From positions 1,505 to 65,504 of the forward strand of contig CACWHY010000006.1 in NCBI GenBank assembly GCA_902760805.1: a stretch of DNA of 64,000 bases, read 5' to 3'. Of this stretch, positions 1-64,000 are shown piece by piece. Positions within the stretch are counted from its first letter, which is position 1. The number at the start of each line of letters is the position of its first letter. Under the pieces are notes generated by a model that was not told the DNA's origin, made no database searches, and saw nothing but the letters and a program-made list of their open reading frames with translations. The DNA is from Ruminococcus flavefaciens (GTDB lineage Bacteria > Bacillota > Clostridia > Oscillospirales > Ruminococcaceae). The translations under genes and the position numbers were made by a program.

Positions 1-1752
1 CATGTACTCGAAAAGGACTCCGTTCCCGGAGGGGCTTGTGACGGTATGTATTATACAAGTGTAGGTTATGTGATGCGCGGCGGACGTGAAATGGACAACC
101 ATTTTGAGTGTATGTGGGACTTGTTTCGCTCTATCCCGTCTATCGAAACAGAGGGAGTGAGTGTACTTGATGAGTACTACTGGCTCAACAAAGCCGATCC
201 TAATTTCTCTCTATGCCGAGCAACAGAAAAGCAAGGACAGGACGCACATACCGACAAAAAATTCGGACTGTCTGACAAAGCCTGCTCTCAGCTGATGAAG
301 CTGTACCTTACAGCCAACGAGGAACTGTATAACAAAAAGATAACCGATGTCTTTGATGATGAAGTTCTGAACTCTAATTTCTGGCTGTACTGGAGGACTA
401 TGTTTGCATTTGAGAACTGGCATTCCGCACTTGAAATGAAACTGTATATGCAGCGGTTCGTTCATCATATAGGCGGATTGCCCGACTTCACTGCACTGCG
501 TTTTACAAAGTACAACCAGTATGAGTCTATGATACTTCCGATGATAAAATATCTTGAGAGCTTCGGCGTACAGTTTGAATATGGTGTAAAGGTCGAGAAT
601 GTCACCTTTGACATCTCGGGCGGAAGGAAGGCTGCAACAGGTATCGAAGTGATACGTAACGGCGCAAAGGAAACTATTCCGCTGACCGAAAACGATCTTG
701 TATTCATCACAAATGGCGGCTGTGTCGAGAATTCTGCCATAGGAAGCCAGAATACTCCTTCTGAGTTCAACAAGGAGATCAAACCCGGCGGTGGCTGGGA
801 TATGTGGCGAAAAATAGCTGCACAGGACAAGTCCTTTGGAAATCCCGATAAATTCTGCTATGATGCTGAAAAGACCAACTGGATGAGCGCAACTGTTACT
901 ACCCTTGATAAGCGGGTCATTCCGTACATCACAGCAATATGCAAGCGTGACCCGTTTTCGGGCGGAGTAGTCACGGGCGGGATCGTAACCTGCCGTGATT
1001 CATCGTGGCTGCTGTCATGGACTATCAACCGTCAGCCGCAGTTCCGCAGTCAGCCTAAGGATCAGTGTCTTGTATGGGTATATGCCCTTTTCACTGACAG
1101 AAACGGTGACTATGTGAAGAAGCCGATGCGTGACTGTACAGGCAAAGAAATATGTATGGAATGGCTGTATCATCTTGGAGTACCCATTGACGAGATAGAG
1201 GATATAGCAGAGAACAGCTGCAATACCGTTCCTGTAATGATGCCCTATGTGACAGCATTCTTTATGCCCCGTCAGGCAGGCGACCGTCCCGATGTTGTGC
1301 CGAACGGTGCTGTCAATTTCGCATTTCTTGGACAGTTTGCTGAGACCAAGCGTGATACTATATTCACTACCGAATACTCTATACGCACAGGAATGGAGGC
1401 TGTCTATACTTTGCTCGGAATAGACAGAGGCGTTCCCGAGGTATGGGGCAGTACATACGATATCCGTGATCTGCTCAATGCGACTATAGCTCTGCGTGAC
1501 GGAAAGCCTCTTACTGCCGATACAGGTCTGCTCGCAAATGCGGCAATAAAACCGCTGCTGAAAAAGATACACAGCACTGATATAGAAAAGCTGCTGCTTA
1601 GATATAATGTCATCGGACTTCCCGAATCGGACGAAGAAAATGCTTCGGAGAGACACATAAACAAGAAAAATTTTGTAAAAGCGGGTGCAGGAGCAGCCGC
1701 AGTCGGAACAGCTATAGCAGTTGCTAAAAAAGTTAAGAACAAAAAGAAATAA
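1..1752 (+). CDS. ohyA: Oleate hydratase (MCRA family), 5' end outside the window
   Basis: Enzyme of the myosin-cross-reactive-antigen family, which adds water to the double bond of unsaturated fatty acids using FAD; usually linked to fatty-acid detoxification. The frame is open from base 1. The first residues visible, HVLEKDSVPGGACDG, match the FAD-binding Rossmann part of the family, so the true start lies upstream and the ATG at 46 is internal. About 583 residues remain of a family of roughly 590-640. Family-like segments include MDNHFECMWDLF, the RFVHHIGGLPDFTALRFTKYNQYESM region and the late QFAETKRDTIFTTEYSIRTGMEAVY stretch around residues 445-470 (each read as a short block). The last 30 residues are Ala/Gly-rich then Lys-rich, perhaps a membrane-association tail. 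A terminator follows at 1789, separating it from the TetR gene. Codon use is A/T-richer than in genes beyond 5.7 kb. Confidence 0.93.
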   Translation, partial: HVLEKDSVPGGACDGMYYTSVGYVMRGGREMDNHFECMWDLFRSIPSIETEGVSVLDEYYWLNKADPNFSLCRATEKQGQDAHTDKKFGLSDKACSQLMKLYLTANEELYNKKITDVFDDEVLNSNFWLYWRTMFAFENWHSALEMKLYMQRFVHHIGGLPDFTALRFTKYNQYESMILPMIKYLESFGVQFEYGVKVENVTFDISGGRKAATGIEVIRNGAKETIPLTENDLVFITNGGCVENSAIGSQNTPSEFNKEIKPGGGWDMWRKIAAQDKSFGNPDKFCYDAEKTNWMSATVTTLDKRVIPYITAICKRDPFSGGVVTGGIVTCRDSSWLLSWTINRQPQFRSQPKDQCLVWVYALFTDRNGDYVKKPMRDCTGKEICMEWLYHLGVPIDEIEDIAENSCNTVPVMMPYVTAFFMPRQAGDRPDVVPNGAVNFAFLGQFAETKRDTIFTTEYSIRTGMEAVYTLLGIDRGVPEVWGSTYDIRDLLNATIALRDGKPLTADTGLLANAAIKPLLKKIHSTDIEKLLLRYNVIGLPESDEENASERHINKKNFVKAGAGAAAVGTAIAVAKKVKNKKK

Positions 1753-1788
1753 ACATAAATTGCCATAAACTTCTCCTTATTCAGATAC

Positions 1789-1826
1789 GAGGACGCTGTC
1801 GTTTTCAGACAGTGTCCTCTATTTTT
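1789..1826 (+). terminator. Rho-independent terminator after oleate hydratase gene
   Basis: A 12-bp stem (GAGGACGCTGTC with GACAGTGTCCTC, one G-U pair) is followed by TATTTTTG. Confidence 0.85.
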
Positions 1827-1830
1827 GCTA

Positions 1831-1859
1831 TTGACTAAAAGTCATTTTTATGGTACAAT
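1831..1859 (+). promoter_or_regulatory. Promoter with palindromic operator before the TetR gene
   Basis: TTGACT (1831-1836) and TACAAT (1854-1859) are 17 bp apart. The perfect palindrome TGACT-AAA-AGTCA at 1832-1844 overlaps the -35 box, as expected for autoregulation by the TetR-family protein. Binding is inferred, not shown. Confidence 0.7.
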
Positions 1860-1889
1860 GTTTGTATAATGAGGAAAGAAGGCGTATGA

Positions 1890-2432
1890 GTGGCGAATCT
1901 GACAAAGGAAGCAATTAAAAAATCGCTGATAAAGCTGCTGAACGAGCGTCCCATAAACAAGATAACCGTCAAGGATATCGTTGAGGACTGCGGCATAAAC
2001 CGCAACAGCTTCTACTACCATTTTGATGATATACCTTCACTTCTTGAGGAAATGATAAACAGAGAGGCTGACAGGATAATTGCAGAACACTCCCGTATTG
2101 AGAGCATCGAGGAATGCCTTGAGGTCGCTGTTTCCTTTGCACTTGAAAACAAAAAGGCTGTTCTGCACATACATAATTCCCCGAACCGTGAAATATATGA
2201 GAGTTACCTGTGGAGAGTCTGTGAGCACGTTGTAAGGACTTACTTCAATACAGTATTTGCAGACCGTCCCATTGACGAAGCTGACAAGGAGATACTTATC
2301 CGATATCATAAGTGCGAGGGCTTCGGTCAGATAATCGACTGGCTCAGCAGCGGTATGAAATACGATATCCAAGCTGACTTTCATCGTATATGTGAGCTGA
2401 GAAAAGGCTCAGTCGATTTGCTATACAAGTAA
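1890..2432 (+). CDS. TetR/AcrR-family transcriptional regulator
   Basis: A 180-aa one-component repressor-type protein. Residues 1-50 form the TetR helix-turn-helix: LTKEAIKKSLIKLL, then ITVKDIVEDCGINRNSFYYHF, the characteristic recognition helix ending in YYHF (quoted in parts). The C-terminal ligand/dimer domain has no motif that names a ligand. A GTG start at 1890 is preferred: GAGGAAAG lies upstream, and the nearby ATG at 1886 reads into a stop within ten codons. It has its own promoter with a palindrome over the -35 box. Its targets could include the neighbouring oleate hydratase or DUF308 genes, but the terminators on both sides make it a separate transcription unit. Confidence 0.9.
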   Translation: MANLTKEAIKKSLIKLLNERPINKITVKDIVEDCGINRNSFYYHFDDIPSLLEEMINREADRIIAEHSRIESIEECLEVAVSFALENKKAVLHIHNSPNREIYESYLWRVCEHVVRTYFNTVFADRPIDEADKEILIRYHKCEGFGQIIDWLSSGMKYDIQADFHRICELRKGSVDLLYK

Positions 2433-2447
2433 AAATTTAGGCACTTG

Positions 2448-2487
2448 AGCGTATCTGTCCAAAAAATTGGCAGATACGCTTTTTTGT
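2448..2487 (+). terminator. Rho-independent terminator after the TetR gene
   Basis: The arms AGCGTATCTGTCC and TTGGCAGATACGCT pair over an A-rich loop and are followed by TTTTTT. Confidence 0.88.
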
Positions 2488-2610
2488 ATGTTTACGGCAA
2501 GCAGCAAATATGCTATGATGACTACAGTACCGCAGAGTGCTGTTTACAGCGGTAAACAGGGTTTGCGCTTTGCGGTGCCGCCAGACACTACTTTTACGGA
2601 GGTGAAGAAC

Positions 2611-3201
2611 ATGAAAAGCGAGAAATATATCCGCACAGCAAAAACAGGCTATATAATCATATCTGCGCTGATGTGCATACTGGGCATTGTTTTTACCGCA
2701 GTCCCCGACCTATCTGCAAACCTTATAGGCAGACTTTTCGGAGTGCTGATAGTACTTTTCGGCGTGATAAAGCTCATCGGCTATTTTTCAAAAGATCTCT
2801 ACCGCCTTGCATTCCAGCATGACCTGGCACTTGGGATACTACTGATAGTTCTCGGGGGAATAATGCTCATAGATACCAATAATGTCCTGAATATCATCTG
2901 TATCGGAGTCGGGATATACATACTGCTTGACGGTCTGCTGAAAATACAGATCGCAATTGACTCCAAGCGCTTCGGTCTGAGCAAATGGTGGCTGATAATG
3001 ACTGCGGCGATAGTTACGGGTATTGTTGGACTTATGCTGATAATACGTCCTGGCGAGGGAGTGAGATTTGCAACTGTTCTGCTGGGAATTTCGCTGATAT
3101 TTGAGGGTATCCTCAACCTTGTAACTGCTCTGACTGCTGTGAAGATAATGCGCAGCAGACTTCACAGCGATGACATTATCGACATAGAAATAAACGAATA
3201 G
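2611..3201 (+). CDS. HdeD-like DUF308 membrane protein
   Basis: A 196-aa integral membrane protein of the HdeD/DUF308 type. About six hydrophobic segments occur in three hairpins, e.g. IIISALMCILGIVFT, LLIVLGGIMLIDTNN and ATVLLGISLIFEGILNLV. In enterobacteria HdeD is linked to acid stress; the function here is unknown. The ATG at 2611 follows GGAGGTGAAGAAC, an ideal ribosome binding site, so the 48 codons of open frame upstream (from 2467) are rejected; they also run through the preceding terminator. The protein ends in an acidic tail (HSDDIIDIEINE). It stands alone between the TetR gene and citrate synthase copy 1. Confidence 0.85.
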   Translation: MKSEKYIRTAKTGYIIISALMCILGIVFTAVPDLSANLIGRLFGVLIVLFGVIKLIGYFSKDLYRLAFQHDLALGILLIVLGGIMLIDTNNVLNIICIGVGIYILLDGLLKIQIAIDSKRFGLSKWWLIMTAAIVTGIVGLMLIIRPGEGVRFATVLLGISLIFEGILNLVTALTAVKIMRSRLHSDDIIDIEINE

Positions 3202-3252
3202 CAATATACCGTGAGCCGAAGCACTGACGGTAAACGGTATTATATATAAATG

Positions 3253-3281
3253 GTGCAGTATGTTATATACACATACTGCAC
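3253..3281 (+). promoter_or_regulatory. Perfect 11-bp inverted repeat before citrate synthase copy 1
   Basis: GTGCAGTATGT (3253-3263) and ACATACTGCAC (3271-3281) are exact reverse complements over the loop TATATAC. The site ends 18 bp before the start codon and 5 bp before the GGAGG at 3289-3293. It could be an operator or an mRNA hairpin that hides the ribosome binding site. A second, looser pairing (ATACCG ... CGGTAT) lies just upstream, around 3207-3240. Confidence 0.6.
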
Positions 3282-3299
3282 TTTAATTGGAGGTGCTTT

Positions 3300-4652
3300 A
3301 TGTATTCAGAGATCAACCCATATATCGAAAAACTGGCTGAACTATCAGACAACAGTAACTCTATCAGTCCCGATATGTACAAAGAGCATAAGGTTTTCCG
3401 TGGACTTCGTGACCTTAACGGAAACGGAGTAGTCACTGGTCTTACCGAAATATCTCGGATAAAGGCAAAGGAAAAAACTCCCGATGGTGATGTTCCATGT
3501 GAGGGACAGCTTTTTTATCGTGGGATCAGTGTCCGTGACATAGTAGGCGGATTCTGGAACGAGCAGCGCTTCGGCTTTGAGGAGACCGTGTATCTTCTGT
3601 TGTTCTCAAAGCTGCCCGATGCTAAAGAGCTTGGGCATTTCTGCCGTACTCTTGCTTATATGCGTACCCTGCCCGATTCGTTTACAAGAGATATGATACT
3701 GAAAGCTCCCGGCAGGGATATGATGAATATTCTGTCAAGAACAGTTCTTGCACTTTATGCCTATGACGATGAGCCCGATGATACCTCTACTGCAAATGTT
3801 CTCCGTCAGTGTCTGCACCTTATTTCGGTATTTCCCATGCTTGCGGTCTACGGCTATCAGTCATATCTGCACTATCATCTCGGGCAGGACTTGTTTATCC
3901 GCAACCCGAGACAGGAGCTTGGAACTGCGGAAAATCTTTTGCATATGCTGAGAGAAAACGGCGAATATTCAGAGCTTGAAGCCCGTATACTCGACCTTGC
4001 ACTTGTTCTTCATGCGGAGCATGGCGGCGGAAATAATTCCACATTCACAACTCATGTCGTCACATCATCGGGAACTGATACATATTCCGCAATAGCTGCG
4101 GCACTCGGTTCACTGAAAGGTCCTCGTCACGGCGGTGCAAATATCAAGGTGGTGAAAATGTTCGACGATATGCAGCGGACGATCGACACAAGCGACAGGT
4201 CTGCGGTCAGGGAATATCTTACGAAACTGCTCGATAAGGAAGCCTTCGACTGTGCAGGGCTTATCTACGGAATGGGACACGCTGTTTACTCGAGATCAGA
4301 CCCGAGAGCTGATATCCTTAAACAGTGTGCCAAGGCTTTGGCAGTTGAAAAGGGCAACGAGGAAGAATTTGCCCTGTTTGAGTATGTGGCAGAGACAGCT
4401 CCCGAGCTTATCGCTGAGAAGCGAAAAATGTACAAGGGAGTCAGCCCGAATGTTGATTTTTACTCGGGACTGATCTACCGTATGCTTGGTCTGCCTTACG
4501 AATTGTTTACGCCTTTATTTGCCGTTTCGAGGATAACAGGCTGGAGTGCTCACCGCATCGAGGAGATACAAAACAACGGGAAAATAATACGTCCTGCGTA
4601 TATAAGCGTAAAGCCTGAGAGCAAGTATATCCCTATCAACAGGAGGCAGTGA
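3300..4652 (+). CDS. gltA: Citrate synthase, copy 1
   Basis: Condenses acetyl-CoA with oxaloacetate to citrate, the entry to the partial TCA route that makes 2-oxoglutarate and glutamate in anaerobes. 450 aa, of the clostridial citrate synthase type. The catalytic triad is recognisable: His in LHAEHGGGNNSTF, His in YGMGHAVYSRSDPRA and Asp in NVDFYSG. The N-terminal FRGLRDLNGNGVVTGLT and LFYRGISVRDIVGGF blocks are also typical. ATG 3300 follows GGAGGTGCTTT. A second, clearly homologous copy lies at 33846-35213 (about two thirds identical by eye). This copy uses more A/T-ending codons and has a different upstream control region, so the two are probably not a recent duplication. Confidence 0.95.
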   Translation: MYSEINPYIEKLAELSDNSNSISPDMYKEHKVFRGLRDLNGNGVVTGLTEISRIKAKEKTPDGDVPCEGQLFYRGISVRDIVGGFWNEQRFGFEETVYLLLFSKLPDAKELGHFCRTLAYMRTLPDSFTRDMILKAPGRDMMNILSRTVLALYAYDDEPDDTSTANVLRQCLHLISVFPMLAVYGYQSYLHYHLGQDLFIRNPRQELGTAENLLHMLRENGEYSELEARILDLALVLHAEHGGGNNSTFTTHVVTSSGTDTYSAIAAALGSLKGPRHGGANIKVVKMFDDMQRTIDTSDRSAVREYLTKLLDKEAFDCAGLIYGMGHAVYSRSDPRADILKQCAKALAVEKGNEEEFALFEYVAETAPELIAEKRKMYKGVSPNVDFYSGLIYRMLGLPYELFTPLFAVSRITGWSAHRIEEIQNNGKIIRPAYISVKPESKYIPINRRQ

Positions 4653-4658
4653 CGGGGT

Positions 4659-4826
4659 ATGAAAAAGCTCATTCTTTTGATCATACTGCTTTTTGCAGTC
4701 ATGGACGCAGCTTTAATGTGGCTACAGGTGAGAGGTGCAGATATGGAAACGACCGAACGGGCGGAGAGAAACGAAAAGGCTATTGAATTCTGGAAAAGTC
4801 ACTGTGTTAATGGTAAATGTTCATGA
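4659..4826 (+). CDS. Small single-pass membrane peptide, unknown function
   Basis: A 55-aa reading frame not recognised as any family. It starts MKKLILLIILLFAVMDAALM, a hydrophobic segment that could be a membrane anchor or signal peptide, followed by a charged tail rich in Glu/Arg and ending with two cysteines (HCVNGKCS). AGGAGG lies 12 bp upstream, at 4641-4646, overlapping the end of the citrate synthase gene. The stop overlaps the start of the next gene as ATGA (4823-4826), which supports translation and coupling with the PF06541 membrane protein. It could be a partner of that protein. Confidence 0.6.
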   Translation: MKKLILLIILLFAVMDAALMWLQVRGADMETTERAERNEKAIEFWKSHCVNGKCS

Positions 4827-5518
4827 ATATATTCCTGATATTGACATTTCTGTTTGCCATCGGAGGAATGACAGGCTGGGTGATAGAGGTGTTCTACCGC
4901 AGATTCGTCTCACAGAAGCACTGGGTAAATCCCGGCTTCCTGACAGGCCCATGTCTGCCGCTTTACGGTGAGAGTCTGTGCATTTTATATCTGCTGGCAC
5001 ATTTGGAGGGCTATCTGTATATAGAGCCGGTCTGGTTGGAAAAACTTCTGCTGTTCATTATAATGTCCGCAGCCATAACCGCACTTGAATTCGTCGTCGG
5101 AGTAATTATGCTGGCAACTACTCATGTAAGGCTCTGGGACTACAGTGAGCTTCCGGGAAATATCCGCGGCATTATATGTCCGCTATTCACCTTTTTCTGG
5201 GGATTGCTCAGTGCAGTGTATTATTTTCTTGTCCACCCTCATATACTTGAAGCACTGGAATGGCTGTCGCAGAATCTGGCTTTTTCATTTGGAATAGGCT
5301 TCTTTTACGGTATATTTGTCATCGATCTTGCATACTCATCAAAGATAATAATGAAGATACGCAATTTTGCAGAGGAGAAACAAGTCGTTGTCAGATTGGA
5401 GGAGCTCCGTGAGCAGATCAATTACAGCATAGAGCGCAGAAAGCCTAAATTTGTGCTATCAATGAAAACTGAAAGACCGTTCAGGGAGGTGCTTGAAAAA
5501 TATCTCAATAAGCCATAA
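4823..5518 (+). CDS. Putative ABC-transporter type IV membrane protein (PF06541)
   Basis: A 231-aa membrane protein of the family catalogued as ABC_trans_CmpB (PF06541), whose real role is uncertain. Typical blocks are GGMTGWVIEVFYRRF near the start, NPGFLTGPCLPLYG, and WDYSELPGNIRGIICP after a hydrophobic segment. Five to six membrane segments are followed by a charged, helical C-terminal tail of about 60 residues. The ATG at 4823 is coupled (ATGA) to the upstream small peptide; ATG 4817 is an in-frame alternative adding two residues. No ATPase gene is adjacent, so the ABC name should not be taken as function. Confidence 0.85.
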   Translation: MNIFLILTFLFAIGGMTGWVIEVFYRRFVSQKHWVNPGFLTGPCLPLYGESLCILYLLAHLEGYLYIEPVWLEKLLLFIIMSAAITALEFVVGVIMLATTHVRLWDYSELPGNIRGIICPLFTFFWGLLSAVYYFLVHPHILEALEWLSQNLAFSFGIGFFYGIFVIDLAYSSKIIMKIRNFAEEKQVVVRLEELREQINYSIERRKPKFVLSMKTERPFREVLEKYLNKP

Positions 5519-5604
5519 ACATGACATTTATATTAATTAATATGTGGTCAAAAGAATTGGAGAATATAATTTGATCGATAATTAAGTATACAGTCATATA
5601 ATTC
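5519..5604. other. A/T-rich intergenic stretch
   Basis: No gene, promoter of good quality or repeat was seen between the last gene of the left block and the hairpin at 5605. Confidence 0.6.
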
Positions 5605-5640
5605 AAAACCCGCTTAGAAGTCTATTCTAAGCGGGTTTCT
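5605..5640. terminator. Strong bidirectional hairpin terminator
   Basis: AAACCCGCTTAGAA (5606-5619) and TTCTAAGCGGGTTT (5625-5638) pair perfectly over a 5-nt loop. It can end transcription from the left block and, on the minus strand, lies directly downstream of the tRNA-like CCA end at 5643, where a tRNA gene terminator would be. Confidence 0.85.
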
Positions 5641-5642
5641 TG

Positions 5643-5692
5643 TGGAGCTGGAAACGTGACTTGAACACGCGACTTTAGATTTCAATAAAGCA
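5643..5692 (-). other. 3' fragment of a tRNA gene (possible attachment-site remnant)
   Basis: Read on the minus strand, the sequence holds a perfect T arm (stem GCGTG/CACGT around the loop TTCAAGT), then TTCCAGC, a T discriminator base and CCA. Upstream of it CTTTA/TAAAG can form an anticodon-like stem but with an 8-nt loop. No D arm and no 5' acceptor strand GCTGGAA follow; instead another hairpin begins at 5697. It is therefore not a working tRNA. Such 3' halves are typical of sites left by integrases that target tRNA genes. Confidence 0.65.
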
Positions 5693-5694
5693 AG

Positions 5695-5725
5695 AGTCCC
5701 GATACAAATGTATCGGGATTCTTTA
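5695..5725. terminator. Hairpin terminator between the tRNA fragment and the minus-strand genes
   Basis: TCCCGATACA (5697-5706) pairs with TGTATCGGGA (5709-5718). TTCTTT follows on the plus strand. It may also end minus-strand transcripts coming from the small gene at 5773-5961. Confidence 0.65.
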
Positions 5726-5772
5726 TCCTATTCGGTTTTGTTTTTACCTTTCTGCGTTAAGGACATCTTACA

Positions 5773-5961
5773 TCAGAAATGGTGGCGGACGACGCCGTAT
5801 TCGTCATCCAGGCGGTAGTAGGGGCAGGCGTAGTTGGAGCCGGCCAGGAAACGAGCCATTTCGTCCTCGTCCAGGTCCACCATACAGACGTAGCAGTCGT
5901 AGTCGTCGTCGTAAACGTAATATGTACAGGTCTCGCAGTTTGTGATCTTTTTGTCGCTCAT
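5773..5961 (-). CDS. Small acidic cysteine protein, DUF6472-like
   Basis: A 62-aa protein with CETC near residue 9-12, a cysteine at DCYVC and CPYY near the end, in a background of Asp, Glu and Tyr (YYVYDDDYDCYVC, LDEDEMARFL). This matches my memory of the small DUF6472 family of clostridial proteins; function unknown, metal binding is plausible from the cysteines. The start follows GAGGTG. It lies 25 bp downstream of the germinant-receptor C gene on the same strand, so it may be co-transcribed with it. Confidence 0.75.
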   Translation of the reverse strand: MSDKKITNCETCTYYVYDDDYDCYVCMVDLDEDEMARFLAGSNYACPYYRLDDEYGVVRHHF

Positions 5962-5986
5962 TTTTTCACCTCTATGTAGCGGAGAG

Positions 5987-6514
5987 TCAATCTCCGCAGA
6001 TCGTTATTGTTCCGCAAACCCCCCGGCTGTCGGCCAGTGGCAGCTCTGCGGTGTTTTTCTCGCTCAGAAGCCGGCTGAGCACCGTGATAATGCCGCTTTC
6101 GGGAGAATCACCTCTCCCGGCAGCCAGCTTTGCGGAGCCCTCAAGGAGCTCGCCTGTTGCCTCTGTCAGCAGCTCTCCGGCAGAGCCTGAGCTCCCCAGC
6201 ACAATGCACTCCGGAGAAACTCGCCAGACCGTGAGCATTTCCCCGAGAACGGACTTGGCAGGGCAGTTCCCAAGAACGATAAGCTCAGTGTAGCCTGTGA
6301 AGATCTTTCGCCCGGAGGCAAGCTCTGCCTCCCGAAGCGCCTCAGCCAGGTCCTCCGCCGGAACAGTCATAGGCTCACCCTCGAAAAACTCAAAGGTGAC
6401 CTTGCCTGAGTCCACCGCCGCTGACCGGAGATAGGCTCTATCCTGGATCCGCTCAGGAGAACAGCCCGTGAGGAGGGCTGCCACGGCGGCAAAGACTGCA
6501 ATGATCTGCCTCAT
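5987..6514 (-). CDS. Short Ger(x)C-type germinant receptor lipoprotein
   Basis: The C subunit of a spore germinant receptor, a lipoprotein of the spore inner membrane. The start is placed at the ATG overlapping the stop of the B gene (ATGA, 6511-6514), which gives MRQIIAVFAAVAALLTGC, a signal peptide with lipobox LTGC. The family segment IFTGYTELIVLGNCPAK follows. At 175 aa it is about half the length of GerAC-type proteins (near 370) and lacks the C-terminal domain; no remnant of that domain is visible downstream, so this is a naturally short form or an old truncation. Third gene of a three-gene operon. Confidence 0.8.
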   Translation of the reverse strand: MRQIIAVFAAVAALLTGCSPERIQDRAYLRSAAVDSGKVTFEFFEGEPMTVPAEDLAEALREAELASGRKIFTGYTELIVLGNCPAKSVLGEMLTVWRVSPECIVLGSSGSAGELLTEATGELLEGSAKLAAGRGDSPESGIITVLSRLLSEKNTAELPLADSRGVCGTITICGD

Positions 6515-7512
6515 GCTCCTGCCCTCCTTTTCAGCCATACCCCGGCACTGAGCAAAAATACTGCCGCCGGTGTTACAATGGTGAAGACCCGGCCTGCGGT
6601 ATCTGACCAGGCGAAAAACAGTCCTGCCGCAAGCATGGGAGCCAGGACGAGAACGCTCCGAAAACGCCTTAGCTTTGGGAAGATCCGGCCTGTGAGCTCC
6701 GCAGCAGGTGCAGCAAGAGCCGCCGCCCCGAAAACTCCGCAGACCGAAAATACGATCAGGAAGAGGGAGTCGATGCGCTGCGAGGAGAAGGGCTGCGAAA
6801 GCTGTGCCGCCATGACAACGGGAAATCCCGCCAGCTCCATGACGCCACCTGCCACCAGCACGCTGGTGAGGATAACAGACGTTCCCAGAATAGCTTTCCC
6901 GGCGAAATATCGGCCTACAGAGTGCTTGGGGCTCTCCCCTGTCAGCTCGGCCATGGACGAGATCACCAAGGATCCGCCGCTGAGAGACAGGCCTCGCAGA
7001 AACTCACGGGGAAAGCTGTCTGCCGTGCGATCTATGGCCAAATTTTCCACCTCTGAGGAGACTGCTGCACTGAGCATAAGTCCCAGAAGACAGAGCCCTC
7101 CGATCACAGCCGCCACAGCTGCACAGCGGCCCAGCGTTCGCAGGCCGCCGGAGGTCACATACAGAGCCGCTCCGGCAAGAGCTGCCCCCACCAGAAGCTC
7201 CCCGAAAGGGCCGTGGCTCTCCCAGGGAATGTAGACCACGCCGGAGGTCCGCCAGAGCATTGCGAAAAGTGCTCCGCCCCAGCCTATCAGCAGGAGAACA
7301 GCTGCTCCGGACACTATCCTCCCGGAGGAGAAAAGCCCTCCGCCTGCCGAAATACAGCCGATCACAGGCAGCAGAGCAAGGAGCTGCACCAGAGCTCCTG
7401 CTAGGAAACCAGCAGCCGAAACTGCCGAAAGTCCGCCCCTCAGACAGAAGAGCGTGAATGCGTCCGTCACCAGCGCAGCCGCCGCCAGCTGCCTGCCCGA
7501 GAGCCTATTCAT
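6511..7512 (-). CDS. Ger(x)B-type germinant receptor permease
   Basis: A 333-aa integral membrane protein of the APC-superfamily GerAB group, which senses germinants in the spore inner membrane. It starts MNRLSGRQLAAAALVTDAF, typical of the family, and has about ten hydrophobic segments; ESPKHSVGRYF and AELTGRIFPKLRRFRSVL are loop regions. It is slightly shorter than the usual 360 residues. Its start overlaps the end of the A gene by 8 bp and its stop overlaps the C gene start, so the three proteins are made in a coupled way. Confidence 0.85.
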   Translation of the reverse strand: MNRLSGRQLAAAALVTDAFTLFCLRGGLSAVSAAGFLAGALVQLLALLPVIGCISAGGGLFSSGRIVSGAAVLLLIGWGGALFAMLWRTSGVVYIPWESHGPFGELLVGAALAGAALYVTSGGLRTLGRCAAVAAVIGGLCLLGLMLSAAVSSEVENLAIDRTADSFPREFLRGLSLSGGSLVISSMAELTGESPKHSVGRYFAGKAILGTSVILTSVLVAGGVMELAGFPVVMAAQLSQPFSSQRIDSLFLIVFSVCGVFGAAALAAPAAELTGRIFPKLRRFRSVLVLAPMLAAGLFFAWSDTAGRVFTIVTPAAVFLLSAGVWLKRRAGA

Positions 7513-8959
7513 GGTAGTCCTCCACAGTGAAGCCCCGGCTTTGCATTTTCCGGACCCCGGTGCGGTAGAGAGTGTCGCTCAGGCCGGCTCTCTTAAACGG
7601 TGAAAACGGCGCAAAATAGGGAAATCCGTAGCTTTCCGCAGAGCAGATGTCAGCCAGTATCACACAGCACAAAAGGCTCACCCCGAACAGTCCCAGGAAG
7701 CCCCCTGCCGCCAGCGAGCCGAAACGCAGAAGTGTGATCTGAGAATCGAGCTCCGGCACTGACATTCCTCCAAGGACGGAAAGAGCCGTCATGGTCAGCA
7801 GCGGAGTGCTCACCAGGCCGGACTTCACCGCAGCGTCGCCAATCATCAGGCCGCTGATCACACTTATGGCTCCGCCGGCAGGCTTGGGCAGCCTCACTCC
7901 GGCCTCCCGGATCGCCTCGTACATCAGCAGCACCAGCAGAGATTCGGTGATGATGGACAGCGGAGCTTCCTTCTCGGCCTTCACCAGAAGCATGAGAAGG
8001 GTGCTGTTGAGCAGCTCAGGGTGGTACATGACTACCGCTGCGTAAACGCCCGGCAGCAGCACCGCCACCAGAAAGGAAAGATACTTCAGCCACCGGATGA
8101 AACCGGCATACAGCGGCTTGAATGCGTAGTCGTCCAGAGTCTGGAAGCTCTCGCAGAACAGCTTCGGCACCACCACCGCAAAGGGCAGTCCGTCGCAAAA
8201 AATGGCCACTCGCCCCTCGATCAGCTTTGAGCAGAGCACGTCCGGACGTTCAGTTGTGCCGGCGGTGCTGAACAGGTGGAAGCTCCTCTGCTCCAAAAAC
8301 GGCCGGATATGGCCGGTGGTCAGCAGAGCCTCCAGCTTGATCTGGTCAAGTGAGCTCCGTATCCGTGAAAGGAGCTCCGGCGGCACCCTGTCCTTCATGT
8401 AACAAAGGCAAAGGTCGGTGCGGCTCTGGGAGCCCTTTTGCAGCATCTCCATGCAGAGCTCCGGAGTTTTCAGCCGGCGCCTCACCTGAGACATATTGGT
8501 GCGTATGACCTCGGAGAAGCCCTCATGAGCACCCATGATGTTGCTCTCGTTGGCGGGCTCCTGAACTCCCCGTGAGGCATATCCCTGAGCCCCGAAGGCC
8601 AGCGCCTGAGAGCTGCCGTTTGCCAGAAGAATGGCAAATCCGGAGTAGACCAGACGGAAGAGCTGGCCGAAGGTATCGGCGGTAGGGCTGTCTGTGGAGA
8701 GAAGAAGGTATTTGCGGATATGGTCAAGCAGAGCGGCAGAGCTTTCCACGCCGCTGATCTGAGAAAGGGGCTCGGCGATCTCCTCGGCAATGTAGGAGGA
8801 GGAAACCATGCCCTCGCAGCACAGCAGAGCGCAGTCCGCTCCGCCAACGGTCAGCTGGCTGATCAGCAGGTCAGAGGAATTGCCGGTGAGCTCCCGGAGC
8901 CGGGATATAGTGAGCCGGAGGTCTTCCGGCAGCGGTATATTTTCGTAGTCCGCAGGCAT
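7505..8959 (-). CDS. Ger(x)A-type germinant receptor protein
   Basis: The A subunit of a germinant receptor (GerAA/SpoVAF family), 484 aa: a soluble N-terminal half and a membrane C-terminal half. Family hallmarks are REAGVRLPKPAGGAISVISG and the proline-rich SYGFPYFAPFSPF near the C terminus, and FCDGLPFAVVVP in the middle. The start is set at 8959, where GAGGTGATCATT precedes ATG; the frame remains open 20 codons upstream but without a binding site. A sigma-G-like promoter lies directly upstream. Presence of this operon implies that the organism makes, or recently descended from makers of, germinating spores. Confidence 0.92.
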   Translation of the reverse strand: MPADYENIPLPEDLRLTISRLRELTGNSSDLLISQLTVGGADCALLCCEGMVSSSYIAEEIAEPLSQISGVESSAALLDHIRKYLLLSTDSPTADTFGQLFRLVYSGFAILLANGSSQALAFGAQGYASRGVQEPANESNIMGAHEGFSEVIRTNMSQVRRRLKTPELCMEMLQKGSQSRTDLCLCYMKDRVPPELLSRIRSSLDQIKLEALLTTGHIRPFLEQRSFHLFSTAGTTERPDVLCSKLIEGRVAIFCDGLPFAVVVPKLFCESFQTLDDYAFKPLYAGFIRWLKYLSFLVAVLLPGVYAAVVMYHPELLNSTLLMLLVKAEKEAPLSIITESLLVLLMYEAIREAGVRLPKPAGGAISVISGLMIGDAAVKSGLVSTPLLTMTALSVLGGMSVPELDSQITLLRFGSLAAGGFLGLFGVSLLCCVILADICSAESYGFPYFAPFSPFKRAGLSDTLYRTGVRKMQSRGFTVEDYHE

Positions 8960-8976
8960 AATGATCACCTCGGAGC

Positions 8977-9005
8977 TATTATGCCCGAAGATCAGAGATC
9001 TATCC
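8977..9005 (-). promoter_or_regulatory. Candidate sigma-G (forespore) promoter of the ger operon
   Basis: On the minus strand GGATA (9001-9005) and CATAATA (8977-8983) are 17 bp apart. The -10 box fits the CATWHTA consensus known for sigma-G promoters, which drive germinant-receptor operons in Bacillus; the -35 box fits at four of five positions. Confidence 0.5.
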
Positions 9006-9064
9006 TGAACCAATTGCAATTAAAAGTTTCGCTGGAGCCTTTTCAAAGGCTCGCAGCCGATAAT

Positions 9065-9099
9065 ACAAAAGGGGACGCCCACTCTTGCAGGGCGTCCCC
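9065..9099 (-). terminator. Terminator of htpG
   Basis: On the minus strand GGGGACGCCC and GGGCGTCCCC pair over a 9-nt loop and are followed by TTTTG. A second small hairpin (9106-9127, AACAGTCC/GGACTGTT) sits between it and the htpG stop codon. Confidence 0.85.
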
Positions 9100-9127
9100 T
9101 CTGCCAAAACAGTCCACTGGACTGTTT

Positions 9128-11032
9128 TTACATCAGCTCGCAGATAAGGTTGGAGAACTCCACAGGATCCTCGATGCTCATTCCTTCGATCAGGCAGGCC
9201 TGTGTGTACAGCAGTTTTGCGTACTTGCCCAGCTTCTCCTTATCGCCGGAGTCGCTCAGTGCCTTCAGCTTGCCGTAGATCTCATGATCCGGGTTGATCT
9301 CAAGAACTCTCTGTGCGTGTACCTTCTGGTCAACAGGCATTGAGTTGAGTACCTTCTCCATCTCCAGTGAGATCTCGCCCTCGCTGGTCAGGCATACAGG
9401 GTGAGTTTTCAGTCTCTGAGAAAGAACTACCTTTGAAACTGTTCCCGAAAGCGCCTCAGTAAGAGCTGCCAGCATATCGGAGCTTTCCTCCTCCTTGGCC
9501 TTGAGCTCCTCCTTCTTCTCGGTGCTCTCCAGTCCCAGATCCTCGGAGGAAACAGACTTGAATTCCTTATCCTTATAGGTGTTCAGGGTCTTGATGGCGA
9601 ACTCGTCTATGTTGTCGGTGAGGTAGAGGATCTCAAAGCCATTGTCCTTCACAAGCTCGGTCTGAGGAAGCTGCTCGATACGGGCTGCGCTCTCGCCAGT
9701 CGCATAGTAGATGTACTTCTGCTCCTCACGCATACCTGTTACATACTCGTCCAGAGTTACCAGCTTCTGCTCCTTTGAAGAGGTGAACATCAGCAGGTCC
9801 TGGATTTTCTCCTTATTCATGCCGAAGTCGCTGTAAACGCCGTATTTCAGCTGTAAGCCGAAGACCTTCCAGAACTCCTCATACTTCTCTCTGTCGCTGC
9901 GGAGCATTTTTTTCAGTTCAGCCAGGATCGTCTTCTCGATGCTCTTTGCGATGACCTTCAGCTGTCTGTCGTGCTGGAGCATCTCACGGGAGATGTTCAG
10001 AGAAAGATCCTCTGAGTCCACCAGTCCCTTTACAAAGCTGAGGTAGTCCGGCAGCAGGTCAGCGCACTTGTCCATGATCAGGACGCCGTTTGAGTAGAGC
10101 TGCAAGCCCTTTTCGTACTCCTTAGAATAGTAGTCAAAGGGAGCCTTTGAGGGGATGTAAAGCAGGGCGTTGTAATTTGCGTTGCCCTCATTTTTAACGT
10201 GTGCATAGCGGATAGGCTCGTTGTAGTCGAAGAACTTCTCGGTGTAGAAGTGCTTGTAGTCCTCCTCTTTCAGCTCGGTCTTGTTCTTCTTCCAAAGAGG
10301 CACCATACTGTTGAGAGTCTCCACCTCGATGTACTCCTCATACTCAGGAGCCTTTCCGGCCTCCTTGTCCTCTTCGGACTGATCCTTGGGACGGCTGTGA
10401 GTTACGTTCATCTTGATGGGGAAGCGGATATAGTCGGAATACTTCTTCACCAGAGACTTCAGTCTGTACTGATCCAGGAACTCGCTGTACTTCTCATCCT
10501 CAGTATCATCCAGCAGCTCCAGGATGATCTCGGTGCCGGCAGAGGTCTTCTCGGCCTCACTGATCGTGTAGCCGTCAACGCCCTCGCTCTCCCACTGATA
10601 GGCCTTGTCGCTGCCGAAAGCCTTCGAGATGACTGTTACCTTCTTTGCGACCATGAATGCAGAGTAGAAGCCTACACCGAACTGGCCGATGATCTGATTG
10701 TCCTCCTCCAGCTTGTTCTCGTTTTTGAACTTGAAGGAGCCGCTGTTTGCGATAGTACCAAGGTTGTTCTCGAGCTCCTCCTTAGTCATGCCGATGCCGT
10801 TATCAACGATCTTCAGGGTCTTTGCGTCCTTGTCGGCATAGAGCCAGATAGCGAAGTCCTCCTTGTTCAGACCAACGCTGTCGTCGGTCAGCGAGCGGAA
10901 ATAGAGCTTGTCTATGGCGTCGCTGGCGTTTGAGATCAGCTCTCTGAGGAAGATCTCCTTATGTGTATAAATTGAGTGGATCATCATGTCCAAAAGTCTT
11001 TTGGACTCTGCTTTGAACTGTTTGGTTTCCAT
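9128..11032 (-). CDS. htpG: Molecular chaperone HtpG (Hsp90)
   Basis: Cytosolic ATP-dependent chaperone, 634 aa as usual for the family. The N-terminal ATPase (residues 1-220) shows [17 protein letters not shown] with the catalytic Glu and nucleotide-binding Asn, [14 protein letters not shown] and [13 protein letters not shown]. The middle domain carries the [14 protein letters not shown] motif with its conserved Arg, and the C-terminal dimer domain follows. The start is placed at 11032 (METKQF), 9 bp after GGAG; longer starts would use codons inside the binding site. A CIRCE operator sits in its leader, so it should belong to the HrcA regulon. Single-gene unit with promoter and terminator. 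Confidence 0.98.
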
Positions 11033-11054
11033 TAAAAACATCTCCATTGGTGAT

Positions 11055-11081
11055 TTAGCACTCTCGGCATTAGAGTGCTAA
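11055..11081 (-). promoter_or_regulatory. CIRCE operator of htpG
   Basis: TTAGCACTC - 9 bp - GAGTGCTAA, a perfect CIRCE inverted repeat, the binding site of the heat-shock repressor HrcA. It lies just downstream of the htpG promoter. Confidence 0.95.
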
Positions 11082-11085
11082 ATAT

Positions 11086-11114
11086 AGTATATAACCCTGA
11101 GCGAGCAAAGTCAA
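11086..11114 (-). promoter_or_regulatory. Promoter of htpG
   Basis: On the minus strand TTGACT (11109-11114) and TATACT (11086-11091) are spaced 17 bp, directly upstream of the CIRCE element. Confidence 0.8.
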
Positions 11115-11164
11115 GGGCAGAGGAAAATGTTTACAGTTTGTTCACATTTGAGCGACAACGAATT

Positions 11165-11307
11165 GTAGGGGAGGCCGCCCTCGGCCTCCCGGTGGTTTGG
11201 ACAACATATGCGAAAACGATGTGTAGGGGCGGATATTATCCGCCCGGCCTTTTGGACAACATGATTGGAAACGACCTGTAGGGGAGGCCGCCCTCGGCCT
11301 CCCCTAC
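11165..11307. repeat. Tandem palindromic interspersed repeat, three units
   Basis: Three units start with GTAGGGG at 11165, 11223 and 11278 (58 and 55 bp apart). Each opens with a palindrome: GGGGAGGCCGCCCTCGGCCT in units 1 and 3 and GGGGCGGATATTATCCGCCC in unit 2. Units 1 and 2 continue with TTTGGACAACAT and a GAAA(A)CGA segment. Unit 3 closes as a full inverted repeat ending CCCCTAC. A damaged relative occurs at 27922-27945. It lies between the divergent htpG and DUF4317 promoters. Confidence 0.85.
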
Positions 11308-11364
11308 AGATCGTTCCCCGGCACAAATTCAAAAATGCCCGCACAACGCCCAAGATCCAAGGAC

Positions 11365-11393
11365 TTGCATTTTCATGGGAAACGTAGTATAAT
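11365..11393 (+). promoter_or_regulatory. Promoter of the DUF4317-ClC operon
   Basis: TTGCAT (11365-11370) and TATAAT (11388-11393) with a 17-bp spacer. Confidence 0.75.
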
Positions 11394-11428
11394 GACAGGG
11401 TACGATTTTTTCAGAAAGAGGCATACAT

Positions 11429-12559
11429 ATGAATAAGAAAGAAACAGCCGAGATCAAAAAGAATTTCTCCGATAAAAGCGGATTTTTCATTATGGAGCGT
11501 GTTCTCACTGCCTTCGTGGACGCTGAGAAAAACGTCCGCTGCCAGAATGTCAGCTCCTGTCTGACCATGCCCGTAGAGGAGCACGATGTTTACGACGAGA
11601 CCCTCAAAAAGGTGCTCAACACCAACGTGGGCAAGAATTTCTCCGAGTATGAGTTCCCCAACGAGGCCTATGAGGAGGATCAGCCCCAGCACATCCTCTA
11701 CTCACTGCTGAAAAGCGAGCTGAAGGACGAGATCGTCTGCGAGAACTTCCTAAACCACATCGCCAACAATATCGCCTACACAGGCCCCTTCGCAGTGATC
11801 ACTGCTTACTGCGTTTACACGATCCGCAAGAAGGACAAGAACGATGAGTTTGCCGAGGGCGAGGACGAGCTCTACCGCTATATCCTCACTGCGATCTGTC
11901 CCGTGCAGACCTCCAGCGACGGCTTCGTTTTCGACTCAGTAGGCAACGAGATCACCAAGAAGCTCAACAACGAGCTGATCATCAGCAAGGCCCCCTCAGA
12001 CGGCTTCCTCTACCCGGTATTCTCAAACCGCTCCACCGACATCAACCACGTTATGTACTACGCAAAGTCCGCCGCTAAGCCCAATGTTTCCGTTGTGGAG
12101 AACGTTCTTGGTTGCAGCTTCGTCATGAGCGCCGACAGCGAGAAAGCCTCCTTCCAGAGCATCCTCAAGGACGTTGTGGGCGACGACCTGGACTACATGG
12201 TGATCAAGACCGTAAACGAGAAGATCCAGGAGGTTGTCGAGGAGAACAAGGACGACACCGAAAACGCTATCATCGACGACATCAAGCTCCGGGATATCCT
12301 GGTGGACATCGGAGTTCCCGAGGAACGCACCGAAATGGTGAAGCCGGTGTTCGAGAAGGTATGCGGCAATACTCCCCTCACCGCCTCAAACCTGACCGAG
12401 AGCAAAACCGTTCTTGCTGCTCCCGGCATAACCGTGAACATCAAGCCCTCTGCCGCTGACAAGGTACGCACAAGCGTGGTGGACGGCAGGCGCTGTCTCC
12501 TCATCGACATCGACGACCCCACTATCGAGATCAACGGCCTTCCCGTTACCCTCAGCTGA
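11429..12559 (+). CDS. DUF4317 protein, unknown function
   Basis: A 376-aa soluble protein matching the DUF4317 family as I know it: MNKKETAEIKKNFSDKSGFF at the start, then VLTAFVDAEKNVRC and YLYPVFSNRSTDINHVMYY-like blocks in the middle. No catalytic motif or membrane segment is visible. The C terminus (residues 335-376) looks like a small beta domain. AGAAAGAGG precedes the ATG by 8 bp. The ClC channel gene starts one base after its stop, so they form an operon; whether they work together is unknown. Confidence 0.85.
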   Translation: MNKKETAEIKKNFSDKSGFFIMERVLTAFVDAEKNVRCQNVSSCLTMPVEEHDVYDETLKKVLNTNVGKNFSEYEFPNEAYEEDQPQHILYSLLKSELKDEIVCENFLNHIANNIAYTGPFAVITAYCVYTIRKKDKNDEFAEGEDELYRYILTAICPVQTSSDGFVFDSVGNEITKKLNNELIISKAPSDGFLYPVFSNRSTDINHVMYYAKSAAKPNVSVVENVLGCSFVMSADSEKASFQSILKDVVGDDLDYMVIKTVNEKIQEVVEENKDDTENAIIDDIKLRDILVDIGVPEERTEMVKPVFEKVCGNTPLTASNLTESKTVLAAPGITVNIKPSAADKVRTSVVDGRRCLLIDIDDPTIEINGLPVTLS

Positions 12560-12560
12560 C

Positions 12561-13835
12561 ATGGGCACAATACTGAAAAGCCTTGCCGAAGAGATAAAGC
12601 GTGAGGAGATCGCTGAGTCCAAGAGCTTCGTGAAATGGCTGGCGATCGGCTCAGTTTCCGGCATGGTCATCGGACTTGTGGGAACTCTGTTCCACCTTTG
12701 CTCAAGCTCAGCAGAGTTCTTCCGCAGCGAGCACCCCTGGCTCATTTTCCTGCTGCCGCTGTCGGGAGCTGCGATCCAGTTCTTCTACGACGCCATGCGC
12801 TACAGCCACGACAAGGGCACGAATTTAGTCCTGCTGGCAGTCAGGGACAACCGCAACATGGGTCCCCGTCAGGCTGCCTGCATCTTTATCGCTTCGGTGA
12901 TAACTCACCTTTTTGGCGGATCCAGCGGCCGTGAGGGAGCCTCTCTCCAGATCGGCGCCGCTATCGGATCCTTTGCTGGACGAAGGCTATCCTTCAACGA
13001 GGACGACCGACGGATCATGACCATGTGCTGCATGGCAGCAATGTTCGCTGCGGTCTTTGGCACACCGGTCACAGCTGCGATCTTCTCCATGGAGGTCATA
13101 AGCGTAGGCATTTTCTACTACTCAGCGATCGTTCCCTGCGTAGTTTCGGCACTTACCGCCAGCTTCGTGTCATCGCTCTTCGGTATCTCAAAGCTGGATC
13201 TGTCGGTCATGGTGCCTGAGGCTGAGCCTGTGAATTACCTGAAGACCGCTCTTCTGGGAGCTCTCTGCGCTCTGCTCAGCGTGGTGTTCTGCGCAGCCAT
13301 GAGCGGCACTCTCAAGACCTTCCGCAAGATCAAAAATCACGCTGTCCGTGCTGCTGTGGGCGGAGCTATCGTGGTGGTGCTCACCCTCATCGTGGGAGAC
13401 CAGACCTACAACGGCACCGGCGGCGCAATGATCGTTTCCGCATTCAGCGAAAGGCCATACGTCGGCGCATTCGCCGTAAAGCTGCTGTTCACCGTGATCA
13501 CTTTGTGCAGCGGCTTCAAGGGCGGCGAGATCTTCCCGGTGTTCTTCATCGGATCCTCCTTCGGAAGCGCCATCGCTCCACTTTTCGGCTTCGACTGCTC
13601 AATGGGCGCAGCTGTGGGCATGACGGCTCTTTTCTGCGGAGTCACCAACTGCCCCGTGGCTTCCCTTCTGCTGAGCGTGGAGCTCTTCGGCGGCAAGGGA
13701 CTGCCCTTCTTCGTCCTTGCAAGCGCCGTCAGCTATATGCTCTCAGGCTATCGGGGACTCTACAGTGAGCAGAAGATCCTCTACTCAAAGATCCGTCCAC
13801 GCTATATCAACAAGCGCATCGGCGACAAGAAATAA
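12561..13835 (+). CDS. ClC-family chloride channel or antiporter
   Basis: A 424-aa membrane protein of the voltage-gated chloride channel family. The anion-pore signatures are present: GGSSGREGASLQIGAAIGSF, whose Glu in GREG corresponds to the gating glutamate, and SGFKGGEIFPVFFIGSSFG. About ten to twelve hydrophobic segments are visible and there is no C-terminal CBS pair. It may exchange Cl- or F- for protons; the sequence does not show a fluoride-specific signature that I can name. Translation follows the DUF4317 gene after a single base, then the transcript ends at a strong terminator. Confidence 0.93.
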   Translation: MGTILKSLAEEIKREEIAESKSFVKWLAIGSVSGMVIGLVGTLFHLCSSSAEFFRSEHPWLIFLLPLSGAAIQFFYDAMRYSHDKGTNLVLLAVRDNRNMGPRQAACIFIASVITHLFGGSSGREGASLQIGAAIGSFAGRRLSFNEDDRRIMTMCCMAAMFAAVFGTPVTAAIFSMEVISVGIFYYSAIVPCVVSALTASFVSSLFGISKLDLSVMVPEAEPVNYLKTALLGALCALLSVVFCAAMSGTLKTFRKIKNHAVRAAVGGAIVVVLTLIVGDQTYNGTGGAMIVSAFSERPYVGAFAVKLLFTVITLCSGFKGGEIFPVFFIGSSFGSAIAPLFGFDCSMGAAVGMTALFCGVTNCPVASLLLSVELFGGKGLPFFVLASAVSYMLSGYRGLYSEQKILYSKIRPRYINKRIGDKK

Positions 13836-13837
13836 TG

Positions 13838-13864
13838 AAAGCGGCTCAGCTGAGCCGCTTTTTT
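13838..13864 (+). terminator. Terminator after the ClC gene
   Basis: AAGCGGCTCA and TGAGCCGCTT pair, followed by TTTT. Confidence 0.9.
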
Positions 13865-13958
13865 CATGAGGGAGCTTTGTATCACATAGGAAGGTCTCCA
13901 TGGAGCATTAGCCATACGCAACATTTCCCGCAGAATGAAAAAATTTCCCCGTAATATA

Positions 13959-13987
13959 TTGACTTATTTATTATAAAAGAGTATAAT
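13959..13987 (+). promoter_or_regulatory. Promoter of serC-serA
   Basis: TTGACT (13959-13964) and TATAAT (13982-13987) with a 17-bp spacer. The leader to the start codon is about 55 nt; no riboswitch fold was recognised. Confidence 0.85.
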
Positions 13988-14048
13988 TGTAATGTATGGC
14001 ACATATCAGATCATATTAAATATAATTGTTCAATGGAGGTTTTTTACA

Positions 14049-15134
14049 ATGAGCAGAGTTTATAACTTCAGCGCCGGCCCTGCTGTTCTCCCCGAGGAAG
14101 TCCTCAAGGAGTGCGCAGAGGAAATGATGGACTATAAGGGCTGCGGAATGTCCGTTATGGAGATGTCCCACCGTTCAAAGGTCTATGACGAGATCATCAA
14201 GGAGGCCGAGAAGGACCTTCGTGACCTTATGAACATCCCCGACAACTACAAGGTCATCTTCGTTCAGGGCGGTGCTTCCCTGGTTTTTGCAGGCGTTCCC
14301 ATGAATCTTATGAAGAAGGGCAAGGCTGCTTACATCATCACCGGTCAGTGGGCTAAGAAGGCCGCTCAGGAGGCTGAGAAGTACGGCGAGGTAGTTAGAG
14401 TAGCTTCCTCCGCAGACAAGACCTTCTCCTATATCCCCGACTGCTCAGACCTCGATATCCCCGAGGACGTTGACTACGTTTATATCTGCGAGAACAACAC
14501 TATCTACGGAACTAAGTTCTGGGAGCTCCCCAATACTAAGGGCCATGAGCTGGTAGCTGACGTAAGCTCCTGCTTCCTCTCTGAGCCTGTTGACGTTTCC
14601 AAGTACGGCGTTATCTACGGCGGCGTTCAGAAGAACGTTGGTCCTTCCGGCGTTCAGATCATCATCGTTCGTGAGGATCTTATCGCTGACGGTCCTGCTC
14701 TTTCCTGCACTCCTACTATGATGGACTGGAAGATCCAGGCTGACAACGAGTCCCTCTACAACACTCCTCCCTGCTACGGCATCTACGTTTGCGGCAAGGT
14801 ATTCAAGTGGATCAAGAAGATGGGCGGCCTTGAGGCTATGAAGGCTCACAACGAGAAGAAGGCTAAGCTGCTGTATGATTTCCTCGACCAGAGCAAGATG
14901 TTCAAGGGCACTGTTGAGCCTAAGGACAGATCCCTCATGAACGTTCCCTTCATCACAGGCAGCGACGAGCTGGACAAGAAGTTCATCGCTGAGTCTAAGG
15001 CTGCCGGCTTTGAGAATCTCAAGGGCCACAGAACTGTCGGCGGTATGCGTGCTTCCATCTACAACGCTATGCCTATGGAGGGCGTTGAGAAGCTGGTAGC
15101 ATTCATGAAGAAGTTCGAGGAAGAGAATTCCTGA
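14049..15134 (+). CDS. serC: Phosphoserine aminotransferase
   Basis: Second step of serine synthesis: 3-phosphohydroxypyruvate plus glutamate to O-phosphoserine, PLP-dependent. 361 aa, normal length. It starts MSRVYNFSAGPAVLPEEVL, the family N terminus; HRSKVYDEI and VQGGASLVFAGVPMNL follow, and the PLP-binding lysine is in YGGVQKNVGPSG. The ATG at 14049 follows GGAGG; the open frame upstream (from 13992) has no binding site and lies in the leader. serA follows after 37 bp. No serB phosphatase gene is nearby. The gene shows the strong C-ending and GCT/AAG codon preference of highly expressed genes here. Confidence 0.97.
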   Translation: MSRVYNFSAGPAVLPEEVLKECAEEMMDYKGCGMSVMEMSHRSKVYDEIIKEAEKDLRDLMNIPDNYKVIFVQGGASLVFAGVPMNLMKKGKAAYIITGQWAKKAAQEAEKYGEVVRVASSADKTFSYIPDCSDLDIPEDVDYVYICENNTIYGTKFWELPNTKGHELVADVSSCFLSEPVDVSKYGVIYGGVQKNVGPSGVQIIIVREDLIADGPALSCTPTMMDWKIQADNESLYNTPPCYGIYVCGKVFKWIKKMGGLEAMKAHNEKKAKLLYDFLDQSKMFKGTVEPKDRSLMNVPFITGSDELDKKFIAESKAAGFENLKGHRTVGGMRASIYNAMPMEGVEKLVAFMKKFEEENS

Positions 15135-15171
15135 TCACTCTCCAAATTATTATAGAAAGAGGTAGTTACTG

Positions 15172-16335
15172 ATGTTCAATATACAGACACTCAACAAGAT
15201 CTCTTCTGTAGGAACAGAGATCTTCGATAAGAATAAGTACAACATCACAGACGAGCACGCCAATCCCGATGCTATCATGGTGCGCTCCGCTAAGATGCAC
15301 GACATGGTTTTCGGCGATAAGCTGATAGCTATCGCAAGAGCAGGCGCCGGCGTCAACAACATCCCCGTTGACCGCTGCGCTCAGGAGGGTATCTGCGTTT
15401 TCAATACCCCCGGTGCTAACTCAAACGCTGTTAAGGAGCTGGCTATCTGCGCTCTGCTCCTCTCCTCAAGAAAGATCACTGAGGCTGCTGCTTGGGCTGC
15501 TTCTCTGAAGGGAACTCCCGATGCTCCTAAGGCTGTTGAGGCTGGAAAGAGCAAGTTCGCAGGTCCTGAGATCTCCGGAAAGACTCTGGGTATCATCGGT
15601 CTGGGCGCTATCGGCGGAAAGATCGCTAACGCTGCTGAGGCTCTGGGCATGAAGGTCATCGGCTTCGATCCCTTCCTGTCAGTTGGCGCTGCTCTCCACC
15701 TGGATTCCTCTGTTGAGATCGTTGCAGACATCAACGACATCTACAAGAACAGCGATTACATCACTATCCATATGCCCTACACTCCTCAGACTAAGAACAC
15801 TATCGACGCTGAGCAGATCGCTATGATGAAGGACGGCGTTCGCCTTATCAACCTGGCTCGCGGTGAGCTCATCAACAGCGAGGCTGTTATCAAGGCTATC
15901 GCTGACGGCAAGGTAGCTAAGTACGTTACCGACTTCGCTGACGACACTGTTCTGGGCGCTGAGAACGTTATCGTTCTTCCTCACCTGGGCGCTTCTACTC
16001 CCGAGAGCGAGGACAACTGCGCTGTTATGGCAGCTCAGGAGCTCATCGACTACATCGAGAACGGAAACATCAAGAACAGCGTTAACCTTCCTAACGCTTC
16101 TATGGATACTCCTGATACCCGTATCTGCGTTATCCACAAGAATGTTCCCACACTCATCGCTTCCATCACATCTGCTGTTGGAAACGAGGGCATCAACATC
16201 GAGAACATGGTAAACGCAAGCAAGGGCGATTTCGCTTACACTATGCTGGCTGTTACCGGCGAGGTTTCTCCCTCTGTTGAGGGCAAGATCAACTCCGTTG
16301 ACGGTGTTATCAGAGTAAGAGTCATCAACAAGTAA
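15172..16335 (+). CDS. serA: D-3-phosphoglycerate dehydrogenase with ACT domain
   Basis: First step of serine synthesis, NAD-dependent oxidation of 3-phosphoglycerate. 387 aa: substrate domain, Rossmann domain with GLGAIGGKIANAAEALG and the following acidic FDPF, catalytic Arg in INLARGELI and His in LPHLGAST, and a C-terminal ACT domain (about 315-387) that normally senses serine. It is the short form without the extra domain of the long type. GAGGT precedes the ATG. Operon with serC. Confidence 0.97.
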   Translation: MFNIQTLNKISSVGTEIFDKNKYNITDEHANPDAIMVRSAKMHDMVFGDKLIAIARAGAGVNNIPVDRCAQEGICVFNTPGANSNAVKELAICALLLSSRKITEAAAWAASLKGTPDAPKAVEAGKSKFAGPEISGKTLGIIGLGAIGGKIANAAEALGMKVIGFDPFLSVGAALHLDSSVEIVADINDIYKNSDYITIHMPYTPQTKNTIDAEQIAMMKDGVRLINLARGELINSEAVIKAIADGKVAKYVTDFADDTVLGAENVIVLPHLGASTPESEDNCAVMAAQELIDYIENGNIKNSVNLPNASMDTPDTRICVIHKNVPTLIASITSAVGNEGINIENMVNASKGDFAYTMLAVTGEVSPSVEGKINSVDGVIRVRVINK

Positions 16336-16349
16336 GATATAATGAAAAA

Positions 16350-16375
16350 GGCCGCCGATCGGCGGTCTTTTTTTA
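16350..16375. terminator. Bidirectional terminator between serA and the rhomboid gene
   Basis: GGCCGCCGATCGGCGGTC is a near-perfect palindrome flanked by A's before and TTTTTTT after it, so it can serve the convergent genes on both strands. Confidence 0.85.
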
Positions 16376-16933
16376 TTGCTCCGAAGCAGGAGGCTTCTTT
16401 CCGTACATGAAGATGGCTCCCCAGACAAGTCCCAGGACACCTCCGGCGATATGGCCGAATTGGGAAACATCGTCCTGAGAGAAAAGCCCTGAGATCACCT
16501 CGTTGCCCAGGTAGCAGACCACCACCAGGATCAGGGTCAGAGGGATCTTTCCGGCTTTGATATTAGTGAAGGCGCTGAGCACGATCATCATGAACACGAT
16601 GCCGCTGGCGCCGATCAGTCCTGTGTGGAAGATCAGAGCGCTGAGCAGTCCCGTGATCACGGCGGTGGTGAATATCATCAGGAGCAGCCGCTTGCTGCCG
16701 TATTTTTCCTCCACGACCGGTCCCACCAGCAGCATGAGGGTCATGTTACCTGTCAGGTGAGCCATATTTGCGTGGGCAAAAATGTAGGTCAGCAGCTGAT
16801 AGCTGAATGGCTGCCGCAGCGCAAGGATCTTGTTTGCAGCTCCGGCAGTGAGAGTATTGACCAGCAGCACTATCCCGCAAACGATAACGAAGGACAGCAC
16901 CACCGGCGAATTATAGCTGATCTTTAGCTTCAT
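16373..16933 (-). CDS. Rhomboid-family intramembrane serine protease
   Basis: A 186-aa protein with six membrane segments, the minimal bacterial rhomboid. The catalytic Ser sits in GASG and the His in GHIAGG; FAHANMAHLTGNM is the loop-1/helix-2 motif with the oxyanion Asn. It cleaves transmembrane substrates; none can be predicted. Last gene of the polA-rimI-tsaD-rhomboid run, 9 bp after tsaD. Confidence 0.92.
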   Translation of the reverse strand: MKLKISYNSPVVLSFVIVCGIVLLVNTLTAGAANKILALRQPFSYQLLTYIFAHANMAHLTGNMTLMLLVGPVVEEKYGSKRLLLMIFTTAVITGLLSALIFHTGLIGASGIVFMMIVLSAFTNIKAGKIPLTLILVVVCYLGNEVISGLFSQDDVSQFGHIAGGVLGLVWGAIFMYGKKPPASEQ

Positions 16934-16942
16934 AGCGTCACC

Positions 16943-17953
16943 TCAGATCTTGTCCATGGACAGAGTTGCCACGGCGTTAAGGCTCTCGTCGGCTGTGATG
17001 CCGGCCAGGAAATTGTAGCTGCCCTGACAGGCGATCATTGCGCCGTTGTCGCCGCAGAGAGACTTCTCCGGCATGAAGAACTCATATCCCCGCCTCTCAC
17101 AGGCCTGAGAAAGCGCCGCCCTTACGCCGGAATTTGCGGAAACTCCTCCGGCAAGGGCGATCTTTTTATAGCCCAGCGCCTGTGCAGCAAGCATGGCCTT
17201 GTCAGTAAGGATCTGGGAAATAGTTGCCTGAAGACTGGCAGAAAGGTCGTTTCGGTCAATGGTCTCGCCCTTCTGCTCGGCGTGGTGGAGCATATTGATC
17301 ACCGCAGTTTTCAGCCCCGAGAAGCTGAAATCGAACTCGCTTCCGGCAACAGTTGGGTGGGGCAGCTTGAATGCGGCCGGGTCGCCCTTCTGAGCCGCAG
17401 CGTCAACGTGGACTCCGCCGGGGTAAGGGAAGCCCATTGCCCTTGCGCACTTGTCGAAGCACTCCCCTGCTGCGTCGTCGTGAGTTCTGCCGACTACACG
17501 GAATTTGGTGTAGCTGAGCACCTCGATGATGTGGGAGTGTCCGCCGCTTGCCACAAGACAGAGATAGGGCGGCTCAAGCTGAGGGTGACTAAGGTAATTG
17601 GTGGCGATATGGCCGGCGATGTGATGTACCGGGATCAGGGGCTTGCCGGAAGCCATAGCCAGACCCTTGGCGAAATTCACGCCAACCAGCAGCGCTCCGA
17701 TAAGGCCGGGAGCGTATGTAACGGCAATGCCGTCCAGGTCGCTGAGGGTGACTCCGGCATCGTCCAGAGCCTTCCTTGTTACCCCGAGAATGTTCTCACA
17801 GTGGCGGCGTGATGCGATCTCAGGCACAACTCCGCCGTATTTTTTGTGCTCCTCGATCTGGGTGGAGATCACCGACGAGCGTATGGTGCGGCAGTCCTCC
17901 GCAACGCTTGCGGCGGTCTCGTCGCAGGAGCTTTCTATTCCAAGTATAAGCAT
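16943..17953 (-). CDS. tsaD: tRNA N6-threonylcarbamoyladenosine transferase TsaD
   Basis: Transfers the threonylcarbamoyl group to A37 of ANN-decoding tRNAs, working with TsaB and TsaE. 336 aa. It starts MLILGIESSCDETAASV, the family N terminus, with AGAGGT upstream; the seven residues further upstream are not used. The metal-binding HxxxH is HHIAGH, and SGGHSHI and AGGVSANSGVR follow. tsaB and tsaE, often adjacent, are not in this cluster; the neighbour is a RimI fusion. Confidence 0.97.
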   Translation of the reverse strand: MLILGIESSCDETAASVAEDCRTIRSSVISTQIEEHKKYGGVVPEIASRRHCENILGVTRKALDDAGVTLSDLDGIAVTYAPGLIGALLVGVNFAKGLAMASGKPLIPVHHIAGHIATNYLSHPQLEPPYLCLVASGGHSHIIEVLSYTKFRVVGRTHDDAAGECFDKCARAMGFPYPGGVHVDAAAQKGDPAAFKLPHPTVAGSEFDFSFSGLKTAVINMLHHAEQKGETIDRNDLSASLQATISQILTDKAMLAAQALGYKKIALAGGVSANSGVRAALSQACERRGYEFFMPEKSLCGDNGAMIACQGSYNFLAGITADESLNAVATLSMDKI

Positions 17954-17970
17954 AAACAGACCTCTTTCTA

Positions 17971-18942
17971 TCAAAGGGTTATATCGTACCTCTCAATGTG
18001 CATCCCGGACTCATCGCCGTAGATCGTGTCGATGTAGGCTCCTCCGCAGCTAATGATCGTCCTTTTGCTGGGGAGGTTTATGTCACGGCAGATCAGGCGG
18101 ACGGTCTTCAGCCCCATTTCACGGGCTTTATCCAGAGCAAGCTCCAGCTGAGCCTTCCCATAGCCCAGCCCCTGCATGGACGGCCGGACGGAGTAGCCGA
18201 TATTTGAGGCGAAGTCCAGATCCTCGTCGTCATCACGAAGATCGGGAGTTATGAAAACCGCTCCCACGGCCTTGCCGTCACGCTCTCTCACTGAGATGAA
18301 GCACTTGTATTTGTCTGAACTGCGAAGATGCCCGATCCACTCAGCCGCTCCGGAGAACTCCTCCAGCCGGTCAAGGCCGGGGATACGGTCAGGGTCAGGA
18401 GTTGCAGTCATTTTGCCAACGGGGAATTCCGCCGCCATTTCGTCGATCTGAGCCGCCATTTTGGGAGTTGCCTCCTGCAAGCGGATCGCTTCCCGAGCCA
18501 TAGCCTTCACCATGACAATAGCATTTTCCACAGGATCCCGGTAGAAGTCCCTCCGCAGGCCGGCAGCCTCGAAGCCGAAGCTCTGGTAAAGGGTCACGGC
18601 GGGATAGTTGCTCTCCCGCACCTCCAGAAAAATGTTCTCGGTGCCGGGGGGCAGCAGAGCGATAAAGCGCTCCATGAGCTTGCTTGCAAGCCCCTTTCGC
18701 CGGTGCTCAGGAGCCACGGCAACGCTGGTGATGTTGGCCTCGCCCAATGCCGTATAACCGCAGATCAGCGCCGCCGGGCGGCTGTTTCCCGGGATATACA
18801 GCACGATCCCGTTTTCCTTCTCGGCCTCACAGCGGAAGCCGTCCGCAGACCAGCCCTCTGCTCCTACACAGGCCTTGTCCAGAGCAGACAGCTCCTCGAA
18901 TATTTCCTGAGGAGCTCCGGATCTAAGCTGAATAATGTCCAT
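17971..18942 (-). CDS. rimI: RimI-type acetyltransferase fused to a second GNAT domain
   Basis: A 323-aa protein with two GNAT folds. The N-terminal half (1-150) resembles RimI, which acetylates the N-terminal alanine of ribosomal protein S18: ITSVAVAPEHRRKGLASKLM (acetyl-CoA site) and LEVRESNYPAVTLYQSFGF. The C-terminal half (155-323) has its own acetyl-CoA loop, VRPSMQGLGYGKAQLELAL, and ends near INLPSKRTIISCGG. Standard RimI is about 150 residues, so this is a fusion. It lies 17 bp upstream of tsaD, a conserved partner of rimI, and 10 bp after polA. The substrate of the second domain is unknown. Confidence 0.88.
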   Translation of the reverse strand: MDIIQLRSGAPQEIFEELSALDKACVGAEGWSADGFRCEAEKENGIVLYIPGNSRPAALICGYTALGEANITSVAVAPEHRRKGLASKLMERFIALLPPGTENIFLEVRESNYPAVTLYQSFGFEAAGLRRDFYRDPVENAIVMVKAMAREAIRLQEATPKMAAQIDEMAAEFPVGKMTATPDPDRIPGLDRLEEFSGAAEWIGHLRSSDKYKCFISVRERDGKAVGAVFITPDLRDDDEDLDFASNIGYSVRPSMQGLGYGKAQLELALDKAREMGLKTVRLICRDINLPSKRTIISCGGAYIDTIYGDESGMHIERYDITL

Positions 18943-18952
18943 ATTTCTCCTA

Positions 18953-21487
18953 TCAGCCCTTTGCCTCGTACCATGTCTCGCCTATGTGTACGTCCACAGC
19001 AAGGGGCACTTTCATTTCGTAAACGCCCTGCATTTCCTCCTTCAGAAGCTCCGCACAGCGCTCTGCACAGGAGCGGTCAGCCTCGATGATCAGCTCATCG
19101 TGTACCTGGAGGATCAGCTCAGCGTCAAGGTCTTCCGCCTTCAGACGCCGATAAACGTTGATCATTGCCATTTTTATCAGGTCAGCGGCAGTTCCCTGAA
19201 CGGGAGTGTTCATTGCGATGCGCTTGCCGGCGGCCTGGAGCATTTTGTTTGAGGAGGAGAGCTCCGGGATACGGCGCTTTCTCCCGAACATTGTGGTGAC
19301 CTCGCCTGTTTTTGCGGCCTCGTCCACGGTCTTGTCCATGAACTGTCCCACCTTGGGGTACTTAGCCAGATAATCGGCGATGTACTGCTTGGCCTTGGGG
19401 ACGCTGGTGCCGATGTCCTTGGCCAGAGAGAAGGCTCCAATGCCGTAGATTATGCCGAAATTCACGGCTTTTGCGGCACTTCTCATCTCGGGAGTGACCA
19501 TTACCGGCGGCAGGTCGAATACCTGTGCGGCGGTGGAGGTGTGGATGTCCTCGCCGGAGGTGAAGGCCTCGATCATGTTCTTGTCGGCGCACAGGTGAGC
19601 CATGACTCTCAGCTCGATCTGGCTGTAGTCGGCGTCCACCAGCACTCTTCCCTCCGGCGCCCGGAAGAACTTCCTCATCTTTGAGCCAAGCTCTGTGCGG
19701 ACGGGGATATTCTGCATATTAGGCTCGGTGGAGGAGATACGGCCTGTGCGGGTCTCGGTCTGGCGGAAGGAGGTGTGGATCCTGCCGTCCTCTGCGATCT
19801 TGTCCACAAGTCCGGTGACGTAGGTGGAGCTGAGCTTGGTGTACTGGCGGTATTTCAGCACGTTGTCCACCACAGGCGAGAAGGCTCGCAGCTCCTCCAA
19901 GATCTCCGCATTGGTGGAATAGCCGGACTTGGTCTTCTTTTTTGCCGGGAGCCCCAGCTCCTCAAAAAGCACCACGCCCAGCTGCTTGGGAGAAGCGATG
20001 TTGAACTCATGGCCAGCGTCGTCGAAGATCATCTGCTGAGTCTCCTCGATCTTTTCAGAGAGATCCCTGCCGAAGTCCAGCACGCCCTGTCTGTCGATGA
20101 GTATGCCGGTGTGCTCCATGGAGGCCAGCACCTCAGTCAGGGGCATCTCCACCTGGTCAAGGAGCTTTGTCATGCCTTGCGCCTCGATCTCCTCCCGGAG
20201 CCTTGCAGTCAGATTTTCCAGAGAGGCAAGGTCGGCAAAGGGCTGGTTTTCGGCGCAGTAGTGAGCTCCGTACTCCGCACAGAGCTTCTCGATAGTGTAA
20301 TCAGAGGCGGAGGTGTTCAGCAGATAGCCGCAGATCTCCGCATCGGTAACAAGGTTTTTCAGAGCGCCGCCGTGAGCCATCGCAAAGCGGTAGTGGGGCT
20401 TGGCGAAGGCAGTGATCTTCTGGCAGTCTGAGCCGAAAAAGGCCGTGATCAGCTCCTCGTCTGTAGTGGTGAAAACAGTATCTCCGCTGCGGACTGAGAG
20501 CTTTTCACCGTCGAAAAGATAGCTGACCTGCTGGAATTTTTCCAGCTCCTCAGCGGTAAGTGCAGCCTCGGTCAGCTCCACCGGCTCATAGGGAGCAACC
20601 TGCTCCTTCGCAGGTGTCTCCGCAGCCACAGCGCTGACGTGGAGCTTGTCCAGCAGCTTGAACATTTCCAGCTCAGTGAGCAGCCTGCCAACGCCCTCGT
20701 CGTCCTGCTGCCCCAGCTTGTAGAAGCTCAGATCCTGCTCGATTGGAGCGTCCCGGACGATCGTAGCCAGCCACTTGCTCTCCTTTGCGGAGTCCTCACC
20801 TGCTGCCAGCTTTGCCTTCACGCCCTTTGTAAGAGCTGCGTCCTCATATTTGGCGTAGAGCTCCTCCAAAGTGCCGAACTCCTTCACCAGAGAGGAGGCA
20901 GTCTTTTCGCCTATCCCGGGAACTCCCGGGATATTGTCTGAGGAGTCCCCCATGAGCGCCTTCAGGTCGATAAGGCGGATCGGGTCGAAGCCGTAGTCCT
21001 CACGGAAGCGCTCAGGAGTATAGTGGATCGTCTCCTTATTTGTGGCAAGGAGCACGGTAACGTTATCGTCGATCAGCTGAAGGCTGTCACGGTCGCCGGT
21101 GAGCACGAAGCACCGATTTCCCCTGTCCGAGCACAGCTTTGAGAGAGTTCCCAGGATATCGTCAGCCTCATAGCCCTCGCACTCCACCACACGGACTCCC
21201 ATAAGTGTCAGGAGCTCCTTGATCAGAGGGAGCTGCTGAGCAAGCTCCGGCGGCATACCCTTGCGGTTAGCCTTGTAGTAGTCCGCAGCCTTATGCCTGA
21301 ACGTGGGCGAGCGCAGGTCGAATGCCACGGCAACGCTGTCAGGCTGCACTTCGCCGAAATTCTTCAGATAGATGTTGATGAAGCCGAAAATGGCGTTGGT
21401 GAACACGCCGTTTTTGTTGGACAGCAGCCTGATACCGTAAAACGCACGGTTTAGGATACTGTTTCCGTCTATTGCAAGAAGTTTCAT
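18953..21487 (-). CDS. polA: DNA polymerase I
   Basis: Repair and Okazaki-fragment processing polymerase, 844 aa. Residues 1-290 are the 5' nuclease (LAIDGNSILNRAFYG, GYEADDILGTL, MGDSSDNIPGVPGIGEKTA). Residues 310-470 occupy the place of the 3'-5' exonuclease, but the DxE metal motif is missing, as in proofreading-deficient Pol I of many Gram-positives. Residues 480-844 are the polymerase with VDADYSQIELRVMAHL, KAVNFGIIYGIG and LQVHDELIIEA. The start is at 21487, after AGGAG; the 17 codons upstream overlap the promoter region. Confidence 0.97.
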   Translation of the reverse strand: MKLLAIDGNSILNRAFYGIRLLSNKNGVFTNAIFGFINIYLKNFGEVQPDSVAVAFDLRSPTFRHKAADYYKANRKGMPPELAQQLPLIKELLTLMGVRVVECEGYEADDILGTLSKLCSDRGNRCFVLTGDRDSLQLIDDNVTVLLATNKETIHYTPERFREDYGFDPIRLIDLKALMGDSSDNIPGVPGIGEKTASSLVKEFGTLEELYAKYEDAALTKGVKAKLAAGEDSAKESKWLATIVRDAPIEQDLSFYKLGQQDDEGVGRLLTELEMFKLLDKLHVSAVAAETPAKEQVAPYEPVELTEAALTAEELEKFQQVSYLFDGEKLSVRSGDTVFTTTDEELITAFFGSDCQKITAFAKPHYRFAMAHGGALKNLVTDAEICGYLLNTSASDYTIEKLCAEYGAHYCAENQPFADLASLENLTARLREEIEAQGMTKLLDQVEMPLTEVLASMEHTGILIDRQGVLDFGRDLSEKIEETQQMIFDDAGHEFNIASPKQLGVVLFEELGLPAKKKTKSGYSTNAEILEELRAFSPVVDNVLKYRQYTKLSSTYVTGLVDKIAEDGRIHTSFRQTETRTGRISSTEPNMQNIPVRTELGSKMRKFFRAPEGRVLVDADYSQIELRVMAHLCADKNMIEAFTSGEDIHTSTAAQVFDLPPVMVTPEMRSAAKAVNFGIIYGIGAFSLAKDIGTSVPKAKQYIADYLAKYPKVGQFMDKTVDEAAKTGEVTTMFGRKRRIPELSSSNKMLQAAGKRIAMNTPVQGTAADLIKMAMINVYRRLKAEDLDAELILQVHDELIIEADRSCAERCAELLKEEMQGVYEMKVPLAVDVHIGETWYEAKG

Positions 21488-21526
21488 ATCGCTGCTCCTG
21501 TTCGTTAGCAAATTATAGATACTATT

Positions 21527-21555
21527 ATTATACCACATGATCAGCAGAAATGCAA
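21527..21555 (-). promoter_or_regulatory. Promoter of the polA operon
   Basis: On the minus strand TTGCAT (21550-21555) and TATAAT (21527-21532) with a 17-bp spacer. It begins inside the tail of the trpS terminator. Confidence 0.75.
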
Positions 21556-21582
21556 ACGCCCGGAAGAGATCCTTCCGGGCGC
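21550..21582 (-). terminator. Terminator of the trpB-trpS operon
   Basis: On the minus strand CGCCCGGAAG and CTTCCGGGCG pair over a 5-nt loop and are followed by TTTGCATTTC, a weak T-tract. Confidence 0.7.
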
Positions 21583-21600
21583 ATTTTTCTTACAGCTTGA

Positions 21601-22707
21601 TCACTGCTTTGCCTTCTTCAGAAGGTCGTTCCACTCGCCTACGATCGAGCGGTCAACAAAGTAGTCGATACGCATTGCCTTTCTTACACGGGCCAGAGTT
21701 GCGTTGGTCTTTTCGACTGCGGCAGCTGTGCCCTCTCTGATGATGTCGTAAACTGCATCAATGTCAGCCTCCCACTTTGCACGCTCAGCTCTGATCGGTG
21801 AGAGAGTTGACTCAAGCACGTTGATGAGGAACTTCTTGCAGGTGCCGTCACCCAGACCGCCTCTGCGATAATGCTCCTTCATCTCCTCAAGACAGGAGTA
21901 ATCCGGAAGGAACTCAGCAAAGTGGTCGTTGGTGCAGAGGGCGTCCAGATAAGTGAACACCACATTGCCCTCAGTGTGGCCGGGGTCTGTGATCTGGATA
22001 TGAGTGGGATCGGTGTACATCTTGCCGTTGACCTGCTTCTTGATGGTCTTGGCGTCGTCGGAGAGGTAGATGCAGTTTCCAAGGGACTTGCTCATCTTGG
22101 CCTTTCCGTCAACTCCCGGCAGACGGCGCTGAGTCTCGTTTTCGGGGATCATTGCCTTGGGGAGGACAAGTGTCTCGCCGTAGATGCGGTTGAACTTCTC
22201 CACGATCTCACGAGCCTGCTCCAGCATGGGGAGCTGATCCTCGCCAACGGGTACAACAGTTGCATCGAAGGCTGTGATGTCTGCGGCTTGTGATACGGGG
22301 TAGGTAAAGAAGCCGGCAGGCAGGCCTTCCTCAGCAAAGCCTCTCATCTGGATCTCAGCCTTGACGGTGGGATTTCTTGAAAGACGAGCGGTAGTTACCA
22401 TGTTCAGGTAGTAGAATGTGAGCGCATGGAGAGCCGGAAGTGCGGACTGGACACAGATCGTGGTCTTGCTGGGGTCGATCCCTACAGAGAGGTAATCCAG
22501 CACCACGTTCACGATGTTGTCACGGATCTTTCCGGGGTTGTCGGCGTTGTCAGTAAGAGCCTGATCGTCTGCGATGAGAATGTTGATCTCGTCGAACTTG
22601 CCGGAATTCTGGAGCTCCACTCTTCTCTTGAGCGAGCCAACGTAATGACCCAGGTGGAGCCTTCCTGTTGGACGGTCACCGGTCAGGATGATGTTCTTGT
22701 TTTCCAT
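21601..22707 (-). CDS. trpS: Tryptophanyl-tRNA synthetase
   Basis: Class I synthetase charging tRNA-Trp, 368 aa. The nucleotide-binding HIGH motif appears as HLGHYVGS after GDRPTGRL, and KMSKSLGN is the second signature. It lies 24 bp downstream of the trpB-like gene and shares its Trp-specific T-box leader, so its expression should rise when tRNA-Trp is uncharged. Confidence 0.97.
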   Translation of the reverse strand: MENKNIILTGDRPTGRLHLGHYVGSLKRRVELQNSGKFDEINILIADDQALTDNADNPGKIRDNIVNVVLDYLSVGIDPSKTTICVQSALPALHALTFYYLNMVTTARLSRNPTVKAEIQMRGFAEEGLPAGFFTYPVSQAADITAFDATVVPVGEDQLPMLEQAREIVEKFNRIYGETLVLPKAMIPENETQRRLPGVDGKAKMSKSLGNCIYLSDDAKTIKKQVNGKMYTDPTHIQITDPGHTEGNVVFTYLDALCTNDHFAEFLPDYSCLEEMKEHYRRGGLGDGTCKKFLINVLESTLSPIRAERAKWEADIDAVYDIIREGTAAAVEKTNATLARVRKAMRIDYFVDRSIVGEWNDLLKKAKQ

Positions 22708-22731
22708 ATTATCACCTTTGCAGTTTTATTT

Positions 22732-24108
22732 TCAGCCCTCGATCTTGGGGAGCTTTGATGTGGACGCTGCGATCTCCTCATCAGTGGGGATGTAATCGCT
22801 CATGCGGCCGTCGTTGTAAGCAGCGTAGGCGTACATATCGAAATAGCCTGTACCTGTCAGGCCGAAGAGGATGGTCTTCTCCTCGCCGGTCTCCTTGCAC
22901 TTCATAGCCTCGTCGATAGCGACACGGATAGCGTGGCTGCTCTCAGGAGCAGGAAGTATTCCCTCGATGCGGGCGAACTTCTGTGCAGCCTCGAAAACTG
23001 CTGTCTGCTCAACGCTTCTTGCCTCCATGAGACCCTGGTCGTAGAGCTCAGAGAGAATAGCGCTCATGCCGTGGTATCTCAGGCCGCCTGCGTGGTTGGG
23101 AGAGGGCATGAAGCCGCTTCCCAGAGTGTACATCTTCTGGAGGGGGCAAACCTTTCCTGTGTCGCAGAAATCGTATGCGTAAACGCCTCTTGTAAGGCTT
23201 GGGCATGAAGCAGGCTCAACAGCGATAAATCTGTAGTCCTCCTCGCCACGGAGCTTTCTTCCCATGAAGGGAGAGATAAGTCCGCCAAGGTTGGATCCGC
23301 CGCCTGCACAGCCGATGATGATGTCGGGCTTGATGCCGTACTTATCCATGGCAGTCATGGTCTCAAGGCCGATGACTGACTGGTGGAGGAGCACCTGTGA
23401 GAGAACGCTTCCCAGAACATAGCGGTAGCCCTCGTGAGTAGTGGCTGCCTCAACAGCCTCAGAGATAGCGCAGCCAAGGCTTCCGTTGGTATCGGGGAAC
23501 TCAGCCAGGATCTTTCTTCCCACCTCAGTAGTCGTAGAGGGAGAAGGAGTTACGCTGGCGCCGTATGTTCTCATGACCTCACGGCGGAAGGGCTTCTGCT
23601 CGTAGGAGACCTTTACCATATATACCCGGCAGTCAAGTCCGAAGTAAGAGCAAGCCATAGAAAGGGCAGTTCCCCACTGACCGGCGCCGGTCTCGGTAGT
23701 AACGCCCTTCAGACCCTGCTGCTTTGCGTAATAGGCCTGAGCGATAGCGGAATTGAGCTTGTGGCTTCCGCTGGTGTTGTTTCCTTCAAATTTATAATAG
23801 ATCTTAGCAGGAGTGCCAAGGGCCTTCTCCAGACAATAGGCTCTGACAAGGGGAGCCGGGCGATACATCTTATAGAAGGACTGGATCTCCTCGGGAATGT
23901 CGATATAGGGATCTGTTTCGTTGAGCTCCTGCTTTACCAGTTCATCACAGAAAACATGAGCCAAAGCGTCGAAAGTTACAGGCTTTCCGGTACCTGGATC
24001 AAGCAGCGGAGCGGGCTTTTTCTTCATGTCAGCACGGACGTTGTACCACTGTTTGGGGAGCTCATCCTCAGATAAATAGATCTTGTAGGGTATTTTCTCG
24101 TTTGCCAT
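22732..24108 (-). CDS. trpB: TrpB-like PLP enzyme (TrpB2 type)
   Basis: A 458-aa tryptophan synthase beta-chain homologue of the longer TrpB2 group, which makes tryptophan from indole and serine. The PLP lysine lies in SGSHKLNSAIAQAYYAK, the phosphate-binding glycines in CAGGGSNLGGL, and the TETGAGQWGTALS block follows the lysine. The ATG at 24108 follows AGGAGAA; the 43 residues of open frame upstream lie in the T-box leader. No trpA or other trp genes are adjacent, so the enzyme may salvage free indole. Controlled with trpS by the Trp T-box. Confidence 0.92.
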   Translation of the reverse strand: MANEKIPYKIYLSEDELPKQWYNVRADMKKKPAPLLDPGTGKPVTFDALAHVFCDELVKQELNETDPYIDIPEEIQSFYKMYRPAPLVRAYCLEKALGTPAKIYYKFEGNNTSGSHKLNSAIAQAYYAKQQGLKGVTTETGAGQWGTALSMACSYFGLDCRVYMVKVSYEQKPFRREVMRTYGASVTPSPSTTTEVGRKILAEFPDTNGSLGCAISEAVEAATTHEGYRYVLGSVLSQVLLHQSVIGLETMTAMDKYGIKPDIIIGCAGGGSNLGGLISPFMGRKLRGEEDYRFIAVEPASCPSLTRGVYAYDFCDTGKVCPLQKMYTLGSGFMPSPNHAGGLRYHGMSAILSELYDQGLMEARSVEQTAVFEAAQKFARIEGILPAPESSHAIRVAIDEAMKCKETGEEKTILFGLTGTGYFDMYAYAAYNDGRMSDYIPTDEEIAASTSKLPKIEG

Positions 24109-24153
24109 AACAGTATTCTCCTTTTGTAATAGTATTTTGTCTGCCGTCAGGGT

Positions 24154-24431
24154 AAAACAAAAGCCCCTGATCCGGCCAAAATGCCGGGACAGGAGCCTGA
24201 TCTCAGAGCTTCTGCGGTGCCACCCCGCTTGACGCAAAAAGCGTCCACTTAATGCGTACCTTCATACGCCGGTTTTGTTAACGCAGCACCGCTGCGGCTC
24301 GCATACTTGCCAAAAGGCTTTCAGTCCGCCCTCAGAGGCCCATTCACAGCTGTAGGGATCACCGGCTCACACCAAACGCCGGCTCTCTGACGATACCGAT
24401 CAGCAGCTACTCACACCTCGTCACAGGTTTA
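24154..24431 (-). promoter_or_regulatory. T-box riboswitch, tryptophan specifier
   Basis: The leader senses uncharged tRNA. The T-box bulge GGGTGGCACCGCA lies at 24213-24225. Stem I contains GTGAATGGGCCTCTGAGGG with the specifier UGG (Trp) at 24340-24342. A terminator hairpin (24163-24196) with TTTTGTTTT precedes trpB. Uncharged tRNA-Trp should stabilise the antiterminator. Confidence 0.93.
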
Positions 24432-24438
24432 CGAAAAA

Positions 24439-24467
24439 ATCATAACATAAAAGGAGACTTTTGTCAA
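24439..24467 (-). promoter_or_regulatory. Promoter of the Trp T-box operon
   Basis: On the minus strand TTGACA (24462-24467) and TATGAT (24439-24444) with a 17-bp spacer. Confidence 0.85.
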
Positions 24468-24668
24468 GTGGGCGGCAGATCTTCGGCTATCTGAACGATC
24501 AAGAACAGCGGCATTTGTGCGATATGGCTAAATTTTCAGAGATCAGGGGCTTTTCCCGGCTCAGCCTTGGAAAGTTGAGCTGTTGTGAAAAACTGCACAA
24601 GATCCATGCAGTTCTGGCGAAAAGATCGCTGCTTATTACCAAAATTTGCATTCAGGTACAGAATACTC
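24468..24668. other. Intergenic region with no recognisable feature
   Basis: About 200 bp between the divergent T-box and groE promoters. A short reading frame here (up to 79 codons) has no ribosome binding site and no family resemblance. Confidence 0.5.
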
Positions 24669-24696
24669 TTGATTTTTCTGTAAAAGGTGGTAAAAT
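24669..24696 (+). promoter_or_regulatory. Promoter of groES-groEL
   Basis: TTGATT (24669-24674) and TAAAAT (24691-24696) are spaced 16 bp; a TATAAT at 24696-24701 is an alternative -10. Confidence 0.6.
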
Positions 24697-24700
24697 ATAA

Positions 24701-24727
24701 TTAGCACTCAGAAAGAGAGAGTGCTAA
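24701..24727 (+). promoter_or_regulatory. CIRCE operator of groES-groEL
   Basis: TTAGCACTC - 9 bp - GAGTGCTAA, a perfect HrcA-binding inverted repeat in the usual place for groE. Confidence 0.97.
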
Positions 24728-24749
24728 AACATAACGATCATCAATTTAG

Positions 24750-25034
<285 letters not shown>

Positions 25035-25071
25035 TCTAAAAGCAAAATAAACTATTATTAAGGAGAGATAA

Positions 25072-26703
<1,632 letters not shown>

Positions 26704-26736
26704 TGAGCTCAAAGCCGTAAAATGACCGCATAAAAC

Positions 26737-26781
26737 AAAGCCATAGTGCCCTGAAATCTATTGGGACGCTATGGCTTTTTT
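26737..26781 (+). terminator. Terminator of groES-groEL
   Basis: AAAGCCATAG and CTATGGCTTT pair around an inner TGCCC/GGGAC region and are followed by TTTTTTG. Confidence 0.85.
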
Positions 26782-26859
26782 GTATCAGTAGGGGGCGATG
26801 CCTGCATCAGCCCTCCACTTTCTCTATTAAAAGACCTTAACTCTTCGGAAATCCGTTGT

Positions 26860-27189
26860 TTATTCTTGCATATCTAGCAGTGACTCAGCACGTTCTATCA
26901 GCTTTATCTTATTTTCATCTGTCAGCTTATTAAATAACGCCAATAGTTCAAAATCTTCTTTCGACATATTATCAGTGTAATCACGAGATAATCCAAGAAT
27001 ATAGTCTACACTTACATTACAAAGCTCTGCCACATCTTTAATATAATTTATCGGAGCCTTTGTTACGCCACGCTCATACCGGCTTACTTCCTGTTGAGTT
27101 ATTCCAAGTTCATTTGCAATTTCGTATTGTGTATAAAGGCTTCTTCTAACTAAAACAAGATTAGGATATAAATACAGGTAATTTTGCAC
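26860..27189 (-). CDS. XRE-family transcriptional regulator
   Basis: A DNA-binding protein of about 109 aa with a Cro/CI helix-turn-helix at residues 10-60: TQYEIANELGITQQEVSRYE followed by RG, then INYIKDVAELCNVSVDYILG. The C-terminal 40 residues are helical. I place the start at the GTG at 27189, which has GGAG eight bases upstream; an ATG at 27207 is in frame but has no binding site. The gene is A/T-rich, unlike the chaperonin genes beside it, and diverges from the zinc-ribbon/DUF2085 pair, which it probably regulates. Confidence 0.85.
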   Translation of the reverse strand: MQNYLYLYPNLVLVRRSLYTQYEIANELGITQQEVSRYERGVTKAPINYIKDVAELCNVSVDYILGLSRDYTDNMSKEDFELLALFNKLTDENKIKLIERAESLLDMQE

Positions 27190-27249
27190 AGCCAACGCTC
27201 CATTCATTTGTATTATGTACCAATTTCAGTTTACAACAAAAATGATGTG

Positions 27250-27298
27250 TTGACAAAACGCTAATATGATGTTATAATTTATAAAAACAGCACATTAG
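27250..27298 (+). promoter_or_regulatory. Promoter and inverted-repeat operator of the zinc-ribbon/DUF2085 pair
   Basis: TTGACA (27250-27255) and TATAAT (27273-27278) are 17 bp apart. CTAATATG (27261-27268) within the spacer and CACATTAG (27291-27298) downstream form an inverted repeat with one mismatch, a likely site for the divergently encoded XRE protein. Confidence 0.7.
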
Positions 27299-27323
27299 TT
27301 GTTATTGAAAAGGAGAATAATAT

Positions 27324-27512
27324 ATGGCTAAACAACTTACTTGCCCAAAGTGCAAAGGAACAAATCTTCAAGCAGTAAGCGAGGTTAATGGAGAAGGCGC
27401 AAAACTCTGGAAATTATGTATGTGCGGTATATGTGGATTGTCAGGTGCCGGAAAAACAAAAACCACAAATTATTGGGTTTGCGGAGATTGCGGAAACAAG
27501 TTTAAAATGTAA
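27324..27512 (+). CDS. Small zinc-ribbon protein
   Basis: A 62-aa protein with CPKC near the start, a CMCGICG segment in the middle and CGDCG near the end, giving two likely zinc sites around a short GAGKTKTTNY loop. No family name is certain. AGGAG precedes the ATG. Its stop overlaps the next start as TAATG, so translation of the two is coupled. A/T-rich composition, as for its neighbours. Confidence 0.8.
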   Translation: MAKQLTCPKCKGTNLQAVSEVNGEGAKLWKLCMCGICGLSGAGKTKTTNYWVCGDCGNKFKM

Positions 27513-27889
27513 TGGATAGAAAAACAGCAATATGGATTAAAACAATGAATGCTTTCTCAAAATACTGGGGATGTCATCAACTTCCTGAAAGAAGCTTCTT
27601 TTTTAGAGGCTATCAATTCCCGGTATGCGCAAGATGTACTGGAATAATCTTTGGAGAAATTAGTTATTTTATTCTATCCCGCATTATCCATATTAGAAAT
27701 CGTTCATTTTCAGTTCTTTGTCAACTTCCATTGGCGATAGACGGAACAATTCAGTATTATTCCAAATATCGTTCAAATAACCGTCGGCGATTTTTAACTG
27801 GTTTCCTTTTCGGATATGGAGTGTTCGCAACAATTACTGAATTTAAGAATTCGATTATTCCTTTATTTACCAAAAAGCGGACTCCATAA
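27512..27889 (+). CDS. DUF2085 membrane protein
   Basis: A 125-aa protein of the DUF2085 family. The signature GCHQLPERSFFFRGYQFPVC with the following ARCTGI block is clear, as are the later LPLAIDGTIQYYS and RRRFLTGFLFGYG blocks. The cysteine and histidine pattern suggests metal or haem binding, but the function is unknown. Two to three hydrophobic segments. The stop codon lies inside the loop of the terminator hairpin that follows. Confidence 0.88.
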   Translation: MDRKTAIWIKTMNAFSKYWGCHQLPERSFFFRGYQFPVCARCTGIIFGEISYFILSRIIHIRNRSFSVLCQLPLAIDGTIQYYSKYRSNNRRRFLTGFLFGYGVFATITEFKNSIIPLFTKKRTP

Positions 27890-27908
27890 GGAGTCCGCTT
27901 TCTTTTTA
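27873..27908 (+). terminator. Terminator overlapping the DUF2085 stop codon
   Basis: AAAGCGGACTCC and GGAGTCCGCTTT pair around ATAA, which contains the stop codon; TCTTTTT follows. Confidence 0.9.
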
Positions 27909-27921
27909 TCCATTTTTTTAC

Positions 27922-27945
27922 AGGAAGCCGAGGGCGGTCTCCCTT
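27922..27945. repeat. Damaged copy of the 11.2-kb palindromic repeat
   Basis: AGGAAGCCGAGGGCGGTCTC, followed by CC, matches the reverse complement of the GGGGAGGCCGCCCTCGGCCT unit with a few changes. Confidence 0.55.
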
Positions 27946-27960
27946 CATTATCCACTCATG

Positions 27961-28500
27961 TTAAAGGAGCCTTTTCCTTAGATCAGTTCGGTCAAGTGCC
28001 ACCGCCAGGGCAATGAACAGGGCTGCACTTGCTGCCACCTGTACGCAATAGGCCGGCGTCTGGGTGAAGGCGGCGATAAGGGCAGCCTTGGAAAGTCCCT
28101 TGGTCAGGAAAACTCCCTCGTAGACGCTGTATCCCACTATGCACAGCACCAGCGCCGGAACGATCGCCATGACATTCCGCAGACAGAGGATCTTCTCCGT
28201 TTTTCGGCTGAATAAAAGTGCCGTCAGAGCCTTGATCAGAATGGTCGCCGGGATCCACACCGGATAGCCGGAAAGCCCGTCTGCCAGAGCTCCGCCAATA
28301 ACTCCCGAGGCCACTGCGTAGGGCGCCGGAAGTATGCAGGCCGCAAGGTAGATCAGGCCGTCGCCGGCGTGGGTGTAGCCTGCTCCCGTTGGTATGTGAA
28401 GATAGGCCGTGAACACGAAGATCAGCGCCGAAAACAGTCCCGTGACTGTGATCAGGCGGAGCTTTTCCAGGGGCGGCCTTTTAGCTTTTGCTGTTGACAT
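27961..28500 (-). CDS. ECF transporter substrate-binding (S) component
   Basis: A 179-aa membrane protein with about six segments, similar to ECF-type vitamin transporter S subunits: LITVTGLFSALIFVFTAYL at the start, GYTHAGDGLIYLAACILP and GVIGGALADGLSGYPVWIP. The block order resembles the TIGR04002 group, whose ligand is not known to me. The ATG at 28500 follows GGAGG; the 49 upstream codons of open frame are rejected. No energising EcfA/T genes are near, so it should share a common module. No riboswitch was recognised in its roughly 20-nt leader. Confidence 0.82.
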   Translation of the reverse strand: MSTAKAKRPPLEKLRLITVTGLFSALIFVFTAYLHIPTGAGYTHAGDGLIYLAACILPAPYAVASGVIGGALADGLSGYPVWIPATILIKALTALLFSRKTEKILCLRNVMAIVPALVLCIVGYSVYEGVFLTKGLSKAALIAAFTQTPAYCVQVAASAALFIALAVALDRTDLRKRLL

Positions 28501-28525
28501 AAATATCCCTCCTTTGATTTCTCCC

Positions 28526-28554
28526 ATTATAACACATACCGGATCCATATGCAA
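28526..28554 (-). promoter_or_regulatory. Promoter of the ECF S-component gene
   Basis: On the minus strand TTGCAT (28549-28554) and TATAAT (28526-28531) with a 17-bp spacer. Confidence 0.75.
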
Positions 28555-28679
28555 TAGACCATGTATGATTTTTTTCTTATACCTGGCAATAGTCTCCGGA
28601 ATTTCGCCTTCAGGTGGACTTTTTGTGCATACTGACTTATTATGCAATATAATCTTATGTTATTTGGCATAAATCCACA

Positions 28680-28708
28680 TTGACAAAGAATGTGAAAAGT
28701 GGTAAAAT
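28680..28708 (+). promoter_or_regulatory. Promoter of the GH74-dockerin gene
   Basis: TTGACA (28680-28685) and TAAAAT (28703-28708) with a 17-bp spacer. Confidence 0.8.
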
Positions 28709-28777
28709 AAACTCACAATAAAAAGAATAATAACTTTTAACTAAGTGTTAACAGGTTATTAAATTTGGAGGGAAATC

Positions 28778-31486
28778 ATGAAAAAATTACAAAAGGCAGC
28801 CGCTATCTCAGCGGCAATGTGCCTCTGTGCTGTAGGCACTGCACAGGGCATCGCTCCCGCAGCAAGAACTGCTTTTGCTGCAACAAAGGACATCTCATCA
28901 GAAATGGAATGGGGCACGCTCAGAATGGGCGGAGCAGGCTTCGTTTCAGGCATCGTGACCGGCCAGAAGGAAATGTATCTCCGTACAGACGTAGGCGGCG
29001 TGTACAGATACAACTACGAGAAGAAGGCCTGGGATCAGCTTTTCGGCTTCGTCAGTGAGGACGACAGAGGTCTCCTCAGCTGTAAGGGAATAGCTATCGA
29101 CCCCACAGACGACATGACAGCCTACTTCCTCTGCGGCTGTGCTTACTTCTCTGACGCTAAGACTGTTATCTTCAAGACGACCGACGGCGGCAAGACCTTC
29201 ACCAGCGCTGACGTTACCGACATGATCCAGGTACACGGAAACGGCGACGGACGTGAGTGTATCGAGCCTATCGCTGTTGACCCTGACGACCCCGATACTA
29301 TCTACGCAGGCGGCGATGTTACCGGCGGCAAGTCCGCTCTCATCAAGTCAACTGACGGCGGCAAGACCTGGAACCCTGTTGAGGGCTATGACGCTCTGGG
29401 TCTTTTCTCCGGCGAGCTCAAGTACCCCAAGTGGACTGACCACATGGTAAGAGGCACTGAGCCCAGCAAGGAATACAACGAGCAGAACGGTATCGGCTGC
29501 GTTTACATCGAGGGCGGCAAGGTCTATGTCGGAACTTCTGTTACCGGTCAGGCAAATATCCACGTTGCAAGCGTTAAGGACGATAAGTTCGAGGCTATCG
29601 ACGCTCTCCCACACACAGACTATCCCCTTTCTATCACCAGCGACCACAACGGCAATCTCTTCTTCACATACATCGGCGGACTCGCTTTTGCAGGCGGTTC
29701 CGGCGGAGCTTATAAGTATGAGATCAAGTCCGGAAAGGTGGAGAAGCTCTCTGTTTCCGACAATGCTGTCGGTATGATCGAGGTGGACAAGAAGGATCCC
29801 AACAAGATGTTCGCCCGTACCTGCGGCGTTTGGTCCGATCAGTGGTACGAGAAGGTCTGGACCGATGGCTCTATCGCTTGGGGCGACCACTTCTTCCGCT
29901 CCTCTGACGGCGGTAAGACCTGGGAGGACATCACTCCCGGCGCCGGCGAAACTGACTACTCCACAGGGGAAGGCGTAAAGATCTTCAAGTCGCTCCCTAT
30001 CGATACAAATGGCTACGACTGGATCTACGGCAAGGCCTGCCACTGGGGAAGCGGTATCGTTATCGACCCCAGAGACCCTGAGGGCGACAGGCTCCTGCTC
30101 ACTTCAGGAAACGGCGTTTTCGCCTGCGATAATGCTTGGGATGAAATGGACATCCAGTTCTACTTCCAGCCCGACGGCGTTGAGGAGTGCGTAAGTCTTG
30201 ACTTCTTCAGCACAGCTGACGGTCTTGACCTCTCCGCTATCGGCGACTATGACGGATTTATCCACACAGGTAACAATACTATCCCTCAGCAGTACAAGCC
30301 TAACATGGGCTCTACCTCAGCTATCACTGTTTGTCCCCAGAATACCGATGTTTGGGCAAGAATAGCTGAAGGCGACGGCAACAATCAGGGCAGCGGCTAT
30401 GTAACACTTGACCGTGGCAAGACCTGGACTCCCTTCAACGCAGCTTTCAAGGGAGGCAAGCTCTCGATCACTGAGCTCTCTGCCGGCAAGTACAGGATCA
30501 TCAACTCCGGCGGCGGCGGAGATAAGGGCAGCGGTATCTCTTATTCTGACGACCTGGGCAAGACATGGACAAAGAGCGATGGAGTACAGGTCTCAAAGGC
30601 TTCTTATACTCTCGTTGACCCCGAGGATCCCAGCATCGTTTACGCTTCCGGCGCAAAACACAACGACTACTGGTCCTCCGATCTGACCAAGAAGGAGCCC
30701 ACATTAGAGGAGTCCCACTACTCTTATTACATCAGCGAAGACTACGGCGCTTCCTTTAAGGAAGTTGTTATCTGCCCCTACAACTGGGAGCTGACATGGA
30801 AGTTCGAGAACACCGGCGACCTGGCTTATCTGGGCAACGGCACTGTTGCTCTGGCAGGCGCAAACCACGGTCTGTTCATTATCTCAGACAAGGGAAATAA
30901 GGTGGAGCAGCTGGATACCGTTTCCTATGCAAAGTGCGTTGGCTACGGCGCTCCCGAGAAGAAGGGCAGCCCCAACACACTGTTCCTCTTCGGTAAGCCT
31001 GAACAGTCCGATCCCGAGGGCATCTACCGCTCAACTGACAGCGGAAAGACCTGGGTCTGCATCAGCTCAGATCACATCTACGGCGGTACCGGAAACGGCA
31101 ACTACCTGGTAGGCGACATGGATGAGTTCGGCAAGGTCTATATGTCAACTGTCGGCTGCGGTATCGTTTACGGACAGCTCGCAAGCGGCGGAGGCACTCC
31201 TTCCACTGACCCCACCACAAAGCCCGGCACAAAGGCTGACTGGGGCGACGCAAACGTTGACAAGAAGGTAGACCTGAACGACGCTGTTGCTATACTTCAG
31301 TACGCTGCACTTCCGGGAAAGTACCCTCTCACTGAGCAGGGCGCTGTCAACGCTGACGTTGTTGACAATGGCACCAGCGGAATTACCGGAATAGATGCGC
31401 TTTCGATCCAGATGTTCGATGCTAAGCTCTTCACGCAGGACGCTTGGCCTATGACAAAGAGCAAAATGGAATCATTCCTCAAGTAA
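28778..31486 (+). CDS. Secreted GH74-type xyloglucanase with dockerin
   Basis: A 902-aa extracellular enzyme. Residues 1-35 are a signal peptide ending AFA. Residues 40-805 form a two-propeller GH74-like catalytic region: WGTLRMGGAGFVSGIVTG and LRTDVGGVYRYN match the family N terminus, where an Asp in RTDVGG is the catalytic candidate. Seven Asp-box-like motifs occur, such as STDGGKTW, SSDGGKTW and SDDLGKTW. A Pro/Thr linker (PSTDPTTKPG) leads to a dockerin (about 825-890) with two duplicated calcium-loop segments, GDANVDKKVDLNDAVAILQY and a second starting NADVVDNG. The dockerin should plug the enzyme into a cohesin scaffold, i.e. a cellulosome. GGAGG precedes the ATG. Single-gene unit. Confidence 0.92.
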   Translation: MKKLQKAAAISAAMCLCAVGTAQGIAPAARTAFAATKDISSEMEWGTLRMGGAGFVSGIVTGQKEMYLRTDVGGVYRYNYEKKAWDQLFGFVSEDDRGLLSCKGIAIDPTDDMTAYFLCGCAYFSDAKTVIFKTTDGGKTFTSADVTDMIQVHGNGDGRECIEPIAVDPDDPDTIYAGGDVTGGKSALIKSTDGGKTWNPVEGYDALGLFSGELKYPKWTDHMVRGTEPSKEYNEQNGIGCVYIEGGKVYVGTSVTGQANIHVASVKDDKFEAIDALPHTDYPLSITSDHNGNLFFTYIGGLAFAGGSGGAYKYEIKSGKVEKLSVSDNAVGMIEVDKKDPNKMFARTCGVWSDQWYEKVWTDGSIAWGDHFFRSSDGGKTWEDITPGAGETDYSTGEGVKIFKSLPIDTNGYDWIYGKACHWGSGIVIDPRDPEGDRLLLTSGNGVFACDNAWDEMDIQFYFQPDGVEECVSLDFFSTADGLDLSAIGDYDGFIHTGNNTIPQQYKPNMGSTSAITVCPQNTDVWARIAEGDGNNQGSGYVTLDRGKTWTPFNAAFKGGKLSITELSAGKYRIINSGGGGDKGSGISYSDDLGKTWTKSDGVQVSKASYTLVDPEDPSIVYASGAKHNDYWSSDLTKKEPTLEESHYSYYISEDYGASFKEVVICPYNWELTWKFENTGDLAYLGNGTVALAGANHGLFIISDKGNKVEQLDTVSYAKCVGYGAPEKKGSPNTLFLFGKPEQSDPEGIYRSTDSGKTWVCISSDHIYGGTGNGNYLVGDMDEFGKVYMSTVGCGIVYGQLASGGGTPSTDPTTKPGTKADWGDANVDKKVDLNDAVAILQYAALPGKYPLTEQGAVNADVVDNGTSGITGIDALSIQMFDAKLFTQDAWPMTKSKMESFLK

Positions 31487-31493
31487 CATTCAA

Positions 31494-31526
31494 GGGGGAC
31501 TGCTTAGGCAGTCCCCCATTCATTTC
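31494..31526 (+). terminator. Terminator after the GH74 gene
   Basis: GGGGGACTGC and GCAGTCCCCC pair over TTAG and are followed by a T-rich stretch. Confidence 0.85.
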
Positions 31527-31536
31527 TTTGCATGAA

Positions 31537-31565
31537 AAAGGACACCCGTGGGGTGCCCTTTTTAT
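31537..31565. terminator. Second hairpin terminator, facing the TPM gene
   Basis: AAAAGGACACCC and GGGTGCCCTTTTT pair; A's and T's on both sides let it act on both strands. Confidence 0.75.
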
Positions 31566-32497
31566 TATCTGTGATGGCTTCCGCCGCCGTGTCCGCCGGA
31601 GAAGGAATGTCCGCCTCCGCCGCCTCCGCCGCCTCCACGGGAGCCTCCGCTGCTGGACTCGATCCTTGTGCGGGAGGTATGCTCTCGGAGGAAGGTGTCC
31701 TCCTTCTGGAAGTATCTGGTGCGCTCACGGGAAACGTAAACGCTTGCGTCAGTGGAAGATTTGAATCTGTACTTTCTCTTTACGACGAAGTATATGATCA
31801 GGGCAACGACCAGTCCTGTAATGACCGAAGATCCGGCATAAATCAGATCCATGGCCGGGGGACGGCTCTTGGAAACGTAGAATTCTCCGCCCTTGTAGTA
31901 GAAATACTTGCCAGAGGACTCATCGTGGTAGTAGCTCAGTCCGCCGGATGTGTCCTGACAGCTTTCCAGCAGTCCCAGATAGACCTCCAGCGCTTGGGCG
32001 ATGTCGTCGGGATACACCGTGGAGCCGGATGCCGGAAGATATGCGTCCAGCCGTGAGAAGATAGCGTCAATGCTGTCCTGATACCACAGCACAGCTTTTC
32101 CTGACGTGGAGATATGATCGCAGGCCGGGCTCTTTCCGGAAATATCCAGATAGTAGAACACACCGTCGGTATCCTCACCGAAAATACTGTCGTAGGAGTC
32201 GTCTGAGAAGATCACAGTAGCACTGTCGGTCTGATAACGGTAATCAGGACCCGCCAGAAAGATGTAGATGTTCATTTCCAGCTTCTCGGCAGTCTCCTGC
32301 ACCTTCTTATTCAGGTCATCCAGGGTTTGCTGATCCTGGCTGAAAAGGCCATAGTCGTCCTCTATCATGGACTGGCTGGCGTCACCGCTCCAGCCCTGAG
32401 AATAGTTGGTGGAGGCCGCAGCATCCAGGCTGAGCACAGGCAGCAGCATAAGGCTAAGCAAAACGGCTGCCGCAAGGGATATCACTCTTCTCATCAT
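31565..32497 (-). CDS. Secreted, membrane-anchored TPM-domain protein
   Basis: A 310-aa protein: signal peptide (1-29), an extracellular domain resembling TPM (residues 45-150, with DDYGLFSQDQQTLDDLNKKV and NIYIFLAGPDY), one membrane segment near 222-240 (SSVITGLVVALIIYFVV), and a cytosolic or wall-side tail. The last 30 residues are almost only Gly, Ser and His (GGGGGGGGHSFSGGHGGGSH), as in other TPM proteins. Its start overlaps the stop of the zinc-ribbon protein gene (ATGA), so the two proteins are likely partners. Function unknown; TPM proteins have been tied to photosystem repair in plants and to membrane processes in bacteria. Confidence 0.83.
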   Translation of the reverse strand: MMRRVISLAAAVLLSLMLLPVLSLDAAASTNYSQGWSGDASQSMIEDDYGLFSQDQQTLDDLNKKVQETAEKLEMNIYIFLAGPDYRYQTDSATVIFSDDSYDSIFGEDTDGVFYYLDISGKSPACDHISTSGKAVLWYQDSIDAIFSRLDAYLPASGSTVYPDDIAQALEVYLGLLESCQDTSGGLSYYHDESSGKYFYYKGGEFYVSKSRPPAMDLIYAGSSVITGLVVALIIYFVVKRKYRFKSSTDASVYVSRERTRYFQKEDTFLREHTSRTRIESSSGGSRGGGGGGGGGHSFSGGHGGGSHHR

Positions 32498-33555
32498 ACC
32501 CTACCTCCGAAAAAGTATCCGATCACCGTAATTGCAAGGCCGATAGCTGCGCAGACCAGCCGCAGTTTTTTCTTATTCAGCGGAGGAGTACCTGCCAGCT
32601 TTCCGGTCTGGCCGTTAAGGGCGAACTCATACACCTTGCCGCCGTAGCGGTAGGTCATGAACCATACCGGCAGCATCATGTACTGCAAGTCGGTCTTCTG
32701 GATGTCGTAGTTTTCACGCTTCACGGAAAGCGAGGAGTAATTTCCCACGCTTTTTCGGATAACGCCTTGGCTGGCCTTAGTTGCCCTGTCCTTGATCCTT
32801 GGGAAGACAGCGGCCTTGTCAACGTCGTATTTATCTGCGAAAAATCCGCTGAAATAGGACATGGAGAAGTCCTTCAGCTCTGAGTAATCGAAGGGCTCGA
32901 TGGACTCCATCAGCAGATCCTCGATCTTGCTCTCGCCGTCCGCCGGGATACCCAGTGAGGTGACTCTTGCCTTTCTGACAACACGATACTCCTTGGTCTC
33001 GGTGTAGTGATAGTTGCCGGTGGTCCAGGAGCGGATCTTTTTGCCGATAGCCTCATAATCCGCCATGATGTCACAGTCAGCCACCCAGAAGGGCACATAG
33101 AGGCCGGTCATTTTCTCCAGCTGCTCGTCGGTGTTGAAATCCGGCGGGATGAACCAGCGCTTGCTCACCCATTTGCGGAATTTATTCAGAGCCTCCTCAC
33201 GGGTGATCTTGAAGCCGATGATCTTGCTGGGCTTGAAATCGCCGGTGAGCTTTCCTGAGAGGATGACCGGGTTGTGGCAGTAATAGCAGAATGTAGCGGT
33301 CTGCTGGTCGTCAGCCATGATGTCTGCGCCGCAGCTGGTGCAGTGGTAGAGGTTGGTGTGCTCGGCGAAATCGTCCTGAGCCTGCTGCTCCTCCTTAGGA
33401 AGAGCAGTTTCCTGCTGGGCGTAGATCTCCTTGATCTGATCTATGGTGAATGCGCTGAGGCAGTAATCGCAGCTCAGCTTTTGGGTAGCGGGGTCGAATT
33501 TCAGCTCCGCATTACAATTCGGACATTTATACTGTGCAGCGTCCAAGGCTGTCAC
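32494..33555 (-). CDS. Zinc-ribbon membrane-tethered protein
   Basis: A 353-aa protein with two N-terminal zinc ribbons: CPNC/CDYC (residues 10-34) and CTSC/CYYC (about 72-94). A long beta-rich domain follows, with VPFWVADCDIMADYEA and LPVWFMTYRYGGKVYEFALN, the latter a block seen in TFIIB-zinc-ribbon proteins of Firmicutes. One hydrophobic segment is at the C terminus (LVCAAIGLAITVIGYFFGG). It is probably a membrane-bound protein of unknown role, cotranslated with the TPM protein. Confidence 0.8.
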   Translation of the reverse strand: MTALDAAQYKCPNCNAELKFDPATQKLSCDYCLSAFTIDQIKEIYAQQETALPKEEQQAQDDFAEHTNLYHCTSCGADIMADDQQTATFCYYCHNPVILSGKLTGDFKPSKIIGFKITREEALNKFRKWVSKRWFIPPDFNTDEQLEKMTGLYVPFWVADCDIMADYEAIGKKIRSWTTGNYHYTETKEYRVVRKARVTSLGIPADGESKIEDLLMESIEPFDYSELKDFSMSYFSGFFADKYDVDKAAVFPRIKDRATKASQGVIRKSVGNYSSLSVKRENYDIQKTDLQYMMLPVWFMTYRYGGKVYEFALNGQTGKLAGTPPLNKKKLRLVCAAIGLAITVIGYFFGGRV

Positions 33556-33588
33556 TCCTTTACAGATAGATAAATGTATATCATTCTT

Positions 33589-33617
33589 ATTCTAACACAT
33601 TTCCGCATCTTTTGCAA
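33589..33617 (-). promoter_or_regulatory. Promoter of the zinc-ribbon/TPM operon
   Basis: On the minus strand TTGCAA (33612-33617) and TAGAAT (33589-33594) with a 17-bp spacer. Confidence 0.65.
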
Positions 33618-33688
33618 GAGCAATTTACAAAACACCGCAATAACCGCCCGATTTTTGGAGAAACTGCTCTGATACCGCTGTTTATGCC

Positions 33689-33717
33689 TTGACATTTTTT
33701 GTATAATACCGTATAAT
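33689..33717 (+). promoter_or_regulatory. Promoter of citrate synthase copy 2
   Basis: TTGACA (33689-33694) and TATAAT (33712-33717) with a 17-bp spacer, a near-consensus strong promoter. Confidence 0.88.
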
Positions 33718-33747
33718 AGTATTATAATGATTGTTTTGTACTAAATG

Positions 33748-33824
33748 TAAAGGCGCCTTCGGGGATACGCCTTGCCGGGAGATAGCTCCCGTTTTGCCCA
33801 GGGAGCAGCAAAGACTGCTCCGGA
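33748..33824 (+). ncRNA. Structured 5' leader with three hairpins, class unknown
   Basis: Within the 120-nt leader of citrate synthase copy 2, three stems follow each other: AAGGCG/CGCCTT (33750-33773), CGGGAG-ATAG-CTCCCG (33776-33791) and GGAGCAG-CAAAGA-CTGCTCC (33802-33821). None ends in a T-tract, so they are not terminators. It does not fit the riboswitch consensus sequences I can recall. It could be a cis-regulatory RNA or a stabilising leader. Confidence 0.45.
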
Positions 33825-33845
33825 AAAGAAAGGACGGCGAATTAT

Positions 33846-35213
33846 ATGGACTATGGATTTTCACGCATCACACCTGAGATCATGCGGCTGGCTGAAAAGT
33901 CACTGGACGGCTATCGCATCGATCCCGAGCTCTACACCCAGTACGACGTAAAGCGAGGCCTTCGTGACATCAACGGCAACGGCGTTGTTGCAGGCCTTAC
34001 GAACATCAGCACCATCAAGGTGCTGGACACAGGCGACGGTATGCCCAACCACGGTGACGGAAAGCTCTACTACCGTGGCATCGACGTTGAGGACATAGTC
34101 GCCGGCTTTATGAAGGAAAAGCGCTTCGGCTTCGAGGAGACCGTTTACCTGCTCCTCTTCGGAAATATGCCCTCTGAGGGCGAGCTTTCCTCCTTCAAGA
34201 AGATACTGGCTGATTTCCGCAGCCTGCCTTCTACCTTCACAAGAGATGTGATCATGAAGGCTCCCAGCGACAACATGATGAACACCCTTGCAAAGTGTGT
34301 TCTTGCGCTTTATTCCTACGATAATTCCGCAAATGACATCTCTATCCCAAACGTTCTCCGCCAGTGCATCGAGCTGATCACGCTCTTCCCGGTGCTTGCG
34401 GTGTACGGCTACAACGTTTACAAGTATTCCCGTGACGGAGGCTCTCTGTTCATCCACGATCCTCAGCCTGAGCTTTCCATTGCGGAGAATTTGCTGTATA
34501 TGCTCCGCCCGGACAAGCAGTATACCGAGCTGGAGGCCAGGCTCCTTGACCTTGCTCTGGTGCTGCACGCTGAGCACGGCGGCGGCAACAATTCCACCTT
34601 CACGGTACACGTTGTTTCCTCTTCGGGAACTGACACTTATTCGGCAATAGCTGCTGCTCTTGGCTCTCTCAAGGGGCCCAAGCACGGCGGCGCCAATATC
34701 AAGGTGGCCATGATGTTCGACGACATGAAGGCCAGCGTCAAGGACTGGACTGACGAGGACGAGGTGAGGAACTACCTGCGCAAGCTGCTCCACAAGGAGG
34801 CCTTCGACCGTGCAGGCCTGATCTACGGCATGGGTCACGCTGTTTACTCTCAGTCTGACCCGAGAGCAAAGGTGTTCAAGGGCTTCGTCGAGAGCCTTTC
34901 ATCTGAGAAGGGCCGCCACGACGAGTTCGCCCTGTATTCACTGGTGGAGCGTCTTGCTCCCGAGGTCATCGCCGAGGAGCGCCGCATCTACAAGGGCGTC
35001 TGCGCAAACGTTGACTTCTACAGCGGCTTCGTTTACCGTATGCTGGGCATCCCGGACGAGCTCTTTACGCCGATCTTCGCAGTTTCAAGAATTGCAGGCT
35101 GGTCCGCTCACCGCATCGAGGAGCTGATCAACTCAAACAAGATCATTCGCCCGGCTTACAAGGCCATTTCTCCCATGCACGCCTACACCGATATGGAGCA
35201 CCGCATGGACTAA
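33846..35213 (+). CDS. gltA: Citrate synthase, copy 2
   Basis: A 455-aa citrate synthase of the same clostridial type as the copy at 3300-4652. Catalytic His, His and Asp lie in LHAEHGGGNNSTF, YGMGHAVYSQSDPRA and NVDFYSG. It has the host's C-ending codon preference and a strong promoter with a structured leader, so it is probably the housekeeping copy. A 140-aa membrane protein gene follows 10 bp later. The start codon at 33846 follows AAAGGA with rather long spacing. Confidence 0.95.
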   Translation: MDYGFSRITPEIMRLAEKSLDGYRIDPELYTQYDVKRGLRDINGNGVVAGLTNISTIKVLDTGDGMPNHGDGKLYYRGIDVEDIVAGFMKEKRFGFEETVYLLLFGNMPSEGELSSFKKILADFRSLPSTFTRDVIMKAPSDNMMNTLAKCVLALYSYDNSANDISIPNVLRQCIELITLFPVLAVYGYNVYKYSRDGGSLFIHDPQPELSIAENLLYMLRPDKQYTELEARLLDLALVLHAEHGGGNNSTFTVHVVSSSGTDTYSAIAAALGSLKGPKHGGANIKVAMMFDDMKASVKDWTDEDEVRNYLRKLLHKEAFDRAGLIYGMGHAVYSQSDPRAKVFKGFVESLSSEKGRHDEFALYSLVERLAPEVIAEERRIYKGVCANVDFYSGFVYRMLGIPDELFTPIFAVSRIAGWSAHRIEELINSNKIIRPAYKAISPMHAYTDMEHRMD

Positions 35214-35223
35214 GGAGGCGGCT

Positions 35224-35646
35224 ATGGAACAAAGACCAGCGGCAATGGTCTTCCTCACGACAATGGGGATCACCGCAGTCAGCTTCGGGACGTCCTGCTT
35301 TCTGGACTGGCTATTCGGCGAAAGCAACGCCATGCTGCCCGTCATGATCATCTTCGGCCTGGTGCTGTTCTTCCTGCCAATATTCGCCTTAGTCCTGGAA
35401 AACCGCATGAAGGAGGAGCTGTCGGCGAAGAAATTCCTGCTGGCCTACTTCGGCGGCTATGCAGCCACCGCAGCGATTGGCAGCGTGATGATCTACGGCG
35501 GGATCATCGACCTCGACAAGCTCTTTCCTGACGAGTTCATGGGCGGTATCGTCATGCTGGTCCTGCTTCTCATTCTCCTAGGAGGACTTGTCTGGGCGGC
35601 ATTCGTCCGCATAACAGCTGCCATAGTTCGGCACCTTCAAAAATAA
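35224..35646 (+). CDS. Four-helix membrane protein, unknown function
   Basis: A 140-aa protein not recognised as a named family. Four hydrophobic segments are visible: VFLTTMGITAVSFGTSCF, MIIFGLVLFFLPIFALVL, YFGGYAATAAIGSVMIYG and IVMLVLLLILLGGLVWAAF. The loops are short and the C terminus is basic. AAGGAGG overlaps the citrate synthase stop, and it is probably read from that promoter. Confidence 0.75.
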   Translation: MEQRPAAMVFLTTMGITAVSFGTSCFLDWLFGESNAMLPVMIIFGLVLFFLPIFALVLENRMKEELSAKKFLLAYFGGYAATAAIGSVMIYGGIIDLDKLFPDEFMGGIVMLVLLLILLGGLVWAAFVRITAAIVRHLQK

Positions 35647-35683
35647 CTCAAGGAACAAAATTATCCGAAAGGAATGATATAAA

Positions 35684-36694
35684 ATGAACAATTCATCACA
35701 GCTCATCAACTGGAACGGTACTACCTGCGTTCGTCTTCAGGCCGGCGGCTATGAGGCTCTCATCGCCTACGAGATCGGATCCAACGTGATCCGCCTCAGA
35801 GACAACACCAACGGGGTGGATTTCTTCCGCTTCGACCCTGAGAACGACGCCGACGTTATCCGCAATTCTCCCGAGGTATGGGGACTCCCCACGCTGTATC
35901 TGCCTAACCGCTTTGCAGACGGTGTTCTCAAGACCTCCGACGGCGAGTATCACCTCCCCGTGAACGAGGGCGCTCCCTATTTCAACCACATCCACGGCTT
36001 TATCCACAAGAGAGTCCATGAGGTAGTTGAGCACAACGCCGACAGCAACTGCGCTTGGGTGAAAACACGCTACGTTTACGACGAGAACGACGAGTTCTTC
36101 CAGTACCTTCCCGTTAGATTTGTGGCTGAGTACACCTTCACTCTTTCCGAGAACGGCCTTGACCAGGACATCAAGTTCACCAACGTTTCCGACAAGGTGC
36201 TTCCCATGTCACTGGCCTCACATACAGCTATCAAGGCTCCCTTCGTGGACGGCGGCAAGGAGAGCGACATCCGCCTGACAGTTCCTGCCGGACGCCGCTG
36301 CGAGCTCAACGAGAGATGGCTGCCCACTGAGAAGACCAAGTCTCTGACAATGTACGATCTTGAGTACAAGACCGGCAGCAAGTGCCCTGTTCTCCAGGAC
36401 ATCAACAACGATATGTACACCGGCGAGACAGCTGAGCTGGATCATGAGAAATTCCACGGCATCATCGCCGAGGACATTGCCAGCGGCAAGAAGCTCTGCT
36501 ATCAGGTATCTGACGAGTATATGTTCTGGATCATCTGGAACGACGGCGGCTTCAACCACTACTTCTGCCCCGAGCCAATGACTGCCATGATCAACGCAGC
36601 CAACCTTGATCTTCCCGGAGATGTTTCCGGCAAGCGTGAGGTAAAGCCCGGCGAGGAGTTCACTGCACACCAGAGATTTTTCGTAAAGCTGTAA
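35684..36694 (+). CDS. Aldose 1-epimerase-like protein
   Basis: A 336-aa galactose-mutarotase fold protein, which would interconvert sugar anomers. Family-like features are GLPTLYLPNRFADGVL, NHIHGFIHKRVHEVVEH (candidate catalytic His near residue 106-110) and the later LASHTAIKAPF, with a C-terminal WNDGGFNHYFCPEPMT holding another conserved region. The substrate is unclear. AAAGGAATG precedes the start. A bidirectional terminator follows. Confidence 0.85.
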   Translation: MNNSSQLINWNGTTCVRLQAGGYEALIAYEIGSNVIRLRDNTNGVDFFRFDPENDADVIRNSPEVWGLPTLYLPNRFADGVLKTSDGEYHLPVNEGAPYFNHIHGFIHKRVHEVVEHNADSNCAWVKTRYVYDENDEFFQYLPVRFVAEYTFTLSENGLDQDIKFTNVSDKVLPMSLASHTAIKAPFVDGGKESDIRLTVPAGRRCELNERWLPTEKTKSLTMYDLEYKTGSKCPVLQDINNDMYTGETAELDHEKFHGIIAEDIASGKKLCYQVSDEYMFWIIWNDGGFNHYFCPEPMTAMINAANLDLPGDVSGKREVKPGEEFTAHQRFFVKL

Positions 36695-36696
36695 TG

Positions 36697-36730
36697 AAAA
36701 AGGGACACCCAGGCGGTGTCCCCTTTTTTT
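36697..36730. terminator. Bidirectional terminator
   Basis: AAAAAGGGACACC and GGTGTCCCCTTTTT pair over CAGGC, between the convergent epimerase and ABC permease genes. Confidence 0.9.
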
Positions 36731-36770
36731 GCAGACAAAAAAAGGAGCGGCCTGACCGCTCCATTTTTTA

Positions 36771-38111
36771 TCACTCCTCTGCGGAGGTGCTGCTCTTTTT
36801 CTTGTATCTGGACTTCTGGCCGAAATTCAGCGAGATAGTCAGGATCTTATCGGAGTTGAACAGCCTCAGTGCCAGGAACAGGCAGACTGCAAAGAATACG
36901 ATCTGGTAGGCAAGACCTGCGAAGAAGATCGTGGTGTGGCCGAACATAAGGTTGCTCATCGCCGAGAAGGTGTGTGTGAAGGGGATCGCATATACAAGCA
37001 TCTTCACAACTGTAGGCAGAGAGTTCACATCTGCGAACATTGAGATGAAGTAAGGGATCATAGCCATCATCATCAGGGGCATGATAACTGTCTGAGAGCT
37101 CTTTGTGTCGTTTACCAGTGAGCCAAGAATGATAGACAGTGACAGGCAGATCATGATAGTGAAGAACAGCTGAAGTCCTACCAGGATGTAGTCAGAAATG
37201 GAAAGTGTCAGTCCCAGCTTAGCCATTGCAGACTCCACTGTCATGTACTGGCTGATAACGTTGCCCTCGGCAGCGACCTGCTCAGTTACCTTGTCAGTTG
37301 CGCCGGAGATCGTTGTGGAGAAGCCTATCATGAACACGGCTGCGTTGAGCAGAGCGATGATAGCGGCTGCAAGCATCTTTGAGCTGATGATGGAAAGTCT
37401 TGAAACAGGGGCAGAAAGCAGAGTCTCAAGGGTCTTGTCGATCTTCTCGTTGGAGATAGCGCTGATCAGGGTCTGAGAAGTGAGCATGATCAGCACGAAA
37501 ACGATGATTGGCAGGATCTCATTCTGGATCATGACTCTCTGCATGATAGAGTCGGAGGAGATCTGTGCAGACTTGTCGTCAACAACTGTGTTGTCCACAA
37601 CTGCAACGGGGTCCTCCATAAGAGCGATGTCCTCTTCGGAAAGTCCAAGCTGAGCAGCGATCGTGCTTGAGATACAGTTCTCGATGAAGCCTGCTGCTCC
37701 GGCGGTATCGTTGCTGAGGTTGGAAAGCATTGCGGTGGAGGCCATGCGTGAAACGGTGACCAGCTTAGGCTGAGTGCCGTTTTCAATATCCGAGGTAAAG
37801 CCCTCGGGAATGATAACGAGGTTTTCTGAGTTGTTGCTCTTCAGGATAGCGGCATAATCGTCGCCCTCAGAGGAGAACTTTGTGATCTTAGCGCCGTTGT
37901 CCTCCATCTGCTTGATGAGGGACTGGGTGAACTCAGTTTCATCACGGTCGCTGATAGCGATAGTGTACTCCTGCTTGGTAGCCTCCTCGATAGTTGTGCT
38001 CATTACGTTGCCCAGGATCATGAACATTGCCATGATAGCAACGAAGGAAACGATCATCTGTGCGGTGATGAGCTCTGAGAGCTCCTTTTTAAGAAGGTTA
38101 ATGAATTTCAT
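36771..38111 (-). CDS. ABC-2 type exporter permease (NatB-like)
   Basis: A 446-aa membrane protein: one N-terminal segment (residues 15-38), a large extracytoplasmic domain (about 40-195), then five segments in the C-terminal half with EKIDKTLETLLSAPVSRL, the cytosolic loop typical of NatB/ABC-2 permeases. With the ATPase gene upstream, which it overlaps by 14 bp, it forms a two-gene exporter, perhaps for Na+ or a toxic compound; the substrate is not evident. Confidence 0.88.
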   Translation of the reverse strand: MKFINLLKKELSELITAQMIVSFVAIMAMFMILGNVMSTTIEEATKQEYTIAISDRDETEFTQSLIKQMEDNGAKITKFSSEGDDYAAILKSNNSENLVIIPEGFTSDIENGTQPKLVTVSRMASTAMLSNLSNDTAGAAGFIENCISSTIAAQLGLSEEDIALMEDPVAVVDNTVVDDKSAQISSDSIMQRVMIQNEILPIIVFVLIMLTSQTLISAISNEKIDKTLETLLSAPVSRLSIISSKMLAAAIIALLNAAVFMIGFSTTISGATDKVTEQVAAEGNVISQYMTVESAMAKLGLTLSISDYILVGLQLFFTIMICLSLSIILGSLVNDTKSSQTVIMPLMMMAMIPYFISMFADVNSLPTVVKMLVYAIPFTHTFSAMSNLMFGHTTIFFAGLAYQIVFFAVCLFLALRLFNSDKILTISLNFGQKSRYKKKSSTSAEE

Positions 38112-38838
38112 GATCGTTCACCACCCTTTCAAAAACTTCCTCAAGGTTAGCTGCATTGTAGCGCTCCTTCAGCTCAGCAGTAGTACCTGTGACCATAAGA
38201 TGACCCTTGGCGATGATGCCCACACGGTCAGATACGAACTCGATCTCAAGCATATTATGGGAGGAAAGAAGGAAAGACATACCTTCCTCAGCAGCCAGCT
38301 TCTTGATAGTGCGGCGGATCTCGATAGCGTTGAGCACGTCAAGTCCGCTGGTAGGCTCGTCCAGGATAGCCAGTCTGGGCTTAGTCATAACTGCACGGGA
38401 GAGCAGCAGCTTACGGATCATACCACGGCTGTAGCTGCCGATCTTGTCGCCAAGGCGGTCGCCCAGGCCGTTGATCTCCTTAGCACGAGCCACCATCTGG
38501 TCGATAGCTCTGGGATCCACGGTGAACAGGCCAGCCATGAAGCGAAGATACTTCTCGCCGGTCATATTCTTGTAGGCACCTGCCTCATCGGGGAGGTAGG
38601 TGATGCTGCCACGAACCTTCTCCGGAGCAGACTTGATGCTGTGACCAGCCACGATAGCGTCGCCTGATGTTGGCTTGAGCAGCGTAGAGATCATGCGGAT
38701 CGTTGTGGTCTTGCCGGCTCCATTTGGGCCGATCAGGGCGAAGATCTCGCCCGCCGAGATGTCGAAAGAGACATTGTCCGCAGCAAGTACCTTTGAATAC
38801 TGCTTGGACAGTCCCTTGACCTCAAGGACTTTCTCCAT
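38098..38838 (-). CDS. ABC exporter ATPase (NatA-like)
   Basis: A 246-aa ATP-binding subunit. Walker A is GPNGAGKTTT, the Q-loop and signature SYSRGMIRKLLLSRA follow, Walker B is RLAILDEPTSGLD and the switch His is in LLSSHNM. The start is at 38838 after AGAGGG; the open frame upstream runs into the promoter. It energises the permease encoded next to it. Confidence 0.95.
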   Translation of the reverse strand: MEKVLEVKGLSKQYSKVLAADNVSFDISAGEIFALIGPNGAGKTTTIRMISTLLKPTSGDAIVAGHSIKSAPEKVRGSITYLPDEAGAYKNMTGEKYLRFMAGLFTVDPRAIDQMVARAKEINGLGDRLGDKIGSYSRGMIRKLLLSRAVMTKPRLAILDEPTSGLDVLNAIEIRRTIKKLAAEEGMSFLLSSHNMLEIEFVSDRVGIIAKGHLMVTGTTAELKERYNAANLEEVFERVVNDHEIH

Positions 38839-38903
38839 AAAATTTACCCTCTTTCCGGACGTGCTTTTCGAGCAATATCGTCCTAAAAAAATTATTATAT
38901 CCC

Positions 38904-38963
38904 TGAACTCCCATATCACAAGAGTTCAAAATCAATTATATCACAGCTATGATATTATGTCAA
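38904..38963 (-). promoter_or_regulatory. Promoter and palindromes upstream of the ABC exporter operon
   Basis: On the minus strand TTGACA (38958-38963) and TATAAT (38935-38940) are 17 bp apart. An imperfect palindrome TATCATAGCTGTGATA fills the spacer, and GAACTC ... GAGTTC (38904-38926) lies just downstream. Both could be operators. Confidence 0.65.
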
Positions 38964-39011
38964 TAAAATAACGAATTTGAAAAAAATTTATTATCCGGAG
39001 GAACGCCGGCC

Positions 39012-39218
39012 TCAGAAGTAGAACAGCTCCTCAAACTTTTTGTCCAGCGCAATGCAGATGATCAGCGCCAGCTTTGCGGTGGGCTGATACTGGCCTGTCT
39101 CAATGGAGCTGATCGTGTTTCGGGAGACCCCCACCATTTCCGCCAGCTGCGCCTGAGACAGCTTCGCCTCAGACCTCGCCTCCTTCAGATGATTGCGGAG
39201 CACCAGCTTGTCGTCCAT
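39012..39218 (-). CDS. Small XRE-family regulator
   Basis: A 68-aa protein made almost only of a helix-turn-helix: SQAQLAEMVGVSRNTISSIE with the following TGQYQPTAKLALIICIALD and the usual FEELFYF end. It is the YgzD/HipB-like small Cro type often paired with a membrane protein. It is the second gene after DUF6442, six bases apart, and probably binds the GCAAAGT-type palindromes at 39565-39642. Confidence 0.9.
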   Translation of the reverse strand: MDDKLVLRNHLKEARSEAKLSQAQLAEMVGVSRNTISSIETGQYQPTAKLALIICIALDKKFEELFYF

Positions 39219-39224
39219 GACCGC

Positions 39225-39548
39225 TCACCCCTTGAAACTGGCGAAAAACTGCACCGTGGATATGATACTCATGCCAAGCATCAGGATGCCGCAGAACAGG
39301 TTTGCCACCTTCTTGGTCTTGATGAAGCGATAGGCGAATGCGCTTGCTCCGGAGAACATGATCAGCGCCATGATGTCGTAGGGGTCCTGTTCGTGGAAGT
39401 TGCGTACCATGGCGAACATAATGGCCATTGCACCCATTCCAAGGAAGGCCCAGTAGAAGGACTTGTCGAAGATCATTTTCTCCCGCTCATCGCCACGACT
39501 GTCGGGCTTTTTGTTCTGTGCCAGCTTCAATACCTCGTCTTTATTCAT
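39225..39548 (-). CDS. DUF6442-like membrane protein
   Basis: A 107-aa protein with a soluble N terminus (MNKDEVLKLAQNKKPDSRGD) and three membrane segments. The layout matches the DUF6442 family that accompanies small XRE regulators in Firmicutes; function unknown. The start at 39548 is preferred over 39557, because AAAGG directly abuts the latter. Confidence 0.75.
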   Translation of the reverse strand: MNKDEVLKLAQNKKPDSRGDEREKMIFDKSFYWAFLGMGAMAIMFAMVRNFHEQDPYDIMALIMFSGASAFAYRFIKTKKVANLFCGILMLGMSIISTVQFFASFKG

Positions 39549-39564
39549 AACTGTCATCCTTTCT

Positions 39565-39642
39565 GCAAAGTTTACTTTGCATTTGCTATGGTCTTAGTAT
39601 ATCACTGCCAAGTTCACTTGTCAATAGTTTGCAAAGCAAACT
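39565..39642 (-). promoter_or_regulatory. Promoter flanked by two palindromic operators
   Basis: On the minus strand TTGACA (39619-39624) and TATACT (39596-39601) are 17 bp apart. GCAAAGT-TT-ACTTTGC (39565-39580) lies downstream and AGTTTGC-AAA-GCAAACT (39626-39642) directly upstream. Both share the GCAAA(A/G)T half-site, which suggests looping or cooperative repression by the XRE protein of this operon. Confidence 0.75.
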
Positions 39643-39769
39643 TGTCAAAATCAGCACTTTGCACAGATCTCCGCCTGCTGATCTGTTGCAATTGTATGAT
39701 TTTGAAGAACAAATCGCAATTTCGTACCAATGTTAAAACATAATTATTATTATATTGCCCTGATTTACC

Positions 39770-39798
39770 TTGACAAAAGGCAATATATTTGTTATACT
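39770..39798 (+). promoter_or_regulatory. Promoter of the eight-gene transport operon
   Basis: TTGACA (39770-39775) and TATACT (39793-39798) with a 17-bp spacer. Start of transcription expected near 39805. Confidence 0.82.
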
Positions 39799-39804
39799 TA
39801 TTTT

Positions 39805-40052
39805 GAAGGTTTTATGCAGTTTGGCGACTGCATATTTTGAACGCAAGGCATAGGCAGCCTTAGTTCGGTCAAAATCGAATATCACCGAAGCTGACGGCTT
39901 TCCTGTGCGTTGTCGAAGGCCCTTTGGCTGTACTGTGCGGTCTGCGGAGCAAACCCTCTCCCGCTCCCGGACTGTGACGGCTTTGTTGTTATGCTTTTTC
40001 GGTGCCTCAGTGCGCCTATTTTCACGCTTTTTGCGGGAAAGGTGGAGAAAAA
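39805..40052 (+). promoter_or_regulatory. Long leader of the transport operon
   Basis: About 250 nt separate the promoter from the first gene. Small hairpins can form (ATGCAGT/ACTGCAT near 39818-39840 and AAGGC/GCCTT near 39845-39862), but no known riboswitch was recognised. A 21-codon frame (39991-40056) ends in TGA overlapping the TTG start of the first gene; it lacks a good ribosome binding site. Confidence 0.45.
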
Positions 40053-43016
40053 TTGAATAAATATGCACTTTACCGGAGACTGGCCTCTGGTATATTGTCG
40101 TGCGCTGTTGCCGCCGGACTCTCTCCCGGCTGCTTGCAGGCCCTGGCTGCGGAGGATCCGGTTTCTCAGGAGACCCTTGCCGCTATGCAGGAAGACTATT
40201 ACTATATCGAGCCCGTGGATACCGGCATCCCTACTCACAGCGAGTATTTCGACCAGTATTCCGGCGAAAACCGCCCCGACGTCCAGGTCGAGGTCCGGGG
40301 CAATGACTATGTTTCTGCGGAAAACGGAGACTTCGCCTCGGGCAGCTACGGCTCAGAAGGCGATGTCCGTGACGACGTTCTCATCTGGGAGAGCGCCGAC
40401 GGCCTCCTGACCTACAAGGTGGACGTTCCGGAAACAGGAAATTACTGCATAAATATGACGTATTTCCCTATCGAGTCTAACAGTTCCTCAGTGGAGCTGT
40501 CTATGAAAATCGACGGTGTTACGCCATTTGACACGGCTTCTCGTATCACTCTCAGCAGGATCTGGGTGAACGAAACGGATATTTATACAGATTCCCGTGG
40601 AAATCAGGTCCGCCCCTCTCAGATCCAGAAGGGTATGTGGCGGAGCTGCGATCTCGGCGACGTGGACGGACTTTTCAACGAGCCCCTGTTCTTCTACCTT
40701 GAAAAAGGCACCCATGAGATCTCGTTCTACTCAGAGCGTGCTCAGCTGGCTATCGAGAGCTTCAAGCTGTACAACCCCGAAGAACTGCCCTCCTACAGCC
40801 AGTACGCCTCCTCCGCTGAGGCCGGCGTTTCCAAGGAGAGCACCCCGGCTAAGGTCTTCCGCATCGAGGGCGAGGACGCCGTTTTCAAGTCCGACTCTAC
40901 CCTCTACCCCACTTATGATAATACCAACTACCTGGTGTCTCCCTCTGACCCCACGAAGGTAGTTTACAACACACTGGGCAGCGGCAACTGGAAGAAGGCG
41001 CTCCAGTCCGTTACCTGGGAGATCCCTGCTGACCAGATCGGCAGCTCCGGCTGGTATCGCATCGGTATCAAGTCCCGCCAGAACACCATGCGTGGCTTCT
41101 ACTCCAACCGCCGTGTCTACATCGACGGACAGGTGCCTTGCAGCGAGCTGGATCAGGTGAAATTCTACTACGGCACCGATTGGAGCGTGGTAACTCCCCA
41201 GACAGACTCCGGCGAGGACGTTTACGTTTATCTTGACGCCGGTCAGGATCACACCATCACCATGGAGGTCATCCCCGGCGAGATCGGCGACTCCATGAGA
41301 AAGCTGGATGAGGTGGTCGCTAAGCTCAATACCTATTATAGAAAGATACTCATGATCACCGGCCCCTCTCCCGACCAGTACACCGATTACTACGTTCATG
41401 AGAAAATCCCGGAGCTGGTGGACGAGTTCGATAGGCTCTCAGGTGAGCTGAAGGACATTCAGTCCGGTATCGAGAGCTTGTCCGGCTCAGAGGGCTCTGA
41501 GGCTGCGGCTCTTGAGCGTATGACGGTCATTCTTGACAAGTGTACGAAAAAGCCCCTGAAGATCCCGGATTACCTCTCTCAGATCAAGGAGAACATCACC
41601 TCGATCTCCGCTTGGATGAGGGATTACCGTGACCAGCCCCTTGAGGTGGACTACATCGAATTTGCCTCTCAGGGAGCAGACTTCGCAGACTGCGACACCA
41701 AGCTGGGCAAGAGCATCAGCTTCGGCGTGAAGGGCTTCTTCGGATCCTTCTTCGAGGACTACACCACCCTTTCAGACGTTACCGGCGAGGACGCCATCGA
41801 CGTTTGGGTATCGCTGGGCCGTGATCAGGCTCAGGTGGTAAAGGAAATGGCCGAGAACCAGTTCATGCAGGATACCGGGATCCCGATCTCGGTAAACCTC
41901 GTTATCGGCGGTGTCGTTGAGGCTACTCTTGCAGGAAAAGGCCCCGATGTTGCGCTGTTCCTGGGCGGAGAATTCCCCGTGAACCTGGCTGCCCGTGACC
42001 TTCTGGTGGACGTTTCAGACACAACGCAGTTCCCGGACTTTGAGCAGGTCTCTCAGCGCTTCCAGGAGAACGCTATGACTCCCTATCAGTTCAACGGCGG
42101 CACCTACGGTCTGCCTATCAGCCAGACCTGGCCAATGCTCTTCTACCGCACAGACGTGCTCACTGAGCTGGGCTACACATCGCCTCCCGAGACCTGGAAC
42201 GACCTTATAGATATGCTGCCCGCTCTCCAGAGGAACTATATGTCCGTGGGACTTATCCTTCCTCCCACAAATATCTCCCCCGCAACTGAGGCAGGACACA
42301 CCTTCGCAATGCTCCTGCTGCAAAAGGGTCTGAACTACTACAACGAGGGACAGACAGCCTCTACCTTCGATTCTATCGAGGCCGTGCAGTCCTTCGAGGA
42401 GTGGACGGACTTCTACACAAAGTACAGCTTCGACCAGACCTACGACGCTTTCAGCCGTTTCAGGACCGGCGAATACCCCATTCTTATCGCAAACTACACC
42501 TTCTTCAATCAGCTCACCGTGGCTTCTCCTGAGATCAAGGGACTGTGGGACTTCTGTCAGGTGCCCGGTACTCTCCGGGAGGACGGAACTATCTCTCATG
42601 CGGCAAACTCCAACGGCGCCGGTGCTGTTATTTTCAAGAAGGTAAAGAACAAGCAGAACGCCTGGGAGTTCATCAAGTGGTTCACTGAGGCTGATACTCA
42701 GGTGCAGTACGGAACTCAGATCGAAGGCCTCCTGGGAACTATGGGACGCTTCGACACCGCTAACCTTGAGGCTCTCAGTGAGCTGTCATGGTCACACAGC
42801 GAGTACGACCGCCTGAAGGATCAGCAGGACGAGCTGGTGGAGATCCCCGTTATCCCATCGTCCTACGCTGTTACAAGAAATATCATGAACGCTTTCAGAG
42901 AAGTCGTCAACGAGCTTGAAAATCCCCGTGATACTCTGGTTTGGTACAACCGTGACATCAACGACGAGATCACAAGAAAACGTGAAAATCTCGGTCTTGA
43001 CACCGACGAGAACTAA
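40053..43016 (+). CDS. Extracellular sugar-binding protein with large N-terminal extension
   Basis: A 987-aa ABC-type solute-binding protein. The start is taken as TTG at 40053, 6 bp after GGTGGAG; it gives MNKYALYRRLASGILSCAVA, a signal peptide ending near ALAAED. There is no proper lipobox. Residues about 50-250 and 260-410 look like two beta-sandwich, carbohydrate-binding-like domains (LLTYKVDVPETGNYCINM; VFRIEGEDAVF). A helical stretch (410-520) follows. The C-terminal 430 residues are a family-1 sugar-binding protein (IDVWVSLGRDQAQVVKEMAE, GKGPDVALFLGGEFPVNLA, TYGLPISQTWPMLFYR). Usual binding proteins have about 430 residues in total. First gene of the operon. Confidence 0.85.
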   Translation: MNKYALYRRLASGILSCAVAAGLSPGCLQALAAEDPVSQETLAAMQEDYYYIEPVDTGIPTHSEYFDQYSGENRPDVQVEVRGNDYVSAENGDFASGSYGSEGDVRDDVLIWESADGLLTYKVDVPETGNYCINMTYFPIESNSSSVELSMKIDGVTPFDTASRITLSRIWVNETDIYTDSRGNQVRPSQIQKGMWRSCDLGDVDGLFNEPLFFYLEKGTHEISFYSERAQLAIESFKLYNPEELPSYSQYASSAEAGVSKESTPAKVFRIEGEDAVFKSDSTLYPTYDNTNYLVSPSDPTKVVYNTLGSGNWKKALQSVTWEIPADQIGSSGWYRIGIKSRQNTMRGFYSNRRVYIDGQVPCSELDQVKFYYGTDWSVVTPQTDSGEDVYVYLDAGQDHTITMEVIPGEIGDSMRKLDEVVAKLNTYYRKILMITGPSPDQYTDYYVHEKIPELVDEFDRLSGELKDIQSGIESLSGSEGSEAAALERMTVILDKCTKKPLKIPDYLSQIKENITSISAWMRDYRDQPLEVDYIEFASQGADFADCDTKLGKSISFGVKGFFGSFFEDYTTLSDVTGEDAIDVWVSLGRDQAQVVKEMAENQFMQDTGIPISVNLVIGGVVEATLAGKGPDVALFLGGEFPVNLAARDLLVDVSDTTQFPDFEQVSQRFQENAMTPYQFNGGTYGLPISQTWPMLFYRTDVLTELGYTSPPETWNDLIDMLPALQRNYMSVGLILPPTNISPATEAGHTFAMLLLQKGLNYYNEGQTASTFDSIEAVQSFEEWTDFYTKYSFDQTYDAFSRFRTGEYPILIANYTFFNQLTVASPEIKGLWDFCQVPGTLREDGTISHAANSNGAGAVIFKKVKNKQNAWEFIKWFTEADTQVQYGTQIEGLLGTMGRFDTANLEALSELSWSHSEYDRLKDQQDELVEIPVIPSSYAVTRNIMNAFREVVNELENPRDTLVWYNRDINDEITRKRENLGLDTDEN

Positions 43017-43033
43017 GGAAGGAGGAATATCGC

Positions 43034-43975
43034 TTGGCTAAGATCGCTGCCGAGGACATCGGCAAAAGAACTAAACAGGAAGAGCGCCGCATGATGTGGC
43101 ACTCAGTCAAGCAGAACAAGGCCTGCTATCTGATGCTGGCTCCGTTCATGCTGTTCTTCCTGGTATTCACGATCGTCCCTGTAGTAATGTCCCTCCCCAT
43201 GGGCTTTACGGATTTCAACATGGCTCAGGCCCCGAAATTCATCGGACTTTCAAACTATACCACCCTTTTCCTTTCGGATAAGATCTTCGTAAAATCTATC
43301 AGAGTCACCATAGTTTTCGCCCTGTTCACAGGCCCCCTGAGCTATGTTCTGTGCTTCCTGCTGGCTTGGCTCATCAATGAGCTCCACCCGAAGCTGAAAA
43401 CTCTGTTCACTCTCATCTTCTACGCACCCTCAATGGCTCCCGTTTATACCACCTGGCAGATGATATTCAGCGGTGATATGAACGGCTACGCAAACTCCTT
43501 CCTTATCAACTTAGGTCTTGCCAACTCTCCCATACAGTGGCTCACCGATGCCAACTACGTCCTGGGAGTCACGATCATAGTTCAGCTGTGGATCTCACTG
43601 GGAGCCGGCTTCCTGGCACTCCGTGCGGGATTCCAGAACATCGACCGCTCAATGTACGAGGCAGGCGCTATCGAGGGTATCCGCAACCGCTGGCAGGAGC
43701 TGATCTACATCGTTATCCCTTCAATGGGTCCTCAGCTCATGTTCGCTGCGGTAATGCAGATCGTAAGCTCATTCACCGCAGGTACTGTTGCACAGAACCT
43801 GGTGGGCTTCCCCAGCACCGACTACAAGGCACACACCATCATGACCCACGCCTTCGACTACGGCTGGGTAAGATACGAAATGGGCTACGCCTCGGCGATA
43901 TGTATGATACTGTTCGTCGTCATGTACCTGCTGAACAAGCTGATCAGCAAGGTGCTGAGCAAATACATGGACTAA
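43034..43975 (+). CDS. Sugar ABC permease, MalF type (pair 1)
   Basis: A 313-aa permease with six membrane segments. The ATPase-contacting EAA loop is YEAGAIEGIRNRWQELIYIV with the following IP. The start is TTG at 43034, 8 bp after GGAGG. It pairs with the next gene. Confidence 0.92.
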   Translation: MAKIAAEDIGKRTKQEERRMMWHSVKQNKACYLMLAPFMLFFLVFTIVPVVMSLPMGFTDFNMAQAPKFIGLSNYTTLFLSDKIFVKSIRVTIVFALFTGPLSYVLCFLLAWLINELHPKLKTLFTLIFYAPSMAPVYTTWQMIFSGDMNGYANSFLINLGLANSPIQWLTDANYVLGVTIIVQLWISLGAGFLALRAGFQNIDRSMYEAGAIEGIRNRWQELIYIVIPSMGPQLMFAAVMQIVSSFTAGTVAQNLVGFPSTDYKAHTIMTHAFDYGWVRYEMGYASAICMILFVVMYLLNKLISKVLSKYMD

Positions 43976-43987
43976 GGAGGCGAAGAA

Positions 43988-44872
43988 ATGGCACAGTCAA
44001 TGGTCAATACCGAAAAACTCAAGGCGAGCAACAAACAGGCCGGCAGAAAGATCGGCGGAACGGTAGCTATCTTCGTTTTCCTTATCGTTCTCGGACTCTT
44101 CATGCTGTTCCCTATCTATCTTATGATAGTTATGGCAATAAAGCCTGTTGAGGAGCTGTTCATCTTCCCCCCGAAGCTCCACGCTATCAACCCTACCCTC
44201 AACAATTTCAAGGATATGTTCGAGGTCATGCACCAGAACAGAGTTCCCTTCTCAAGATACGTCTTCAACTCTGTCCTCGTTACCGCAACTGTAACGATAC
44301 TCCAGTGCTTCTTCGCTTCCATGGCCGCATTTGTGCTTGCAAAGTGCAAGTTCCCCGGAAACAAGATCCTCAACAGCATCATCGTCGTTGCACTTCTCTA
44401 TCAGAGCAACGTCATCTACATCATGCAGTACATCGTTATGGCGAAGCTGCATATGATCGACACCTACTGGGCACTGATCCTGCCCGCTATCGCTTCGCCT
44501 ATGGGACTGTTCCTTATGAGGCAGTCCATAGGTCAGGTCCCCGACGCTATGATCGAAGCCGCTAAGGTGGACGGCGCAGGCCTCTTCCGTATCTGCTGGC
44601 AGATCGTTATGCCCAACCAGAAGCCTGCCCTGATGACCCTGATCATCTTCGCTTTCCAGGCCGCTTGGAACATCCAGTCGGGAACGGTAGTTTTCCAGGA
44701 GCAGTACAAGACCCTCACCACCGTTGCAACTCAGGCTGCCTCCGCAGGACTTGCAAGAGCAGGCGTTGCTATGGCGGCACAGGTGTTCGTGTTCATCCCG
44801 CCCATCGTTGTGTTCATGCTGGCGCAGAGACAGGTCATCGAGACCATGGCTCACTCCGGCATCAAGGACTAA
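43988..44872 (+). CDS. Sugar ABC permease, MalG type (pair 1)
   Basis: A 294-aa permease with six membrane segments; its EAA loop is IEAAKVDGAGLFRICWQIVM followed by P. VLAKCKFPGNKIL and SPMGLFLMRQ are typical MalG blocks. AAGGAGG precedes the ATG, 12 bp after the MalF-type gene. Confidence 0.93.
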   Translation: MAQSMVNTEKLKASNKQAGRKIGGTVAIFVFLIVLGLFMLFPIYLMIVMAIKPVEELFIFPPKLHAINPTLNNFKDMFEVMHQNRVPFSRYVFNSVLVTATVTILQCFFASMAAFVLAKCKFPGNKILNSIIVVALLYQSNVIYIMQYIVMAKLHMIDTYWALILPAIASPMGLFLMRQSIGQVPDAMIEAAKVDGAGLFRICWQIVMPNQKPALMTLIIFAFQAAWNIQSGTVVFQEQYKTLTTVATQAASAGLARAGVAMAAQVFVFIPPIVVFMLAQRQVIETMAHSGIKD

Positions 44873-44884
44873 GGAGGTGGGGAC

Positions 44885-46495
44885 ATGAGAAATATTTCTG
44901 CTAAGCTGATCTCGCTGGCTATTGCCGGAGCTGCGGCTTTCGGCTCCGCCGCCTCATTCACCGCTTCCGCCGCTGAGCCCTACGATGTGTACAACTATGA
45001 CCGCTGGGGCGAGGCTATCCCCTCTCAGGCCGGATATATCGCCGACAGAGCTGTCTCAGGCATCGACCTTGGCGTAGGAGCCTTCAGCTCTCCCAGCGAC
45101 ATCTTCCGTGACCACAACGACATATTCTACATAGTTGACGGCGGAAATAACCGCATCGTCGCTGTGAACTCAGAGCTCACAGAGGTGGTGAAGGTCTATG
45201 ACAGCTTCACCATGCCCGACGGCTCAAAGACTACTCTGAAAAATCCTCAGGGAGTTTATGTTTCTGCGGAGAACGATTGGCTCTACATCGCCGATAACGA
45301 GAACTCCCGTGTGCTGATCGCCGATCTTGAGGGAAACGTCATCAAGGAGATCACCAAGCCTACCTCCGAGGTCTATGACCAGAAGAGGACATTCCTCCCT
45401 CAGAAGGTCATCGCTGACAAGGCCGGGAACGTTTACGTTGTGCTGGGAAATATCACCACCGGTGCCGCTATGTTCGATCCCGAGGGCGAATTCACCGGCT
45501 TCTACGGCGCAAACCGTGTCCAGCCTACTGCTGAGATCGTGGGCAACTACATCACCAGCCTCTTCACCTCTGAGGAGAAAAAAGCACGGCGCAGGAGAAA
45601 TGTTCCCACAGGCATCACCAGCTTCGACATCGACGGCGACTTCATCTTCACCTGTACCTCCTCGTCAACTCAGACTACGGATACCGTGAAGAAGCTCAAC
45701 GCCGCCGGAAGGAACATCTTCGCAAATATGGAGCTGGCCTTCGGCGACTATACTCCCATGTACGACACCTCTCAGAACAAGGTGCTCCAGCCGGCGATCT
45801 GCGACATCGACATCGCTGACGACGGCAATATCAACTGTCTTGATTTCACTACCGGACGTGTGTTCCAGTACGATGAGGACTGCAACCTGCTGTTCATAAC
45901 GGGCACTATCGCCAAGCAGGTGGGCGGCTTCGACCACGTTGCTGCTCTTGAAACTATGGGCGAGAACCTGTACGTTCTGGATTCACAGAAGGACACCGTT
46001 ACTGTTTTCGTGGAGACTGACTTCGGAAAGATCGTCCACAAGGCAACGGCTCTCCACAACGCCGGCTACTATGAGGAGGCTCTCGATCCCTGGTACGAGG
46101 TCCTCAAACACGACGGAAACTACCGCAGAGCCTACGTTGGCGTAGCCTCAGCACTGCTGAGAAAGGGCGACTATGAGGGCTCCATGAAATACGCTGAGCT
46201 GGCGGACTCTCCCAGGATCTACAACAAGGCCTTTGAGGGCTACCGCATGGACTGGCTGAAGGCTCACTTCGGACAGCTCATATTGGGGCTGGCTCTGATC
46301 GCTGTGGGGCTGTTTATGCTTGCACGGCTGGCAAAAAAGAAGAAGGCCGCTGAGCTTGCTCAGCATATGGCTCAGGAGGACGCTGCGGCAGAGGCTGAAC
46401 ACCAGCAGCACGTCCGTGAGGCTGCCCGAAAGGCCGTTGAGGAAATGGCTGAGCAGTCCGAAAATGAAGGAAAGGAGGATGAGCAGAACTCATGA
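44885..46495 (+). CDS. Membrane-anchored NHL-repeat protein with TPR-like tail
   Basis: A 536-aa extracytoplasmic protein. Residues 1-31 are a signal peptide (ASFTASAAEP). Residues 60-390 form an NHL-type propeller, e.g. IFYIVDGGNNRIVAVNSE and WLYIADNENSRVLIADLEG. A short helical, TPR-like region (ALHNAGYYEEALDPWYEVLK, VASALLRKGDYEGSMKYAEL) precedes a single membrane segment (LILGLALIAVGLFMLARLA) and a charged Ala/Glu-rich coiled tail inside the cell. It may act as a surface scaffold that holds the soluble binding protein or the DUF5696 protein near the permeases. Its stop overlaps the next start (ATGA). Confidence 0.8.
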   Translation: MRNISAKLISLAIAGAAAFGSAASFTASAAEPYDVYNYDRWGEAIPSQAGYIADRAVSGIDLGVGAFSSPSDIFRDHNDIFYIVDGGNNRIVAVNSELTEVVKVYDSFTMPDGSKTTLKNPQGVYVSAENDWLYIADNENSRVLIADLEGNVIKEITKPTSEVYDQKRTFLPQKVIADKAGNVYVVLGNITTGAAMFDPEGEFTGFYGANRVQPTAEIVGNYITSLFTSEEKKARRRRNVPTGITSFDIDGDFIFTCTSSSTQTTDTVKKLNAAGRNIFANMELAFGDYTPMYDTSQNKVLQPAICDIDIADDGNINCLDFTTGRVFQYDEDCNLLFITGTIAKQVGGFDHVAALETMGENLYVLDSQKDTVTVFVETDFGKIVHKATALHNAGYYEEALDPWYEVLKHDGNYRRAYVGVASALLRKGDYEGSMKYAELADSPRIYNKAFEGYRMDWLKAHFGQLILGLALIAVGLFMLARLAKKKKAAELAQHMAQEDAAAEAEHQQHVREAARKAVEEMAEQSENEGKEDEQNS

Positions 46496-47121
46496 TGGAT
46501 CTGACTACTAAGGAATGGGTCAAGCACGCCGTGACGCACCCCTTCGAGGGCTTTGAGGATATGCGCTGGAAAAAGTCCGGCTCGCTCAAGGTGGCGTTCC
46601 TCATCGTGTTCCTGCTCTTCCTTGCGACTATAGCTGACGGAAGACTTTACGGCTTCCAGTTCGGCGTTTCCTACGACAAGACCTTCAACATCATCCCCTA
46701 CATCGTGAAGAGCATCGTGCTCTTTGCGGCCTGGGTAGTGGGCAACTGGTCGATCTGTACCCTCCTTGACGGCGAGGGCACCATGAAGAACATCTGCATC
46801 TACAGCGCCTATGCACTGGTGCCGTACATCGCACAGGTCTTCATCACAGTGATCCTCTCCCACTTCCTCATCCAGGACGAGGTGGTCTTCATACAGGCCA
46901 TAAGGATCCTAGGCACGGGCTGGACGGTGATACTGCTGTTCTCGGCGATCAAGTCTGTACATCAGTATTCCTTCGGAAAAACGGTCTTCGCTATCGTGCT
47001 GACCATTGCCGCTATGCTGGTGATGCTGTTCCTGCTGGTGCTCTTTATGTCACTGGTACAGCAGGTCTACATCTTCCTTTCAACGATCTACACCGAGATC
47101 TCCTACAGGATCCGGGTCTGA
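46492..47121 (+). CDS. Yip1-family membrane protein
   Basis: A 209-aa protein with five membrane segments. The start, KEWVKHAVTHPFEGFEDMRW, and the later WVVGNWSICTLLDGEGTMKN block are typical of bacterial Yip1-domain proteins. The role is unknown; it always looks like a helper of neighbouring membrane systems. Translation is coupled to the NHL gene; a second in-frame ATG follows at 46495. Confidence 0.85.
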   Translation: MMDLTTKEWVKHAVTHPFEGFEDMRWKKSGSLKVAFLIVFLLFLATIADGRLYGFQFGVSYDKTFNIIPYIVKSIVLFAAWVVGNWSICTLLDGEGTMKNICIYSAYALVPYIAQVFITVILSHFLIQDEVVFIQAIRILGTGWTVILLFSAIKSVHQYSFGKTVFAIVLTIAAMLVMLFLLVLFMSLVQQVYIFLSTIYTEISYRIRV

Positions 47122-47139
47122 TGAAGGGAGGGCATGATA

Positions 47140-49986
47140 ATGAAGAACAAGATCAAACGCTTTCTGCTCTGCTTTTTAGCAGTCTCTATGGCAACTGTCT
47201 CCGGTGCTGTCAAGGCTGACGGCGAGGAGGAAACTGCCGCAGAAGTCACCGAGGAGGCCTCCGCTGAGGAGGAGTCCACAGGTGACGCTGCTGCACAGAA
47301 GCCTGCTAAGCTGAAGGAGACAGAGGAAAAGGTCAAGGCTGAGGCCTCTGACATTACTGCATACCTTCCCAAGATCGGCACTATCGAGGGTCTGGACATC
47401 TACCTGAAGGACAAGGATTTCGATGACGCTATCTGGGAGAAAAACGGCGGAAAGCCCGCCAAGAAAAAGGATTACACCGAAGAGCAGGAGGCTCTCAGCG
47501 ATGTTATCGACGAGCTGAAAAAGCTGGGCGACCTGATCGCGATCGACGCCCAGTCCGGTGAGGCTGTGGCTTCCTTCAAGGACAGCAGCAAGGTGGACGA
47601 CGGGCTGATGTACGTCAGCGAGGCCGGGCGCTATCTGCTGACCGTGGACAAGGACAAGACAAAGCCTCTCAAGCTCATGGAGGTCATCTCAACTATCGAC
47701 GATCCTCAGCTCTTCCGCTCTGCCGACGGCAAGACCTTAGAGCTCACTGACTCAAACTACAAAAAGGTCACAGAGACCTACACCTACAGCGGCAAGGAGA
47801 ACGGACGCACCGTCTTCTACAACGCTGACAAGTCCGCCTTCGCTTGGCTTTCTGAGGACGAGAAAAAGGTGGAGGGCACCTTCACCTACGCTGCGGAAAA
47901 CGATAAGTTCCGTATGCTGGTGGACCAGCGGCTTGCCAATATCGGCCTGGAGAACAAGGAGACCGGCTACATCTGGTGGTCATCTCCCCTGGAGGCCACC
48001 CGTGATCAGGTGGCGACCCCTCTGCTGATCAGCGAGCTGCGCTCATCGAACACTCTGCGCTACGGCATCCCCGAAAGGCGCTCAAACAACAATGTGGTCC
48101 GCTCAGGAACTGACGACTGCACGATCACTGTAAGCAAGATAAACAACGGTATCAAAGCCGTTTACGACTTCCAGAAAGCTGGATTCAAGTACCCCGTGGA
48201 GTACGTCCTTGAGGACGACCATCTGAAGGCCTCAGTCAAGGTGGCTGAGATACAGGAGTCAAATGCCGCAAATATCGCTACAGAGCTCACCGTTTTGGGC
48301 AGCTTCGGCGCTGCGGATATGACCGAGGAGGGCTACTTCGTGGTACCTGACGGAAGCGGCGCTCTGGTGCGGTTCAACAATCAGAAGACCATGGACACAA
48401 ATGCCTATCAGCAGAGAGTTTACGGCTCAGATGTGACTGTTGTTCCCACAAGCAAAGGCGCTGTCACTGAGCAGATATACCTGCCCGTTTACGGCATCGT
48501 CAAGGAGGACAACGCCTGCCTGGTGGTGGCCTCTAAGGGCGACTCAAATGCTGTTCTCTCCGCTCAGGTATCAAAGCAGTCCAATTCCAGCTATAACCTG
48601 TGCAGCTTCACCTTTATCCTTCGTGGAACTGACACCTTCTATATGTCAGGAAACAGCAACGACAAGCTGACAGTTTTCGAGAGCGGCGCCATAAAGTCAG
48701 ACGACATCGAGCTGAGATACTACCCCATCGCAAAAGAGGGAGCTGACTACACTGACATTGCTGCTCGCTACAGACAGTACCTCACCGAGGAGGCCGGAGT
48801 TTCTGCAAAAACAGAAGCCGGGAAGTCTCCCATGTACGTTGACCTCTACGGCGGAACTCAGAAGAAAAAGCCGGTGCTTGGCATACCTGTCACCATGAAG
48901 CAGAAGATCACCACCTACGATCAGGCCGGCCAGATCCTCTCTCAGCTGAAAAACAGCGGCGTTGACGACATCGTGGTCTCATACAACAACTGGACCAACG
49001 ACGGCATCAAGAACAAGGTGGACACTGAGGCCAAGCCCTCAGGCACTCTTGGCGGAAAGAGCGATTTCAAGGGGCTCACAGACCTTATCTCTCAAAACGG
49101 TTTTGAGCTCTACCCCTCCTCCGACGACAGAGATTTCTACTCCGGAAACGGCTACTACTCATTCACCAGCACAGCCGTGAGAGTTTCCGGATCTTACTCC
49201 AGGATCATCAGCTACGACAGAGCCTATGGCATACCCGACGGCTTCAAGAAGAATATGTCCCTGCTCTCACCCAGCCTCTTCGACGAGGTGTACAGCGACG
49301 TTGCGGACAATTACTCAAAGGCCGGCCTCAGCGGAGTTTCTATCGGAAACATGACCACATCGCTCTACGGCGACTACGGAAAGAAGAATATCTCCCGTGC
49401 AAAGGCCATGGATCTGATCTGTGCAAGCTATGATAAGCTGGGAAGCTCACTGTCCGAGGGCATCTTAGCGGACGCTGCCAACGCCTACGCTCTGCCTTAT
49501 GTTTCCCACATAACAAGCGTACCGCTGAACTCCAGCCGCTTTGACCTGTTCAACGAGGACATACCATTCTACCAGATGGTAATGCACGGACTTATCCCCT
49601 ACTCCACGACCGCCGTCAACGGCGATGCCGATCCTACGACTCTGCTGCTGATGGCGGCAGCTACGGGATCTGGTCTGAGCTACGATATGCTCTATGAGGA
49701 GACCAGCGTTCTCAAGGACACTGAATTTGACGTTCTCTACTACGCAAATTACCTTAACTGGACCGATACTGCGTCCAGAGAATACAAACTCTTGCAGCCC
49801 CTGCTGAGCAAGGTCAGCAGCTGCACTATCGACGGCTATGAAGCTGACGGCGACCTTATCACCACTACCTACTCTGACGGTACTGTGGTGAAGGTGGACC
49901 TCCAGCAGAAGACCGTTGAATATGACGGCAATACGCTGTCACTTGAAAATATCGATCAGGAAGGAGGTGCTCAGGAAAATGGCTGA
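47140..49986 (+). CDS. Secreted DUF5696 protein, glycoside-hydrolase-like layout
   Basis: A 948-aa protein. The start at 47140 is 8 bp after GGAGG; ATG 47134 is too close to it. A signal peptide (KRFLLCFLAVSMATVSGAVK) and an Ala/Glu-rich linker lead into a beta-rich region (to about 560). From 565 on the pattern suggests a TIM barrel: MYVDLYGGTQKKKPVLGIPV, ILSQLKNSGVDDIVVSYNNW, and GISIGN-like strands such as LSGVSIGNMTTSLYGDYG. Asp and Glu residues at strand ends (e.g. SDDRDFYSG) could be catalytic. I recall the family as DUF5696; the relation to glycoside hydrolases is my inference. It is the largest gene of the operon. Confidence 0.78.
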   Translation: MKNKIKRFLLCFLAVSMATVSGAVKADGEEETAAEVTEEASAEEESTGDAAAQKPAKLKETEEKVKAEASDITAYLPKIGTIEGLDIYLKDKDFDDAIWEKNGGKPAKKKDYTEEQEALSDVIDELKKLGDLIAIDAQSGEAVASFKDSSKVDDGLMYVSEAGRYLLTVDKDKTKPLKLMEVISTIDDPQLFRSADGKTLELTDSNYKKVTETYTYSGKENGRTVFYNADKSAFAWLSEDEKKVEGTFTYAAENDKFRMLVDQRLANIGLENKETGYIWWSSPLEATRDQVATPLLISELRSSNTLRYGIPERRSNNNVVRSGTDDCTITVSKINNGIKAVYDFQKAGFKYPVEYVLEDDHLKASVKVAEIQESNAANIATELTVLGSFGAADMTEEGYFVVPDGSGALVRFNNQKTMDTNAYQQRVYGSDVTVVPTSKGAVTEQIYLPVYGIVKEDNACLVVASKGDSNAVLSAQVSKQSNSSYNLCSFTFILRGTDTFYMSGNSNDKLTVFESGAIKSDDIELRYYPIAKEGADYTDIAARYRQYLTEEAGVSAKTEAGKSPMYVDLYGGTQKKKPVLGIPVTMKQKITTYDQAGQILSQLKNSGVDDIVVSYNNWTNDGIKNKVDTEAKPSGTLGGKSDFKGLTDLISQNGFELYPSSDDRDFYSGNGYYSFTSTAVRVSGSYSRIISYDRAYGIPDGFKKNMSLLSPSLFDEVYSDVADNYSKAGLSGVSIGNMTTSLYGDYGKKNISRAKAMDLICASYDKLGSSLSEGILADAANAYALPYVSHITSVPLNSSRFDLFNEDIPFYQMVMHGLIPYSTTAVNGDADPTTLLLMAAATGSGLSYDMLYEETSVLKDTEFDVLYYANYLNWTDTASREYKLLQPLLSKVSSCTIDGYEADGDLITTTYSDGTVVKVDLQQKTVEYDGNTLSLENIDQEGGAQENG

Positions 49987-50905
49987 GGCTAAAGCAGAAA
50001 AGAAAAAGGGCATAAAGATGCCCTATGAGAAGCGCAAGGCCATGTACGGCTACGGCTTCATCGCTCTGTGGATGGTGGGCACACTGTTCTTCTTCCTGAT
50101 ACCTCTTGTGAAGAGCCTTTGGTACTCATTCAATGAGGTCTCGATCGGTACAGGAAAAATGCTCACGAAGTTTGTGGGACTTGAGAAGTATGACTACGTT
50201 CTCAACACCGATCCCAACTACACCACATACCTGAAGGATATGCTCCTTGAAACTCTGTGGAAAACTCCTCTGGTACTGATATTCTCGCTGTTCATCGCAG
50301 TTATCCTCAACCAGAAGTTCCGTGGAAGGACTCTCTCACGAGCAATATTCTTCCTCCCCGTTATCATTGCAACGGGTCCTGTTTACAAGATCATCAACGG
50401 CGACATGAGCTCTACCGGAAACACCGGAGCTGCTCAGTTCTCCACAATGTTCTCAACTGACCTTGTGGGCGAGCTGCTGCAATTCCTGGGTATCTACGGA
50501 CTTTCTGACAAGATGAGCACCATGATCTCCACAGTTGCCGACAATATCTTCGGCATCGTCTGGGCAAGCGGTATCCAGATACTCCTGTTTTTGGGAGCTC
50601 TCCAGAACATACCGCCCTCCGCTAAGGAGGCCGCTCAGATGGAGGGCGCTACAGCCTGGGAGTATTTCTGGAAGATCACACTCCCCTACGTCAGCCCCTT
50701 CATTCTGGCAAACCTTATCTTTACCGTTATCGACTCCTTCACAAGCCCCATGAACACCGTTATGGGACGTATCCTCACCATGAAAGAGGAGTGGAAGTTC
50801 GGCGAGGCCTCTGCAATGGCGTGGATCTACTTCGCTATCGTGCTGGCTGCCGTTGGTCTGGTAACTGCCATAGTAAATAAGTTTATTTACTATGAGGTCG
50901 AATAA
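49979..50905 (+). CDS. Sugar ABC permease, MalF type (pair 2)
   Basis: A 308-aa permease with a Lys-rich N terminus (MAEAKAEKKKGIKMPYEKRK) and six membrane segments; the EAA loop is KEAAQMEGATAWEYFWKITL followed by P. The ATG at 49979 overlaps the DUF5696 gene by 8 bp and follows AAGGAGGTG. It is clearly different from the MalF-type protein of pair 1. Confidence 0.92.
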   Translation: MAEAKAEKKKGIKMPYEKRKAMYGYGFIALWMVGTLFFFLIPLVKSLWYSFNEVSIGTGKMLTKFVGLEKYDYVLNTDPNYTTYLKDMLLETLWKTPLVLIFSLFIAVILNQKFRGRTLSRAIFFLPVIIATGPVYKIINGDMSSTGNTGAAQFSTMFSTDLVGELLQFLGIYGLSDKMSTMISTVADNIFGIVWASGIQILLFLGALQNIPPSAKEAAQMEGATAWEYFWKITLPYVSPFILANLIFTVIDSFTSPMNTVMGRILTMKEEWKFGEASAMAWIYFAIVLAAVGLVTAIVNKFIYYEVE

Positions 50906-50919
50906 GGGAGGTGCAAGTC

Positions 50920-51951
50920 ATGACTGATACTACTGGTGCTGTCGTTAAAAGCGAGAGCGAGATCGGCGGCGGACTTACTCCCAAGGAGGCAAAAAAGCGC
51001 CGAATGGAACAGATGACCGCTGAGGAGAGAGGCTACCTTAGGCGTAAGGCTCTCATGGAGGCTGTCTGGCCCTTTTTCCGCTTCGTGATACTCTTCGGAC
51101 TGGGCTTCGTTATCCTTTATCCACTGATCTACATGGTAAGCTGTACCTTCCGTGAGCGCAGCGATATGACTGACCCCACGGTAATGTGGATCCCCAGACA
51201 CTACACACTGAAGGTGCTGAAGGAGACCATAAGCGCTATGGATTTCTGGAACACCCTCAAGACAACTCTCCTGCTGAACATCGGCTGTTCCTTCGTGCAG
51301 GTGCTCTCCTGCGCTGTAACGGGCTACGGCTTCGCAAGATTCAAGTTCAAGGGCAAGGGACTGCTCTTCGGGATAGTCATCATGATGATCCTTGTTCCCA
51401 CACAGGTCATCGCTCTTCCCCTGTATGCACAGTTCCGATTCTTCGGCATAAGAGGACTGTTCAGCATCAACCTCATTGACACTATGTGGACCATGTACCT
51501 GCCGGCGATCACCGGAAACGGTATCCGCTCAGGCCTGATGATCCTGATCTTCCGCCAGTTCTTCCGTGGGCTGCCCAAGGAGCTGGAGGACGCCGCCTAC
51601 ATCGACGGCTGCGGACCCTTCATGACCTTCATCAGGGTAATGATCCCCAACGCAGGCTCGGCCTTCCTGACCGTGTTCCTGTTCTCAGTGGTGTGGTACT
51701 GGAACGACTACTATGTCAGCTCCACCTTCTTCACCAACACCCAGACTGTGGCAAAAATGCTGCAAAACCTGGACACTCAGCTCAAGCAGAGGCTGTTCAA
51801 CTCCGCCACTATCGAGATCTCGCCCAGAGAGCAGATCGTGTGGAAGGAGGCAGGCTGTCTGCTTTCGATCACACCGATCCTGGCGCTGTATGTCTGCCTG
51901 CAAAAGTATTTCACCGAGGGCATCGCCCGTTCGGGAATTACCGGAATATAA
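50920..51951 (+). CDS. Sugar ABC permease, MalG type (pair 2)
   Basis: A 343-aa permease; the EAA loop is EDAAYIDGCGPFMTFIRVMI followed by P, with Asp in place of the first Glu-Ala pair. The N terminus is extended by about 50 charged residues. The start at 50920 lies 8 bp after GGGAGG; a GTG at 50911 lies inside the binding site. Last gene of the operon, followed by a terminator. Confidence 0.92.
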   Translation: MTDTTGAVVKSESEIGGGLTPKEAKKRRMEQMTAEERGYLRRKALMEAVWPFFRFVILFGLGFVILYPLIYMVSCTFRERSDMTDPTVMWIPRHYTLKVLKETISAMDFWNTLKTTLLLNIGCSFVQVLSCAVTGYGFARFKFKGKGLLFGIVIMMILVPTQVIALPLYAQFRFFGIRGLFSINLIDTMWTMYLPAITGNGIRSGLMILIFRQFFRGLPKELEDAAYIDGCGPFMTFIRVMIPNAGSAFLTVFLFSVVWYWNDYYVSSTFFTNTQTVAKMLQNLDTQLKQRLFNSATIEISPREQIVWKEAGCLLSITPILALYVCLQKYFTEGIARSGITGI

Positions 51952-51954
51952 GGA

Positions 51955-51984
51955 AAAGGGACTGCATTTGCAGTCCCTTTTTTG
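51955..51984. terminator. Bidirectional terminator after the transport operon
   Basis: AAAAGGGACTGC and GCAGTCCCTTTTTT pair over ATTT. Confidence 0.92.
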
Positions 51985-52073
51985 CTGGCAGGGAGCGAGC
52001 TGCTCCCTGCGCCCCGCAATTGCAATTTGTCCCGAAAAAAATGTCCGCCAAATGGCGGACACCTTGCAGCTGT

Positions 52074-52547
52074 TCACTTGTGATACTTTCCGCCCTCTGC
52101 GATCTGAAATGCACGATAGATCTGCTCCAGAAGCATCACCCGTGCAAGCTGGTGGGGAAATGTCATCTTCGACATGGAAAGCCTCAGTCCTCCCATGGCC
52201 TTGATCTCAGGGTCAAGCCCGAAGGAGCTGCCGATCACGAAGCTCACTGTGCTCTGGCCGGAAACTCCGGCGCTCATGATCTTCTCGGAAAGCTCCGGGC
52301 TGCTGAGCTGCTTGCCCTCGATACACATCGGCACGATAAGTCCGGCGGCGTGCTTTTTGATCTGGACAGCCTCCTTTTTCAGCGCCGCAGCGATCTCCTT
52401 ATCGGAGGGCTTGTCGCTGAGCCGGCACTCCTCCAGCTCGCAAAGCTCGAAGCTGCAATACCGCCCAAGACGCTTTATGTACTCGGCACAGGCGCTGCGG
52501 AGGTACTCCTCCTTCAGCTTGCCGATAACGATCAGCTTTATGTTCAT
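52074..52547 (-). CDS. rlmH: 23S rRNA pseudouridine-1915 N3-methyltransferase RlmH
   Basis: Methylates pseudouridine 1915 of 23S rRNA in assembled ribosomes; SPOUT fold. 157 aa, the family length. It shows FVIGSSFGLDPEI (SAM knot) and SMSKMTFPHQLARVMLLEQ with the IYRAFQIAEGGKYHK end. The start shares a base with the walJ stop; the walJ-rlmH order is conserved in Firmicutes. Confidence 0.97.
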   Translation of the reverse strand: MNIKLIVIGKLKEEYLRSACAEYIKRLGRYCSFELCELEECRLSDKPSDKEIAAALKKEAVQIKKHAAGLIVPMCIEGKQLSSPELSEKIMSAGVSGQSTVSFVIGSSFGLDPEIKAMGGLRLSMSKMTFPHQLARVMLLEQIYRAFQIAEGGKYHK

Positions 52548-53332
52548 CAGAAGATCACGGCTCCTCCCTTAGTCTCCACCGGGGCAACTCCCAGCAGGTA
52601 ATCTCTTCCACGAACAGCGCCTGCAAGCCGCTGAGAAACGGTCCTGTCGGCGATGTCGGGGCGGTTGTTGTCCTGGCTGAGATGTCCCAGCAGGAAATGG
52701 GTAGTTCCTCTTTGGAGGAGCTTGTTCACCTGCTCGGCGCAGGAATCGTTGGAGAGGTGGCCGTTTTGCGAAAGGATCCTCTCCTTTAGGTAAAGCGGAT
52801 ACGGCCCCGTCCTCAGCATATACTCATCGTAGTTGGCCTCCAAAAGCACCAGCCGGCAGCCGGTCAGCGCCCTGTCCACATCGGGCGAGATGTGTCCCAG
52901 GTCAGTGCAGACTGCACACAGCTTGTCGTCGAAGGTGTGGATCCTGTAGCCGCAGCTCTGGATCGTATCGTGAGGCGTATCAAAGCAGGTCACCTGGCTC
53001 CCTCCGCAGGCGATAGAGCAGCCGCTCATGTCGATCACCGGCGATGAGGGCGAGATCTTCCCGGCATCGTACAGCCGCTGGAGAGTCCTCTTCTGGCCGT
53101 ACACCGGCATACCTGTTTTCTGGGTGAGCATTTTCAGTCCTGCAACGTGGTCTGAGTGCTCATGGGTGATGAACACTCCCTTGACCGCCGTCAAAGGGAT
53201 CCTGTTGAGCTCTAGGGCTGCCGAGAGCCGCTTGAAGCTGGCTCCGCAGTCGATGAGTATGCCCTCCTGCTCGTTTCCGATATAGGAGGAATTTGCCTTG
53301 CTTGAGCTGAATAAGGGGTATATCCTTGCCAT
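52547..53332 (-). CDS. walJ: Metallo-beta-lactamase-fold hydrolase WalJ/YycJ
   Basis: A 261-aa hydrolase that coordinates cell-wall or DNA-repair processes in relatives. The metal site is THEHSDHVAGL, and SSSKANSSYIGNEQEGILID, the family N terminus, precedes it; FLLGHLSQDNN carries a later His. No walRK genes are in the window. It starts directly at the end of the lipoprotein gene. Confidence 0.92.
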   Translation of the reverse strand: MARIYPLFSSSKANSSYIGNEQEGILIDCGASFKRLSAALELNRIPLTAVKGVFITHEHSDHVAGLKMLTQKTGMPVYGQKRTLQRLYDAGKISPSSPVIDMSGCSIACGGSQVTCFDTPHDTIQSCGYRIHTFDDKLCAVCTDLGHISPDVDRALTGCRLVLLEANYDEYMLRTGPYPLYLKERILSQNGHLSNDSCAEQVNKLLQRGTTHFLLGHLSQDNNRPDIADRTVSQRLAGAVRGRDYLLGVAPVETKGGAVIF

Positions 53333-54097
53333 TTAGTCCTTTTCGTTCTCCTCTGCATATTCATTGTAGTATTCCGCAGCGTCCTCAAGGGTGTACTCGC
53401 CCTCCTCGTAGATGACCTCCTCATAGTCGTCAAGAGCAACGAAGTCATCGCCGCTGTATCTTGGGTAAGCTCCCACAAAAGGACTCTCTATCCTTCCGGA
53501 AACAGCAGTTCCCAGGCAGTACATATCCGGGGAGATGTATGCCACGAACTCATACTCCTCATAATCGGAGAAATAGTTCTCCACCTTTTCGTAGAAATAG
53601 TCTGTGTCTGCCCTCTTGCCGTTTGGATCCTTAAACTCAACTCCGGAGTCGAGAGAGCTGTCTGAGCTGATGATCAAGGGCTCGTCAAGGTAGTAGCCCT
53701 CCTCGTCCATTTCCACAAGTGCAGTATTTATGGCCTTGTAAAGGGAGCTTGCACTGGTGCGGTAGGTCATCACATGGTCGCTCTCCTCAAGAGCCTCAGC
53801 CAGGCCCTCAATGCAGAGATAGCCGTCCTTTGAGCTGACGATATCGAAGGTAAACTTGCCGTTCATGAAATCGTCGTTGAAGCCCTTGAACTTGACGGTG
53901 TCCTTGTCCACCTGCTCCCACTTGCCCTTGTGTCCGTCAAGGATCACCTTGTCGTCCTCCTTGAACTTGACGGTGATGCTTGTGGGCTCGCCGTCCTTGT
54001 CGGTGAGAGTCCACTTGCCCTCCAGCTTGCTTGCACAGCCGGTGAGCATTACTGCGGATAGTGCCAGTGCTGATGTAAGTGCCATTATCTTTTTCAT
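53333..54097 (-). CDS. Lipoprotein of unknown function
   Basis: A 254-aa protein with a lipoprotein signal (ALSAVMLTGCASK). Residues 24-95 form a small lipocalin-like beta domain beginning LEGKWTLTDKDGEPTSITV. The second half holds a helix, SLYKAINTALVEMDEEGYYL, then acidic beta segments, a layout reminiscent of pseudopilin globular domains. The tail is very acidic (EEGEYTLEDAAEYYNEYAEE). It lies between cysS and walJ without its own promoter. Confidence 0.8.
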   Translation of the reverse strand: MKKIMALTSALALSAVMLTGCASKLEGKWTLTDKDGEPTSITVKFKEDDKVILDGHKGKWEQVDKDTVKFKGFNDDFMNGKFTFDIVSSKDGYLCIEGLAEALEESDHVMTYRTSASSLYKAINTALVEMDEEGYYLDEPLIISSDSSLDSGVEFKDPNGKRADTDYFYEKVENYFSDYEEYEFVAYISPDMYCLGTAVSGRIESPFVGAYPRYSGDDFVALDDYEEVIYEEGEYTLEDAAEYYNEYAEENEKD

Positions 54098-54129
54098 TGT
54101 TAACCCTCCTATATCATGATGATTTCGCT

Positions 54130-55548
54130 TTACAGCTTGTTTATCTCGGTACCCTGACGGGTCTCCTTCACTTCGTATCCCAGAGCAGCGATCTTGTCTC
54201 TGAGCTGGTCTGCAAGGGCAAAATCCTTCTCCTTGCGGGCAGCCTTTCTCTGCTCGACCAGCTCCAGCACCTCTGCCGGGATATCCGCAGCCGGAGCCTC
54301 ATTAGCGGCATTTTTCTCCTGAGCCTTCTTGATAAGGTCAAGCCCCAGCACCTTGTCGAATTCGCCCATGAGAGCCAGCTTTGTGGCAGCGTTTGCCTTG
54401 GATTTCAGCACGTCGTAGAGCGCCGTGATGCCCATTGCAGTATTCAGGTCGTTGCCCAGAGCCTCGTCGAACTGCGTCTTCAGGCGGTCGAACTCTGCCT
54501 GGTCGATCTCTCCGGCAGCCTCGGCTGTGAGAGGGGCGATCTTTGCGATCAGCTTGTCGAAGATGGTCTTTGCGTTGTCCAGATTCTCCCAGGAGAATAC
54601 CAGAGACTTGCGGTAGTGTGACTGTAAGCAGAAAAATCTGTAGACCAGCGGATCATAACCCTTTTCCTCCAGCAGAGAAACTGTGAGGAACTCGCCGCTT
54701 GACTTGCTCATTTTGCCGCTATTGGTGTTCAGGTGATGAACGTGGAACCAGTAGCTGCACCACTCATGTCCCAGGTAAGCCTCGGACTGAGCGATCTCAT
54801 TGGTGTGGTGTGGGAAGGCGTTGTCGATACCGCCGCAGTGGATGTCCAGGTACTCGCCCAGGTTTTTCATGCTGATGCACGAGCACTCGATGTGCCAGCC
54901 GGGATAGCCCAGTCCCCAGGGAGACTCCCACTTGAGCTCCTGATCGTCGAACTTGGACTTAGTGAACCACAATACGAAGTCGGCCTTGTTGCGCTTGTTG
55001 CCGTCCTCCTCAACGCCCTCACGAACTCCAACAGCCAGATCCTCCTCGTTGAAGTCTCCGAAAACGTAGTACTTGTCCAGCTTTGAGGTGTCGAAGTAGA
55101 TGTTTCCGCCGGCCTCATATGCGTAGCCCTTCTCCATGAGGGAGCTGATGACCTTGATGAACTCGTCGATATATGTCGTTGCAGGAACAACAACGTCAGG
55201 TGTCTTGATGTTCAGCTTTGCGCAGTCGGCGAAAAATGCGTCTGTGTAGAACTTAGCGATCTCCATGACTGTCTTGTGCTCACGCTTTGCGCCCTTGAGC
55301 ATCTTGTCGTCGCCGGTGTCGCCGTCGCTGGTCAGGTGACCAACATCAGTGATGTTCATTACACGCTTAACGTCAAGGCCTGTGAAGCGGAGGTACTTCT
55401 CCAGGATGTCCTCCATGATGTAGCTTCTCAGGTTGCCGATATGGGCGAAATGATAGACCGTAGGGCCGCAGGTGTACATACTTACCTTTCCCGGCTCACG
55501 GGGAATGAATTCTTCTTTCTTGTGTGACAGTGAATTGTATAACTGCAT
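54130..55548 (-). CDS. cysS: Cysteinyl-tRNA synthetase
   Basis: Charges tRNA-Cys, 472 aa. The zinc/substrate motif [18 protein letters not shown] contains the HIGH sequence, and [13 protein letters not shown] the KMSKS loop. The start at 55548 (MQLYNSL) follows AAAGGAAGAG; the nine codons upstream are not used. Controlled by the Cys T-box upstream of cysE. Confidence 0.98.
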
Positions 55549-55561
55549 ATTGCTCTTCCTT

Positions 55562-55963
55562 TCAATAGGTTTCATTATTCATTACATCAAGATGTCTCTT
55601 ATAGCGCTTTGGGATAGTTATGTCAAGGATCAGGCCAAGCTCCTCAAAAAGCTCGCCGATACATCGCAGGCCGTCCTTATAGAAAGCGCCTATGCGCTTA
55701 TCCTTGAATGGGATATTCTTGTAGTCCGGGGGACAAACGAAGGTCCAGTCGGCGCCGTCCTTATCGAATATCACCCGGAAAAACCGGTCGATGTCGGTGT
55801 CCTTGAAGCCTGCCTTCATCAGCAGGATATGATGCTCCACAGCCTCATCTATCTGGCTGAGCACCGCAGTTTTTCCGTCAAAGGAGATCACAGCCATCAT
55901 GGGCTCGCCGCTTTCAAGTGCCTTGTCCGCAGACTGTGCATCGGGGTATTTTATGATGTTCAT
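55562..55963 (-). CDS. Protein of unknown function between cysE and cysS
   Basis: A 133-aa soluble protein without a family I recognise. Segments such as MNIIKYPDAQSADKALESGE, AVEHHILLMKAGFKDTDIDR and RIGAFYKDGLRCIGELFEEL suggest an alpha/beta fold; only one cysteine is present. ATG 55963 lies 5 bp after GGAGG. Its position inside a Cys-responsive operon suggests, but does not prove, a link to cysteine or sulfur metabolism. Confidence 0.75.
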   Translation of the reverse strand: MNIIKYPDAQSADKALESGEPMMAVISFDGKTAVLSQIDEAVEHHILLMKAGFKDTDIDRFFRVIFDKDGADWTFVCPPDYKNIPFKDKRIGAFYKDGLRCIGELFEELGLILDITIPKRYKRHLDVMNNETY

Positions 55964-55976
55964 GAGCACCTCCTGT

Positions 55977-56630
55977 TCAGCTCCCTGACCTCATCTCATC
56001 CATTTCCTTCTTCAGGTGCTCCACCTCAGCCCGCAGGCGGCAAAGCTCCTGAGAAACGGGGTCGGGGATGTGTATCTGGTCGATCTCATTTGTAACGCAG
56101 GGAGTGACCTTTCTGCCGTTCATTCGAACCACCCTCGCTGGCACTCCCACAGCGGTACAGTTGTCAGGGATAGCGCTGAGCACCACCGCATTTGCGGCGA
56201 TCTTCACGTTGTTGCCCACCTTGAATGGCCCCAGCACCTTTGCGCCCGAGCCCACCAGCACGTTGTTGCCAAGAGTAGGGTGACGCTTGCCCTTGTCCTT
56301 GCCGGTGCCGCCAAGGGTCACGCCCTGATACAGCAGGCAGTTGTCACCCACAACAGCGGTCTCGCCGATGACCACGCCCATTCCGTGGTCGATGAACAGA
56401 CCCTTGCCGATCTTAGCGCCGGGGTGGATCTCGATGCCGGTCTTGCTGCGAGCCCACTGAGACAGCACACGGGCGGCGGTAAAGTGTCCGCTCATGTACA
56501 GCTTATGGGCGATACGGTAGGTGCGTATGGCCACAAGGCTGGGGTAGGTCAGGAGGATCTCCAGAGTGTTCCTTGCGGCAGGGTCACGCTCCTTGATGAT
56601 ACGAATGTCTCTTCTTATTGTCTCAAACAA
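55977..56630 (-). CDS. cysE: Serine O-acetyltransferase
   Basis: Makes O-acetylserine from serine and acetyl-CoA, the first step of cysteine synthesis. 217 aa: an N-terminal helical part (IRRDIRIIKERDPAARNTLE) and a left-handed beta-helix of hexapeptide repeats with IEIHPGAKIGKGLFIDHGMG. I set a TTG start at 56630, 8 bp after GGAGG, which gives MFETIRRDIR as in homologues; a longer frame runs into the T-box. First gene of the operon. Confidence 0.93.
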   Translation of the reverse strand: MFETIRRDIRIIKERDPAARNTLEILLTYPSLVAIRTYRIAHKLYMSGHFTAARVLSQWARSKTGIEIHPGAKIGKGLFIDHGMGVVIGETAVVGDNCLLYQGVTLGGTGKDKGKRHPTLGNNVLVGSGAKVLGPFKVGNNVKIAANAVVLSAIPDNCTAVGVPARVVRMNGRKVTPCVTNEIDQIHIPDPVSQELCRLRAEVEHLKKEMDEMRSGS

Positions 56631-56650
56631 ACTGCACACCTCCAACTCCG

Positions 56651-56899
56651 AAAAAGCAAACGCCCCCGGAGGAAATCCCTCCGGAGGCGCAATGATGCAC
56701 GGTCCCACTCCGATTTATCGCTCTTGATCCGTAACGAGGAAAACGCCGGAGAATACGCACCGCTCATGCGGCTTCCTCACCGGGGCTGACAGTTGCACTT
56801 CGCCGATCATGCCCTGCGTCCTCACACCAGCCGGACGCTCTCTGAAGGGCAGCGGAGGGGTTACTCTAACTGCTGCGCCTATATCGAAATATAGATTAC
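56651..56899 (-). promoter_or_regulatory. T-box riboswitch, cysteine specifier
   Basis: The T-box sequence GGAGTGGGACCGTGCA lies at 56696-56711. Stem I carries GGCGAAGTGCAACTGTCAGC with specifier UGC (Cys) at 56795-56797. The terminator hairpin (56661-56689, CGCCTCCGGAGG/CCTCCGGGGGCG) ends in TTTGCTTTTT, just before the cysE ribosome binding site. Confidence 0.92.
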
Positions 56900-56905
56900 T
56901 CTTAT

Positions 56906-56935
56906 ATTATATACCAAAGTGCGGCCATTTGTCAA
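56906..56935 (-). promoter_or_regulatory. Promoter of the Cys T-box operon
   Basis: On the minus strand TTGACA (56930-56935) and TATAAT (56906-56911), 18 bp apart. Confidence 0.82.
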
Positions 56936-56940
56936 GACAT

Positions 56941-57786
56941 TCACTTCACATCAAAAGAAGCGGCTATCTTCATCTGAGTGTCCCTGTCCTCGCAATTTAC
57001 AGCAAAGGACTGCACGACATCGTCAGATGTCATCACGTCTACCCATAGTCCCTCGCCGTACTCCACAAGAAAGACGTGACTGCTGTCGTTTTCGATGATG
57101 TAGGCTTCTGAGCCATAGGGCGAATATACCAGTCCGTTTGCAAGGCGGATAGCCTTTTCCTTGTCCTCCCCCAGGCTCTTCATCTCCTCATCGGTAACGG
57201 TCAGCAGAGCCTTTGTGTAGCCGTATCTTGTGTCCACATCATAGCCTAAGTCTCTGAGAGGCTGATACAGCACCTCGTCCTCAGTGCCGGAAAGTCCGGC
57301 ACCCTCAAAGAGGGCGTTTATGAAGAGCTCGTCCTCTTCATAAGTCTCGCTTTCCTCGGACCAGTCGATCGTGAAGCCGCCGGTTATAAGCACTGTCGGC
57401 TTTGTGTCCTCGTCCGTATCCCGGAAGCTGACCATAGTGCCGCCCTCTTTGGAGTTAAGTCCGGCAGGCGCCCGGAACACCACTCCGCTTTCAAGGGGAT
57501 ATTCCTCCCAGTCATCGGGGATATCTCCGGCGCTCTCCGGCAGAGCCGCAGCACGGGTCATCTCGCTGCTGAGCAGCTCGTCGGCGTACTCCTTTGCCTC
57601 AGCAACTATCTCCTCATCGGACTGCGTAGGCATCTCGAAGTCTAAGTCGGGCTCAGAGCCCTCGTCAGAGATCTCCTGAGAGCTCTCCTTCTCAGTGGAA
57701 GAAGGCTCTGCGCCGGCGTTGTCAACTCCGCAGGCTGTAAGTGTCAGGGCAGCTCCCAAAATAGCCGCAAGTATCAGTTTTTTCAT
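56941..57786 (-). CDS. Lipoprotein, paralogue 1
   Basis: A 281-aa lipoprotein with signal AAILGAALTLTACG, then about 60 acidic, disordered residues. The folded part (85-281) shares its plan with the product of the next gene: a DDWEEYPLESGVVFRAPAG block, an acidic middle, and an ending near DRDTQMKIAASFDVK. Function unknown. The gene ends only 5 bp from the -35 box of the Cys T-box promoter, so no terminator fits between them. Confidence 0.8.
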   Translation of the reverse strand: MKKLILAAILGAALTLTACGVDNAGAEPSSTEKESSQEISDEGSEPDLDFEMPTQSDEEIVAEAKEYADELLSSEMTRAAALPESAGDIPDDWEEYPLESGVVFRAPAGLNSKEGGTMVSFRDTDEDTKPTVLITGGFTIDWSEESETYEEDELFINALFEGAGLSGTEDEVLYQPLRDLGYDVDTRYGYTKALLTVTDEEMKSLGEDKEKAIRLANGLVYSPYGSEAYIIENDSSHVFLVEYGEGLWVDVMTSDDVVQSFAVNCEDRDTQMKIAASFDVK

Positions 57787-57795
57787 AGCTTCTCC

Positions 57796-58668
57796 TTAAT
57801 CAAGTTTTATGCTCGCTGCTATCTTCATAGCGGTCTCCAGGTCGCCCGCATAAGCGCCGGCCCGGTATTCCTTGTCGTCAGTCAGCAGCTCTATCACAAA
57901 GGACTCCTGACCATCCTCCGAGATTTTTCCGCCAAAATGCAGTAGGTAAACATCATACTCCTCGCCGGGTATCATGAACACCTTGTCATAGAACATAAAT
58001 CCTGCGCCCATTCCGTGGATCCTTTCACGGAGCTCCTTGTCCTCCACGGCGTCTGCCTCTTCCCTTGTCAGGGACAGGTAATTGCGCATATAGCTGCGCT
58101 TTGAGCCGTCGTATTCCAGTCCCAGCGCCTCAAAGGCCTCAGTGTCTTCCACTTTGCCCTCACGCTCTATCTCCTCCAGCTGAGCGGCCAGCTCCGGGTC
58201 CTCAGGCTCAGCATCAGGATCTTCCAGCGCAACAGTCATTTCAGAGCTTTCGGAAACGTACATACCCTTGTCCTCTTCAAAAACGCACTCCGCCGGACAG
58301 GAAATGCTCACTCCGTAATGGCTGACCCTCTGCCAGTCCTCAGGCACGGTCATGTATTCCTCCGGCACCTCATAGGGCGTAAGAGCCAGGTAGCTCGCCA
58401 TGCTTTCCATCATGTTGTCCACCTTTTCCTGGATCTCGGAGGAGCCGTCCTTGTACTTCTTTCCGTCAACCACTATGCTGCCCTCGTCGTCGATATAGGC
58501 GCTTGGAGTTTCGGTGAGCTCCTCAGTCGCTTCCTCTGTAACTTCTTCGGTCACTTCCTCGGTGATCTCCTCAGAGGAACTCTCAGCCCCTGCCCCGGGA
58601 GCGCTGTCGTAGTCTCCGCAGCCGGTCAGCAGGAGGGCTGCTGCAAGTATCAGTGTGATCCTTTTCAT
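57796..58668 (-). CDS. Lipoprotein, paralogue 2
   Basis: A 290-aa lipoprotein (LILAAALLLTGCGDY) with a Glu/Thr-repeat linker (EEITEEVTEEVTEEATEELT). The domain after it has PEDWQRVSHYGVSISCPAE and ends DLETAMKIAASIKLD, matching paralogue 1. The start at 58668 is the ATG that opens a proper signal peptide; the frame upstream is rejected. The two genes are 9 bp apart and probably arose by tandem duplication. Confidence 0.8.
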   Translation of the reverse strand: MKRITLILAAALLLTGCGDYDSAPGAGAESSSEEITEEVTEEVTEEATEELTETPSAYIDDEGSIVVDGKKYKDGSSEIQEKVDNMMESMASYLALTPYEVPEEYMTVPEDWQRVSHYGVSISCPAECVFEEDKGMYVSESSEMTVALEDPDAEPEDPELAAQLEEIEREGKVEDTEAFEALGLEYDGSKRSYMRNYLSLTREEADAVEDKELRERIHGMGAGFMFYDKVFMIPGEEYDVYLLHFGGKISEDGQESFVIELLTDDKEYRAGAYAGDLETAMKIAASIKLD

Positions 58669-58684
58669 GGTTTTCCCCTTTCTT

Positions 58685-60268
58685 TTATACGGAGCTTGCT
58701 CCTCCGTCAGTTGTACGAATAGCAGTTCCGGCAAAGCTGCCGCTCTCCTGAGCGCAGGTGCGGAATGGCAGCACAGGCAGGCCGTTTTCCCCAAAGAGCC
58801 TTACCTCGCTGTAGTTCGTCCAAAGATAGCGCAGGTTTTCCGGCTCCGGCACCTTGCTGCTGGAGAGAGTAATCTGTTCGCCGTGGATAGTCCCCTCCTC
58901 CGCCGGGTACCACTGCGCGTCAGCACCGGAGAGCTCGAAGTCCTCCGTCCAGCCCTCCCGGGATCTCAGCTCGCAGACCGGGCTGTAGTTGCGGAAGGAG
59001 ACCGTGAGCTTTCCACCGTCCAGAGTGTGATGAGAATAGCTGGGAGCCATGGTCATGTGCTCGCCAAAAAGCCCGTAGACCTGGCTCATGGCCTGTAGAT
59101 AGAGCCTGTGTCCCACCTGAGTTTTGTCCGTGGGGTGGATATTGTTGAACTCGCCGCAGTCCAGCGCCGGGGCAAGGCCTGTGTTCCTAACTGTGCGGAA
59201 GACCTTCTCCTGCGCCTCACGGATCAGGCACCAGTGCTTGTAGTCCGGGTCCTCAGCGTAGCGGAACATGGGCAGCTGGACTATCATGAAGGGCAGCTCA
59301 TCGTCCCGGAATGTGTCCCTCCAGCACTCTATCATGGTGCAGAGCAGCGGATAGTAAGCCGCCGGACGGTGGTCGTCGGACTCGCCCTGATACCAGAGAA
59401 CGCCCCTTGCGGAATAGGGCGCCACACGGCTTACCATGGTGTCGTAAAGGCCGCAGGGACGCATGGGATTTTTAACGCCCATGGGTCCGGGATAGCGGTT
59501 CTCGCCGCAGATCTCCAGCACCTCCGCCCACTTCACGTCGGGGCGCTGAGCATAGAGCTCCTGCATCTTTCTCTCCCAATCTGCGTGGTAGGCAAGGTAT
59601 TCATCGTACTCACGGATCATCTCCTCACGGGACTTCCCGGCAGTTGCCCTGTCATAGTCCTCCAGATATGGGATAAGCCGGCTGTCACGCTCAAGGTAGT
59701 CTCTGCTCATCCAGGCAGAGGCGGATGTTCCTCCCCAATTGCAGCCCAGCACGCCCACGGTCACTCCCAGTGTCCGGCTGAGCTCCTTGGCGAAGTAGTA
59801 ACCCACCGCTGACCAGGCACGGCTGCCCTCCTGAGAAGGCAGGTTCCAGCCGGTCACGGCCTCCATTTCCAGCAGCTTCTCGTCATTCATCTCGCACTTC
59901 GGCGTGTAGTAGTAGCGAACGTTCTCGCCGGCGCATTTTGCCAGCTCCTCCGCACCGTTTTTGTCGCTGTGGAGCTCGAACTCCATGTTGGACTGGCCTC
60001 CTGCGATCCAGACCTCTCCCAGAGCCACGTTGGAGAAGGTGATCTTCTCCTCGCCGGACTCCACCAGCACGCTGCACGAAGGGAATGCGGGCATAGGCGG
60101 CAGCACGGCCTCCCAGCGCTCTCCACGGATAACAGCACGGACAGAAACGGAAAGCTCCGGAATACTGACTGTTACTCCGGAGCTGCCGCTGCACACGCCG
60201 AATATCCTAACGGGCTTCTCACGCTGAAGCACCATATTATCGCTGAATACTGACGCACATTTTATCAT
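58685..60268 (-). CDS. Sialate O-acetylesterase-like SGNH hydrolase
   Basis: A 527-aa esterase that would remove acetyl groups from sialic acids or from xylan and other sugars. The catalytic Ser is in GGQSNMEF; WYQGESDDHRPA holds another SGNH block, and HPTDKTQVGHRL the Asp-His pair. Start SVFSDNMVLQREKP is typical of the NanS/SIAE group. There is no signal peptide, so it should be cytosolic. The ATG at 60268 follows AGGAGA and directly follows the stop of the U32-like gene. Confidence 0.88.
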   Translation of the reverse strand: MIKCASVFSDNMVLQREKPVRIFGVCSGSSGVTVSIPELSVSVRAVIRGERWEAVLPPMPAFPSCSVLVESGEEKITFSNVALGEVWIAGGQSNMEFELHSDKNGAEELAKCAGENVRYYYTPKCEMNDEKLLEMEAVTGWNLPSQEGSRAWSAVGYYFAKELSRTLGVTVGVLGCNWGGTSASAWMSRDYLERDSRLIPYLEDYDRATAGKSREEMIREYDEYLAYHADWERKMQELYAQRPDVKWAEVLEICGENRYPGPMGVKNPMRPCGLYDTMVSRVAPYSARGVLWYQGESDDHRPAAYYPLLCTMIECWRDTFRDDELPFMIVQLPMFRYAEDPDYKHWCLIREAQEKVFRTVRNTGLAPALDCGEFNNIHPTDKTQVGHRLYLQAMSQVYGLFGEHMTMAPSYSHHTLDGGKLTVSFRNYSPVCELRSREGWTEDFELSGADAQWYPAEEGTIHGEQITLSSSKVPEPENLRYLWTNYSEVRLFGENGLPVLPFRTCAQESGSFAGTAIRTTDGGASSV

Positions 60269-60269
60269 A

Positions 60270-61232
60270 TTATTCTCCTGTTTCGCCGTCAATGTAAACG
60301 ACGCCGTTCTTCTCGAGGTTGTACAGGAACATAAATCTAGCCTCGTCCCTGCACTCGGGCTTGATCATGTAGTACATATAGTTTTCCAGAACATTCAGTC
60401 TGCTGGCAGTTCTTCCCTCGATCTTGAACTGCTCATAGCCCATGGGAACATACTTCTCCCAGATAGCATCGGGAGAAACATGGGTGCTCAGATCCTTGAT
60501 CTCGAAGACATTCCTCTCACGGCAATTGCAGTTGATCACGGTGGTGACGTTCCTGTCGGTGTAATCCCCAACTCTGAAGGGCTCATTGGGGTGGTTTTTC
60601 AGATGCTCGTTGTAGAGGATCTGCTGCTCTCCGATGAGCTGATAGTGAGTCGTGCGCAGCTTACATCCCGGCTCGCAGCAGGCATTCGCCAGGATCTCGA
60701 TCTTCTCCTTGTGGGGGAGCTGCTCAAGAATGTCGAACTTGTTGTTCAGGTCATAGTCCAGCACAACGATGTGGTAATCCTTCTCAAGCTCCTCTTTGAG
60801 CTTTTCCACATCGGTGATGCGCTTGCAGGTGGAGCTTGTCAGCTTGTAGTTGGGATAGGTCGTGCGGATGTAGTCCTCCAGCAGCGGAGAGTTGACGATG
60901 ACCTCGTTGAAGCCGTTGTCTGCCAGCTTCATGACGGTGTTGCAGAACTCATCATGAAGGTGCTCCTCCTTCAGCATAGGATTGGTGAAGGTAAATCTCA
61001 GGGGGATACCTGCATTGTTGGCCGCCTTTATAGCCTGCTTTACGAAGTCAAGGCTGGTAACTCCGCCAACAGTGCGTCCGCCGTTCCAGAGAGAGGGCGG
61101 AAAGGACCCGTAGAATGACGCTATCTCAACGCCCTCACGGAAATAGTGGGGAGCGTTTTTGAGCATACTTGCAAAGACCAGGTTGAATTTCAGATGATTG
61201 GTAAAATTTGGCAGATGAAATCTAACTCTCAT
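60270..61232 (-). CDS. U32-like Cys-rich protein, copy A
   Basis: A 320-aa soluble protein. It shows MRVRFHLPNF, GIPLRFTFTNPMLKEEHL, VIVNSPLLEDYIR and the EQFKIEGRTAS motif, which is seen in peptidase-U32-family proteins. Cysteines cluster in NACCEPGC (about residue 185), INCNCRE (about 236) and KPECRDEA (about 295), a possible iron-sulfur site. U32 relatives such as TrhP and RlhA modify RNA rather than cut peptides. The next gene upstream (61249-62187) encodes a close paralogue. Confidence 0.75.
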   Translation of the reverse strand: MRVRFHLPNFTNHLKFNLVFASMLKNAPHYFREGVEIASFYGSFPPSLWNGGRTVGGVTSLDFVKQAIKAANNAGIPLRFTFTNPMLKEEHLHDEFCNTVMKLADNGFNEVIVNSPLLEDYIRTTYPNYKLTSSTCKRITDVEKLKEELEKDYHIVVLDYDLNNKFDILEQLPHKEKIEILANACCEPGCKLRTTHYQLIGEQQILYNEHLKNHPNEPFRVGDYTDRNVTTVINCNCRERNVFEIKDLSTHVSPDAIWEKYVPMGYEQFKIEGRTASRLNVLENYMYYMIKPECRDEARFMFLYNLEKNGVVYIDGETGE

Positions 61233-61248
61233 GTTTTCCTCCTCCCGG

Positions 61249-62187
61249 TCACTTGAAGATCAGTGCGCCGGTATTCTCAAGATTTTTCAGCAGCCTGAAT
61301 CTGGCCTCGTCACGGCACTCAGGCTTGACCATATAGTACATATAGGTCTCAAGGATATTAAGTGCGCTGGCAGTCCTTCCCTCGATCTTGAACTGCTCAA
61401 ATCCCATGGGGACGTACTTGTTCCAGATGTCGTCCGGAGAGATATGTGTGCGCAGGCCCCTGATCTCGAAGATCCCTCTCTGTGAGAAGGGGCAGTCACG
61501 GAAGTGCTCAGGGTCGTATTTCTCCACGTTGAAGGGCACGTTGGGAAATCTCTTGATGTGCTCGCAGTAGGCGATCTGCTGCTCTCCGATAGAGCGGTAA
61601 TGAGCCGAACGCCTGGGACATCCAGGCTCGCAGCAGGCATTGACCAGGAGCTCGCAGTCCTCCTTGCGTGGGAGCTTTTCCAGCACCTCGAAGTTGTTGT
61701 TGAAATCGTAGTCCACTACAACGATGCTGTAGTCCTTTTCAAGCTCAGCCTTCAGCGCCTCCGGGTCGGTTATGCGCTTGCAGGTGGAGCTTGTCAGCTT
61801 GTACTTGGGATAGTTCCTGCGGATATAGTCCTCCAGCAGCGGCGAGAAAACGATGGCCTCGTTCATGCCGTTGTTGGCCATAGCCATGACCATATTGCAG
61901 AACTCGTCGGAGAGGTGCTTTTTCTCCAGGGCAGGATTTGTGAATGTAAAGCGCAGCGGGATCCCTCTTTCGTTGAAGGCCTTGATAGCGCTCCTAACGA
62001 AGTTCTTGTCGCAAACGCCGGGCTGAGTTCTTCCTCCGTTCCAGATCGAAGGGGGGAAAACTCCGTAGAAGGACGCTATCTCAACGCCCTCTCTGAAATA
62101 CTCCGGACAGCCTCTGAGCATTTCGGCGAACATCAAATTCAGCCTGAACTTGCCGGCGAAATCCGGAAGATGAAATCTAACTCGCAT
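61249..62187 (-). CDS. U32-like Cys-rich protein, copy B
   Basis: A 312-aa paralogue of copy A, about two thirds identical by eye, with the same MRVRFHLPDF start, NACCEPGC cluster, a shifted second cluster (RDCPFSQRG), EQFKIEGRTAS and KPECRDEA. The ATG at 62187 follows AGGAGG; the eight residues upstream are not used. It lies 20 bp downstream of hydE. Confidence 0.75.
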   Translation of the reverse strand: MRVRFHLPDFAGKFRLNLMFAEMLRGCPEYFREGVEIASFYGVFPPSIWNGGRTQPGVCDKNFVRSAIKAFNERGIPLRFTFTNPALEKKHLSDEFCNMVMAMANNGMNEAIVFSPLLEDYIRRNYPKYKLTSSTCKRITDPEALKAELEKDYSIVVVDYDFNNNFEVLEKLPRKEDCELLVNACCEPGCPRRSAHYRSIGEQQIAYCEHIKRFPNVPFNVEKYDPEHFRDCPFSQRGIFEIRGLRTHISPDDIWNKYVPMGFEQFKIEGRTASALNILETYMYYMVKPECRDEARFRLLKNLENTGALIFK

Positions 62188-62207
62188 AGTTCCTCCTGTG
62201 TCGTTTA

Positions 62208-63248
62208 TCAAAAACCTGCACAGTCGCCACGCTCAGCGGCCACCTCATATCCGGCGGCCTCGATCCGTCTTTGCAGACAGTGGCGGCACTCTGCGGCCTC
62301 CTCGCCGGTGCAGATCTTGTTGTCGTAAAGGTCGTATTTCTTCCGCACGTCCACCGGCGAAAGGTTTGGCATGACCACGTTGCAGCCTGTTTTCAGCCCC
62401 TGCTCTCTTCCCGTAGGCGAGATCGTGCCAAGGGCAGTGGTGGCCGGAAGCAGCACTCTCGGGAACATGAGCCTCAGTATGCCCAGCAGTCTCAGGGTCA
62501 GCTCCAGGGTGCCGCCCTTTTCCTTTGCAAAGGGAGTGCTGTGGTGAGGCACGAACGGTCCGATGCCGATCATCTGCGGAGAAAGCTCCTGCAAAAATCT
62601 CAGGTCAGCGATAATGTGCTCGGTGGTCTGGAAGGGAGCTCCCACCATGAAGCCTGCGCCCACCTGATAGCCCAGCTCCTTCAGCTCGAAAAGGCACTTT
62701 TTACGGTTTTCAAGGCTCATCTGATCCGGGTGGAGCCTGCTGTAAAGCTCCGGAGATGCTGCCTCATGGCGCAGCAGATAGCGGTCAGCGCCGGCCTCTC
62801 TCAGTCTCCGGTAGCTCTCATAGGAGCGCTCCCCCAGCGAAAGAGTAACAGCGCAGTCGGGGTACTTCTCCTTCAGCTCACGGATAACTCCGCAGAGAAG
62901 ATCATCGGTGAAGGTGCCGTCCTCGCCGCCCTGCATCACGAATGTTCGGAAGCCCAGTCCGTAGCCGTTCTCAGCACAGAGCATGATCTGCTCCCTGGTA
63001 AGGCGGTAGCGGTCGGCGTCCTTGTTGCTGCGGCGGATACCGCAGTAAAGGCAGTCGTTCTTGCAGTAGCTGGACACCTCGATCAGGCCTCTCAGGAAGA
63101 CCTTCTTCCCGTAGTGGAGCTGTCTCACCTCATCAGCCCGGCTGCGCAGGAGCTCTCCGGCTTCCCTGTCGTCAGTCTCGATAAGGGCTTTCAGCTCGCC
63201 GTCGGTGAGGTCGCTTGTTTCGTACAGCTTTTCAACTAATTCCGTCAT
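62208..63248 (-). CDS. hydE: [FeFe] hydrogenase maturase HydE (radical SAM)
   Basis: A 346-aa radical SAM enzyme that helps build the diiron centre of [FeFe] hydrogenases. The cluster motif CX3CX2C is in GLIEVSSYCKNDCLYCGIRR. The family end motifs NVVMPNLSPVDVRKKYDLYD and KICTGEEAAECRHC are present, which sets it apart from biotin synthase. hydF, hydG and the hydrogenase are not in the window. It starts one base after the nadA stop. Confidence 0.9.
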   Translation of the reverse strand: MTELVEKLYETSDLTDGELKALIETDDREAGELLRSRADEVRQLHYGKKVFLRGLIEVSSYCKNDCLYCGIRRSNKDADRYRLTREQIMLCAENGYGLGFRTFVMQGGEDGTFTDDLLCGVIRELKEKYPDCAVTLSLGERSYESYRRLREAGADRYLLRHEAASPELYSRLHPDQMSLENRKKCLFELKELGYQVGAGFMVGAPFQTTEHIIADLRFLQELSPQMIGIGPFVPHHSTPFAKEKGGTLELTLRLLGILRLMFPRVLLPATTALGTISPTGREQGLKTGCNVVMPNLSPVDVRKKYDLYDNKICTGEEAAECRHCLQRRIEAAGYEVAAERGDCAGF

Positions 63249-63249
63249 A

Positions 63250-64000
63250 TCAGCCGCCCAGACGGATCATCTCGTCGATGCACTTTCTTGCAGAGGCTAT
63301 GAGCTCGTCGCTCATAAGGATCTCAAAGGCATCGCCGCTGTCCATTCCCTTCAGAGTGTTGTAAACGTCCGGCAGAGTGGTCAGCTTCATGTTTCGACAG
63401 ACGATGTCCTTGGTCACAGGCCAGAATTTCTTGTCGGGGCAGTCGTACTGCAAGTGCTCAGAGATCGAGGTCTCAGTACCGATTATGAACTCCTTGTGGT
63501 CGGACTTCTTGGCGAAGTCCATGATACCGCTTGTTGAGCCAACGTAGTCTGCCAGCTCAACTACTGCCGGCACACACTCCGGATGAACAAGGAACAGAGC
63601 GTCAGGGTGTTCCTCCTTGGCCTTCTTGACCTCCTTGGCAGTGATCGCAGCGTGAGTGGGACAGCCTCCGTGGAGGAGCTTGATATCCTTCTCGGGACAC
63701 TGAGCCTTTACCCAGCTTCCCAGATTGCAGTCCGGGATAAACAGCAGCTTGTCGCTGTCCAGAGCCTTCACGATACGCAGAGCGCTGGAGGAAGTGACAC
63801 ACACATCGCAGACAGTTTTCAGAGAGGCTGTGGTGTTGATATAGGCCACGACCGTGCGGTCCGGCTCCATTTCTCTCAGCTGAGAGATCATCTCCCTGTC
63901 CATCTGCTCAGCCATTGGGCAGCCGGCGTTTTTGTTTGCCAGGAAAACTCTCTTCTGAGGGGAGAGCATTTTTGCGGTCTCTGCCATGAAATGAACTCCG
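63250..64000 (-). CDS. nadA: Quinolinate synthase NadA, 5' part outside the window
   Basis: Makes quinolinate for NAD from iminoaspartate and dihydroxyacetone phosphate with a [4Fe-4S] cluster. About 250 residues are visible of roughly 300. The frame is open to the window edge: GVHFMAETAKMLSPQKRVFL is an internal block of the family, so the ATG at 63987 is not the start. CPMAEQM, CVTSSSA, HGGCPTHA, FLVHPECVP and GTETSISEHL follow. nadB and nadC are not in the window on this side. Confidence 0.96.
   Translation of the reverse strand, partial: GVHFMAETAKMLSPQKRVFLANKNAGCPMAEQMDREMISQLREMEPDRTVVAYINTTASLKTVCDVCVTSSSALRIVKALDSDKLLFIPDCNLGSWVKAQCPEKDIKLLHGGCPTHAAITAKEVKKAKEEHPDALFLVHPECVPAVVELADYVGSTSGIMDFAKKSDHKEFIIGTETSISEHLQYDCPDKKFWPVTKDIVCRNMKLTTLPDVYNTLKGMDSGDAFEILMSDELIASARKCIDEMIRLGG

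Follow-up and report, generated by a model that had tools for sequence, protein, structure and literature searches.

A conserved eight-gene cluster of Ruminococcus flavefaciens encoding a putative CUT1-type glycan importer with two permease pairs

What kind of machine is encoded by a gene cluster that holds two pairs of sugar permeases, one very large binding protein and no ATPase? In the rumen and gut, species of Ruminococcus are important for breaking down plant cell walls, and product uptake by such degraders is understood only in part. The window (the whole 64,000-nucleotide stretch of Ruminococcus flavefaciens DNA analyzed here) carries on its plus strand, from 40053 to 51951, eight open reading frames in the order SBP1-F1-G1-NHL-YIP-DUF5696-F2-G2 (Table 1). 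Our preferred reading, to which we give a rough probability of 0.55, is a conserved importer of the CUT1 type in which two permease pairs would draw on a shared ATPase and a glycosidase-like protein, probably non-catalytic, would serve at the surface.

Table 1. Features of the eight-gene locus, in window coordinates
Feature	Coordinates	Strand	Evidence
Promoter TTGACA-17-TATACT	39770..39798	+	11/12 match
SBP1, giant solute-binding protein, 987 aa	40053..43016	+	Pfam SBP_bac_8/SBP_bac_1
F1, CUT1 permease, MalF/UgpA-like	43034..43975	+	BPD_transp_1 2.2e-9
G1, CUT1 permease, MalG/UgpE-like	43988..44872	+	BPD_transp_1; EAA loop EAAKVDGAGLF
NHL beta-propeller + TPR + one C-terminal membrane helix	44885..46495	+	NHL 1.5e-5 (Pfam)
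Yip1-family membrane protein	46492..47121	+	Yip1 3e-14 (Pfam)
DUF5696: signal peptide, beta-rich front, predicted GH101/GH129-like barrel	47134..49986	+	Pfam 5.5e-165, 550.8 bits
F2, CUT1 permease	49979..50905	+	EAA loop EAAQMEGATAW; ATG 49979 behind GGAGG
G2, CUT1 permease, MalG-like	50911..51951	+	BPD_transp_1 8.1e-19
Hairpin, probable intrinsic terminator	51954..51981	+	scan lists - strand; + T run by eye

The layout is as the preliminary description had it, a one-strand set with short gaps or overlaps bounded by one promoter and one probable terminator, and so a putative transcription unit. Intergenic gaps, in gene order, are 17, 12, 12, -4, 12, -8 and 5 bases, GGAGG-like sites precede the reading frames, and the 3' arm of the hairpin runs on the plus strand into TTTTTT (read by eye). 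An upstream alignment of the window with five loci hand-chosen from 79 relatives shows both promoter hexamers kept in all six (some have A instead of C at one site in the second hexamer), a diverging leader, and an identical TTG start codon for SBP1 in 6 of 6. A scan of the window for Rfam elements returned none at the gathering threshold. Among the window proteins searched, the nearest glycosidase-like gene lies about 9 kb off.

A CUT1 importer is recognized by two BPD_transp_1 permeases, and here that complement occurs twice over, giving four permeases. F1, G1 and G2 score above the Pfam cut-off for this domain, and F2 scores 24.5 bits against a cut-off of 26.4. The earlier claim of two pairs with four different EAA loops holds for the pairs and for the loops of G1 and F2, which match the strict pattern; those of F1 and G2 are degenerate, recognized only by eye. 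As also noted earlier, none of the eight genes encodes an ATPase. The window's genome (96.5% complete) contains one OB_MalK match, an orphan ATPase unlinked to the set that passes the NCBIfam UgpC model; with this candidate elsewhere in the genome, we reject the idea of a truly missing ATPase. In a record of Paenibacillus cellulosilyticus, moreover, ugpC lies directly in front of the set. The lone OB_MalK ATPase and the Paenibacillus adjacency support, as an inference, the initial idea of a glycan-import operon with two permease pairs and a putatively shared ATPase.

SBP1 has a predicted architecture of a signal peptide, two beta-rich CBM35-like domains (about 79-407), a helical stalk (412-526) and a CUT1-type binding domain (about 570-987), and the two beta-rich domains of the front part also appear in its AlphaFold model (pLDDT 80.7). 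The binding domain is matched by Pfam as an SBP_bac_1/8-type domain (1.1e-23) and by PDB entry 5ysb (1.8e-21), and its PDB and Foldseek matches are sugar-binding proteins. For the front part, a profile of the family finds 5x7g in the PDB (1.3e-8), and Pfam detects CBM_35 in 10 and CBM_6 in 2 of 21 front parts of SBP1 relatives; the front part of the window's own SBP1 has no family match at E 0.01. A large glycan as the ligand of SBP1 would fit the CBM35-like front domains of its relatives.

The NHL protein matches NHL and TPR structures in the PDB, its repeats match consensus TPR proteins by profile, and its hydropathy peaks at 465-483. Its gene overlaps the Yip1 gene by 4 bases, and the two are fused into one protein in 17 of the 46 order-keeping loci outside the genus.

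Does the DUF5696 protein trim the captured glycan, as the preliminary description suggested? The predicted model (pLDDT 82.8) has the beta-sandwich and barrel fold of GH101/GH129; Foldseek matches it to 5opq (1.9e-30), with a TM-score by target of 0.64-0.70 for GH129 chains, and profile comparison gives a weak match to GH101-like proteins. A PDB sequence search yielded just one chance-level match, and a search of a phylum sample for GH129 sequences found none, the controls likewise giving no match. GH101 residues D764 and E796, which we take to be the catalytic Asp and Glu located where two barrel strands end, appear as mutated residues in PDB titles. Global alignment pairs them with T742 and I777 of DUF5696, and local alignment stops short, leaving the register uncertain; the case concerning a catalytic pair is therefore based on column counts. 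Those counts come from 66 DUF5696 sequences of 65 loci outside the genus (two from one locus; pieces shorter than 650 residues left out). In the two stretches matching the GH101 catalytic strands, position 747, with an acid in 51 of 66, is the sole column of 732-750 acidic in more than 25, and no column of 772-790 is acidic in more than 19. Elsewhere, position 807 is acidic in 52 (Asn in the window), position 808 in 43, and position 843 in 63. Nine of the 11 Ruminococcus rows have Ala at 843, and not one column of the barrel carries an acid throughout the 66. With no clearly conserved catalytic pair among these relatives, glycan trimming by DUF5696 is unsupported, and on the predicted model the protein is probably a glycosidase-like barrel without hydrolysis. 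Activity keeps some probability, given the acidic 747 and the uncertain register. An active glycosidase trimming surface-bound glycan, possibly by another catalytic pair, would be compatible with the other readings of the locus and could draw on the predicted fold and on the frequent acids at 747, 807 and 808; we consider it unlikely, as the stretches matching the GH101 strands lack conserved acids save 747, no barrel column is invariantly acidic, and the otherwise well-kept 843 is Ala in most of the Ruminococcus rows.

The gene order is far from unique to this genome. Of 79 named relatives (which partly overlap the other same-genus loci), 61 show it, and in the remaining 18 a contig end interrupts the locus; among the 61, a few have a cut or split gene, for example SBP1 in L090 and L065. 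Outside the genus it is kept in 46 of 66 loci, hand-picked from 47 genomes and including one (L149) from the same family as the window. The first check proposed for the cluster, a search for the same order in other genomes, thus finds it in Ruminococcus relatives and in distant Bacillota, and the conserved order rules out a chance cluster of one lineage. DUF5696 was found in 24 of 24 same-genus genomes searched, in up to six copies per genome (G033). Across 245 genomes of the class, 54 have strong matches to both DUF5696 (E <1e-80) and the front part of SBP1 (E <1e-70) and 188 have neither, under thresholds set after seeing the lists and with 12 genomes holding weaker DUF5696 matches and 9 holding weaker SBP1 matches counted as lacking them. 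DUF5696 occurs without SBP1 in two genomes (73% and 75% complete), and SBP1 without a strong DUF5696 match in one, where a DUF5696 fragment sits at a contig edge.

Such figures bear on a different account of the same genes, in which two ordinary CUT1 importers work independently, SBP1-F1-G1 being one and F2-G2 plus a separate binding protein the other. They would travel together because they handle products released one after another from a single polysaccharide, and NHL, Yip1 and DUF5696 would be accessories of one of them. Strong DUF5696 and SBP1 matches that almost never part argue against this account, as does the shared history of some copies: among 46 loci with all eight genes full length in any order (a set that differs from the order-keeping 46), all eight genes have the same nearest relative, in another family or class, for L175/L178 and L179/L136, and seven of eight do for L176/L146. 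Many isolated copies have genes without a common nearest relative (for example L142, L156, L168, L171 and L173). Swapped modules in L187 and L189, and the missing linked SBP1-F1-G1 in L137, L138, L185 and L186, speak for separable importers, and so does the second, ordinary binding protein that adjoins F2-G2 in a fair share of the other loci. The early statement that the set has one binding protein accordingly divides by lineage. It stands in Ruminococcus, where home-made profiles found no second one in the fetched flanks of 79 loci (55 of the 72 showing G2 have at least 3 kb downstream), a further point against two importers; elsewhere it fails, a second binding protein adjoining some copies. 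A partner for F2-G2 elsewhere in the window's genome was searched for and not found. On balance we regard two co-travelling importers as possible and rather doubtful.

Outside Ruminococcus, some copies adjoin a glycosidase or a further binding protein. By raw counts, uncorrected for background, SBP_bac_1 is found in 22 of the 100 neighbor proteins scanned downstream and in 11 of the 42 scanned upstream; the downstream census covers 48 loci (107 proteins passed the size filter, 100 scanned, 25 of 132 families listed) and the upstream one 42 of 45 proteins (25 of 42 families listed). Among the downstream matches listed, GH26 appears in 4 of the 100 proteins and GH2, GH42, GH10, GH5, GH31, GH43, GH16 and fucosidase in 2 each. 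Ten neighbors picked by hand include a ribonucleotide reductase, a transglutaminase-like protein and glycosidases. The Paenibacillus cellulosilyticus record has the set beside four LLM flavin oxidoreductases, a setting that does not look like polysaccharide breakdown. In a Butyrivibrio fibrisolvens record the same set is accompanied by GH43, a two-component pair and two more binding proteins. That two-component pair, and the AraC- or LacI-type regulators adjoining a few copies, could suggest a sensor in which some of the components gauge glycan outside the cell and signal instead of importing, on the model of CuaD-CuaSR from Ruminiclostridium cellulolyticum (PMC10384115). Complete copies keep all four permeases, the set itself has no kinase, and the regulators vary among genomes, so that a sensor appears very unlikely.

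In our preferred reading, all eight genes would belong to one CUT1-type ABC import machine, assembled at the surface and serving plant-derived glycans. SBP1 would hold the glycan by its CBM35-like domains on the helical stalk, and its binding domain would feed oligosaccharides into the F1-G1 channel; F2-G2 would be a second channel of the same machine, and one MsmX/UgpC-type ATPase encoded elsewhere in the genome would power both. NHL-Yip1 may be a membrane-anchored propeller, and DUF5696 a glycan-holding or docking part with hydrolysis probably lost. That all eight proteins are physically one two-channel importer, with a CBM-armed binding protein and a dead glycosidase over two permease heterodimers, joined by NHL-Yip1 and driven by one shared ATPase, is a tentative proposal; if true, it would be a new sugar-import architecture in Gram-positive bacteria. 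Kept in order in distant Bacillota, the set would tie DUF5696 and NHL-Yip1 to sugar uptake. Were there two importers instead, it would still serve as a marker for glycan-uptake loci and offer a testable role for DUF5696.

Our literature search found no description of the eight-gene set, nor of a role of DUF5696 or NHL-Yip1 in sugar uptake, in line with the initial remark that no system of such make-up had been described. In Ruminococcus albus 7, RNA-seq shows Rumal_1426 (annotated hypothetical, Sec), Rumal_1427 and Rumal_1428 (both hypothetical, TM) up 4.3-4.7 fold on cellulose relative to cellobiose; the authors place Rumal_1427-1429 among putative ABC transporter operons (PMC4300822). Compared by annotation, the layout of Rumal_1426-1429 would fit DUF5696-Yip1-NHL-G1, which is only a lead. 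The Bacillus subtilis CUT1 importers AraNPQ, CycB-GanPQ, YtcQP-YteP and YesOPQ resemble the set in having a binding protein, two permeases and an ATPase, MsmX, that energizes several of them; they differ in having a single permease pair each, and the excerpt consulted does not mention NHL, Yip1 or DUF5696 (PMC5730181). Athe_0595-0598 of Anaerocellum bescii, which with MsmK forms a cello-oligosaccharide transporter, likewise joins two binding proteins and a permease pair to a shared ATPase encoded at a distance, in an organism that degrades cellulose. It is ruled out as the same cassette because the preceding gene, Athe_0594, encodes a GH5 endoglucanase, and the portion of the source drawn on here mentions neither DUF5696, NHL nor Yip1 (PMC12838199). 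Among single proteins, the DUF5696 model comes nearest in fold to the GH129/GH101 glycoside hydrolases (5opq, 5wzr, 3ecq); DUF5696 differs from them in having no clearly conserved catalytic pair, at an uncertain register. Among solved structures, the nearest to the binding domain of SBP1 is Lin1841 (5ysb/5yse), a beta-1,2-gluco-oligosaccharide binding protein of about 390 residues; because identity in the structural match is about 21%, its substrate is not transferable to SBP1. Lin1841 lacks the front part and stalk of SBP1, and SBP1 is distinguished from CBM35 and CBM6 modules in turn by the fusion of its front part to an ABC binding domain.

The cluster, ordered SBP1-F1-G1-NHL-Yip1-DUF5696-F2-G2, encodes a giant solute-binding protein (SBP1, 987 residues), two pairs of MalF/MalG-like permeases (F1/G1 and F2/G2), an NHL/TPR protein with a single, C-terminal membrane helix, a Yip1-family membrane protein, and a DUF5696 protein of 950 residues. 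Judged from the sequence, the eight genes likely form one operon. The TTG start of SBP1 is retained in 6/6 aligned loci (window included), and the leader of about 250 bases from promoter to TTG is divergent among them.

Positions of features in the window and at other loci (the latter with locus prefix)
Feature	Position	Strand	Remark
Eight-gene cluster	40053-51951	+	gaps of 17, 12, 12, -4, 12, -8 and 5 bases
Near-consensus promoter	39770-39798	+	present in 6/6 aligned loci, window included
Hairpin	51954-51981		runs into six T on + strand; scan output assigns it to other strand
BNR/sortilin-type repeat protein	28778-31486		902 residues
Citrate synthase genes (two)	3300-4652; 33846-35213		within the 64-kb window
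Orphan ATPase	L206:7013-8167		own genome
Related large binding proteins	L204:1932-9104; L205:6300-8687		own genome; frames of 843 and 796 residues
Protein with hydrophobic N-terminal stretch	L200:299-3066		own genome, contig C44
Region after Paenibacillus cellulosilyticus cassette	L213:18195-27418

Gene content, order, fusion and co-occurrence can be observed directly across genomes. The window is assigned to Ruminococcus by its named relatives, most of which are so labelled; the nearest of them shares 90% identity in DUF5696. DUF5696 is found in 24/24 same-genus genomes searched (own included), in 8/16 genomes belonging to the order's other families, and above cut-off in 68/245 class genomes and 39/398 phylum genomes, so the gene set is widespread but patchy. 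The full order appears in 61 of 79 named loci, a gene being cut or split in a few of them; the remaining 18 have contig ends where the absent genes would stand. A non-genus sample of 66 regions around DUF5696 genes, from 47 genomes, shows the identical order in 46, with NHL and Yip1 as separate genes in 29 and as a single ORF in 17 (about 660-920 residues, the Yip1 part scoring E values down to 1e-80). The other 20 are truncated, broken, rearranged, or missing a part by home-made profiles. Two named plasmids, pNP243 of Butyrivibrio fibrisolvens and one from Paenibacillus cellulosilyticus, show the set in the annotation of their own records; on the latter a single "YIP1 family protein" (about 720 residues) replaces NHL and Yip1 and, from its length and place, would contain the NHL part.

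The main alternative to a single machine is that two separate importers have been retained together. SBP1-F1-G1 does not adjoin the rest at four loci (L137, L138, L185, L186), and at two (L187, L189) the NHL-Yip1-DUF5696-F2-G2 block stands ahead of it. Strong matches (E < 1e-80 for DUF5696, E < 1e-70 for the front part of SBP1, thresholds set after the lists were seen) to DUF5696 occur in 56 of 245 class genomes and to the SBP1 front part in 55, with both in 54 and neither in 188. Completeness is 73% and 75% for the pair of genomes with DUF5696 alone; in the single genome with SBP1 alone, a piece of DUF5696 lies at the edge of a contig. By these profiles the eight genes behave as a unit. Gene-to-gene distances correlate for all genes across 46 loci that have all eight at full length in any order, a different list from the 46 above (Spearman 0.58-0.82), a result that common descent alone could produce. 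More informative are several copies within one genome that are mutually unlike, with nearest relatives in other genomes: L175 (genome G160) is nearest to L178 (G131, another family) for all eight genes, L179 (G131) to L136 (G542, another class) for all eight, and L176 to L146 for 7/8. It would therefore appear that at least some cassettes have been transferred whole. For many isolated copies in the 46-locus comparison (e.g. L142, L156, L168, L171, L173), the genes' nearest relatives do not agree.

In the predicted SBP1 model (pLDDT 80.7), two beta-rich domains are followed by a helical stalk and then by the binding domain. The last is closest to Lin1841, a beta-1,2-gluco-oligosaccharide binder (1.8e-21); identity over the structural match is about 21%, too low for the substrate to be transferable to SBP1. 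CBM_35 matches the front part of 10/21 SBP1 relatives, the window protein itself giving no match. The front-part profile finds the cycloisomaltooligosaccharide glucanotransferase 5x7g (1.3e-8), a chain that we take to bear a CBM35; in that comparison the SBP1 stalk also matches designed coiled coils. Only 3/54 SBP1 proteins look like lipoproteins by a crude motif, unusual for a Gram-positive binding protein. The own genome encodes two related large binding proteins (L204, L205) whose C-terminal halves match SBP weakly; one adjoins two permeases and HlyD-like and MacB-like proteins, and the other has no permease within the fetched stretch. A binding protein on contig C44, paralogous to that on contig C13, comes directly after a protein whose N-terminal stretch is hydrophobic, a layout reminiscent of the CuaD-CuaSR sensing arrangement.

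The predicted DUF5696 model (pLDDT 82.8) best matches GH129 (5opq, 1.9e-30; 5wzr, 2.1e-26; TM-scores by target 0.64-0.70), then GH101 (from 2.1e-19). One-to-one comparison of its profile with three GH101-like proteins gives 84% probability (E 8.7e-7 global, 7.6e-6 local). In the global alignment the GH101 nucleophile falls opposite T742 and the acid/base opposite I777; the local alignment stops short of both. Independent of exact register, no clearly conserved catalytic pair is found in the GH101-matching stretches of 66 relatives: within 732-750 the sole position with an acid in more than 25 is 747 (51/66, plus 8 Asn), and within 772-790 every position is acidic in 19 or fewer. No barrel column is acidic in 66/66, and G409, Y539, P811, F812 and N829 are invariant. 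Residue 843 is acidic in 63/66 non-genus sequences (Glu in 62) and Ala in 9/11 Ruminococcus rows, so the Ruminococcus branch deviates at an otherwise conserved position. DUF5696 thus looks, from model and alignment, like a glycosidase fold that retains a conserved patch, its hydrolysis probably lost; use of another catalytic pair is a lesser possibility. A second, shorter DUF5696 subfamily (frames of about 565-610 aa, E about 1e-40 to 1e-57, matching only from profile position ~187 onward) occurs in class genomes G090, G214, G219, G043 and G051.

Different copies seem to serve different glycans. Among 100 downstream non-genus neighbours, the matches listed include GH26 (4) and GH2, GH42, GH10, GH5, GH31, GH43, GH16 and fucosidase (2 each; raw counts); hand-picked neighbours include GH30, GH43, GH26, GH42 and GH3, plus unrelated enzymes; and AraC and LacI regulators adjoin a few non-genus copies. 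A second, ordinary binding protein (SBP_bac_1) matches in 22/100 downstream and 11/42 upstream neighbours (raw counts), and none is found in the fetched flanks of the Ruminococcus loci. Speaking against a glycan for every copy, four LLM flavin-dependent oxidoreductases come after the Paenibacillus cellulosilyticus cassette, together with two further binding proteins, a setting that hints at a non-polysaccharide substrate for that copy. In the window, the BNR/sortilin-type protein, which lies upstream at a distance of about 9 kb from the cluster, has repeats of the kind that GH74 xyloglucanases carry.

The own genome has 59 ABC_tran matches and just one OB_MalK match, an orphan ATPase above the NCBIfam UgpC cut-off (478.8 bits vs 432). 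Its close relatives (E 1e-40) are absent from the scanned flanks of the cluster loci; ABC_tran occurs in 1/42 upstream neighbours, in a protein not closely related to it. In Paenibacillus cellulosilyticus, ugpC lies immediately ahead of SBP1. Most likely, SBP1 and DUF5696 would hold a glycan at the cell surface, oligosaccharides would cross the membrane through F1-G1 and F2-G2, a shared ATPase would power both channels, and NHL-Yip1 would form a membrane scaffold; transport by the set is inferred in all its aspects.

Most of the single genes already carry names in the two plasmid records. Our literature search found no publication that names DUF5696 or describes a set with NHL, Yip1 and sugar permeases; most subscription journals and preprints lie outside its scope, so this absence is weak evidence of novelty. 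One ATPase shared among importers is the known MsmX/MsmK arrangement (PMC5730181; PMC12838199), and the sharing proposed for the eight-gene set would resemble it.
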